Origin: Deltaproteobacteria bacterium
GTDB taxonomy: Bacteria; Desulfobacterota; Binatia; UBA9968
Assembly: GCA_016193465.1 (NCBI GenBank)
Contig: JACPSE010000013.1
Location: 1-35,422, forward strand
DNA length: 35,422 nt
Direction: 5' to 3'
Part shown: one piece after another, positions 1 to 35,422 of the stretch
Position numbering within the stretch: the first letter of the stretch is position 1
Layout of the letters: every line of letters begins with the position of its first letter
Notes under the pieces: generated by a model
Seen by the model: only the letters and a program-made list of their open reading frames with translations
The model's database searches: none
What the model was told of the DNA's origin: nothing
Program-made: the position numbers and the translations under genes

Positions 1-1
1 G

Positions 2-277
2 GAGAAGGCGGAGGAGTTGAGGGGGCAGCTTAGGGGTTATCTTGGCAAGGGGACGCCGACGATAGGGGTGGAGGAGGCATTTAGGGTAGCGTTGGAGCTA
101 GAGACATCGGAGATAGAAGCGATCTACAGCAAGCTTCTTTCCTTGGGGGGGCCGAAGACAGCCAAGACGATGGAGAATCTAGGGGTACCGGCTAGTGTTC
201 AGAGGCAGAGGCTCAAGGCAGCGCTGCAACGGTTTTGCACGGACCCTGAGCTGCTGCAGGCGGCCGAACAGCTTTAA
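2..277 (+). CDS. C-terminal part of a ferritin-like (rubrerythrin-type) protein, cut by the window start
   Basis: The frame is open from base 2, so the gene starts outside the window; about 91 residues remain before a TAA stop. The visible part is helical and contains the stretch ALELETSEIEAIYSKLL, which resembles the last helices of ferritin-like/rubrerythrin domains, where a Glu-x2-Glu pattern serves diiron binding. No other domain can be seen and the first half is missing, so iron binding cannot be confirmed. It stands alone on the plus strand before a sigma-54-like promoter. The ferritin-like call is from residue pattern only; a generic helical protein is the alternative. Confidence 0.45.
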   Translation, partial: EKAEELRGQLRGYLGKGTPTIGVEEAFRVALELETSEIEAIYSKLLSLGGPKTAKTMENLGVPASVQRQRLKAALQRFCTDPELLQAAEQL

Positions 278-323
278 GCTTAAACTCGCCAGAAAAACAA
301 TCCGCTTGTTTTTTTTCAGAATC

Positions 324-340
324 TCGTGGCTCTGCCACGA
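324..340 (+). terminator. Hairpin downstream of the ferritin-like gene
   Basis: TCGTGGC and GCCACGA form a perfect 7-bp stem around a TCT loop and are followed by TCTTT, about 47 bp after the stop of the preceding gene. A second AT-rich hairpin (AAAAACAA, loop TCCGC, TTGTTTTT, positions 293-313) with a run of T lies just before it. Either could end transcription of the upstream gene; the T-tract favours the first one and the stem strength favours this one. Confidence 0.4.
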
Positions 341-441
341 TCTTTACCAGTTTTGCAAAAACCTCTACACCCTTTCCCCAAAATTTGGAAGGGCTAAAGG
401 GCAAACCGCCTTATTTGTTCCTAACCAGATCTCGTTATTCC

Positions 442-457
442 TGGCATGATTTATGCG
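442..457 (+). promoter_or_regulatory. Sigma-54-like promoter (-24 GG / -12 GC)
   Basis: TGGCATGATTTATGCG has GG (443-444) and GC (455-456) separated by exactly 10 bases, the diagnostic spacing of RpoN promoters, and matches TGGCAYG well; the -12 box is ATGCG instead of TTGCW. It lies upstream of the phosphotransferase/kinase gene. The same TGGCATG-N-TTT-N-TGC form recurs before the amidotransferase gene at 11604. An ATG at 446 falls inside this element, which argues against that codon as the start. Confidence 0.5.
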
Positions 458-481
458 TCTTCCTACTGTGGGAGGAGAGGT

Positions 482-2092
482 TTGTCGTCAAATCACGCTA
501 GAGAGAGGGAGGATTTGACTTTTTATTCTTCCTCGGAGCAGAGCCCGCTTGTCATGGCCATGCTGGAGCCCTCTTTCTATCCGAGAAGGGCTTCGGAGGT
601 GGACCATGTGGAGACCTATATCTCCCATCTCTTTTTTGTCGGGGACCTGGTTTACAAACTAAAAAAGGCTGTCCGGTTTTCATTTTTGGATTACTCAACG
701 CTCGCTAAGAGAAAATTTTTTCTGCAAGAAGAATTGCGTCTAAACCGAAGACTCGCCCCTTCGGTTTATCTGGGGGTTCTCCCGATTTCTCACGAGAATC
801 ACGGCTGGCAGTTGGGAAGTGACGTGAGGCCCGTGGAGTACGCGTTGGTCATGCGCCGCTTGCCGGAAAGGCGAATGCTCGATTTTCTCCTGGGGCGAGA
901 CGGAGTCAGCCCGCAGATGATGCGCGCTGTGGCGGAAACGCTGGTACCGTTTCATGCTCAGGCGGCTAGCGGAGGGAGAATCAATAGCGTCGGGAACCCC
1001 CTGGCGCTCAAGAACCTGTGGGACGACAACCTCGCTGACATTCGGCCGTTCGTAGGCCGACTTCTCGAGGCCAGCAGCTTTAAGGCGCTAGGAGATTTCG
1101 GCTCGTGCTTTATAGCGAAGTATAAGGATCTCTTGGTTTGCCGGGTTCTTGAGCGGCGTATCCGTGAGCTCCATGGCGATCTTCATTGCGAGCACATTTG
1201 CTTTGCCCCCGAGGGAATCCAGATATTCGATTGCGTTGAATTTAACCCCAGGCTCCGTTACTGCGATGTCGCCTCCGAGGTTGCTTTTCTTGTGATGGAC
1301 ATGGAATCACGTGGCGCCAGGGGCCCGGCCCAGGATTTCCTCGCTCGTTATCTAGAGCTGGCAAACGATCCCGACGTTTCTCGCTTGCTGCCGTTTTACA
1401 AGTGTCACCGCGCCCTGGTGAGGGGAAAGGTAGAAGCGTTGCGCCCGGGCGGAATCTCTCCTCAAGCTTCTCGCTACTTCGATTATGCCTGCCGCGTCCG
1501 ATGGGAGGCCTTCCGGCCATTTTTGGTGTTAATTGCTGGCCTGACCGGAAGTGGTAAGTCCAGCTTGGCGCGGGAGATGAGTCAGCGCCTGGGGGTGTGT
1601 GCCATCAGTTCGGATGCAACGCGCAAAGCCGTCGCCGGGGTATCGGGGGGGCAAGATACCGTTTCGTATGAGAAAGGAATCTACAGCCCATCGATGACAC
1701 GAAAAACTTATGCCCAGATGGCCGAGGAAGCTGAAAGGCTTTTGTCACGTGGGGAGGGCGTAATTTTGGATGCCACTTTTCATCGGCGGGCCCAGCGAGA
1801 GGCTATCCTCGATTTGGTAGCCAGGCACAAGGCGCTGGTGGTCGTAGTTCACTGCCAGTGCGCGGAGAGTATAGTTCAGGAGAGGTTGAAAAAAAGGGCG
1901 GAAGAGGGGCGAGACCTCTCCGACGGTGATTGGCAGGTCTATCTTGAGCAGAACGCTGCTTTCGAGCCTTTTGAGGAGCTTCCTCCGAACACCTACCTTT
2001 CTTTGAATACCGCAGATGACGTGTTAGAGCTGTGCAGGAAAACAGAGCACTTCCTGCAGCAACTTTTTTTATGTGAGGGCGGGACAAATTAA
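482..2092 (+). CDS. Bifunctional aminoglycoside-phosphotransferase-like / P-loop kinase fusion
   Basis: A two-domain cytoplasmic protein of 536 aa. The N-terminal half is an APH/choline-kinase fold: the catalytic loop HGDLHCEH is at residues 231-238, followed by an IFDCVEFNP metal-binding segment. The C-terminal half is a small P-loop kinase with Walker A GLTGSGKSS at residues 353-361 and an ILDATFHRR segment typical of gluconate-kinase-like AAA_33 proteins. This APH-AAA_33 fusion is a widespread family of unknown substrate; antibiotic resistance should not be assumed. I chose the TTG at 482 because GGAGG (471-475) sits six bases upstream. Homology alone would also allow the ATG at 554, which lacks a good ribosome site. 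It is convergent with the NXR locus. Confidence 0.8.
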   Translation: MSSNHAREREDLTFYSSSEQSPLVMAMLEPSFYPRRASEVDHVETYISHLFFVGDLVYKLKKAVRFSFLDYSTLAKRKFFLQEELRLNRRLAPSVYLGVLPISHENHGWQLGSDVRPVEYALVMRRLPERRMLDFLLGRDGVSPQMMRAVAETLVPFHAQAASGGRINSVGNPLALKNLWDDNLADIRPFVGRLLEASSFKALGDFGSCFIAKYKDLLVCRVLERRIRELHGDLHCEHICFAPEGIQIFDCVEFNPRLRYCDVASEVAFLVMDMESRGARGPAQDFLARYLELANDPDVSRLLPFYKCHRALVRGKVEALRPGGISPQASRYFDYACRVRWEAFRPFLVLIAGLTGSGKSSLAREMSQRLGVCAISSDATRKAVAGVSGGQDTVSYEKGIYSPSMTRKTYAQMAEEAERLLSRGEGVILDATFHRRAQREAILDLVARHKALVVVVHCQCAESIVQERLKKRAEEGRDLSDGDWQVYLEQNAAFEPFEELPPNTYLSLNTADDVLELCRKTEHFLQQLFLCEGGTN

Positions 2093-2207
2093 CGCTTTTT
2101 GATTGCGCCGCGCCGACGCCGGCCTTTTTTGATGTTCTCTCTTTGTTGCCAGGACTGCGTGTAACGATAGAGAGAAAAAATTGCGTCCAAAAAAACACGC
2201 AGCGTAA

Positions 2208-3173
2208 TTAATCAGGGGGAAGAGAGCCAGGAAGAAGCATAGCGGCGGCAACCGACAGCCGTCGCGCCCGGTAGAGCTCCGCGCACTGCCCGCAAAGTCC
2301 ATGGGAAGGGTGCCACCGCGGAAAGTCCTGAGTAATCTGACCAATGACATCAGAAGAGAGGCACTCAGGATGCGGCTCAAAGGCATAAGTCGGAAAACCG
2401 CAGAGCGGGCATCGGCCGCCCGGGTGGTGTGCCTCGGGGACTGCGGCAAGCGCCCTCGGGTCGAGAATAAAGGCGACCAGCTCGGCATGGCTGTGCGGCT
2501 CTCGGTCGAAAAAACGGCTGAAGAGATCCTCGGTCTCTTCTCCGAACATGGGGAAGGTCTGGCGGAAATCACATAGACGCTCGGCGCGCAGGGACTCGGG
2601 CGCCCACCCACGCCGCACCATTCGGCCATCAATTGTCGCGTCCCACAGGGCGCGGTAGCGCTCTTTCAGCAGGCGGACGTGCGTGGGTCCGGCTTCGGCG
2701 GCTGGGAGCTCCCGTTCATAGCCGAAGCCGGGATCGAGCATGTCGGTGATGTGCAGGAGTTCGTGGCGGAGGAAAGTCAATAGGACTGAAGGATTCAGGA
2801 GGGATTCAGGCAGCAAAAAGATGCTAACGGTACGTTGTTCTCTACCACTGAGTTTTTCTTCAGGGTTGACGAAGAGCTCCCCTCCTTCCTCTCGCTTTCC
2901 CGGAGCGCGGGCAACCAGACAGCCCTTGACGCTGGAGGAGAGCAGGGGCTGTTCGCCGAACGCTTTTTCAATCTGCTCGGATAAACCCAGGCGGAAAAAC
3001 CATGCCCCGTGAAAGTCCTGGAAAGCCCGCTCGCGCTCTTCCGCATCCGTGATCCCATAGAGACGGTCACGTTCTCTGTGGAATTTCTTTGCCTCTCGAT
3101 CTTCCCCCAAGGCGAGAAATACCGTCTCCTCCATGAGGCTGGGATCGTAGTGGATTGGGCTCACAGGTTTCAT
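2208..3173 (-). CDS. HExxH metalloprotease-like protein with C-terminal Cys4 zinc ribbon, last gene of the NXR locus
   Basis: 321 aa, no signal peptide, so probably cytoplasmic. Residues 137-141 read HELLH, a zinc-metallopeptidase signature, in a segment predicted to be helical (FLRHELLHITDMLDPGF). The C-terminus carries CPLC (255-258) and CGQC (294-297), a likely zinc ribbon, with an extra Cys at 271. The ATG at 3173 overlaps the TGA of the TorD-like gene in an ATGA, so translation is coupled to the chaperone. An upstream ATG (3239) in the same frame has no such support. I do not recognise the family. Its place suggests a role in maturation or quality control of the molybdoenzyme, which is inference. 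Confidence 0.75.
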   Translation of the reverse strand: MKPVSPIHYDPSLMEETVFLALGEDREAKKFHRERDRLYGITDAEERERAFQDFHGAWFFRLGLSEQIEKAFGEQPLLSSSVKGCLVARAPGKREEGGELFVNPEEKLSGREQRTVSIFLLPESLLNPSVLLTFLRHELLHITDMLDPGFGYERELPAAEAGPTHVRLLKERYRALWDATIDGRMVRRGWAPESLRAERLCDFRQTFPMFGEETEDLFSRFFDREPHSHAELVAFILDPRALAAVPEAHHPGGRCPLCGFPTYAFEPHPECLSSDVIGQITQDFPRWHPSHGLCGQCAELYRARRLSVAAAMLLPGSLPPD

Positions 3174-3976
3174 ACGGCTCCGTTTTCCTCGGGATCGTAC
3201 GCCCCGGGCATCGCCGCGCACTCTGTGCCGCTGCCGCACGCCATCGGGACACGGTCGTCATTGGCTGGACGCAGGCCCAGATTCTCGGGACCCAGCGGCA
3301 CGCCGAGCCGGACGCAGTCCTCAGTGACGAATCTCGAACAGAGCTCGCCCAGAACTCCGTAAAATCCCCCTGGCTCTTCGGTAACGAGCTTTCTAGAGAA
3401 GGCCGGTACAAAGCGCCCCAAGTGATCGCGCAAAAAGAGGCGTGTAGCCTTCCGCGCCTCTTCCAGCATCGGAACGTCCGCGTTCTCCAAGGCATACGCC
3501 TCTTTCAGACAGAGGAAGGAAAGAAACTCGCATTCGCAGGCCACGTGGTCCGGTCTTTCATGCTCTGCCCGGCTCAGGGTGAGGCCAAATGCCAGGTAAA
3601 AACCCGCCAGATCCCCCAATTCTTGAGACTGCTGAAACAATGCCTCAGCCCCGTATTCGGTTTCATACGGTGCCACCGCCCCGCGTGCAGTATGACCGAA
3701 GAGCCGGAGAAACGAACGAGATAAGGCATCCGACGATGCTGTATCTGCGGAGAGCCTCAGGACCGTAGAACTGAGGCCTGACGCCCCGTTAGCATCCAGC
3801 ACCGCCGCCGCCTCGGCCAGAGCGGTCGCGCCCGCGTCCGATGCCAGGCGGTCAACCGTTTCCTCAGTTGGCGGTCGAAAGCCGAGCGCCAGCGCGCTGT
3901 AGAGAGTGGCCCGGCACAGCGCCAAGTCAACTTCGCTGAGGTCGTGATTGATTCTTGATTCCGGTTTTTCGACCAT
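3170..3976 (-). CDS. TorD/NarJ-family molybdoenzyme assembly chaperone
   Basis: 268 aa, all-helical and cytoplasmic. The central part has the family pattern: PYETEYG, then QELGDLAGFYLAFGL, then ERPDHVACECEFLSFL. Family members bind the Tat signal and the apo form of DMSO-reductase-type catalytic subunits and hold them until the molybdenum cofactor is inserted. That fits the Tat signal on the catalytic subunit of this locus. A purine-rich ribosome site (AGGAGAGAAGG) precedes the ATG directly. The tail beyond about residue 230 (with CGSGTEC) is longer than usual and unassigned. It lies downstream of the iron-sulfur subunit, separated by a 9-bp-period repeat array, and overlaps the next gene by 4 bp. 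Confidence 0.85.
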   Translation of the reverse strand: MVEKPESRINHDLSEVDLALCRATLYSALALGFRPPTEETVDRLASDAGATALAEAAAVLDANGASGLSSTVLRLSADTASSDALSRSFLRLFGHTARGAVAPYETEYGAEALFQQSQELGDLAGFYLAFGLTLSRAEHERPDHVACECEFLSFLCLKEAYALENADVPMLEEARKATRLFLRDHLGRFVPAFSRKLVTEEPGGFYGVLGELCSRFVTEDCVRLGVPLGPENLGLRPANDDRVPMACGSGTECAAMPGAYDPEENGAV

Positions 3977-3991
3977 CCTTCTCTCCTATTC

Positions 3992-4070
3992 GTTCGAGAC
4001 GTTTAAGCCGTTCAAGTCGTTCGAGCCGTCAAACCCTTTAAACGATTCAAACGATTCGAACGTTTCGAAC
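3992..4070. repeat. 9-bp-period degenerate repeat array between the iron-sulfur subunit and chaperone genes
   Basis: About nine consecutive units of 9 bp fill almost the whole intergenic space, with consensus GTTYRARNC: GTTCGAGAC, GTTTAAGCC, GTTCAAGTC, GTTCGAGCC, GTCAAACCC, TTTAAACGA, TTCAAACGA, TTCGAACGT, TTCGAAC. The second half is close to the reverse complement of the first, so the array can also fold as one long imperfect hairpin. Related arrays lie at 5363, 9251 and 30909. Confidence 0.8.
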
Positions 4071-4074
4071 TTTT

Positions 4075-5340
4075 TCATATCGAATTAGCATGCTGCGCCG
4101 GCCGCACGTGAAGCGGCTCTTCCACCGTGGTGCGGAAAATCTCTTTCCCGTCCTGGCCATAGGCAATGACGGTGTCGTTATACACGGTTATCTTTTTCCC
4201 GCGCAGCGGTGCCTCATAGACCTTTGGCCCTTCTTTGATCTCGTAGCGGAAGATGATCCGGTTGGAGCGGCGGAAGAGCTGGAGCACCGCGAGCAGTTCT
4301 CGGTCGGGGTTTGAATAACGCTCGATTGCTTCGTCCACACCCGGTCCGAACATCTGCCTCAAATAGTCTCGCGGCACCCAGCGTGGCGGGATGTAGTAGC
4401 CGTTGGGCTCTGTGCCGAACTGCGGGTAAAGGGGTAGCGCCACCTTGGCCACGTGGACGAGATAATAGAGTGGATGATAGCGATCCTCAGCCCATGTGCC
4501 ATCACGGTTCATTTTGACGAGCCCCTGCATGCGGATCTGGCCGATGCATGCCGTCATGCAGCGGGTCTCGATCGGTTGCCCGCCGCTCACAGGGTCCTTT
4601 CCCTCGACACGCGGGTAGCAGGCTATGCATTTTTCCGAGACCCTGGTGTTGCCCCGGTACATGGTCTTTTTGTAAGGGCAGGCCTCGACGCACTTTCGGT
4701 AGCCGCGGCACTGCTCCTGGTCAATGAGGACGATGCCGTCCTCCGGGCGCTTGTAGATCGCCTTGCGCGGGCAGGCGGCCAGGCAGGCCGGATAACTGCA
4801 GTGGTTGCAGATGCGCGCGAGATAAAAGAACCAAGTCTTATGCTCTGGCAGCTCCACGCCGGTTTTGTCGAATTGATAGCGCTCGCCTTTTTTGCCGACC
4901 GGGTTATCCTCGTAGATATTGGGCGAATTCCACTCCTCATCGCTGGGCAGGTAGCCCAGCACCCGAGCGCTGTCGGGGGTGAGCATCTTCTGCGCTTCGA
5001 ATATCGTCTGGCCGTCAAACTGGCCGTAAGGTCGCTTTAAATCGGCGGAAGGCTTTCCCGACCAATGCTGTTTTCCGGGATTGGCCTTTTCAAGTAGATC
5101 GAGGACCTTGACGTCCCAGAACTGGGGATATCCTCCGTAGGGTTTCGTCTCCACATTGGCCCACCACATATGTTCCTGCCCTTTGTTGAAGGTCCAGGTG
5201 GACTTACACGCCATGGTGCAGCTCTGGCAGGCGATGCAGCGGTTGATGTTGAAGACGAAGGCAAATTGACGGCGCGGGAAGGCTGCCTTGTAAGGGTAGG
5301 CCATCTCCCGGCCGATCTGCCAATTGTGAACCTTAGCCAT
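4075..5340 (-). CDS. nxrB: NXR/NAR-type iron-sulfur (beta) subunit with four Fe-S clusters
   Basis: 421 aa, soluble, no signal peptide of its own; exported by hitch-hiking with the Tat-tagged catalytic subunit if the known model holds. Fifteen ligand cysteines are visible: C35, C38, C41, C45; C178, C181, C186, C190; C211, C217, C221; C238, C241, C261, C265. With aromatic Tyr214 in the three-Cys motif this fits three [4Fe-4S] and one [3Fe-4S], as in NarH-type subunits. Long segments (EHMWWANVETKPYGGYPQF, YKRPEDGIVLIDQ, GTEPNGYYIPPRW) match what I recall of Nitrospira NxrB. I recall that protein having Asp where C45 stands, so this one keeps a full first cluster. The start at 5340 is preferred over 5343 by spacing from GGAGAG. 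Confidence is lower for nitrite oxidation than for the family. Confidence 0.88.
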   Translation of the reverse strand: MAKVHNWQIGREMAYPYKAAFPRRQFAFVFNINRCIACQSCTMACKSTWTFNKGQEHMWWANVETKPYGGYPQFWDVKVLDLLEKANPGKQHWSGKPSADLKRPYGQFDGQTIFEAQKMLTPDSARVLGYLPSDEEWNSPNIYEDNPVGKKGERYQFDKTGVELPEHKTWFFYLARICNHCSYPACLAACPRKAIYKRPEDGIVLIDQEQCRGYRKCVEACPYKKTMYRGNTRVSEKCIACYPRVEGKDPVSGGQPIETRCMTACIGQIRMQGLVKMNRDGTWAEDRYHPLYYLVHVAKVALPLYPQFGTEPNGYYIPPRWVPRDYLRQMFGPGVDEAIERYSNPDRELLAVLQLFRRSNRIIFRYEIKEGPKVYEAPLRGKKITVYNDTVIAYGQDGKEIFRTTVEEPLHVRPAQHANSI

Positions 5341-5353
5341 CATCTCTCTCCTC

Positions 5354-5671
5354 TCATTTCACGTTCAAATCGTTCAAAACGTTTTGAACGGCTTGAACCT
5401 CTTGAACAGTGATTTTGCTCCTTCCCCACACGTTGAGGCACTCGTCCATAATAGCGAGGATTGCCTCTTTGCCGAGGGCGCGGTAGGCGCCGTGCGCGCC
5501 GGCGTAAAACGGGTTCTGGAATAGGCTGAGGAGCTGCCTCTTGTCGACTCCCATGCGCACAAACTCTTCGGCGAAGACATAGGCCATGTCGCGCATGGCC
5601 TCTGCGTCCGCCGGCAGCACGACGCGTACCAGGACATTGGGATCACTCGGATCAGGGTCGTTGTAAGGCAT
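5354..5671 (-). CDS. Small conserved-looking protein of the NXR locus, unknown function
   Basis: 105 aa, no signal peptide or membrane segment; mostly helical, with the core VRVVLPADAEAMRDMAYVFA and ALGKEAILAIMDEC. AAGGAG lies eight bases before the ATG at 5671; a TTG three bases earlier is less likely. It lies between the catalytic and iron-sulfur subunit genes on the same strand. I do not recognise a family. The last 16 residues read VQE-VQA-VQN-VLN-DLN-V, a tripeptide series encoded exactly by the 9-bp repeat array at 5363-5407, so the repeat has probably supplied or extended the C-terminus. A role in assembly or as an extra subunit is only inferred from position. Confidence 0.65.
   Translation of the reverse strand: MPYNDPDPSDPNVLVRVVLPADAEAMRDMAYVFAEEFVRMGVDKRQLLSLFQNPFYAGAHGAYRALGKEAILAIMDECLNVWGRSKITVQEVQAVQNVLNDLNVK
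5363..5407. repeat. 9-bp repeat array inside the 3' end of the small NXR-locus gene
   Basis: Five exact 9-bp steps read on the plus strand: GTTCAAATC, GTTCAAAAC, GTTTTGAAC, GGCTTGAAC, CTCTTGAAC. Units two and three form the perfect 18-bp palindrome GTTCAAAACGTTTTGAAC (5372-5389). The unit matches the arrays at 3992 and 9251, but here it lies within coding sequence and gives tripeptide repeats in the protein. Confidence 0.8.
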
Positions 5672-5687
5672 CAAGTTGACTCCTTGT

Positions 5688-5758
5688 CGTGTTCGTGGCT
5701 CGTGTTCGTGATCGTAGATTCAGGCGATATTCGAGCACGAGCACGAAAAACGAGCACG
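5688..5758. repeat. GTTCGTG-type repeats forming an imperfect inverted repeat
   Basis: The space between the catalytic subunit and the small gene holds CGTGTTCGTG twice (5688, 5701) and, in the opposite sense, GAGCACGA-type copies (5733-5758). The left and right arms are near complements around the AGATTCAGG region, so the RNA can form a long imperfect hairpin. The unit is about 12-13 bp and differs from the 9-bp GTTCAA arrays, but it occupies the same kind of place. Confidence 0.65.
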
Positions 5759-5761
5759 GTT

Positions 5762-8700
5762 TTACTCTTTCACTTTCGTTAACTCCCCCGCGAGGTATTT
5801 TTTCATGACATCGTTCTCGTTGTCCGGCGTATATCCGGTCGTTGCTGGTTTCCAGATTCCTTTGCCGCCCAGACCGCCGTCCTCCGCCTTCGTGACCCGT
5901 ACCAACGTTTCCTTGGGGACGGTGTTGATCGCATGGTTGTCGGCCTCGCCGCCGAAGATGAAGCCCATGAAAACCTTCGCCTTGTGGAACAGACTGTCGG
6001 TCTGGTGCATGGGCATGTGCCAGTTGCGCGTAACCGATTGCTGGGAGCCGTAGCGCAGGTTGGCTTGATAGCCGGTGTTCTCCGAGAGGGCACGGCCGTC
6101 GGGTCGTGTCTCGTGCGCCTTGACGCTCTTTTCGGTGGCGATAAAAGGCGCGTGCTTCATCATCACCACGTTGTAAGGATAAGCGTGGTTGTATTTTACG
6201 CGGAGCATGCAGCGCGAGACCTTGTAAAAAGGATCGCCGGGTTTGGCCCCCAGGTAGGGCCGGTCGGCCGGGTTTGCATCCACGTAAACATAGTCGCCGT
6301 CGTTGATTCCCAGATCGCGCGCGGCTTGCGGGTTCATGTGAAGCTGGTGCTCCCCGACAGACGGTGCGCGCTTGTCCAGACGGTAAGGATCGCCGAAATT
6401 CGAGTCGTAGAGCATATGCCAATCCACATTGGACCAGCTCGAGTGAACCCGGTGGCGTGTCTTGGGAGTGGGGCAGTAAAACTGGAAGCCCTTCTCCCAG
6501 AGGAAGTTTTTGGTTTTTTTCACCTTGCTCCAGGCCATCTTCACGTTGCGGATGGTGCGCTCGTCCCAGTGCTCGGCGTTGAGCGGGATGCCGTAATCTT
6601 CAGGGCGAATATAAGGGTTGGAACTGACAATGACGTTGGGCAGGTAAGGTGTTGCCTCCGGCCCTTCCCGGTGGACGATGAAATTTTCGCCGTACTCGAT
6701 GGCCTCGGGGACATCGGCATAGGCGTGGAGGCGGCCGGTATCGGTGTGGAACGGCTCGCTGTCGTGCACCTGCTCGTAGAAGGGGATCCGAGGGTAGGTG
6801 CGGAAGTTCAAGAGGCAGCCGCCTGGAGGGCCGTACTTGCCGGCCATGATGTCCGCGAGCTTATACCCGATGGTGGTCGTGCAGGTGTCGAGCAATCGCT
6901 GGATGTAGACGCCGCGCTTCTCCGGCGCTGCGAAGGCGAAATAGTCACGGAAGCGTTTTTCGCCGGTTACGTCAGCTAGGCCATCGGCGATGCCCGCCAG
7001 GATCATGAGATCGTCCCTGCTGTCGAATACCGGCGCGATGCCGCCTTTCCAGATCTGCAAGAACGGGTTTGAGCAGCTCGCCGTGATCTCAAGCCCTTCG
7101 AATTCGAGCCAGCTATTAGCGGGCAACGCGATGTCCGAATATTCGATCGAGGCGGTCATCTGGATATCGATCGAGACGATCATCTCCACGTTGGGGTTGA
7201 CGTTCTTGATTACGCCATAAGCCCATTTGGCGTTGTTGATGAGGTTGACATTGGAGAAGATCATCGCTTTGGTCGGCGTGGGCATGTGAGTGTCGCCGGT
7301 AAAGTTCTTGCGCCCGAACTTCGGTGTGTTGACGATCAGCGCCATGTCACCGTGATTCCAGTATGCCGGTTCCTCGTCTTTGGTGTAGGCGTGGGCCTTG
7401 ATGGCCTTGCCGGGTGCTTTTGGGTCGAGATTGATATCGAAGGGATCCTCGGCTACCCAGCCCTTGAAGCCGGGTCCGGTCCAGGGAGAACCCTGGAAGA
7501 GCGCTGCCTTGTAGTTTCCAGCCCAGGTGTGGCATCCCGAGCCGGGCTTGCCGATGTTGCCGGTGAGCATCAGGGGGAGGTAAGAGGCCCGGTTCATCTC
7601 GGTGGCGTGGAACCAGTGGTTGATCCCCTCGCCCTGGTGGATCGCCACCGGCTTCATCGTTGCGATATCTCGGGCGAGCTGTTCGATCAGGTTCTTGGGC
7701 GCCTGCGTGATCTCCGCTACGGTATCCAGATCATAGTCTTTAAGGTGAGTCTGATAGAGCGTCCAGAGAGTAGCGACCTCGATTTCCTTACCGTCGATCA
7801 GCTTGACCTTGAAACTCCCCTCCAGGGCCGGGTCCCATCCCTTCTTAGCCATGGTCTCACCTACATCGTCGCGCGTGAGAGCGACCGGGCCGTTCTTTTT
7901 CCGATCCCAGATCACAAAATCGCCCAGTTTGGTGTGCTGTTCCTTGGTCAAACCCTGGATCTTTATGGATGGTCCCTCGGGCGATAAGCTGGACTTGTAG
8001 TTGGGGAATATTTCGTGGGCGCGCAAGCGCTTGAGGTTGTCCTTTCGGACCAGCAACGGGAAATCGGTGAAGCGCTTCACGAACGCCTCGTCATACCACT
8101 TGTTGTCGATCATCAGCTTGGTGATGCCGAGCCAGAGCGCGGCGTCGGTTGTTGGCCGGATGGGGAGCCAGTAGTCCGCTTTGGTTGATGGGGGACCGTA
8201 CTCGGGCGCGATCACGACGATCTTGGCGCCGCGTTCCATGCACTCGATAAACCAGTGGGAGTCGGTGAGCTTGTTTTCCACCAGGTTCTTCCCGTCCATG
8301 ATAATGAGCTTCGAGGAACGCAGGTCGTTGAAATCGCAGTCCGAGGCCTGCAGTCCATGAACCCACGGATGGCCCGGTGCCTGATCGCCATGCCAGGTAT
8401 AATTGGAAAAGTTGCGCCCGGCGCGCGCGTGGTCGTGGTCGACGCCGCGAATCTTCGCGTCCAGGAGCGCCAGCGAATTGTTGAGGCGATACATGCCGTA
8501 CTTGCCGATAACGCCGAGGAGTCCCATGCCGCCGCGCATCTTGATGGTGCGCGTGCCTGCCCCTCCCATCTCCTTGACCATTTCGGGCTGGTAGCCTTGC
8601 GCCAGCAGTTTCTTGGCTCCTTCCTCGCCGCTGTAGCGGGTCGAGACGGCGAACAGCGCCTTAGCAATATTGTTGAACGCGTCCTCCCAGGAGATCTGGA

Positions 8701-9232
8701 TGAACTCGTCCTGGCCGCGGCTGTCGAACATGTACTTGGCCTTGTTCTCCGGCGTCAATTCCGGAAAGCCGGCGTCGGCCCACGCCTTCCACCCCTTTCT
8801 GACGATCGGGTGTCTGAGCCGATAGGGTCCGTAGATTACCCGGTGGAAAGTGTATCCCTTGGCGCACTGGCGTGGGTTCCAGTTAGCAGTGGCTTTATTG
8901 CCGTAGAGGTCGGCGTATGTTTGGTAATCGTAGGTGTTGCCGAGGCGAGTAACAATACCGTTTCGCACATATGCGCGAACGCGACAGGCGTGGGTGTCGT
9001 TTGGCGAACAGACCCAGTCAAAGTAATGATCGTATTTGTACTGGTCGCGGTAGATTTTTTCCCAGGCGCGATCCACCGATCCCGCAAGCGGGTTCTCGTC
9101 TGGCCGTGCTGCGGCCAGCAGGCGCAGCGGCAATCCTGTGCTGAGAGCCGCCGTGCCGGTGCCGATCCCCATCCAGCGTAAAAAGTCCCGACGGGTGAGA
9201 CCGCTCAGATCCAATTTTTTCTCGTCGCTCAT
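5762..9232 (-). CDS. nxrA: Tat-exported molybdopterin catalytic (alpha) subunit, NXR-like type II DMSO reductase family
   Basis: 1156 aa. The N-terminus has a twin-arginine signal (LTRRDFLRWMGIG, residues 12-24) and hydrophobic stretch, so the mature enzyme should face the periplasm. Cys75 (VCSPNDTHAC), Cys83 and Cys123 (NPRQCAKGYTFHR) with a nearby His/Asp are the likely FS0 cluster ligands. Asp283 in NYTWHGDQ is my candidate molybdenum ligand, by position against NarG. Long blocks (ETRPDGRA, TRNWHMPMHQTDSL, FGDPYRLDKR, VGEHQLHMNPQAA) agree with what I recall of Nitrospira NxrA, and the length fits (about 1150 aa). AAGGAG lies six bases before the ATG at 9232. Known relatives oxidise nitrite or reduce nitrate, chlorate, perchlorate or selenate; the substrate cannot be fixed from sequence. 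Confidence 0.9.
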   Translation of the reverse strand: MSDEKKLDLSGLTRRDFLRWMGIGTGTAALSTGLPLRLLAAARPDENPLAGSVDRAWEKIYRDQYKYDHYFDWVCSPNDTHACRVRAYVRNGIVTRLGNTYDYQTYADLYGNKATANWNPRQCAKGYTFHRVIYGPYRLRHPIVRKGWKAWADAGFPELTPENKAKYMFDSRGQDEFIQISWEDAFNNIAKALFAVSTRYSGEEGAKKLLAQGYQPEMVKEMGGAGTRTIKMRGGMGLLGVIGKYGMYRLNNSLALLDAKIRGVDHDHARAGRNFSNYTWHGDQAPGHPWVHGLQASDCDFNDLRSSKLIIMDGKNLVENKLTDSHWFIECMERGAKIVVIAPEYGPPSTKADYWLPIRPTTDAALWLGITKLMIDNKWYDEAFVKRFTDFPLLVRKDNLKRLRAHEIFPNYKSSLSPEGPSIKIQGLTKEQHTKLGDFVIWDRKKNGPVALTRDDVGETMAKKGWDPALEGSFKVKLIDGKEIEVATLWTLYQTHLKDYDLDTVAEITQAPKNLIEQLARDIATMKPVAIHQGEGINHWFHATEMNRASYLPLMLTGNIGKPGSGCHTWAGNYKAALFQGSPWTGPGFKGWVAEDPFDINLDPKAPGKAIKAHAYTKDEEPAYWNHGDMALIVNTPKFGRKNFTGDTHMPTPTKAMIFSNVNLINNAKWAYGVIKNVNPNVEMIVSIDIQMTASIEYSDIALPANSWLEFEGLEITASCSNPFLQIWKGGIAPVFDSRDDLMILAGIADGLADVTGEKRFRDYFAFAAPEKRGVYIQRLLDTCTTTIGYKLADIMAGKYGPPGGCLLNFRTYPRIPFYEQVHDSEPFHTDTGRLHAYADVPEAIEYGENFIVHREGPEATPYLPNVIVSSNPYIRPEDYGIPLNAEHWDERTIRNVKMAWSKVKKTKNFLWEKGFQFYCPTPKTRHRVHSSWSNVDWHMLYDSNFGDPYRLDKRAPSVGEHQLHMNPQAARDLGINDGDYVYVDANPADRPYLGAKPGDPFYKVSRCMLRVKYNHAYPYNVVMMKHAPFIATEKSVKAHETRPDGRALSENTGYQANLRYGSQQSVTRNWHMPMHQTDSLFHKAKVFMGFIFGGEADNHAINTVPKETLVRVTKAEDGGLGGKGIWKPATTGYTPDNENDVMKKYLAGELTKVKE

Positions 9233-9250
9233 GGTTTTCTCCTTAGGAGA

Positions 9251-9315
9251 GTTCAAAGGTTTAAGGTTCAAAGTTCAATTACACTTTTGAACTTTTGAAC
9301 ATTTGAACTACTTGA
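9251..9315. repeat. GTTCAA/TTGAAC repeat array folding as a hairpin before the catalytic subunit
   Basis: Seven- to nine-base units carry GTTCAAA in the left half and TTTGAAC in the right half. The centre forms an 8-bp perfect stem AAGTTCAA (9271-9278) with TTGAACTT (9287-9294), and continues for about five more pairs past a single bulge (9266-9300). It lies between the cytochrome gene and the catalytic gene, so it could act on the shared transcript as an attenuator, a stabiliser or a processing site. No T-run follows, so it is not a standard terminator. Confidence 0.7.
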
Positions 9316-9320
9316 ACGAA

Positions 9321-10901
9321 TCATTTAGCTATCTTTAACTCCTGCCATATCGTTACCGACTTCTTTCCATCGCGATCCCCGGCGCTGCCGTTCCAGACGG
9401 CGAATGCCACCGGCACCGTGCTTCCCGGACTGAGCACCACCGCATCCTTTCCGGTGGGCTTGAGACTTCTGCGGAACATGACGCGGTACGAGTCCGCTGC
9501 ATAGACCCCCTTGGCGTCGACTTTCTGATCTGTCCTTGGGCGCGCTCGAAGTGTGCCGAACCCTTGCGCCGTCAGATCCTCCGCCGGACTCTTTCGCTGC
9601 GGATCGGAGACGATGTTTCCCGCGCCCCAGCCCGTCACAAACGTTTTATCGGATTCGAGGGTGAGCGCGTGCCGCAAAGGTTGCTCCACCGGTGCGCGCA
9701 GAAGATTAGGATAGGAGTCGATGCCGAGATTGGGGTAGACCTTCTCCAGATCTTGGAAGGCCGGCTCGAGGTCAGCCTGACGCTCCGATTTCCACATCCA
9801 AATATTGACATGCTTGCCCTTTTCACCCATGGCAAAAAACGGCGGATCCTTGGCGAGCGAGAATTCCACTGCAACCGCGTCGCGAAAATCCTGCGGACGC
9901 ATCGCTGTATGATCACGGGTTTCATCTGTCCACATCAAGAGAAAGGCTATTTCCTTTCCGTCATGGACAGCGCGCACGGTGAGTTCCTCTGGCCGGTCGG
10001 TCCGCCACCACAGAGGCATCAGGTGAAGATTTACCCGTGGGGCCGAACGCCAGATTCCGGAGTCAGGATGGTCCGGTAGTTCCTTCACTCGCTTGGCCAC
10101 GATCTCGAATCTCTTCATCTCCACGCGCTCTCGCTGTTTTTCGCTCGACAGCGACAGGACGTAATGAACGAGGTGCCAGGCATCAGCCCCGAATGCCCAA
10201 TCGCTCATGGGCATCGGGCTTCCTGGAATGCCGGCGACGATGCGACGGTAGAGTTGCATCAGGTCCGGGCTCCCTTTAAAAACACCAGCCGTAAGATCGC
10301 GCGGGCGGGTGGGGAAACCCTCCTCATCCACTTGCTCTTGCGTGCCGTCCCCCTTCCCGGTCGCACCGTGGCAGGAGGCGCAGGCATCCCGGAAGAGTTC
10401 CACCGCCCTGGCCTTGGCGGCGGCGTCGAAAGGAGGCTCTGGCGGAACTTGCATGACCCCTTCCCCACCGCTGCCATCAGCCCCCGGTTGCTTTTGCGGT
10501 TTTACGGTTAAAGGTTTCTCCGAAAGCGATTTCACGTAATAGACCAGCGCCCAACGCTGCTCTTGAGGCAGATGTCCCCACGAAGGCATCGCCGATCCCG
10601 GCATACCGCGTGTAATGGTGTTAAAGAGGTCCTGGTCGGTCGGGACACGATCCCAGGTCGACACCAGGCGATAGTTCGCAGCAACGAAATTGCGCGGCTT
10701 GGGATAGAGGAGATACGCGGCCTCGCCATCCCCTCGACCTTCCACGCCATGGCAGGCTACACACTGTTTGCTGTAAATCTGTTTGCCCAAGGCCAGGAGC
10801 TTGGGCGAGGGCGCTGGCGGCTTTAATTCAGCGGTCTTGATAGTGCTAGCTGCGAACAGCAGCGAACCGGCTAAAACAATAACAGACAAGAACCATCTCA
10901 T
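9321..10901 (-). CDS. Periplasmic fusion of two cytochrome c domains with an EB_dh-type heme-b domain (NxrC-like gamma subunit)
   Basis: 526 aa with a Sec signal peptide (MRWFLSVIVLAGSLLFAAS). Two class I cytochrome c domains follow: CVACH at residues 47-51 with GMPGSAMPSW supplying the distal Met, and CASCH at 174-178 with GIPGSPMPMSDW. From about residue 280 to the end the sequence fits an ethylbenzene-dehydrogenase-like heme-b domain (VRAVHDGKEIAFLLMWTDETRD). In known type II enzymes this domain is the electron-transfer gamma subunit; here it is fused to two hemes c, giving a likely three-heme wire. There is no membrane anchor beyond the signal. GGGAGG lies close before the ATG. It sits directly upstream of the catalytic gene. 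Confidence 0.88.
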   Translation of the reverse strand: MRWFLSVIVLAGSLLFAASTIKTAELKPPAPSPKLLALGKQIYSKQCVACHGVEGRGDGEAAYLLYPKPRNFVAANYRLVSTWDRVPTDQDLFNTITRGMPGSAMPSWGHLPQEQRWALVYYVKSLSEKPLTVKPQKQPGADGSGGEGVMQVPPEPPFDAAAKARAVELFRDACASCHGATGKGDGTQEQVDEEGFPTRPRDLTAGVFKGSPDLMQLYRRIVAGIPGSPMPMSDWAFGADAWHLVHYVLSLSSEKQRERVEMKRFEIVAKRVKELPDHPDSGIWRSAPRVNLHLMPLWWRTDRPEELTVRAVHDGKEIAFLLMWTDETRDHTAMRPQDFRDAVAVEFSLAKDPPFFAMGEKGKHVNIWMWKSERQADLEPAFQDLEKVYPNLGIDSYPNLLRAPVEQPLRHALTLESDKTFVTGWGAGNIVSDPQRKSPAEDLTAQGFGTLRARPRTDQKVDAKGVYAADSYRVMFRRSLKPTGKDAVVLSPGSTVPVAFAVWNGSAGDRDGKKSVTIWQELKIAK

Positions 10902-10952
10902 TAGTAGCCTCCCACGGTTTCGTTGATGACGAGATGTGGAAACATGCGTGCC

Positions 10953-11360
10953 TCAACCCTGTCGCCTAGCGAGGTCAGCCAGGGTTGTTCGTTCCATCAG
11001 TTCGATGATCTGCTGTCTCACTCGCTTCCACCGGAAGTGCATGGGGCAGGGGTTAGCGTCGGCGCACCGATCGCTCCAGAAAAAGCACCGATCAAAGAGG
11101 TCTAGCCCCTCGGTCGCCAAAAAAATCTCCTTCACCTTGATCTCTCTCGGTCGCCGGGCCAGGGCGTAGCCACGGATCGCTCCCCGGGAAGAGACGACAA
11201 TCCCGCCCCGAGTCAGCTTCTGAAAGATCTTTGCAAGAAAACTCTGGGAAACCCCTCGCGAGTCGGCTATGTCACGTAAGAGCATCGTCGTACCGGGAGG
11301 CTTTCTGGCTAGCACGAGCAGGCCCTCGACTGCGTACGCGCTTTCACGTCCGAGTTTCAT
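10953..11360 (-). CDS. Rrf2-family regulator with three-cysteine Fe-S site
   Basis: 135 aa, cytoplasmic winged-helix protein. The DNA-binding part covers residues 1-65 (RDIADSRGVSQSFLAKIFQKL is the recognition region). Cys92, Cys99 and Cys105 are spaced C-x6-C-x5-C, close to the cluster ligands of IscR and NsrR, so an iron-sulfur cluster sensing NO, oxygen or cluster supply is likely. It is the first gene before the NXR subunits, 51 bp upstream and on the same strand, so it probably regulates them and itself. I take the ATG at 11360: the in-frame ATG at 11420 falls inside a sigma-54-like promoter and the first 20 residues are not family-like. No clear ribosome site is visible. Confidence 0.8.
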   Translation of the reverse strand: MKLGRESAYAVEGLLVLARKPPGTTMLLRDIADSRGVSQSFLAKIFQKLTRGGIVVSSRGAIRGYALARRPREIKVKEIFLATEGLDLFDRCFFWSDRCADANPCPMHFRWKRVRQQIIELMERTTLADLARRQG

Positions 11361-11408
11361 TTTGGTTGTATAGGAGTCAAAAGACCAATTGAGTCCTTTA
11401 GCGTAAAG

Positions 11409-11425
11409 TGCAAAATACATACCAA
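11409..11425 (-). promoter_or_regulatory. Sigma-54-like promoter for the Rrf2-NXR unit
   Basis: On the minus strand TTGGTATGTATTTTGCA has GG and GC separated by exactly 10 bases and a perfect -12 box TTGCA. The predicted start would be near 11398, about 38 bases before the Rrf2 ATG. It diverges from the sigma-54-like promoter at 11604. Its form is almost the same as the element at 32757. Confidence 0.55.
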
Positions 11426-11526
11426 GCGGAACCCTATTTTTTGACGGGTTTTAAAGAATTTCTTATAGGGATTTTCCAGGAATTAGGAAAAATTAATTGT
11501 TTTTTTCCAAATTTAGCGAAAGCTTA

Positions 11527-11538
11527 GGACTGAAGTCC
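11527..11538. promoter_or_regulatory. Palindrome between two divergent sigma-54-like promoters
   Basis: GGACTGAAGTCC is a perfect inverted repeat (GGACT, GA, AGTCC) lying about 66 bp upstream of one predicted -24/-12 element and 102 bp from the other. Sigma-54 promoters need an upstream activator site, and this is the best candidate in the gap. The AT-rich stretch at 11470-11512 also holds partial inverted repeats (GGAAAAA, TTTTTCC). Confidence 0.35.
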
Positions 11539-11603
11539 AATCAGAATTACGCGGAGCGGTTCTTAGGCGCAAAAGTTGAGCTTGCAGTTAGTTGTTGCCC
11601 GCC

Positions 11604-11619
11604 TGGCATGTTTTGTGCT
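11604..11619 (+). promoter_or_regulatory. Sigma-54-like promoter for the amidotransferase gene
   Basis: TGGCATGTTTTGTGCT has GG (11605-11606) and GC (11617-11618) with 10 bases between them. The predicted start near 11630 leaves a short leader containing the ribosome site AAGGAGG just before the ATG at 11647. It shares the TGGCATG-N-TTT-N-TGC layout with the element at 442. Confidence 0.55.
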
Positions 11620-11646
11620 CAATTTTATTTTATAAGGAGGGTGCTC

Positions 11647-12369
11647 ATGTCGAAAGTATGGGTGCTCCAGCATATCCATTGTGAAACTCTTGGAACAATT
11701 GCCGACGCCCTGGGGGCCGAGGGTATTTCCGCGGAATATGTTCGAACGTTTAAGGGAGAGAAGGTTCCCGACGAGATGGGAGGAGGTGCCGGGCTCATTA
11801 TTATGGGGGGACCTATGGGGGTGTATGAGCAGGACCGCAACCCATTTTTGCGCCAGGAGATCCTCCTCCTTGAGCAGGCAATGAAAGAAGAGAAGCCGGT
11901 GTTGGGTATTTGTTTAGGGAGTCAGCTCGTTGCAACGGCGTTGGGGGCCAAGGTGACGAAAGGGAGGAAAAAGGAGATTGGATGGTATCCAGTCACCTTA
12001 ACGGAGACCGCCACCGGCGATCGGCTGTGGAAAGGTGTAGAGCCCTCTTTCACAGCTTACCATTGGCATGGGGACGTATTTGAACTGCCGCGTGGCGCTG
12101 AGCCACTGGCATCGTCGGCTTTAACACCATGCCAGGCGTTTCGTTATGGGAAAAACGCCTATGGGTTTCTTTTCCATATGGAGGTTACGGAGGAGATCAT
12201 CGAGGAGATGGTTCAGACCTTTGCGGATGAGCTGCAAAAGGAAAACGTTGATGGGAGGCAGATAGTAAGAAGGGCAGGGGACTATCTTCCTCGCCTTCAA
12301 AGCATCGGTAAACTGGTTTTCCAGAGATGGGCGAGTTTAGTCAAAACGCTGCCCATATCATCTTCATAG
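11647..12369 (+). CDS. Class I glutamine amidotransferase domain protein (GMP-synthase-like)
   Basis: 240 aa, cytoplasmic. The nucleophile elbow GICLGSQ places Cys89 as the catalytic cysteine, and FHMEVTEE gives His177 and Glu179 to complete the Cys-His-Glu triad. MGGPMGVYE is the usual oxyanion-side motif. Stand-alone proteins of this group hydrolyse glutamine or gamma-glutamyl compounds; the synthase half of GMP synthase is absent, so the acceptor is unknown. AAGGAGG lies seven bases before the ATG. The predicted sigma-54 control would fit a nitrogen-related role, which is inference. The frame is open upstream to 11497, but the promoter and ribosome site decide this start. Confidence 0.85.
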   Translation: MSKVWVLQHIHCETLGTIADALGAEGISAEYVRTFKGEKVPDEMGGGAGLIIMGGPMGVYEQDRNPFLRQEILLLEQAMKEEKPVLGICLGSQLVATALGAKVTKGRKKEIGWYPVTLTETATGDRLWKGVEPSFTAYHWHGDVFELPRGAEPLASSALTPCQAFRYGKNAYGFLFHMEVTEEIIEEMVQTFADELQKENVDGRQIVRRAGDYLPRLQSIGKLVFQRWASLVKTLPISSS

Positions 12370-12409
12370 CAGCTTCCCTTTTACCCTCAGATGAAGTTTA
12401 AAACTATCC

Positions 12410-12438
12410 TTGACGTAATTCTGTGCATTATTTATACT
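12410..12438 (+). promoter_or_regulatory. Sigma-70-type promoter of the toxin-antitoxin pair
   Basis: TTGACG (12410-12415) and TATACT (12433-12438) are separated by 17 bases, close to the housekeeping consensus. The start of the antitoxin gene follows after a short leader with the ribosome site AAAGGAGG. The contrast with the sigma-54-like element of the preceding gene suggests a separate transcription unit. Confidence 0.7.
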
Positions 12439-12456
12439 GCAATAAAAGGAGGCCGT

Positions 12457-12738
12457 ATGGTTATCTCGTCCAAAGATATCGTTCCTCTGACGCGGGCGCG
12501 GGCCAAGCTGACCGAGCTTTGCGAGGATGTCCGGCGCGGGCACGGAGAAAAAATTCTCACGAAGAACGGGGAAAGTTGCGCGGCGCTGATTGATGCGGAG
12601 CGTCTCGATTACTACCATCGCTTAGAGCGGGAGCATGTTCATATCACGCTGATTGAAGAGGCGGTTCGCGGCGTCGAGGAGGTCAATAGGGGTAGGCTTT
12701 TGACCGCAGCCAAACTCGAAGCCCGGTATGGCCGCTAG
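12457..12738 (+). CDS. Phd/YefM-type antitoxin
   Basis: 93 aa. The N-terminal half fits the Phd/YefM DNA-binding fold: KDIVPLTRARAKLTELCEDV followed by EKILTKNGESCAALIDAERL. The C-terminal half is charged and helical, the part that normally wraps the toxin. The ATG at 12457 has AAAGGAGG at good distance; an upstream ATG in the frame lies before the promoter. It overlaps the toxin gene by 11 bp, the usual order for such pairs. Antitoxins of this family repress their own promoter together with the toxin. Confidence 0.8.
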   Translation: MVISSKDIVPLTRARAKLTELCEDVRRGHGEKILTKNGESCAALIDAERLDYYHRLEREHVHITLIEEAVRGVEEVNRGRLLTAAKLEARYGR

Positions 12739-13099
12739 AACCCGGCCGCTTTTCACTGAAAATTTCGCCGCTAATTTAGAATCCGTCCGCTTATTCTTGG
12801 AACCCGAGGGCCGATCTGCCTTCCGACGCCTTCTGGGCCGCCTCTTCGACGATATCGTCCCAACTCTGGGCCGTTTTCCACAGTCAGGTCGTTCCTTCCT
12901 GGCCTACGCTGTTCAGTCTCTAGAAGCTCAGGTGTTGCTGGAGCGTCTTAGAGCCGTGCTTCGCAAAGGAGATGATCTCCGGGAGTTTGTTGTGGATGAT
13001 TACATCATTCTCTACCTGATCAGGGGCCGCCGGCTCTATTTTCTAGCGATCAAACATCACCGCCAACTGTCATTTGATTTTCGGCGTCTTTGGCCGTAG
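12728..13099 (+). CDS. RelE/ParE-superfamily toxin
   Basis: 123 aa, small and basic. The fold pattern is visible in the second half: LREFVVDDYIILYLIRGRRLYFLAIKHHRQLSFDF resembles the last strands of the RelE/ParE barrel (tyrosines, then a K-H-H-R patch). The first half is helical. Members either cleave mRNA at the ribosome or poison gyrase; residues do not decide which. Its ATG lies inside the antitoxin gene (11-bp overlap), so translation is coupled. Nothing else follows on this strand for about 280 bp. Confidence 0.72.
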   Translation: MAARTRPLFTENFAANLESVRLFLEPEGRSAFRRLLGRLFDDIVPTLGRFPQSGRSFLAYAVQSLEAQVLLERLRAVLRKGDDLREFVVDDYIILYLIRGRRLYFLAIKHHRQLSFDFRRLWP

Positions 13100-13380
13100 G
13101 AGACCCTTTACAACCCACGAGCCACGATTACGAAACTCCCGCTCTCGCCTTTCGCCTTCTTAGTGAATTTGCCTTATTTTACGCGAAACTGACTTCGGCT
13201 GGGTCATCCGATCCGGTCATGTCTTTGGATTCCGCATCACTGCCCGGACTGGGTTACCTCCCGGCCGATTTTTTTGGTTCACCGTCAGGGAAGGAACAAG
13301 ATTGTTAAGATTGAAAAAGACCCCGCAAATGTCGCAAATGCCCCCGCAAATTACGTTCCTTCGAAAAAATAAAAAACGGC

Positions 13381-14121
13381 CTAAGTATCTTTCCTTGGTA
13401 ACCGATAGACGAAATCGACCAGAGGCGTACGGTTTCCTGCAACCGTCACTCGTTTCGACTGGTTTCCTAGCTTCTCATGCCAAACGTGTATTTCGTAAGT
13501 GCCGTCTGGTACCCGGTCGATGACAAATTCTCCTCTTTCATCCGTTACAGCGAAATATGGGCTAGAGGTAACTACAATGTGTGCGCTCATCCACGTGTGG
13601 AGAACATCACATTCGATGGTGACTATCCCGGTCCGGGTAAGGCGTTTTTTCACCTGCCGCCAGGTGGGAAGACCCACGTTAAAAAGCGTCTCAGACCCCA
13701 GACGTGCATGTACATCGTGGAGAATCGGGTCGCTGTTTAACAGCAGTAGTTCGCTTCCCACTGGAGCTACCTGAACGTGGGGAACGAAGGCGCAATTTTT
13801 GTTATCCAGTATGGGGTTTTTTATTTGCCTCTCCGCTTTCTCACGGCGAAATCCAAGGACAATGATCACAGCATTTCTGAGGCCCCCCTCAGGATTCACG
13901 ATAAAACTCTCATTGGGAACGGTAGCTCCGCAGAAATCCCGATTTTTATAAACCTTAAGTGGCGCTGGTCTTTCGTAGCGCCCTTCTCCCCGCACTCTGC
14001 CAACAATCTTTCCCGCTGTCATTACTTGGGTCGGTTCCTGGTGATAGGGAGCGCTTGGCTCGGCAAAAGCGTAGGTTGGCACCACGATAAGGATGAGAGT
14101 TAATCGAATCGTGCTCTTCAT
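13381..14121 (-). CDS. Secreted cupredoxin-like / carboxypeptidase-regulatory-like protein with possible type 1 copper site
   Basis: 246 aa with a Sec signal (MKSTIRLTLILIVVPTYAFA). The middle is a cupredoxin-like beta-sandwich: FVPHVQVAPVGSELLLLNSDPILHDVHARL, then IECDVLHTWMSAHIVV. The last 60 residues are a carboxypeptidase-regulatory-like domain (YFAVTDERGEFVIDRVPDGTYEIHVWHE). His in LHDVH, the Cys, the following His and Met could bind type 1 copper. The spacing is C-x3-H-x2-M, where the relatives I recall have C-x2-H-x2-M. The gene follows lgt in a block of periplasmic copper and thiol genes. The start is chosen by the signal peptide; the ribosome site is weak. Confidence 0.72.
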   Translation of the reverse strand: MKSTIRLTLILIVVPTYAFAEPSAPYHQEPTQVMTAGKIVGRVRGEGRYERPAPLKVYKNRDFCGATVPNESFIVNPEGGLRNAVIIVLGFRREKAERQIKNPILDNKNCAFVPHVQVAPVGSELLLLNSDPILHDVHARLGSETLFNVGLPTWRQVKKRLTRTGIVTIECDVLHTWMSAHIVVTSSPYFAVTDERGEFVIDRVPDGTYEIHVWHEKLGNQSKRVTVAGNRTPLVDFVYRLPRKDT

Positions 14122-14189
14122 CTTAGAATCGTGAATGGAATTAAAATAATTACCCGCTTCACCTGACTTCTCCTTAATCTGTCTTCGAG

Positions 14190-15047
14190 CTAAGCGGCAA
14201 TTTGCGGACGCAGTCTCAAGATCTGCCATAGACCTAACGCCACCAAAGCAATACTAATCCACTGGTATTCAGTCATACCCAAAGCAACGACCGGATTAAC
14301 GCGCAGGAACTCCACTGCCAACCGCATAGATCCCCCAAGAGCCAAATAAAGCCAGAAGATAGTCCCATCACGGTAACGTTTCTTCCTGAGAGGCCAGAGA
14401 ATACCGAAAACGATGAGGGCCTGGATCAACTCATAAATGGGCGTCGGATGGACTCTCACTCCCGGCGGGTACGGAATGCCGGTTAAGGGATCGACCCAAC
14501 CAAAGATTGCGTTCGTATAAGCAACGGCCCAGGGGACATCCGTAACCTTTCCCCAAGTCCCATCTCCTGCCAGATGGCAACCGATGCGTCCGATACCGTA
14601 GCCCAAGGCTGACGCTGGCCCACAGATATCAGCGGCTTTGAGCCAGAGAATACCGTTCCGTCTGACTACCCACGTAACAGCTAAAGCGCCGCCGAGCATT
14701 CCTCCGTACCAGCTGAATCCCGAACCGCTCCAAAGAAAATCCCAGGGAGAGCGGATAAAATGAGTCCACTCCTCCAGGATAAGTAAAAGCCTAGCCCCGA
14801 TGAGTCCCCCGACCACCCCGGCACTGACCATAGTGGCGGCAAGGTCAGGATTGCAGCGGTAGCGTTTGAGTTCCAGACGGATAATCCAACCAGCGGCAAG
14901 AGCGCCTAAAGCCCAAAATACCCCCAAGCTGTAAACCGTAAAGGGGCCGATCTTAAATAGAACCCAAGCTGTAAACCGTAAAGGGGCCGATCTTAAATAG
15001 AACCGGGTACATTCATAACTCCCGGCGGTTCGCCTCTTTTCGAACAA
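14190..15047 (-). CDS. lgt: Prolipoprotein diacylglyceryl transferase, N-terminus displaced by a 40-bp tandem duplication
   Basis: Lgt transfers diacylglycerol from phosphatidylglycerol to lipobox cysteines in the inner membrane. The body is complete: seven membrane segments, GFSWYGGMLGGA, and GRIGCHLAGDGTWG in place of the GRxGCF/NGE signature. The natural start should be the ATG at 15012, which has GGGAG six bases upstream and reads MYPVLFKIGPFTVYSLG, the standard Lgt beginning. A 40-bp tandem duplication (14923-15002) shifts that frame, and it stops at 14953-14955 after 19 residues. The body remains in frame only with the ATG at 15047, which gives an unnatural first 30 residues, or with an internal start. 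This is a recent mutation or an assembly error. Confidence 0.85.
   Translation of the reverse strand: MFEKRRTAGSYECTRFYLRSAPLRFTAWVLFKIGPFTVYSLGVFWALGALAAGWIIRLELKRYRCNPDLAATMVSAGVVGGLIGARLLLILEEWTHFIRSPWDFLWSGSGFSWYGGMLGGALAVTWVVRRNGILWLKAADICGPASALGYGIGRIGCHLAGDGTWGKVTDVPWAVAYTNAIFGWVDPLTGIPYPPGVRVHPTPIYELIQALIVFGILWPLRKKRYRDGTIFWLYLALGGSMRLAVEFLRVNPVVALGMTEYQWISIALVALGLWQILRLRPQIAA
14923..15002. repeat. 40-bp perfect tandem duplication in the 5' end of lgt
   Basis: The copies 14923-14962 and 14963-15002 are identical, and the identity at offset 40 runs for 42 positions. Forty is not a multiple of three, so the duplication frameshifts the gene. Loss of one copy restores the normal Lgt start and frame, which shows the single-copy state is ancestral. 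Confidence 0.95.
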
Positions 15048-15115
15048 GCAGCCTCATCCTAGCCGATCTTGTAATCCGTACAGTCTCGCCAACAGAGATA
15101 TCCTCGCAAGGTGAA

Positions 15116-15754
15116 TCAAGGTTTCACTTTTCCCGATGAAGATATTTTTTTTAGATCCTTTTCCATAGCAGCCTCGAAGACCTGAAAGGGTTGCGCCCCT
15201 ACAAGTAACTTACCGTTGAGAAAGAACGTTGGCGTTCCCCTAGCACCTAGAAAACCTCCTGTAGCGGTCTCACCTTCGACCTTCTTAAGATGTTTTCCTG
15301 AATCAAGACACTGGTTAAAGTCCTGACTCTTAAGTCCCAGCTCCTTAGCATAGCCTTTAAGCCTCCCGTTGGTAAAAGCCAAAGGGGAACCGGCGCTGGC
15401 AAAGAGCTTGTCATGGTACTCCCAGAACTTTCCCTGTTCTCCAGCGCATTCCGCAGCTTGGGCCGCCGCAACAGAATGCTTTCCCAGGATCGCAAGGTGG
15501 CGATAAACAAACTTGACCTTGCCCGTCCTGATATATTTCTTCTCGATTTGCGGTAAAGTCGTTTGCCAGAATTTTCGGCAGAAGCTGCATTGAAAGTCGG
15601 AAAACTCGATGAGTGTAACAGGAGCTTTATCGCTTCCTCTCTTCGGGCCGTCTTTGGCCAAATGAGCAAAAATCTCGTCTCCCTTTATTGGTTGAGCCAG
15701 AGCGCTCCCACTTAAGAGTAGAAGCAATATCAGGCTCCACATCGTAATCATCAT
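15116..15754 (-). CDS. DsbA-like periplasmic thiol-disulfide oxidoreductase
   Basis: 212 aa with a Sec signal (MWSLILLLLLSGSALAQ). The thioredoxin-fold core carries the active site FSDFQCSFCRKFW (CSFC) and, near the end, the cis-proline loop RGTPTFFLNGKLL. The helical insertion between them (GKHSVAAAQAAECAGEQGKFWEYHDKLF) is typical of the DsbA/thioredoxin_4 group. It should oxidise or isomerise disulfides in exported proteins, which suits the Cys-rich neighbours. An inverted repeat ACTGGT/ACCAGT (15778-15798) lies just upstream of the gene. It ends at TGA; nothing conserved follows, so that stop is real. Confidence 0.88.
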   Translation of the reverse strand: MMITMWSLILLLLLSGSALAQPIKGDEIFAHLAKDGPKRGSDKAPVTLIEFSDFQCSFCRKFWQTTLPQIEKKYIRTGKVKFVYRHLAILGKHSVAAAQAAECAGEQGKFWEYHDKLFASAGSPLAFTNGRLKGYAKELGLKSQDFNQCLDSGKHLKKVEGETATGGFLGARGTPTFFLNGKLLVGAQPFQVFEAAMEKDLKKISSSGKVKP

Positions 15755-15810
15755 TTTATTAACTCTTTCCGTTACTTACTGGTTCCCTAAATACCAGTCA
15801 GAAATCGCCC

Positions 15811-16389
15811 TTACGAAAAGGGGCCCCATGGTCCCTTCTTTCCAACGCGTGGGATGAACCGAGGGACCTGCTTCATGTACTCGCGATATTCCGGGAGGCG
15901 CTGCAACAGATCAATCTCCTCCAATCTTGCCTGAATAATTAGCCAGACGAAACCGAAAGCACAGGCCAGGACAAATGTCGAAGTCGGTTTAAGCAGTGCC
16001 AGCCCGACACAGATCAACAGTCCGCCGGCATAAATCGGGTGGCGTACGTAGGCGTAAAGGCTCTGCCGCGCTAGCATGTCTCGCATCGAGGGCATGTGAG
16101 TTGGCTTACCCAGAACCAGATGTCCCCAGATGAACGGAACCGAGCCTGCCGAAACCAGTAGCCAACCGAGAGTGGATGTTGCCCTGCCGGCGATAAACAG
16201 CAAAGGTGAGTGCGGTAGCCACGCCAAGATAGCGCCGAAAAGCCATATTGGTATGCCCAGCAAGTTTCTTAAAATCCAGGTGGCAAGCTCGCCGCGTCGT
16301 TCGCCCCACCAGCGCGAGTAAGCGGCGGTGAAGGCACTGGCCCCAACCAAGGTGAAGCCGAGCAAAAGGGGAATCAGATAGAGGTACAT
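15811..16389 (-). CDS. Isoprenylcysteine carboxyl methyltransferase-like membrane protein
   Basis: 192 aa with about four to five membrane segments. The cofactor-binding end shows the family motifs: YAYVRHPIYAGGLL (the RHPxYxG motif) and ARLEEIDLLQRLPEYREYMKQVPRFIP. Bacterial members methylate small or lipid-like substrates with S-adenosylmethionine, and their targets are mostly unknown. GGAGGGAGGG lies nine bases before the ATG. It sits between the DsbA-like gene and an unknown membrane protein, so it is likely part of the same unit. Confidence 0.82.
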   Translation of the reverse strand: MYLYLIPLLLGFTLVGASAFTAAYSRWWGERRGELATWILRNLLGIPIWLFGAILAWLPHSPLLFIAGRATSTLGWLLVSAGSVPFIWGHLVLGKPTHMPSMRDMLARQSLYAYVRHPIYAGGLLICVGLALLKPTSTFVLACAFGFVWLIIQARLEEIDLLQRLPEYREYMKQVPRFIPRVGKKGPWGPFS

Positions 16390-16422
16390 ACGGGTCGCCC
16401 TCCCTCCAGGGAAAGTGGAAGA

Positions 16423-16872
16423 CTACGTGTGAGCCCTGGAAAATCTGATAACTTTGCTCCCGATGTAGGTAATGCCGGCCGCGTTCGAAGCCAGGCCGAA
16501 CCAAAACAATTCAGTCTGATACTGGGCGACCAGGGTGATTATTCCGGCGGTACCCAGTACGGGAAGAATGTTGGTGAGGTAGTGAGCACAGCAGGAAATC
16601 ATGGCGGCCGTTGATGTCGTTCCAGATACGGCAAGGACTTTGCCCGAACCATCACCTTGATGAACAGCCCCCCTGAGGTAAGTGTAAAGCCCGGTCTGGA
16701 TTCCAAAGCCAACCGCTAAGCTCACGATGAAATACCAAAACGTGTAGAATTGATCGAGGGTGAAATCCCAACCTGAAACAGCCGTCAGGATCAAAAGGTA
16801 TGCGCTCAAGAGAGCCAGCATCCCCAGAATCCCTGTCACTGATGCACCAAAAATTACGTTTAATCGGCTCAT
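16423..16872 (-). CDS. Four-helix membrane protein with a CC-x-H motif, unknown function
   Basis: 149 aa. Four hydrophobic segments are visible, at about residues 5-30, 45-65, 82-108 and 115-137. The third holds MISCCAHYLTNILPVLG, with adjacent cysteines and a histidine in a membrane setting, a possible metal or redox site. I do not recognise a family with certainty. Its neighbours point to periplasmic metal or thiol homeostasis. The start is the first ATG; no strong ribosome site precedes it. Confidence 0.7.
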   Translation of the reverse strand: MSRLNVIFGASVTGILGMLALLSAYLLILTAVSGWDFTLDQFYTFWYFIVSLAVGFGIQTGLYTYLRGAVHQGDGSGKVLAVSGTTSTAAMISCCAHYLTNILPVLGTAGIITLVAQYQTELFWFGLASNAAGITYIGSKVIRFSRAHT

Positions 16873-16960
16873 ATACTTTGTCTGTTTCTACTAGCCCTTT
16901 GGATTTACGGAGCACCAAGTCAAAAGAAGGCGTCCCAAATTTTCAGCGGCACGCACCCTC

Positions 16961-17335
16961 TCAACCACTTGTCGCCTGATTTTGACGCCTCAGCTGTTTT
17001 CGGACTGCAAGTTCCATCCTCTTTAACCCTATGACTTCCACAGATTCGCCGACTGAAAGAGCCTCGTCGCAGATGGCGTCCCAGATCTCGCCTTTAACAA
17101 ACACTTTGTGTGTTCTCTTTCCATTCTGGATGACTTGGCCAACCGCACCTATCATTCCCTCAATCCCAGTGGTCACCGGCCTTCGCATATCCCTCCAGAT
17201 CAGCCAGTAAAGGAGCGCGCAGATGAGCAAGATAAGGAAGTAAAGCAGGATCGCCTGCTCGAAAGGCAGGAACAAAAAGAGGAGTAAGGAAGCGAACGGA
17301 AGCACAATGAGGATGTGACACATAGCAATTGTCAT
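16961..17335 (-). CDS. NfeD-like short membrane protein
   Basis: 124 aa: two membrane segments (residues 5-50) followed by an OB-fold NfeD domain, GIEGMIGAVGQVIQ then VFVKGEIWDAICDEALSVGESVEVIGL. NfeD proteins usually work with SPFH (stomatin/flotillin) proteins in membrane organisation, but no SPFH gene is in this window. The ATG at 17335 overlaps the TGA of the IscA gene as ATGA, so it is translated together with it. An in-frame ATG ten codons earlier is inside iscA and is not preferred. Confidence 0.78.
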   Translation of the reverse strand: MTIAMCHILIVLPFASLLLFLFLPFEQAILLYFLILLICALLYWLIWRDMRRPVTTGIEGMIGAVGQVIQNGKRTHKVFVKGEIWDAICDEALSVGESVEVIGLKRMELAVRKQLRRQNQATSG

Positions 17336-17685
17336 TCGAATATGTCGTGATGACCGCAAGGGCATTTGGCTATGACATTGGGATTGTTGACCTTGAACCC
17401 GGCCTCCATGGATGTTTCGATGTAGTCCAGCTCCGCGCCTTTAAGGTACTTCGCGCTGGAGGGATCGATGCACAGTTTAATCCCGTTGTGCTCTAAGACT
17501 TCGTCATCGGTTCTAGTCGTGTCTTCCAATGCAAGCGTGTTTGCAAAACCCTTGCCGCCCATACAGTGCGTTCGAACCAAAGCCAGCCTTAAACCTATTC
17601 CTGGCTGACTCTCCCTGGCCATGATCCCCCGCAGCGTAGACGCCGCCTTATCCGTAATCGTTACTAGCTTTTCATCTGCGTCCAT
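17332..17685 (-). CDS. IscA/HesB-family iron-sulfur carrier
   Basis: 117 aa, cytoplasmic. The three conserved cluster/iron ligands are Cys41 (RTHCMGGKGF) and Cys108 with Cys110 (AKCPCGHHDIFE); the end reads CPCG rather than the more common CGCG. A-type carriers deliver [2Fe-2S] or [4Fe-4S] clusters to target enzymes, and the locus has many cluster proteins. AAGGAGG lies eight bases before the ATG. HesB-like selenoproteins are known in anaerobes, but here all three positions are encoded as Cys, so this one is not Sec-dependent. Confidence 0.88.
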   Translation of the reverse strand: MDADEKLVTITDKAASTLRGIMARESQPGIGLRLALVRTHCMGGKGFANTLALEDTTRTDDEVLEHNGIKLCIDPSSAKYLKGAELDYIETSMEAGFKVNNPNVIAKCPCGHHDIFE

Positions 17686-17806
17686 CGGCTTGACCTCCTT
17701 ATTTATCCAGAAGGCTCGGGAGACCTATCTCCGCATCCTACAGCCGCCATTCCCCATGCCTCTCCCTCCCATCATCTCGGCCATCGCTGTCTCATATCAA
17801 TCATCA

Positions 17807-18283
17807 TCACCCACTCTTTCCTCCCTGGCGTTTGTCGAGCAGAGGAAAACCCTTCTTCTGCCATTCACGCATGCCCTCTTTTAAATTCCAGACGTTCCTA
17901 TAGCCCAGCCTCACCATTGTCTCAGCGGCAATGGCGCTCATTCGGCCGCTCATGCAGTAAAGCATGGCATCCCTAGAACGGGGAAGTTTGTCGAGATGCT
18001 TCTCGACCTCCTCATAGGGGATAAAGGCATCGGTCTGGGGAAGCTCGCCTTCATACGGGATGTGAACATTGATGAGCGGGAAGTCTTTCTTCTGAAGCAT
18101 GATGCGCCAAAGCTCGCCTGATCCAACATTACGGTAACTGCCTCCGCTCACTTTTACGCTCTCCCCTTCGACTCTCGCGCTCAGCCTCTGCTGCGACCCG
18201 CTCTGCCCAGCAACAGGAAGAGGCCATCCGAGCAACATTATGGTGAGCGACACGAGAGCGAACCAGATCCTTAGCTTTTCCAC
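17807..18283 (-). CDS. Exported rhodanese-like protein
   Basis: 158 aa with a Sec signal (LRIWFALVSLTIMLLGWPLPVAGQ). The rhodanese domain follows: LWRIMLQKKDFPLINVHIPYEGELP and the active loop LYCMSGRMSA with the sulfur-accepting cysteine. The C-terminal helix MVRLGYRNVWNLKEGMREWQ is typical. It would handle persulfide or thiol transfer in the periplasm. GTG at 18283 is chosen because AGAGGG precedes it at seven bases and the signal peptide begins right after. An upstream ATG at 18376 would give a 31-residue non-signal extension. Confidence 0.85.
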   Translation of the reverse strand: MEKLRIWFALVSLTIMLLGWPLPVAGQSGSQQRLSARVEGESVKVSGGSYRNVGSGELWRIMLQKKDFPLINVHIPYEGELPQTDAFIPYEEVEKHLDKLPRSRDAMLYCMSGRMSAIAAETMVRLGYRNVWNLKEGMREWQKKGFPLLDKRQGGKSG

Positions 18284-18405
18284 GGTATTTCCCTCTCTTC
18301 TTACAGCAAACTTCGAGCCCTTAGACCCGGCAATTATACAGCTAATATAGCAGCGGCTAAATTTTCGTGCTTTCATAGCCTATCCCCCCAAACATTGTCC
18401 CGTTG

Positions 18406-18876
18406 CTACATGCGGCTGTACTTTCGATCGATCTGGCTGCGAATCTCCGCCATGTTGTAGCCTTGCTTTATCATTTGAGACGCATCCAGCGCCTCGTTCT
18501 GACAATAGTTCTCTCAGGTCGCCGCGTGGCTATCGACGAAGCAAGAGAGAAGGGTAAGGTGTCCCATGTGTTTATCGCATTCGCAATAGCAATAGAGCTG
18601 GTCGAGAATATCCGGAATCTCCTGGGCCACTTGATAAGCCATGGCTGTCTTTCCGACAAAAAGGGCTGGCGCCAGAGGTATTTTCGTCTCCCGCCTTACA
18701 TAGCCGCTGGAAGCCTTTGGCTCACCACTTGAAAGGCGGCTTGGACCCTTGGTGTAAAACCAAGCCGATACAAACAATACGATGACTAAGGCGATTACCA
18801 GACCAGCGACCCCAAAACCCCGTCGTTTCATGCCGGCCTGTTTTTTAGCCTTGTTTTCTCGTCTCTTTTTACCCAC
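18406..18876 (-). CDS. CYCxC-motif membrane-anchored protein with in-frame UGA, probable selenoprotein
   Basis: 156 aa if the TGA at 18514-18516 is read as selenocysteine (residue 121); 120 aa if it is a stop. One membrane anchor (residues 21-41) is followed by the family core QLYCYCECDKHMGH (Cys96, 98, 100) and LSCFVDSHAAT. Beyond the UGA the same frame continues with ENYCQNEALDASQMIKQGY and AEIRSQIDRKY, the tail expected for PCYCGC-type proteins, whose HAA-x-C-x2-C element has Cys where the UGA lies. A SECIS-like hairpin follows. The start is GTG with AAGGGG upstream. The family is probably a metal-binding or redox protein of copper clusters; function unknown. Confidence 0.85.
18477..18495 (-). 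promoter_or_regulatory. SECIS-like hairpin downstream of the in-frame UGA of the CYCxC gene
   Basis: On the minus strand GAGGCGC pairs with GCGTCTC (seven pairs, one G-U) around the loop TGGAT. The loop begins 25 nucleotides after the UGA at 18514-18516. Bacterial SECIS elements lie inside the coding region 16-37 nucleotides from the UGA and need a G at one of the first two loop positions, which this loop has. Confidence 0.65.
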
Positions 18877-18888
18877 GATGACCCCTTT

Positions 18889-18960
18889 CTATTTCCATAG
18901 TTTTTTTCCTGCCTTCTTGTTTGACGAGATCCCCGGTTTTTCTCTCGACGGCTGTTTCAT
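18889..18960 (-). CDS. Possible 23-residue basic peptide
   Basis: An ATG overlapping the TGA of the upstream secreted-protein gene (ATGA) opens a frame of 23 codons, rich in Lys and Arg (it begins MKQPSREKPG). The stop lies just before the ribosome site of the CYCxC gene. The coupling arrangement is the only support; it may serve merely to keep ribosomes moving to the next gene, or be chance. Confidence 0.25.
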   Translation of the reverse strand: MKQPSREKPGISSNKKAGKKLWK

Positions 18961-19391
18961 TGAGAAAGATCCCAGCGTAAAGACCGCTCTTTAACTCCGG
19001 CAATGTCTTTGATAACCAACTCCAGCCATCGAGTCTCTGGGGAGACTTTAGGAAAAATCACGGTAATCTGTCTGTGGTGGCCGCTCCCCTTGTTGTCCAC
19101 TCGTGTCGATTGATAGGTTTTACCTGTTTCATCACGCAGGAGACTCAAATCTTTCAGGTCATATTCATCCAGATCAACCGAGTGTGTGTCCAGGGTCACC
19201 TGGAAACGGACGTCCCCTGGGCTATGAGGGTTCAGATAGGTCGCTTTTACAGTGACACCACCTCCGGAATGAGTGCGTGTCAACCCAGAAGCTGCTGCGT
19301 CGACGCCATCACTGACCATAACCAAGCTCACCAAAAGCAACCATGTTGATAGGCCAAAGGCGGTTTTGAGTATTTCAAACTTGCCAACCAT
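18957..19391 (-). CDS. Secreted beta-sandwich protein of copper clusters, unknown function
   Basis: 144 aa with a signal peptide (LSTWLLLVSLVMVSDGVDA). The mature part is about 110 residues of alternating strands: VTVKATYLNP, VRFQVTLDTHSVDLDEYDLKDLSLLRDE, and HHRQITVIFPK. It contains no cysteine. I recall similar proteins next to CYCxC-type and copper genes but know no function. AAGGAGG lies before the ATG. It is downstream of copA on the same strand and upstream of the probable selenoprotein. Confidence 0.72.
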   Translation of the reverse strand: MVGKFEILKTAFGLSTWLLLVSLVMVSDGVDAAASGLTRTHSGGGVTVKATYLNPHSPGDVRFQVTLDTHSVDLDEYDLKDLSLLRDETGKTYQSTRVDNKGSGHHRQITVIFPKVSPETRWLELVIKDIAGVKERSLRWDLSQ

Positions 19392-19401
19392 GATGTCCTC
19401 C

Positions 19402-19546
19402 TTAGACTCTTTTCATGTTTCCTAAACGAATATTAACGACAGGACCACCATCAAAAAGCGACAGAATCCCGCCCCCCCTTAATGCGCGTGGAGGCATTTT
19501 TGGCAATCGCCTTATAGGCCCCTCTACTTATTAACTGAACGATCAT
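19402..19546 (-). pseudogene. Relic of a PII-like gene, truncated and frameshifted
   Basis: Just after copA an ATG overlapping its TGA opens a frame that reads AIAKNASTRIKGG. After one base is removed from a run of seven G (19472-19478 on the plus strand, as C) it continues GILSLFDGGPVVNIR. This matches the end of the intact PII-like protein at 25723 (ASTGIEGDGILSVFDLGTVVNIR) in most positions, and the DNA is also similar. The N-terminal two thirds are missing. It is a decayed or laterally broken copy; the homopolymer could also be a sequencing error, but that does not restore the lost part. Confidence 0.7.
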
Positions 19547-22062
19547 CCCACGTGATGAGCCACTTCTTTCTCTGAAAAATCCAACTCTTTTCGAACAGCG
19601 ACTTTCCGATCTCCTTCCAGCCCCATCTCCATGGGCGGCTTGAAGCGGCGCAGCCGCAAAGCATTGCTGACCACGGAAACCGAACTGGCCGCCATGGCGG
19701 CGGCGGCGATGACCGGCGACAGCAGCAGACCAAAAAAGGGATAGAGAACTCCGGCCGCCACAGGGATCAGGGCCGTGTTGTATCCAAAGGCCCAGAAGAG
19801 ATTTTGTTTGATATTGCGCATGGTGGCCTTGGACAGGGCGATGGCCGTGACCACCCCTCGCAGGTCACCGGACATGAGGGTGATATCCGCCGCCTCCATG
19901 GCCACATCGGTGCCCGTGCCAATGGCAATCCCCACATCGGCCTGCGCCAGAGCAGGCGCATCGTTGATACCGTCGCCTACCATGCCAACAACGTAGCCTT
20001 CTTCCCGCAGCTTTTTTACCTCCCTTGCCTTATCTTCGGGTAGAACTTCGGCAAGTACGCGATCAATTCCCACTTGCTTTGCTATTGCCTCTGCAGTGCG
20101 CCGGTTGTCGCCGGTGATCATCACCACCTTAAGGCCAAGCTGGTGGAGCTGATGTGCCGCCTCGACGGAATTGGCTTTAAGCGTGTCCGCAACGGCAATA
20201 ATCCCTGCCGGCCTCCCGTCTACCGTCACGTACATCGGTGTCTTGCCCTGCTCCGATAACCTCTGAGCCTCATCCTCGAGCCCGTTGAGAGAGATTCCTT
20301 GTTCAACCATTAATTTTCGGTTCCCCACGACGACCCTATGGCCGTGAATGCGGGCTGAAATTCCCTTTCCGGGTATGGCGGAAAAATCTTGCGGATCGAA
20401 AAGCCCGACGCTTCTTTCCGTAGCGCCTCGCACAATAGCCTCGCCTAATGGATGCTCCGATCCCCGTTCAGCCGACGCTGCCAGCACAAGCAGCGTCTCT
20501 TTGTTAAAGCCATCCACAGCCCGCACATCGGTCAAAGCCGGCTCCCCTTTTGTTAAGGTTCCCGTCTTGTCAAAGATCAAGGCTGTAAGCTTGTGCGCTG
20601 TCTCCAACGCTTCGCCGCTACGAATCAAGATACCGTTCTCTGCTCCCTTGCCTGTCCCGACCATGATGGAAGTAGGGGTGGCCAAACCTAGCGCGCAGGG
20701 ACAGGCAATGATGAGAACGGCCACGAAGTTGAGGAGGGCATAGGTTAAGGCGGGCGCAGGACCCCAGAGATACCAGATAATGGCGGTGACGGTAGCAATG
20801 GCGATGACTGTCGGCACGAAATAGCTCGTGACTTTATCCACCAGGCGCTGTATAGGCGCCTTGGAACCTTGTGCCTCCTCCACCAATTTGATGATCTGGG
20901 CGAGCACGGTGTCCTTGCCGACTTTCGTGGCCGCAAACTTAAACGCTCCTGTCTTGTTGATCGTAGCGCCGATGATTTCATCGCCGACCTTTTTATCCAC
21001 CGGCATACTCTCACCGGTGATCATCGACTCGTCTATGCTGGAGTATCCCTCGCGAATAATCCCATCCACCGGAATTTTCTCTCCGGGCCGTACCAGGATA
21101 AGGTCTCCCGGAACTACCTGCTCCACGGGGATGTCCTGTTCTCTCCCATCTCGGACGACACGCGCGGTCTTGGCCTGCATGCCCATGAGCTTTTTGATCG
21201 CCTCAGAAGTCCGCCCTCGGGCTATCGCCTCCAGATAACGTCCCAGCAGGATCAGCGTGATGATGATGGTGGAGGTGTCAAAATAAACCTCTCGCGCCAC
21301 TCCTTGAGCCTCGAAAAACGAGGGAAAGAGGATAAGCCCGATACTGTACAGGTAAGCAGCGGTTGTGCCGACAGCGATCAAGGTATTCATATCCGAGGTC
21401 CTGTGCTTCAGTGCCGCCCATGCCCCCTTGTAAAACTGCCAGCCGACCCAGAACTGGACGGGAGTCGTGAGAATCCAGACAACAACGAAGTTCTGCAGGA
21501 GATCGGGAACCCAAGGGAAAAGAGAGGGATAGCTGCCGAAGAAAACCGGAATGCTGATCAGCGCGCCGACAGCAATTTTGACCCTCAGCTCTTTTACTTT
21601 GGCCTCGTGATCGGCCTTTTCCCGGTCAACTCCTGCTTCCTCCAGCGGAAGGGCCTCGTATCCCGCTTCCGCCACAGAACGACTTATTGATTCCACATCC
21701 AGCACACCTGGCAGATACTCAACTACGGCCTTCTCGGTTGCAAAATTGACGTTTGCCTGGAGAACACCATCAAGGCCGCGTAACACTTGCTCAATTTTGC
21801 CTACGCAGGAAGCGCAGCTCATTCCTCGAACGCCTAAAGTAACTTTCTCCGTGAGCACCTCATAACCCGCGTTAGACACGGCCTTAACGAGCTGTCCTGG
21901 AGCTACTTGAGTTGATTCGAAACGCACGGATGCCTGCTCAGTCGCAAAATTCACCCGAGCCTCCCGCACACCTGAAACCTCAGACAAGGCCTTTTCAATA
22001 TGCGCCACACAAGACGCGCAGCTCATGCCTGTAATCTTTAGGGTAAGCTCTCTCTCTGCCAT
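19543..22062 (-). CDS. copA: Copper-exporting P1B-type ATPase with two N-terminal metal-binding domains
   Basis: 839 aa, inner membrane. Two HMA domains each carry GMSCASC (first at residues 12-18, second about 70 residues later). The pump core has all P1B motifs: TGES in the actuator, [13 protein letters not shown] in the transport helix, [10 protein letters not shown] with the phosphorylated Asp, SEHPLG, and [10 protein letters not shown]. The CPC motif and Cys-Cys HMAs indicate Cu(I) export. AAAGGAGG lies just before the ATG at 22062; the open frame upstream is non-family and overlaps the small Cys/His gene. Its likely control is the MarR-type regulator whose operator precedes the small gene. 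The last codon overlaps the PII relic. Confidence 0.95.
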
Positions 22063-22151
22063 CACGACCTCCTTTATAAGTTTTGGTAGCGATTCCAATA
22101 CCTGCCGATCTCTCGATGCTATCTCGAAAGCCGGTAACCTATCGCCCGCGC

Positions 22152-22313
22152 TCAATGGCAGCTCTTTCCCTGCCCTTCCGATTCCTCCGGTGCCTCCTTC
22201 TTCCGCCGAGAAAGGTGCCCCGCCCCACAACAGCCAAACCCCAGGGTATGCATCCCGACAAACGCCAAAACGAGAACAATCCAAAACCAGTTATTCTGTA
22301 TAAACTCAACCAT
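22152..22313 (-). CDS. 53-residue single-span membrane protein with GCCGAGH motif, copA partner
   Basis: A small gene with AGGAGG upstream of its ATG (22313). One membrane helix ([17 protein letters not shown]) is followed by [13 protein letters not shown] and a charged tail ending KSCH. The Cys-Cys, His and Met residues at the membrane edge could hand metal to or from a pump. Short proteins of this look (DUF2933-like) are common before copper ATPases. It is the first gene after the operator at 22330 and 89 bp before copA, so the two are probably co-transcribed. Confidence 0.75.
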
Positions 22314-22329
22314 TACATGCCTCCTATTA

Positions 22330-22344
22330 GTTCGATTACCGAAA
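22330..22344. promoter_or_regulatory. Operator-like palindrome before the small membrane protein and copA
   Basis: GTTCGATTACCGAAA matches 12 of 15 positions of the perfect palindrome before the MarR gene (22825), with the same 6-3-6 layout. It lies 17 bp upstream of the start of the small gene, between it and the MarR stop. It is best explained as a second binding site of the same regulator. Confidence 0.55.
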
Positions 22345-22377
22345 TATCCACAATTAGGACTATCTGGAGAATTTTTT

Positions 22378-22821
22378 TTACTTTTTTACCGACCCCACAG
22401 CCTTCCCCAAGGCATCAAGCAAGGCATCCTGCTCCGCCGGTTTCAAGGCATCCATCATGCTAATTATCATTCCCATCTCGGCTTCCAGAAGTTCCTGATA
22501 GACCTTTTCCCCTTTTTTATCGAGCTCCACGTAAACCTTGCGTCTATCTTCCTCATCATCCCGTGTCCGCTTTACACACCCCTTGGCCACTAACCGGTCC
22601 ACGACCCCGGTCATGCTGCTCAGCACGAGCCCGCATCCTTTCGCGAGCTCGCTCATCGTGCATCTTCCGTTCCTACCCAGGATGTTACAGGCGAAGAGTT
22701 CGCTGCTGCTTAGCTCTGCCCCTGGTCCGTCGAGGGAGGGGCGGAGGTAAAAGCGCTTGATTAGCTCGTGCATGTAATCATCAAGCAGCTTAAGTTTGTC
22801 GCTTGCGCTTCGCTTCGCCAT
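22378..22821 (-). CDS. MarR-family regulator of the copA unit
   Basis: 147 aa, cytoplasmic. The winged helix is clear: CTMSELAKGCGLVLSSMTGVVDRLVAKGCVKRTRDDEEDRRKVYVELDKKG, with the DxRxxxVxLTxxG-like wing. The flanking helices form the usual dimer. Cys residues in the recognition region and in the wing (KGCVKR) might respond to thiol or metal stress, but that is inference. It sits just upstream of the small membrane gene and copA on the same strand. The perfect palindrome GTTCGACTATCGAAC lies four bases before the ATG, so it probably represses itself and the copper genes. No Shine-Dalgarno is visible; the leader is very short. Confidence 0.88.
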   Translation of the reverse strand: MAKRSASDKLKLLDDYMHELIKRFYLRPSLDGPGAELSSSELFACNILGRNGRCTMSELAKGCGLVLSSMTGVVDRLVAKGCVKRTRDDEEDRRKVYVELDKKGEKVYQELLEAEMGMIISMMDALKPAEQDALLDALGKAVGSVKK

Positions 22822-22824
22822 ATA

Positions 22825-22839
22825 GTTCGACTATCGAAC
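22825..22839. promoter_or_regulatory. Perfect 15-bp palindrome, MarR operator
   Basis: GTTCGA, CTA, TCGAAC is an exact inverted repeat covering the predicted transcription start and ribosome-binding region of the MarR gene. A 12/15 copy lies at 22330 before the small gene and copA. The pairing of one regulator with two similar sites supports direct control. Confidence 0.65.
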
Positions 22840-22846
22840 AATTCGT

Positions 22847-22875
22847 AAAATAAACTATTTTGACCCCTCTGTCAA
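22847..22875 (-). promoter_or_regulatory. Sigma-70-type promoter of the MarR gene
   Basis: On the minus strand TTGACA (22875-22870) and TATTTT (22852-22847) are separated by 17 bases. The predicted start lies at the near edge of the palindrome at 22825-22839, so a bound regulator would block it. The -35 box overlaps the stop of the YHS relic. Confidence 0.65.
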
Positions 22876-22975
22876 GACCCCGGAAAAAATTCCCAGGGTT
22901 CCACGTACTTCTCTGGATCTTTTTGAAAAGCCCGCTTACAGGCTTCAGTGCAGAAGTGGTATGGTTGCCCTAGGA
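22872..22975 (-). pseudogene. C-terminal relic of a YHS-domain metal-binding protein
   Basis: The frame reads VLGQPYHFCTEACKRAFQKDPEKY and ends at a TGA. This is the second half of a YHS domain (YHFC-x3-C with the DPEKY tail), usually found with copper and heavy-metal ATPases. The first half with its CGM motif is absent: upstream in this frame is a TGA and then the hairpin at 22995. No usable start codon precedes the conserved part, so it appears to be a truncated remnant. Confidence 0.65.
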
Positions 22976-22994
22976 CTCATCTTGCCTCCCGCCC

Positions 22995-23021
22995 CTGGAG
23001 GGGGACCTGGTCCCCCTCCAG
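22995..23021. repeat. Perfect 12-bp stem-loop between two small genes
   Basis: CTGGAGGGGGAC and GTCCCCCTCCAG form a perfect 12-bp stem with a CTG loop, 11 bases after the stop of the small secreted-protein gene. An outer pair CCCTAGG (22968) and CCTAGGG (23026) flanks it. On neither strand does a T-run follow, so it is not a classic terminator; it may be a REP-like or mobile hairpin element that replaced the first half of the YHS gene. Confidence 0.6.
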
Positions 23022-23032
23022 AACGCCTAGGG

Positions 23033-23338
23033 TTAGTTAGCGTTCCTATTAACGTCCCGACGGCTTTCCTGTCGACGGAGTTGGATTTCCTGAGCATCGG
23101 TCATGATTTTGCCTCCCGCACCAACAGGACCACTGACAATTCTCCACCCGTTCATATCGCCATCAGCAAAGTCCCGTATGATGTGGACGCTAGCCGTTGG
23201 GAAAAGCTGCCTTGCCTCGTCTGCATTCGAGGCATTGACACACACCTCGGTCCCGTACCGCTGCGTCTGAGCCGCCGCTGTCTCAGCCCAAGGGAGGACA
23301 AGGGCCAGGGTTAGAGCCACCAATAGCAGTTTTTTCAT
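23033..23338 (-). CDS. Small secreted protein, unknown
   Basis: 101 aa with a clear signal peptide (MKKLLLVALTLALVLPWAETAAAQ). The mature part of about 78 residues has one cysteine (EVCVNASNADEARQLFP) and a GWRIVSGPVGAGGKIMTDAQEI segment; no family recognised. AAAGGAGG lies nine bases before the ATG at 23338; the GTG three codons earlier is too close to it. It stands in the copper/heavy-metal region, so a periplasmic stress role is a guess. Confidence 0.6.
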   Translation of the reverse strand: MKKLLLVALTLALVLPWAETAAAQTQRYGTEVCVNASNADEARQLFPTASVHIIRDFADGDMNGWRIVSGPVGAGGKIMTDAQEIQLRRQESRRDVNRNAN

Positions 23339-23642
23339 CGTTTTCACCTCCTTTCTGCCCGTTTTCTATTTGGTTAATACGAGGGAAGGGGGCTGAATAC
23401 GACGCTCTACGCGGCTGGGGCAAGTATTCGACGGCGGGTAGAGAAGCCTGAACTAGCCAGGATTTGAGGGACGCCTTAAAAGAGGGACAAGCAACCGTCT
23501 CCGCTCATAAAACATGCAGCCAATGCCACTTTCTTAAGCAGTATCTTTGTCCGAGCTGACTTTCTCACTTTTATTCTCCAGTGATATCAGTATCTTTTAC
23601 TGCCTGGTTTCTCTGGCATGGAGGTTGCTCTACATTCGATGC

Positions 23643-24002
23643 GTGACGGCGCAAGCAAAGGGAAAAAATGCAGCCTGGGTTATTTTCTTAGCTATCCTCT
23701 TTTGGCACACCCCTATCTATTCAGATACGCTTGAGGAGAAATGGTGCGGAAAGCTCTATGAAGAGTCCCTGGAAAGAGCCAAGAACGCCCTCCAGGAAGG
23801 AAAACGCGAAGAGGCCGTCCGCTTTCTCCTCGATGCCGATGCGATCATTAAGCGCTGTTCGAGCTTCCCCGAGCGACCCCATTTGGAAAATCAGGAGAAG
23901 GAACCGGCTCAAGCTTTTTACTCTGCCGGGCGAGATCTCACCTGGAGTGCTCTTGAAGAAGAGCATCGATCTCTTTGGGATCAACGGCCTGGCCTGACTT
24001 GA
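23643..24002 (+). CDS. Possible exported helical protein on the opposite strand
   Basis: 119 aa from a GTG, or up to 151 aa from a TTG at 23547. After a hydrophobic signal-like stretch (AAWVIFLAILFWHTPIYSDT) the sequence is helical and TPR-like: KLYEESLERAKNALQEGKREEAVRFL, followed by two cysteines. The residue pattern looks coding, but no ribosome site is visible and the last 65 bp overlap the convergent gene at 23938. It is the only plus-strand gene in the last 22 kb. Start and reality both uncertain. Confidence 0.45.
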   Translation: MTAQAKGKNAAWVIFLAILFWHTPIYSDTLEEKWCGKLYEESLERAKNALQEGKREEAVRFLLDADAIIKRCSSFPERPHLENQEKEPAQAFYSAGRDLTWSALEEEHRSLWDQRPGLT

Positions 24003-24207
24003 GCTGATCGATAATTCTCCTGAGCTTCGCCTGGCGGAGCGCCAGAACGCCCGTCGGCCCTCTTGTTCGGAGCTGCCAGTCGGTCTGGCTTAACATCTCC
24101 TCCAACCGGGCCATAGGCTTGGGATCCGCAGTCCGCTGTTGAGCCCAAGCAGGCATTGAAAAGAGAAGGGCCAGGGCGATTGCGGGAAGAAGCTTAACTA
24201 CCTTCAT
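23938..24207 (-). CDS. Small secreted protein after the sigma/anti-sigma pair
   Basis: 89 aa with a signal peptide (MKVVKLLPAIALALLFSMPAWAQ) and a helical mature part (ARLEEMLSQTDWQLRTRG, LRQAKLRRIIDQLKSG). AAAGGAG lies before the ATG. It follows the anti-sigma gene on the same strand, 44 bp away. Small periplasmic proteins in such places can modulate the anti-sigma factor (compare CnrX or heavy-metal sensors), but no metal ligands are seen here, so this is only a thought. Confidence 0.65.
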   Translation of the reverse strand: MKVVKLLPAIALALLFSMPAWAQQRTADPKPMARLEEMLSQTDWQLRTRGPTGVLALRQAKLRRIIDQLKSGQAVDPKEIDALLQEHSR

Positions 24208-24251
24208 ATCGGTCTCCTTTCTCTAAACCTTGTGTTTATTCATGTCATGCC

Positions 24252-25166
24252 CTAGGTTGCCGGGGAGAAAATTTGGCGGCGAATAAAGAAGCCCAAACTT
24301 AACCCTATTAGGGACCCAACATACGTTCCAAGGGCCGCGAAGGCTATCAGGCCGAGGCCATGGTTGTGAGTTGAACCCTGCAGGTAGATGGCAGGGGAGA
24401 GTAAGATCGTTACAACGAGCGAAGCCAGAAAGAGATTGTCTGATGAGTGAGAAGTTCTCCTGGAACCAAAGATGAAGGCGCCGACGAAAGACGCAAGGCA
24501 ACAGTGAATCCACCAGCTTGCAACAAAAGTATTCCCCAAGCCAAAGAGGTAGCTGCTTGCGACCGCAACTTCCTGCGCGGCTGATAGCGCCAGCCATCGC
24601 AGCGAATCTACTTCGTAAGCCAGAAAGGAGATAGCCAAGGTCAGAGGCGTGGTCGAAATCGAGGAGGGCACCACCATGTTGAGGCGAGGAAGTTTCTCGC
24701 TTGTCTCTTTGAAAATCAGCCAAAAGCAGCCAGCAAAAAGCATCCACCAGAGGCTGAAGAGCACAATAAGTATGTAGCGATGATGAATCGTGGGATCAAA
24801 CAGGCTACGGGTCAGACCGTATGCCGCCCCTGTCATTGCTAACCCGGCTGCAAAGGGGGTAAGCAGCGACCAGATCCCTTTCATTGGGATCCTCGCGGCC
24901 CAAGGCAACAGGGATTTTTCTTGTCTCAGGTGGCCGAGAATCGTCTCCCGAGTTTTCTCGTATAGCTCCGCCGGAATCTCAGGGGCAGGCAGAGAATCAA
25001 AGCTTTGCCACTCCTTGGCCAGTTCCACCTCTTTAGCGATACAAAAGGCGCATTGAGCCAGATGGTTATCCAGGAACCGCTTCTCCTCAGAAAGAAGCTC
25101 CCCAGTGATTTTCTTAACCAGCAAAGACTCAGAATCTTCGCAGATTTTGTTTTGCCTATGATTCAT
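24252..25166 (-). CDS. Membrane anti-sigma factor with zinc-binding N-terminal domain
   Basis: 304 aa. Residues 1-60 form a ZAS-type anti-sigma domain with DNHLAQCAFCIA (His-x3-Cys-x2-Cys). Six or more membrane segments follow from about residue 100 on (LLTPFAAGLAMTGAAYGL, YILIVLFSLWWMLFAGCFW and others). The ZAS domain would hold the ECF sigma factor until a signal, often thiol oxidation or metal, releases it. The gene starts 11 bp inside the sigma gene, so the two are coupled. Confidence 0.82.
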   Translation of the reverse strand: MNHRQNKICEDSESLLVKKITGELLSEEKRFLDNHLAQCAFCIAKEVELAKEWQSFDSLPAPEIPAELYEKTRETILGHLRQEKSLLPWAARIPMKGIWSLLTPFAAGLAMTGAAYGLTRSLFDPTIHHRYILIVLFSLWWMLFAGCFWLIFKETSEKLPRLNMVVPSSISTTPLTLAISFLAYEVDSLRWLALSAAQEVAVASSYLFGLGNTFVASWWIHCCLASFVGAFIFGSRRTSHSSDNLFLASLVVTILLSPAIYLQGSTHNHGLGLIAFAALGTYVGSLIGLSLGFFIRRQIFSPAT

Positions 25167-25719
25167 CGAGGCACTCCCGCAGGTGATGCATGGCTCTTTG
25201 GATTAACTGATTAACCGCCTCTGTTGAGCGCCCCATCACCCGCGCGATCTCCTCGTACCTGAGACCCTGGAGCCGGCTTAAGATAATTGCCTCCCTTTGA
25301 TCATCCGTAAGTTTTGCCAATGCCTCCTTAAAAGAGAGCATCTGGTGAAAACCGTTTGGTATCTCTATGGAATTTTCATCTTTCTCGGAGACCTGAGAAA
25401 CTCCCAAACGTGTTCTGGTCCTGAGCCTATCCCGGATCAGGTTGTTAGCGATAGTATAAACCCACGCCTTGAAAGGCATCTCCGGCCGGTAAAGAGATCG
25501 GCCTTTGTGCAAGCGCAAAAAAGTCTCCTGGAAAAGCTCAGCACAGTCATCCGGTTGCCCCAGTCTCCGCATAAGAAACCCGTATATTTTTTTGCCGTAC
25601 CTGCTATAAATCTCCTCAAAGGCGGCCTCGTCGCCGCTCTGATAGCGCTTCATCAACTCCTCGTCGCTAAGCGAGGAAGCCAAACCTTCTCCGTTACTAA
25701 TACGAAACTGGGGTCCCAT
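25156..25719 (-). CDS. ECF-type sigma factor at the end of the Cus operon
   Basis: 187 aa. Region 2 is clear (DEAAFEEIYSRYGKKIYGFLMRRLG, DDCAELFQETFLRLHKG, AWVYTIANNLIRDRLR), as is region 4 (KLTDDQREAIILSRLQGLRYEEIARVMGRSTEAVNQLIQRAMHHL). The arrangement CusC-CusB-CusA-PII-sigma-antisigma on one strand, with only three bases between the PII-like stop and this ATG, suggests the sigma factor is made with the efflux pump and may feed back on it. The first 16 residues are not conserved; a later start is possible. Confidence 0.88.
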   Translation of the reverse strand: MGPQFRISNGEGLASSLSDEELMKRYQSGDEAAFEEIYSRYGKKIYGFLMRRLGQPDDCAELFQETFLRLHKGRSLYRPEMPFKAWVYTIANNLIRDRLRTRTRLGVSQVSEKDENSIEIPNGFHQMLSFKEALAKLTDDQREAIILSRLQGLRYEEIARVMGRSTEAVNQLIQRAMHHLRECLDES

Positions 25720-25722
25720 ATA

Positions 25723-26046
25723 CTACGGGTCTAGGAGTTTTTTTACCTTTTCTTTTGAACGAATGTTGACGACTGTGCCAAGATCAAAAACCGATAAGAT
25801 CCCATCCCCTTCTATCCCAGTAGAGGCATGCTCAGTAATCAACTTCACAGCCTTATCTACCTGATTTTCCTCTACAATTGTCTCCAATTTGTGATGGCCC
25901 CCGTGAATCAGCGGCTCATAGAGGTGCCACTCCTCTCCATAGCCGCGTACGCGGGAAACTGTGCAGCCACTGACGCCAATGCTTTTCAGTGCCCGTGCAA
26001 TGGATTCAACCTTACCTGATCGGACCACTGCCCATATCATTTTCAT
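25723..26046 (-). CDS. PII-like signalling protein of a metal-efflux operon
   Basis: 107 aa, a ferredoxin-like GlnB/CutA-type fold: MKMIWAVVRSGKVESIARAL, then HHKLETIVEENQVDKAVKLI, then GILSVFDLGTVVNIR. The T-loop region (RGYGEEWHLYEPLIHGGHH) lacks the uridylylated Tyr context of classical GlnB and is rich in His, so it may bind metal or a nucleotide instead. PII-like genes are frequent next to CusA/CzcA pumps. GGGAG precedes the ATG. A truncated homologue lies after copA. Confidence 0.8.
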   Translation of the reverse strand: MKMIWAVVRSGKVESIARALKSIGVSGCTVSRVRGYGEEWHLYEPLIHGGHHKLETIVEENQVDKAVKLITEHASTGIEGDGILSVFDLGTVVNIRSKEKVKKLLDP

Positions 26047-26066
26047 AGCGCTCTCCCGTTTTCATA

Positions 26067-29000
26067 TTACTTTAGCGTCCAGCCTTCTGGCTGGTTGCCG
26101 ATTTCGTCGGGTTTGGAAGATAAACCTCCCATTCCCCAACCCCTCCACAAGGCGTAAATGGCGGGGATGACCGCCAGGGTGAGCACTGTAGAAGTGATCA
26201 TTCCTCCTATCATCGGAGCCGCAATTCTTTTCATCAGGTCCGCCCCCGATCCATGGGACCACATGATGGGTAAAAGACCGGCAATGATGGCTGTAACCGT
26301 CATCATCTTCGGCCGGACGCGATGCGCCGCCCCTTCGATGATCGCCTCGTAAAGGTCCTGGAGCGTGGACATGGAACCTTCCCGGAGTCTTCTTTCGTAG
26401 ACCTCATCGAGATAGACGATCATGACAACACCGGTTTCCGCCGCTACGCCAGCCAGGGCGATAATCCCCACCCAGACCGCCACGCTGAGGTTGTAACCCA
26501 GCAGGTAAAGAAGCCAGACGGCGCCGACGATGGCGAATGGAACGGAGAGCAATACGATGAAGCTCTTCGCCACCGACTGAAAGTTCATATAGAGAAGGAC
26601 GAAAATGATCAGCAGGGTGAAGGGCACGACATAGATCAGCCGCTCCTTGGCCCGCTGCATGTATTCGTACTGCCCGCTCCATACCAGAGTATACCCGGTG
26701 GGTATCTGGACCTGCTCAGAGACCTTTTTTTGGGCCTCTTCGACGTAGCCGCCAATGTCTCTACCTGTCATATCCACATAAACATAACCGGAGAGCTGGG
26801 CGTCTTCATCCCGGATCATAGCGGGGCCCGAGGTAAGCCGAACCTCCGCCAGTTGCCCCAATGGGACCTGGGCGCCGTTCATGGCCGGAATCAGGACCCG
26901 TTTTAGTCTGTCCACGTCGTCCCGGAGTTCCCTCGCATAGCGCACGCTGACAGGATAGCGTTCTCTCCCCTCAACGGTCGTAGTGATACTCTCTCCGCCA
27001 ATGGCTGACTCGATGATCATCTGGACATCGTCAAGGACCAGGCCATAGCGGGCGATCTCCTCCCGCTTCAAGTCAAAGTCGAGGTAGTAGCCTCCAGTCA
27101 CCCTCTCCGCGTAGACTGTACGGGTTCCCGGGATCATTTGAAGGGCCCCCTCGAGGTTTTTACCGATCTCCTCGATTTTGCTCAGGTCGGGGCCGAAGAT
27201 TTTGATGCCGATCGGGGTGCGAATTCCCGTAGAGAGCATGTCAATGCGGTTTTTTATCGGCATGGTCCAGGCGTTAGCCACCCCTGGAAGCCGGAGCTTC
27301 TTGTCCATTTCGTCGACAAGTTCATCCCATGTGATGAAGCGCGTTTTACCGAATACGAAGTCGCCAACCCACTTAAGCGGGCGCGGCCAGTGGGAGCGAT
27401 CCACCGCCACCTTGCGCCACTGGGACTCAGGCTTCAGCATAACCGTGGTCTCCCCCATGCTGAAGGGCGCCGGGTCCGTCGAGGTTTCCGCCCTGCCTGC
27501 CTTGCCGAAAACCCATTCGACCTCAGGGAAGCTTTTTAAGATCCTATCCTGCATCTGAAGGAGCCAGGTCGCCTGTGTGATCGATATTCCGGGCAGAGTC
27601 GTGGGCATGTAGTAGATCATGCCTTCGTTCAAGGGCGGCATAAATTCGGAGCCCAGGCGCGAAAAGGCGGGATAGGTGAAAATCAAGGCCGCCACTGAGA
27701 GGAAGATGACGCTTTTCTTAAAGCGCAGCACCCAATGGACCACAGGAAGATAGAGAGCGATCAAGAACCGGTTCACCGGATTTTTAGCTTCCGGGTGGAT
27801 GCGCCCGCGAATCAGCAGGACCATGAGCACGGGAGCCAGGGTGACGGAGAGCAGGGAGGAAAAGAACATGGCAAAGGTCTTGGTAAAGGCCAGGGGTTTA
27901 AAGAGCCTTCCCTCCTGCGCCTCGAGGGTGAAGACCGGTAGGAAGGAAACCGTGATGATGAGCAGAGAGTAGAAAAGAGGCTTTCCTACCTCCTTTGCGG
28001 CTTCGATGATAACCTGATTGCGGCTCCCGCGCCTCCCGCCTTCCTCCCATTTCTCCAGGCGCTTGTGGGCGTTCTCTACCATGACGATGGCGGCGTCGAC
28101 CATCGCCCCAATAGCAATGGCGATCCCGCCGAGGGACATGATGTTGGAGGTGAGGTTCAGGTAGTACATAGCGATAAAAGAGATGATGATGGCGATTGGA
28201 AGAGTGAGGATGGCCACCAATGCGCTGCGGACGTGGAAGAGAAAGATCAGGCAGACCGCGCTGACGATGAGGCTCTCCTCGATTAGTTTTTCCTTTAACG
28301 TGGCGATCGATTTCAGGATGAGGTCAGAACGGTCATAGGCGGTCACGATCTTTACGCCCTGAGGAAGCGAAGGCTCGATCTCCTTGAGTTTTTTCTTTAC
28401 CCGGTCGATTAAATTAAGCGCGTTCTCCCCGTAGCGCATGACCACGATGCCGCCCACAACCTGGCCCTTTCCGTCCAGTTCAGCAATCCCCCGCCGCATG
28501 TCCGGCCCCAGGGCCACGCGCCCGATATCTCGCACGAGAATCGGAGTGCCCCGACCATCGCTCCCCACGGCGATCATCTCGATATCTTTTATCGACTTGA
28601 TATAGCCACGCCCGCGCACCATGTACTCCGCCCCGCTGAGCTCGACGGAGCGGCCGCCGACATCATTGTTGCTCATGCGGATGGCATCCACGACACTCTT
28701 GACCGGGAGGCGATAGGCCGACAGGCGGTTTGGGTCCAGGTTCACCTGATACTGGCGGACAAATCCGCCCAGACTCGCTACCTCCGCCACCCCCTCTACG
28801 CTGGCGATCTGGTAGCGCAGATACCAGTCCTGAAGGCTTCGCAACTGAGCCAAATCATATTTTCCGCTCCCATCCACCAAAGCGTAATAAAATACCCAAC
28901 CGACCCCAGTAGCGTCAGGACCCAGCGTGGGAGTAACCCCTCGAGGGAGTCTATTCTGCACCTGGTTAAGATACTCGAGGACGCGGCTTCTGGCCCAGTA

Positions 29001-29309
29001 GATGTCCGTGCCGTCCTCGAAGATGATGTAGACGTAGGAATAACCGAAATCCGAGAAGCCGCGCACGAACTTGACCCGCGGAGCGGAGATCATGGTAGTG
29101 ACGATCGGGTAGGTCACCTGATCTTCCATGATCGTCGGGTTTCGTCCCATCCAGGTGGTGTACACGATCACCTGTACGTCCGAGAGATCAGGAATCGCGT
29201 CCAGTGGGGTGTTCTTCAGCGCCCAGATTCCCCCGGCGCTGAGGAAAACGACCATGAGGAAGACAAAAAAGGTGTTTTTTGCGCTTCCTTCGATAATCCG
29301 TTCAATCAT
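26067..29309 (-). CDS. cusA: CusA/CzcA-type heavy-metal RND efflux pump
   Basis: 1080 aa with twelve membrane segments and two large periplasmic loops. The start IERIIEGSAKNTFFVFLMVV, the VRGFSDFGYSYVYIIFEDGTD block and the TM4 motif GAMVDAAIVMVENAHKRLE are HME-RND signatures; this TM4 form is typical of the monovalent (Cu/Ag) CusA group. It would take metal from the periplasm and adaptor and pass it to the outer-membrane channel, driven by protons. It starts ten bases after the adaptor gene. Metal choice is inferred. Confidence 0.93.
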   Translation of the reverse strand: MIERIIEGSAKNTFFVFLMVVFLSAGGIWALKNTPLDAIPDLSDVQVIVYTTWMGRNPTIMEDQVTYPIVTTMISAPRVKFVRGFSDFGYSYVYIIFEDGTDIYWARSRVLEYLNQVQNRLPRGVTPTLGPDATGVGWVFYYALVDGSGKYDLAQLRSLQDWYLRYQIASVEGVAEVASLGGFVRQYQVNLDPNRLSAYRLPVKSVVDAIRMSNNDVGGRSVELSGAEYMVRGRGYIKSIKDIEMIAVGSDGRGTPILVRDIGRVALGPDMRRGIAELDGKGQVVGGIVVMRYGENALNLIDRVKKKLKEIEPSLPQGVKIVTAYDRSDLILKSIATLKEKLIEESLIVSAVCLIFLFHVRSALVAILTLPIAIIISFIAMYYLNLTSNIMSLGGIAIAIGAMVDAAIVMVENAHKRLEKWEEGGRRGSRNQVIIEAAKEVGKPLFYSLLIITVSFLPVFTLEAQEGRLFKPLAFTKTFAMFFSSLLSVTLAPVLMVLLIRGRIHPEAKNPVNRFLIALYLPVVHWVLRFKKSVIFLSVAALIFTYPAFSRLGSEFMPPLNEGMIYYMPTTLPGISITQATWLLQMQDRILKSFPEVEWVFGKAGRAETSTDPAPFSMGETTVMLKPESQWRKVAVDRSHWPRPLKWVGDFVFGKTRFITWDELVDEMDKKLRLPGVANAWTMPIKNRIDMLSTGIRTPIGIKIFGPDLSKIEEIGKNLEGALQMIPGTRTVYAERVTGGYYLDFDLKREEIARYGLVLDDVQMIIESAIGGESITTTVEGRERYPVSVRYARELRDDVDRLKRVLIPAMNGAQVPLGQLAEVRLTSGPAMIRDEDAQLSGYVYVDMTGRDIGGYVEEAQKKVSEQVQIPTGYTLVWSGQYEYMQRAKERLIYVVPFTLLIIFVLLYMNFQSVAKSFIVLLSVPFAIVGAVWLLYLLGYNLSVAVWVGIIALAGVAAETGVVMIVYLDEVYERRLREGSMSTLQDLYEAIIEGAAHRVRPKMMTVTAIIAGLLPIMWSHGSGADLMKRIAAPMIGGMITSTVLTLAVIPAIYALWRGWGMGGLSSKPDEIGNQPEGWTLK

Positions 29310-29318
29310 TTCGGCTCC

Positions 29319-30893
29319 TTATTGCTGAGTCACGACCCTGAATTTTTCCCGAATCTCTTTCTGGTTGGGGCGGCGGATTGTGACCGTTGCTTCCCATTCC
29401 CCTGCCATGGCAAGGTTGGCCTTGGCTTCGTACAACCCATCCTTGGATAATTTCCCGTCCGCTTTAGAAGGCGCCATGCCCGCCATAGTCATCTGGAAGA
29501 GAAATGCAACCTGGGCGTCCTTCACAACCTTTCCTGATTTATCGACGATCTTCAGCCGCACGATGTTCTCTCCCGCCTTGGGCGTCTCAGGTTGCGTGGA
29601 TACAGTTAGGGTCAGATCCTGAACTTTCTTCTCTTGGGGCCCGCTTTTCACTGGCGCGTCCATCTTCATGCCCTTCATCCCTTCCTTCCCCTGCGCGCCT
29701 TCCTTTTCCATCCCCGGCATGCCAGCCATTGCGCCCATCGCCTCTTTGAGCCGGCTTTCGGAATCTAAGAGAAAACTGGCGCTAGCAATAATCTGCTCTC
29801 CAGGGGATAAGCCGGAAAGGACCTCATAATAACTATCGAACTTACCCCCCACTATTATCTCGCGCGGCTCAAAGCGGCCCTGGCCCTTGTCGACAAAAAC
29901 AACCTTCCGTAGGCCGGAGTCCAGAACCGCTTCGTCGGGAATGGCCAACTTTCTGCCGGCCTCCATGTCGATCTCGATGTTGGCATACATCTCCGGCTTG
30001 AGCGTGAAGTCGTGGTTGGGAACCTCAAGTCTCAACTTGGCAGTGCGGGTCTTCTCGTCCAGGACCGGAGCGATCCAGGAAACTCGACCGGTAAAAACAT
30101 GTCCGGGAAAGTAAGAAAGGGCGATCTTGGCCCCCTGCCCCACACGAACGTAGGGAAGCTCAAACTCATAGATATCCGCATTCACCCAAACCGTGGAGAG
30201 GTCGGCAACGGTGTAAAGCTCTTTGTCGGGCATCACCTTCATCCCCTGGAAGGCTTCCTTTTTGATGACAAAGCCGTTTAGGGGAGAAAAAATGGTGAGA
30301 TTCTTTTGCGGCTGTCCGGTTTGCTCGATATCTTGGATCTCCTTGTCAGCGATATCCCAAAGGCGGAGTCTTCGCCGCGTGGCCTCCAGGAGGGATTGGG
30401 AGCCCGAACGGATCTCTTTGACCGAGCTGGAGCCGAGCGAATCCTTCGCCTGCAACGCCAAAAGATATTCCTCCTGCGTCGAGACTAGATCCGGGCTATA
30501 AAAAGTAAAAAGGGGCTGGCCCTTTTGGACGAGTTTCCCAGTGTAGTCAACAAAGAGCTTTTCAATCCAACCGTCCACCTTGCTGTAAACATGCGCCACT
30601 TTCGTCTCATCGTAAGTGACGATGCCGACAGTCCGGATCTTCTTCACCACGGGACGGACCTCGGCGACGGCGGTCCTGATGCCCACGAGTTGCTGCTTCT
30701 CGGGACTGACGTTGACCGACCCGGGGGCGTCTGCCTGCGAGCCGGTCTCTCCGTGTCCTGCCGTGGAGTGAGTCGCAGTGGGGCTCGATTGGACCACGTT
30801 CTTGTCACTTTGTCCCCACCAATAACCCAAGCCGACAAGGGCCAAGGCCAGAACAAAAATGCCAAATAGTTTTAAAACCTTTTTCCCATTCAT
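29319..30893 (-). CDS. cusB: RND periplasmic adaptor with Met-rich linker and extra C-terminal YtkA/FixH-like domain
   Basis: 524 aa, longer than usual (about 400). An N-terminal membrane/signal anchor (LFGIFVLALALVGLGYWWG) precedes the barrel-hairpin-barrel adaptor (VDGWIEKLFVDYTGKLVQKGQPLF, YTVADLSTVWVNADIYEFE). A linker rich in Met, Gly and Lys (GAMAGMPGMEKEG, MKGMKMDAP) looks like a copper or silver sponge. The last 100 residues form a separate beta-sandwich (VVKDAQVAFLFQMTMAGMAPSKADG) of YtkA/FixH type. AGGAGG lies before the ATG. Confidence 0.9.
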   Translation of the reverse strand: MNGKKVLKLFGIFVLALALVGLGYWWGQSDKNVVQSSPTATHSTAGHGETGSQADAPGSVNVSPEKQQLVGIRTAVAEVRPVVKKIRTVGIVTYDETKVAHVYSKVDGWIEKLFVDYTGKLVQKGQPLFTFYSPDLVSTQEEYLLALQAKDSLGSSSVKEIRSGSQSLLEATRRRLRLWDIADKEIQDIEQTGQPQKNLTIFSPLNGFVIKKEAFQGMKVMPDKELYTVADLSTVWVNADIYEFELPYVRVGQGAKIALSYFPGHVFTGRVSWIAPVLDEKTRTAKLRLEVPNHDFTLKPEMYANIEIDMEAGRKLAIPDEAVLDSGLRKVVFVDKGQGRFEPREIIVGGKFDSYYEVLSGLSPGEQIIASASFLLDSESRLKEAMGAMAGMPGMEKEGAQGKEGMKGMKMDAPVKSGPQEKKVQDLTLTVSTQPETPKAGENIVRLKIVDKSGKVVKDAQVAFLFQMTMAGMAPSKADGKLSKDGLYEAKANLAMAGEWEATVTIRRPNQKEIREKFRVVTQQ

Positions 30894-30908
30894 ATCTTCG
30901 CCTCCTAA

Positions 30909-30936
30909 CCTTTGAACCCTTTAACCTTTTGACCTT
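30909..30936. repeat. Short repeat series between the efflux channel and adaptor genes
   Basis: CCTTTGAAC, CCTTTAAC, CTTTTGAC and CTTTCAG follow one another, 8-9 bp each, filling the gap between the two genes. The unit resembles the TTTGAAC half of the arrays in the NXR locus (9251, 5363), so the same kind of sequence occurs 20 kb away in an unrelated operon. Confidence 0.6.
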
Positions 30937-32220
30937 TCAGGGAAGCTCCTTACCCACTGCCCGCTCCAGATCCGCGAGATTTTGCACCAGACCGACCTGG
31001 GCCCGAAAATAACCCATCCGCGCCTCGCGCAGGGCGCGCTGCGCTTCGAGAAGATTCACGAACTCTACTCTTCCAGTCTGATAGGCTGCCATCGCTGCTC
31101 TGAAGGAAAGATCCGCCTGGGATAAGAGTCCCTCGCGGTAAAGCTCGACAGACCTTTTGCCGGCCTGGACCTTGGCCAGAGATTCACCAATCTCCCTCAG
31201 GGTCATGTTCCTCATCGCATCTAGTTCTGCCTTCGCTGCCCGATTCTCTGCCAAGGCCTCTTCCACCTCGTAGTTGCGTCTGCCGATTGTCCAGGGAGAA
31301 AAGGGGATGGTGATGTTGACCATGGCCTGGTAACGGTTTTTCAACTGTCTCGTCATCTCGGTGGGCATCCACGAATAATCCCACCCGAGCATGAAGTCGG
31401 GAAACTTGCGGTTTTTGTCCGCAAGATCATACATCTTCTCTGCCCTCTCGACCCCTTGTTGGGCCCGTCTCACCTCTGGACGATCAACCAATGCGGCTTG
31501 CTCTAAATCCGGAAGAGTGAGGCTAGGCTCAGGGACTGCGAGTTCCCCGGGGATTTCAATAGAGATCTGCGGTGGCCGATTCAGCAAAGCGTTGAGCCTC
31601 ACCTCAGAGCTTCTTCTTTCCTCCTCAGCCAGGATGAGTTGATTCATAATCTCGCTCTGTTCAAGCAGGGCTTTAAAGACATCCTGCTGGGTCACCCGGC
31701 CGACCTGATAGCGCGCCTCGGTGGCTCGGATGATCGCGCGCATGATCTCCAATTGCTCGCGGTTAATCTCGATCATCTTTTGCGCCATGAAGAGATCCGC
31801 GTAGGTCATCTTGACTTTGGATATGATCTCCCTTTCTTTTGCCCGGAGTTCTTCCTCGGCCATCTTCGTCTCTTGCAACGCGATTTTCTCCTTGAGACCC
31901 AGTTTGCCGAAGAAGGGGACCTTCTGACGGATGCCGATCATGTTGTTGTTGGCCCTGCTCAAGTTCGTCGGATTTGAAAGAGGTACATCCCATGTCTGTA
32001 GAGCAATCTCAGGGTCTTCCAGGTAGGGGGCCTGTTTTGCTCTGGCACGCATGGACTGGAGGCGCTCGCGCAAGAAAGTGATCTCCGGGTTTTTTCCCGT
32101 GGCCTCACGGATCGCGTCCGAGAGACTCAGCGTCGCCGCGGATTCGGCTGCGAGTGCGCTCCACGAAAAGACCAAACTCAGATAAATAACCAGGGCGCTG
32201 ACGGAACACCGCTTTCTCAT
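30937..32220 (-). CDS. cusC: TolC-like outer-membrane efflux protein (CusC type)
   Basis: 427 aa with a Sec signal (SALVIYLSLVFSWSALA). The mature protein shows the duplicated coiled-coil pattern of the outer-membrane channel: LSDAIREATGKNPEITFLRERLQSM and, in the second half, FVNLLEAQRALREARMGYFRAQVGLVQNLADLERAVG. No N-terminal lipobox Cys is seen. It is the first structural gene of the Cus unit. The ATG at 32220 follows GGAGG closely; an in-frame ATG eight codons earlier is less likely. Confidence 0.88.
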   Translation of the reverse strand: MRKRCSVSALVIYLSLVFSWSALAAESAATLSLSDAIREATGKNPEITFLRERLQSMRARAKQAPYLEDPEIALQTWDVPLSNPTNLSRANNNMIGIRQKVPFFGKLGLKEKIALQETKMAEEELRAKEREIISKVKMTYADLFMAQKMIEINREQLEIMRAIIRATEARYQVGRVTQQDVFKALLEQSEIMNQLILAEEERRSSEVRLNALLNRPPQISIEIPGELAVPEPSLTLPDLEQAALVDRPEVRRAQQGVERAEKMYDLADKNRKFPDFMLGWDYSWMPTEMTRQLKNRYQAMVNITIPFSPWTIGRRNYEVEEALAENRAAKAELDAMRNMTLREIGESLAKVQAGKRSVELYREGLLSQADLSFRAAMAAYQTGRVEFVNLLEAQRALREARMGYFRAQVGLVQNLADLERAVGKELP

Positions 32221-32338
32221 GAAACCTCCGGTAACGCGAAACAAAAGCCGCGTTTCTAGAACTAATTTCTAAAGTAACTTCTCGGAACAACGAGACCCGC
32301 GCCATCAGCGCGAGCCGGCAGAGGATAGGGACGAGGTC

Positions 32339-32725
32339 CTAAATACGCAGGACGAGATAAGAGTATATTAACGGTAGCTTAAAGAAGGGATGATAGGCAG
32401 CGTTGAACAACAGATGTTCGCTGGAGCCATTTGATAGCGGAGGTATTTCCCATAAAAACGCTGGAGGACTCCAAGGGGAGAGTTCTGTAGCGCGCAGTGA
32501 AGCCTGAACGGAGAGCCGGCGCTCCCGGACAGATTGACACATGTCCTGCTTGTGCTCGCCACAAGGGCCTCTTTCTACTTTACCATTCATGGAATCAGAG
32601 TGGGGTGCTATTCCCATCGAGGCCAGCCCAGAGCAAGCGTAGACTATCGAAGTAAAAAGAAGGGCGACAATAAGGCTCAAACCCAGGATGAAAGAGACCC
32701 TCCCGCCTGAAAAAAATCTGCTCAT
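32339..32725 (-). CDS. Small membrane/secreted protein upstream of the Cus operon
   Basis: 128 aa. A signal-anchor (SFILGLSLIVALLFTSIVYACS) is followed by a loop with GPCGEHKQDMCQSVRERRLS, two Cys and a His near a charged run; the rest is proline-rich. I have the impression of similar small proteins next to Cus/Czc systems of deltaproteobacteria, with no known role; a metal-sensing or -binding role is plausible. The ATG at 32725 is used because the earlier ATG (32761) overlaps a sigma-54-like promoter. No clear ribosome site. Confidence 0.6.
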   Translation of the reverse strand: MSRFFSGGRVSFILGLSLIVALLFTSIVYACSGLASMGIAPHSDSMNGKVERGPCGEHKQDMCQSVRERRLSVQASLRATELSPWSPPAFLWEIPPLSNGSSEHLLFNAAYHPFFKLPLIYSYLVLRI

Positions 32726-32756
32726 AAGTTCAATTAAATACGTTGCTCGGCAAATG

Positions 32757-32773
32757 AGCAAAACTTATACCAA
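32757..32773 (-). promoter_or_regulatory. Sigma-54-like promoter before the small protein and Cus operon
   Basis: On the minus strand TTGGTATAAGTTTTGCT has GG and GC separated by 10 bases and a consensus -12 box TTGCT. The predicted start is about 20 bases upstream of the ATG at 32725. The layout TTGGTAT-N6-TTGC is shared with the promoter of the Rrf2-NXR unit at 11409, which suggests common control. Confidence 0.55.
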
Positions 32774-32921
32774 CGGGACTGTAAGCTAAACTGTCGAGAA
32801 ATACAAGCGCTTTGGAATCGAAAATCATTTTGGGATTTTCAAAAGGAAGAAAAACACAGGGCTGCATTCTCAATCTTGGGAATAGATGGCTGAGAAATTC
32901 AGGTTGTGATCTTGTTGTTTT

Positions 32922-34076
32922 TCAGAGGGCGTGATCAACGCCCTCATGGAGCAGCAAAACGATCATCATGATGTATCCAACGGCAAGACCCAATAAAAGG
33001 CTCACGGCTGCTAAGGGCTGGACGCTCAAGTCTTTTTCCCCTTTATTCCGCAAATATCGGACAGTCCAGACGATGAGAAGCGCTAGACTTGCAATGACCA
33101 CAAGATGCTTCCCGGCCATGAACAGCGTATAGCTCCTCCCAAAACGGACCTCTGAGAGACGGCTAAGGTTCCATATATAAGGCGGCAGGTAGAACGGCGT
33201 CCAGCGCACCATACTGGCAATGCCGGAGAGAGTCTGGATGATAAGCGAAGCCCACGAAAAGAGTAGATATCGGCCCGTCGATACGCCCCCAAAAGCGAGC
33301 GCCCATGCACTGCCTCCCAACCATATCCCAAATCCCAGGAGGTGAAGCCAACGGAGTCCTATGTCGGTCCATGCGTCACGCGTTGCAAGCAACCAGAAGC
33401 CATTGGAGAGAAGGGCGTCTTGACTCACCATATTCTGGCCACGAGGACCATCCGGACCCATAACGCCGCCCAATGAATGGGGTAGAGTTGGCCACAGGTC
33501 TGCGACCTCATGATAGAAAAGGAGGACAGCAGCCGCCAAGGTCGCTGCAATGCTGAGGGTCGCCCCAACAATAAGAAATATTTGCCGTAGCCTCGCCTCG
33601 TCCATGCGTCGTCGCAAATGCCACAGAGTAACCAGGAACGTGAGCGAAACGGCAAGCGCATACAGCCCAACCTTTACTGTTAGGACGACCGCATAGGTGA
33701 CACCATAGGGAATCTTTTCTAAGAAGGGTAGCAAAAGCAGGCTAGGTGTCTCCGCTATCCCGGCGCTCCATTCCATGTTGTAAGTCCCGGTAGCGAGAAA
33801 AACTAGGAAGAGTATCCACGAACTATAGAGGAGATGATCCAGACGAGGCTTGATTCCCAGCAGAAGAACTCCGGCAGTTAGACCTAACCAGAGGGCAAAA
33901 GCCAGCAGATGGGTCCACTGGACTGTTAGATGAAGCCACGTGCGCCAGCCCGTGAGCAGCTCAGGGTCAAGATGCTGTGCGACATCATGCCCGAGAGCTT
34001 TCGTTGAGGTTAAGAGGGAAAAGCCTACTAGCAGAAATAGAGTCCTAAGGAGGCTATCGCGCGCCCTCGGGCTCAC
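32922..34076 (-). CDS. CopD-like polytopic membrane protein coupled to the double-UGA gene
   Basis: 384 aa. A signal-like first segment (LLRTLFLLVGFSLLTSTKALG) is followed by about eight membrane helices. Two of them contain a repeated WxHLLxFxxWLG motif (VQWTHLLAFALWLGL and LRWLHLLGFGIWLGG), as in CopD-type copper proteins and some b-heme membrane proteins; the histidines could bind heme or copper. The GTG at 34076 uses the last base of the TAG of the preceding gene, so the genes are translated together. It may be the membrane partner of that protein, which is inference. Confidence 0.7.
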   Translation of the reverse strand: MSPRARDSLLRTLFLLVGFSLLTSTKALGHDVAQHLDPELLTGWRTWLHLTVQWTHLLAFALWLGLTAGVLLLGIKPRLDHLLYSSWILFLVFLATGTYNMEWSAGIAETPSLLLLPFLEKIPYGVTYAVVLTVKVGLYALAVSLTFLVTLWHLRRRMDEARLRQIFLIVGATLSIAATLAAAVLLFYHEVADLWPTLPHSLGGVMGPDGPRGQNMVSQDALLSNGFWLLATRDAWTDIGLRWLHLLGFGIWLGGSAWALAFGGVSTGRYLLFSWASLIIQTLSGIASMVRWTPFYLPPYIWNLSRLSEVRFGRSYTLFMAGKHLVVIASLALLIVWTVRYLRNKGEKDLSVQPLAAVSLLLGLAVGYIMMIVLLLHEGVDHAL

Positions 34077-35248
34077 TATCTCATTTTCCCTTTTTGCTCA
34101 CGCTTTGCCCCGTTAGAGTGACCGTGGGACGCCTCTCCAGCTTGCCCAATTAAATAGGGTGGATGATAAATAGACTCCCTTGATAGAGAGCCGACCCGAA
34201 TGTGGACTTGGTCGCTCATCCAGGTATCCTCGGTGACTCCCTTAAACTCCTCGCTTGGACCTACAAGAATGGCTATCTGGTAGGCCTTTCCCATCTCCCA
34301 GAGAGCATCGCCGAGGTCATCATTTTTGAGCGGAAAAGCGAATTCGTACTCCATAGCCTTGCCACTCTTCCTGTAGCCCACTGCTTTAATGTTGCTCTTT
34401 TTGTCCCCGACCAGGGAGGCAGAGGACATTCAGGTATGGACCCCTTGGAGCTTGCGCGGCCCGGGTTCCTTCTGCGCAGGCGACTCAGCAAGGAAGAAAT
34501 CTTCTACGCCTCTTACTGTTAGAAGCTTCACATCGTTAAAATCGCCGATCATGCCATGGTGTGGAAAATCTTTGAGCAGAAGGGCGAGCCAATTAGTAGT
34601 GTCTGCCCGCACGCCAAAATAGATTAGGCCATTGTGAATCTTGGAATAGATCTCGATCTTATAACGCTCGGGCCTGTAGGCGACCGCCTGCCCAGGCCCT
34701 CCTCAGCCATACTCTGTGACTTTATCCTTTGCCGTACCCACATGAATGACCTGGTAGCCGGCTCCCTGCCACTCCTCCTTATCAATTTTGCCGTCAATTT
34801 TCGGGGGCCCTCCCTCACGCGCGATAAAGTCGGTGTTGAATTGCAAATAGGGCAGTCGCTTGTCCTTTAAATCGGCCGGGTATTCTTTCGGATCGAACTT
34901 CATTTCCACGATTCCCGAGCCAAAGCCACAGCCTGGCCCGTAAACATCTCCCGTGATAGCCGAGACGTGGACGTGAGCATGATCGGTGGCAAACTTCATC
35001 GGACCGACATGAACACCGTAGGCCAGATCGGGCACGTGGGCATGGTACATGTAAACGAGGTCTCCGTGGTCGTAGCTGAAAGCCTCAAATTCCAGGTGCT
35101 CATAAGTCTTATGCTTTTCTTTCAGGTAGCGCTTGGCAATGGCTTCTGCCAACGCGCTCGAGATCTTGATATCCTTGGTCGCCACATAGACATTCCCGCG
35201 CTTATCGAAGTGCAGCGCGACGCCACCGGGACCCTGTTCGGTTCTCAC
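34076..35248 (-). CDS. PepSY-like plus CBM9/EB_dh-like protein with two in-frame UGA codons, probable double selenoprotein
   Basis: 390 aa if UGA at 34705-34703 (residue 182) and 34432-34430 (residue 273) are read as selenocysteine. Residues 25-110 resemble PepSY (KDIKISSALAEAIAKRYLKEK, then HAHVHVSAITGDVYGPGCG). From about 145 a CBM9/DOMON/EB_dh-like sandwich begins with KIDGKIDKEEWQGA; it runs through the first UGA (YKIEIYSKIHNGLIYFGVRA, MIGDFNDVKLLTV) and the second (KSNIKAVGYRKSGKAMEYEFAFPL). One domain thus spans both UGAs without a frameshift. Each UGA is followed by a hairpin with GGUC in the loop. GTG at 35248 overlaps the stop of the peroxiredoxin-like gene. No signal peptide is seen from this start, and the function is unknown. 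Confidence 0.75.
34395..34424 (-). promoter_or_regulatory. SECIS-like hairpin after the second UGA of the double-UGA gene
   Basis: Lower stem CTCT with AGAG, internal loop, upper stem TCCC with GGGA, apical loop TGGTCG. The loop begins 16 nucleotides after the UGA at 34430-34432 and contains GGTC at positions 18-21 after it. E. coli fdhF has GGUC in the same kind of loop, at about 19-22. Confidence 0.6.
34670..34699 (-). promoter_or_regulatory. SECIS-like hairpin after the first UGA of the double-UGA gene
   Basis: Outer stem GGGCCT with AGGCCC (six pairs), small internal loop, inner stem AGGC with GCCT, apical loop GGTC. The loop lies at positions 18-21 after the UGA at 34703-34705. The tetraloop and its stem geometry closely resemble the fdhF SECIS of E. 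coli as I recall it. Confidence 0.7.
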
Positions 35249-35422
35249 TCCCAAAGGATTGGAAAGGCGAGATTCAGCTCCATGGCCAGTCTGGATGCTT
35301 CCTCCGGTGTATCCATGCTCATTCCAAGCACCGCCGCGCCTTCGTCAAAAAATTTTTTCACGTGCGGTCGTAGCTTCACGAGCTGCTCGCGGCACATACC
35401 TCAGCCGGCGCCCATATAGAAG
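35245..35422 (-). CDS. Peroxiredoxin/thioredoxin-like protein with in-frame UGA in a UxxC motif, cut by the window end
   Basis: Only the C-terminal part is in the window. The frame reads MGAG-U-GMCREQLVKLRPHVKKF then AAVLGMSMDTPEEASRLAMEL and AFPILWE before a TGA. The UGA (35401-35403) stands where related AhpC/TSA proteins have the first Cys of CPxC (as in WCPFCREQL), giving a UxxC redox pair. The end is short for this family. The next gene begins in another frame with text that could be the missing tail (GGVALHFDKRGNVYV), so a frameshift is possible, though the 4-bp GTGA overlap also looks like normal coupling. Confidence 0.65.
35377..35391 (-). promoter_or_regulatory. Possible SECIS hairpin after the UGA of the peroxiredoxin-like gene
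   Basis: CGCGAG pairs with CTCGTG (one G-U) around the loop CAG, which begins 15 nucleotides after the UGA. If the closing G-C opens, the loop is GCAGC with G first. The distance is at the lower limit for bacterial SECIS elements, and the loop lacks GGUC, so this one is weaker than the other candidates. Confidence 0.4.

Follow-up and report, generated by a model that had tools for sequence, protein, structure and literature searches.

A candidate family of bacterial double-selenocysteine proteins with an EB_dh/DOMON/CBM9-like domain

The window analysed here, a stretch of 35,422 nucleotides that makes up the entire contig C10 of its genome (G000), carries a gene with two in-frame UGA codons. 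The family to which this gene belongs is very probably a new family of double-selenoproteins, the molecular function of which is unproven. Taken as a whole, the observations are best explained by a double-selenoprotein family without an entry in the published selenoprotein catalogue (PMC13188914, as far as that source was accessible) and in which both UGAs stand for selenocysteine (Sec), and we hold the full proposal with high confidence. The preliminary description of the locus had put the gene forward as a candidate new double-selenocysteine protein. This is supported by the presence of TGA in 9/9 copies at each site, by selection on the reading frame and by the sel genes of the tested carriers.

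As had been described, a single frame on the minus strand, 35254-34076, is open apart from two internal TGA codons and closes with a TAG (Table 1). Numbered from position 35248, the TGAs are residues 182 and 273. The proposal that the gene starts at 35248 could not be upheld. In the relatives the gene extends 39-45 codons further upstream, where it encodes a signal-like stretch, and the start at 35248 is an accident of the junction between the gene and a redoxin fragment.

Table 1. Features of the double-UGA gene and its flank in the window (Sec residues, hairpins and domains are predictions)
Feature	Position	Strand	Remarks
Body of the double-selenoprotein gene	34076..35254	(-)	5' end missing or replaced in the contig; stop TAG 34076-34078
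UGA 1, predicted Sec, motif YG-U-GG	34703..34705	(-)	TGA in 9/9 copies covering site 1
SECIS-like hairpin 1, GGUC loop 34682-34685	34670..34699	(-)	
UGA 2, predicted Sec, motif HT-U-M	34430..34432	(-)	TGA in 9/9 copies covering site 2
SECIS-like hairpin 2, GGUC loop 34409-34412	34394..34425	(-)	
C-terminal EB_dh/CBM9/DOMON-like domain, both UGAs inside	34181..34834	(-)	Limits transferred from residues 178-395 of the G005-copy model
N-terminal His-rich domain, weakly PepSY-like	34835..35248	(-)	
AhpC/TSA-type redoxin gene fragment	35255..35422	(-)	Own in-frame TGA 35401-35403 (GAG-U-GMC); joins the gene at 35255-35257

The family comprises ten copies, that of the window and nine relatives in other genomes: G005, G010, G015, G148 (L031), G149 (L032), G150 (L033), G232 (L069), G231 (L072) and G155 (L073). 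The G231 copy ends after site 1 and only the C-terminal part of the G155 copy is available. A search at the protein level in 58 related genomes, the own genome among them, found three relatives with 74-77% identity and exactly two internal TGAs each. A scan of GTDB contigs with a four-row alignment and two peptide patterns matched 67 stretches, six of which encode relatives. Three of these belonged to genomes already found, and the new ones were from a Methylomirabilota MAG (L031; 62% identity, 62% to the G005 copy), a Deltaproteobacteria MAG (L032; 48% identity, 44% to the G005 copy) and a Rokuibacteriota MAG (L033; 54% identity, 55% to the G005 copy). The six relatives that were aligned in full showed 44-79% identity to the G005 copy or to that of the window. 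Profile searches recovered the family from 4/148 genomes of the class, the own genome included, from 5/95 genomes in the phylum of G148 and from 1/394 in the phylum of G149, namely G149 itself. In the own phylum 6/395 genomes gave matches: the own genome, the G149 genome and four weak ones. The weak matches had 15-17 bits in the N-domain only and were not counted as relatives; one of them, L078, sits within an apparent transketolase, as judged by eye. Several of the carrier genomes are groundwater MAGs by title.

Site 1 was TGA in 9/9 copies covering it, and the same was true for site 2. Neither Cys nor Trp nor any other residue was found at either site in the copies that cover them (nine per site). 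Unrelated residues or chain ends in homologues at residues 182 and 273 would have spoken against the original proposal, and the relatives have neither. No Cys homologue occurs among the ten copies; this holds for a GTDB scan that required one of two peptide patterns and for genome searches in parts of three phyla. Because no Cys relative was found, an exchange between Sec and Cys could not be observed.

In the eight copies that were aligned codon by codon both columns were TGA throughout. For five of the six pairs among the copies of the window, G005, G010 and G015, pN/pS was 0.12-0.23 in the part before the TGAs, 0.06-0.12 in that between them and 0.21-0.28 in that after them; the sixth family-level pair was left out of these figures. 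Synonymous differences in the five close pairs amounted to 0.55-0.82 per site, and to 0.62-0.78 between and after the TGAs. Six more distant pairs had higher ratios (0.25-0.59 before, 0.27-0.52 between and 0.38-0.63 after the TGAs), which are rough because synonymous sites are mostly saturated. These codon comparisons show that purifying selection persists between and after the TGAs, and chance stops would hardly have survived it. It might be thought that the gene is nevertheless a pseudogene and that both stops arose by chance mutation. The window copy does have a foreign 5' end and lies in an assembly without sel genes, the G155 copy contains further stops, and the G150 copy needs a change of frame upstream of TGA 1. 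However, the same two TGAs recur in 9/9 copies per site down to 44-48% identity, pN/pS downstream of them is low in the close pairs, and 9/10 copies, that is all except G155, are free of further stops over the stretch that was read. TGA conservation and purifying selection led us to reject a pseudogene for the family, and we see practically no room for this explanation.

SelA was above cut-off in 11/12 family genomes, SelB in 9/10 genomes and SelD, with one internal TGA each, in 8/9 genomes; in each case the exception was the window's own assembly. A tRNA-Sec was above cut-off in 7/10 genomes and lacking in G000, G002 and G005. The carriers tested for SelA were G005, G010 and G015, and those tested for SelB, SelD and tRNA-Sec were the same three together with G148, G149 and G150, while G231, G232 and G155 were left out of these tests. 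SelB and SelD were thus found in 6/6 other carriers tested and SelA in 3/3. In G005 SelA, SelB and SelD were present yet tRNA-Sec gave no match above cut-off, which implies that single gaps occur in these MAGs.

In the window's own assembly, which is rated 100% complete, none of selA, selB, tRNA-Sec and selD was above cut-off. The best tRNA-Sec matches of this genome were ordinary tRNAs (8/10 matches checked). Sel genes in the same genome had been named as a check on the proposal; SelB and SelD were present in 6/6 other carriers examined, and none of the four genes was above cut-off in the own assembly. One contig of the congener G003 carries selB, selD and tRNA-Sec within a span of some 3.3 kb, so that one gap would take out all three together. 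Contig C192 of the own genome encodes two proteins with a TGA at the place of Cys, in the motif HW-U-PYC of an AhpC/TSA redoxin and in TW-U-PLC of a DUF3179 protein. The two domain types are recorded as Sec-bearing in the accessible part of PMC13188914. It is because of these genes that we read the own genome as Sec-using. We conclude, on sequence evidence alone, that this genome uses Sec and would have an assembly gap at the missing sel locus; loss is not excluded.

The lack of sel genes in this assembly would also be compatible with a lineage that translates the TGAs as tryptophan or decodes them with a general suppressor, and chemistry does not exclude Trp at either site. Against this, the four invariant Trp columns of the eight codon-aligned copies are TGG in 32/32 codons, and on these grounds TGA as a Trp codon was rejected. 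Moreover, the TGAs of the redoxin and DUF3179 genes directly follow a Trp (WUPYC, WUPLC), and SelB is above cut-off in 9/9 other genomes tested. The chance that Trp or a suppressor accounts for the TGAs appears negligible to us.

At its 5' end the window copy is foreign. Positions 35421-35255 align with a redoxin gene located about 3.9 kb upstream in G005, while the sequence from 35257 onward aligns with the double-selenoprotein gene, 3 nt being common to both at the junction. Relative to G005 about 3.86 kb are missing at this point, which is 165 bases from the contig end. When L028 was searched with 16 bases for the junction sequence, nothing was found. The contig end may be either a chimera or the result of a deletion by which the signal-like start was lost; in other words, the window copy is probably the same gene with its 5' end cut by one of these events. 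Further frameshifts revealing a pseudogene would have refuted the initial proposal. The rest of the window frame is undecayed, which is in its favour, but the foreign 5' end is not. A more restricted view would be that the family is real and the window copy alone is dead, the sel operon having been lost and the 5' end deleted into the redoxin gene. This would fit the absence of selA, selB, tRNA-Sec and selD from a MAG rated 100% complete as well as a junction with 3 shared nucleotides and a sizeable loss relative to G005. On the other hand, a single gap suffices to explain the absence of the genes clustered in G003, the junction is very close to the contig end, TGA-at-Cys genes in good frame exist elsewhere in the own genome (C192) and the remainder of the gene shows no decay of the frame. 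We regard a dead window copy as unlikely but would not dismiss it.

GGTC is found at nt 18-21 after both TGAs of the window. When these nucleotides were held unpaired, folding gave both elements an apical loop of four bases, formed by GGUC and situated 17 nt past the UGA, and the hairpin loops claimed in the preliminary description were thereby confirmed. The energies were -19.2 kcal/mol for site 1 and -9.5 for site 2, and synonymous recodings folded as well in 0/100 and 1/100 cases, respectively. The recoding test was mixed for the remaining 16 elements, with 0 to 71 of 100 recodings as stable. GGUC occurred at +18..21 after 13/18 UGAs (6/9 at site 1, 7/9 at site 2), compared with a baseline of 37/2642 codons (1.4%, Sec sites included; seven copies); the copies counted share ancestry. 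The bacterial SECIS model published in PMC13188914, coded by us from the accessible part of that source, was passed by 15/18 elements including both window sites, and 3/18 fell short of its limit of -7.5 kcal/mol. Since 18-69% of ordinary codons (eight copies) pass too, compliance with the model is weak evidence on its own, and the recurrent GGUC at +18..21 is the better signal.

Covariation gave no support to the stem at site 2. A formal pair count over nine rows found no two-sided change in the simple stem, and slid controls scored as high or higher, those at +1 to +3 being higher. By eye, G150 and G155 have a common alternative stem in which a G-C pair is exchanged for C-G; this was left out of the formal count. 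At gathering thresholds Rfam had no match in the window or in L009-L011. The idea that two independent SECIS matches argue against chance stops is only partly sustained: the TGAs are conserved in relatives, but passing the model by itself means little. The case for Sec rests on conservation.

A peculiarity of site 2 is that the TGA is followed by ATG in 9/9 copies covering it, and an ORF (34076-34429) begins with that ATG. Translation might stop at the TGA and restart immediately, with the last 117 residues forming a separate chain. Such a break would, however, split one predicted beta-sandwich domain, after site 1 there are Gly codons instead of a start, and GGUC is kept at site 2 with the same spacing as at site 1. 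We consider a restart very improbable.

By sequence the protein has no significant match to a family in Pfam, NCBIfam or the PDB. Pfam gave 0 families for the window protein at E up to 0.1, PF09459 (EB_dh) included, and for seven members at E up to 5 only a chance-level match to EF-hand_5 (E 0.15). A search of NCBIfam with the window protein was empty at E up to 1, and the PDB yielded no relative by sequence at E up to 5. Membership of EB_dh by sequence was rejected, there being no PF09459 match and no profile match to the EB_dh protein encoded in the window itself (9321-10901). The full model of the G005 copy had a mean pLDDT of 52, with a poor N-terminal half and a good core of the C-domain. 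In this model the C-domain (residues 178-395) is a beta-sandwich of EB_dh/DOMON/CBM9-like fold with Z up to 14.3, so the predicted fold agrees with the earlier suggestion of one CBM9/EB_dh-like domain covering both TGAs, without a Pfam sequence match. The loops that carry the two Sec (216-228 and 307-315) are conserved and modelled with low confidence (pLDDT below 50), and part (268-274) of a conserved HHGM(I/T)GDFND loop is also of low confidence. Modelled alone, the N-domain had as top matches 4exr, YpmB (two entries) and YpeB, at Z 5.2-6.2 over 61-63 residues, which is below a safe level; YpmB and YpeB are, we assume, PepSY proteins. Foldseek found no match to the N-domain under E 0.5 (best E 0.56). 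The relatives have an N-terminal signal-like stretch ahead of (A/G)CGG, where signal peptide and cleavage were judged by eye only.

The fold of the C-domain resembles ethylbenzene dehydrogenase 2ivf_C (Z 14.3, rmsd 3.4, 177 aligned) and nitrite oxidoreductase 7b04_C (Z 14.0, rmsd 3.2, 182 aligned), which we take to be the EB_dh-type heme b subunits EbdC and NxrC. Identity to these is only 11-13%, the new family differs in having two Sec and an extra N-domain, and heme binding has not been shown. Two eukaryotic domains, both presumably 'DOMON', are similar as well: dopamine beta-hydroxylase 4zel_B (Z 14.3, rmsd 2.5, 143 aligned, 12% identity) and the cytochrome domain of cellobiose dehydrogenase 1d7b_A (Z 11.3, rmsd 2.9, 149 aligned, 7% identity). 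To our knowledge neither contains Sec. The CBM9 modules 7nwn and 1i82_A gave Z 11.1 and 11.0 at 10-11% identity, without sugar-binding data for the new family; 1i82_A was also the best Foldseek match of the C-domain (E 3.5e-5).

Some indication of the function may come from the neighbourhood. A motif scan found a CYCXC-type (PF13798) gene with a TGA next downstream in 4/8 gene-bearing loci (L028, L029, L030 and L032) and none in L031, L033, L069 or the window. This gene was above the NCBIfam and Pfam cut-offs in L028 and above that of Pfam only in L032; in L029 and L030 the assignment has a motif basis only. The CYCXC family (seleno)protein (NF041379, PF13798) has one UGA in a UxxC-type motif and no similarity by eye to the double-UGA protein. 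Other neighbours in relatives are TlpA/redoxin-type thioredoxins, SCO1/SenC, Rieske, DsbD-type, DsbA and Lgt proteins, a multicopper oxidase and a P-type ATPase. Because of these neighbouring genes an extracytoplasmic thiol or copper-type redox role is suggested, by inference.

According to our proposal, Sec would be inserted at both UGAs through the usual bacterial machinery of SelA, SelB, SelD and tRNA-Sec. Decoding of each UGA would be directed by a separate hairpin immediately downstream of it, in most cases carrying a GGUC loop at a distance of 17 nt from the UGA. Sec insertion is inferred, without protein evidence. The full product would begin with a signal-like segment that ends near ACGG, followed by an N-domain that is rich in His and weakly PepSY-like and by a C-domain of EB_dh/DOMON/CBM9 fold with both Sec in its conserved loops. 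Our best guess is that the protein is exported and redox-active or metal-binding; export and an extracytoplasmic role in thiol or metal (copper-type) redox chemistry are both inferred, as is the possible use of the two selenols as a redox pair or as ligands of a metal or heme. A bolder and rather doubtful idea is that both Sec and the HHGM(I/T)GDFND loop meet at one DOMON/EB_dh-type site and bind a soft metal or heme there, or act as a diselenide switch. If true, the selenolates would form a metal or heme site in which Cys does not replace Sec, served by two SECIS elements in one message, and the double-selenoprotein would be exported together with a CYCXC selenoprotein partner.

The catalogue in PMC13188914 lists, as far as it was accessible, 119 selenoprotein families or subfamilies, few of them with two or three Sec, and the same source describes a Methylomirabilota MAG with 63 predicted selenoprotein genes. 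MbdU (NF045648), MduS and TsoB of its Table 1 are likewise bacterial with two Sec per chain, but they differ in their listed domains, and the window protein has no match in NCBIfam. The accessible part of that table is without a CBM9, EB_dh or DOMON entry, its 'hypothetical protein' entries being judged via NCBIfam only; to this extent the earlier statement that no selenoprotein of this architecture is known still stands. A literature search for a selenoprotein with a CBM9, EB_dh or DOMON domain found nothing relevant, and no account of this family came up in other literature searches; the family may figure in Haft 2025 (mSystems) or Deng 2026 (Cell Reports, groundwater MAGs).

Standard gene calling would split a gene of this kind into pieces. 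The authors of deep-Sep state, in the accessible part of PMC12013277, that selenoproteins without Cys homologues may escape their method, and such a filter requiring Cys relatives may discard the gene altogether. The family would add double-Sec proteins on a fold without an entry in the PMC13188914 catalogue, as far as that could be consulted. Its two equally spaced SECIS elements in one message provide a test case for SelB serving two UGAs per chain. Finally, the family hints that uncultured bacteria have extracytoplasmic redox or metal proteins of a Sec-only kind.

In two relatives the copy of the double-UGA gene, as assembled, is disrupted. The copy of genome G155 (locus L073) contained two additional stops near the second site, one TGA and one TAG, and the bulk of the gene was absent; this state reflects either decay or faulty assembly. 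In the Rokuibacteriota genome G150 the frame was broken upstream of the first TGA, in the region of L033:6302, which may be either an assembly error or a mutation.

TGA codons also interrupted other genes (see table). The intact counterpart of the redoxin fragment in relative G005 (L028:1708-2319) encodes an AhpC/TSA protein and possesses the identical TGA. Elsewhere in the genome of the window, on contig C192 (locus L066), TGA occupied the place of cysteine in two genes, a redoxin (HW-U-PYC) and a DUF3179 protein (TW-U-PLC). The HMA-domain protein came near the UxxU metal-binding family NF041115, with a score under the cut-off of that family.

Features in the window and at loci of relatives (L028, L029, L030, L032); U, TGA read as predicted selenocysteine
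Feature	Position	Strand	Remark
Redoxin gene fragment	window 35255-35422	-	TGA in GAG-U-GMC
1169-aa molybdopterin oxidoreductase, 4Fe-4S protein, EB_dh plus cytochrome c protein	window 4075-10901	-	operon-like
Heavy-metal P-type ATPase; RND efflux pump with membrane-fusion protein and outer-membrane channel	window 19543-32244	-	
HMA-domain protein	L030:10161-10463	-	TGA in GMT-U-SDC
CYCXC-type gene	L028:7112-7636, L029:6474-7004, L030:7040-7633, L032:7141-7773		directly downstream of double-UGA gene; TGA in HxxG-U-xIC

The molybdopterin oxidoreductase set resembles what we take to be a type II enzyme of the DMSO-reductase family. A gene for a sigma-70-family factor sits between the P-type ATPase and RND efflux genes, a stretch that looks like a metal efflux region.

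Downstream of the double-UGA gene, the proteins encoded at window 32922-34076 (-) and L028:7624-8826 (+) appeared alike, as judged by eye only, and neither matched any Pfam or NCBIfam family. In G149 the double-UGA gene itself ends in TGA (L032:7138-7140), in frame with the CYCXC-type gene that follows, and we read this codon as a true stop. The CYCXC-type gene is a possible partner of the double-UGA gene.
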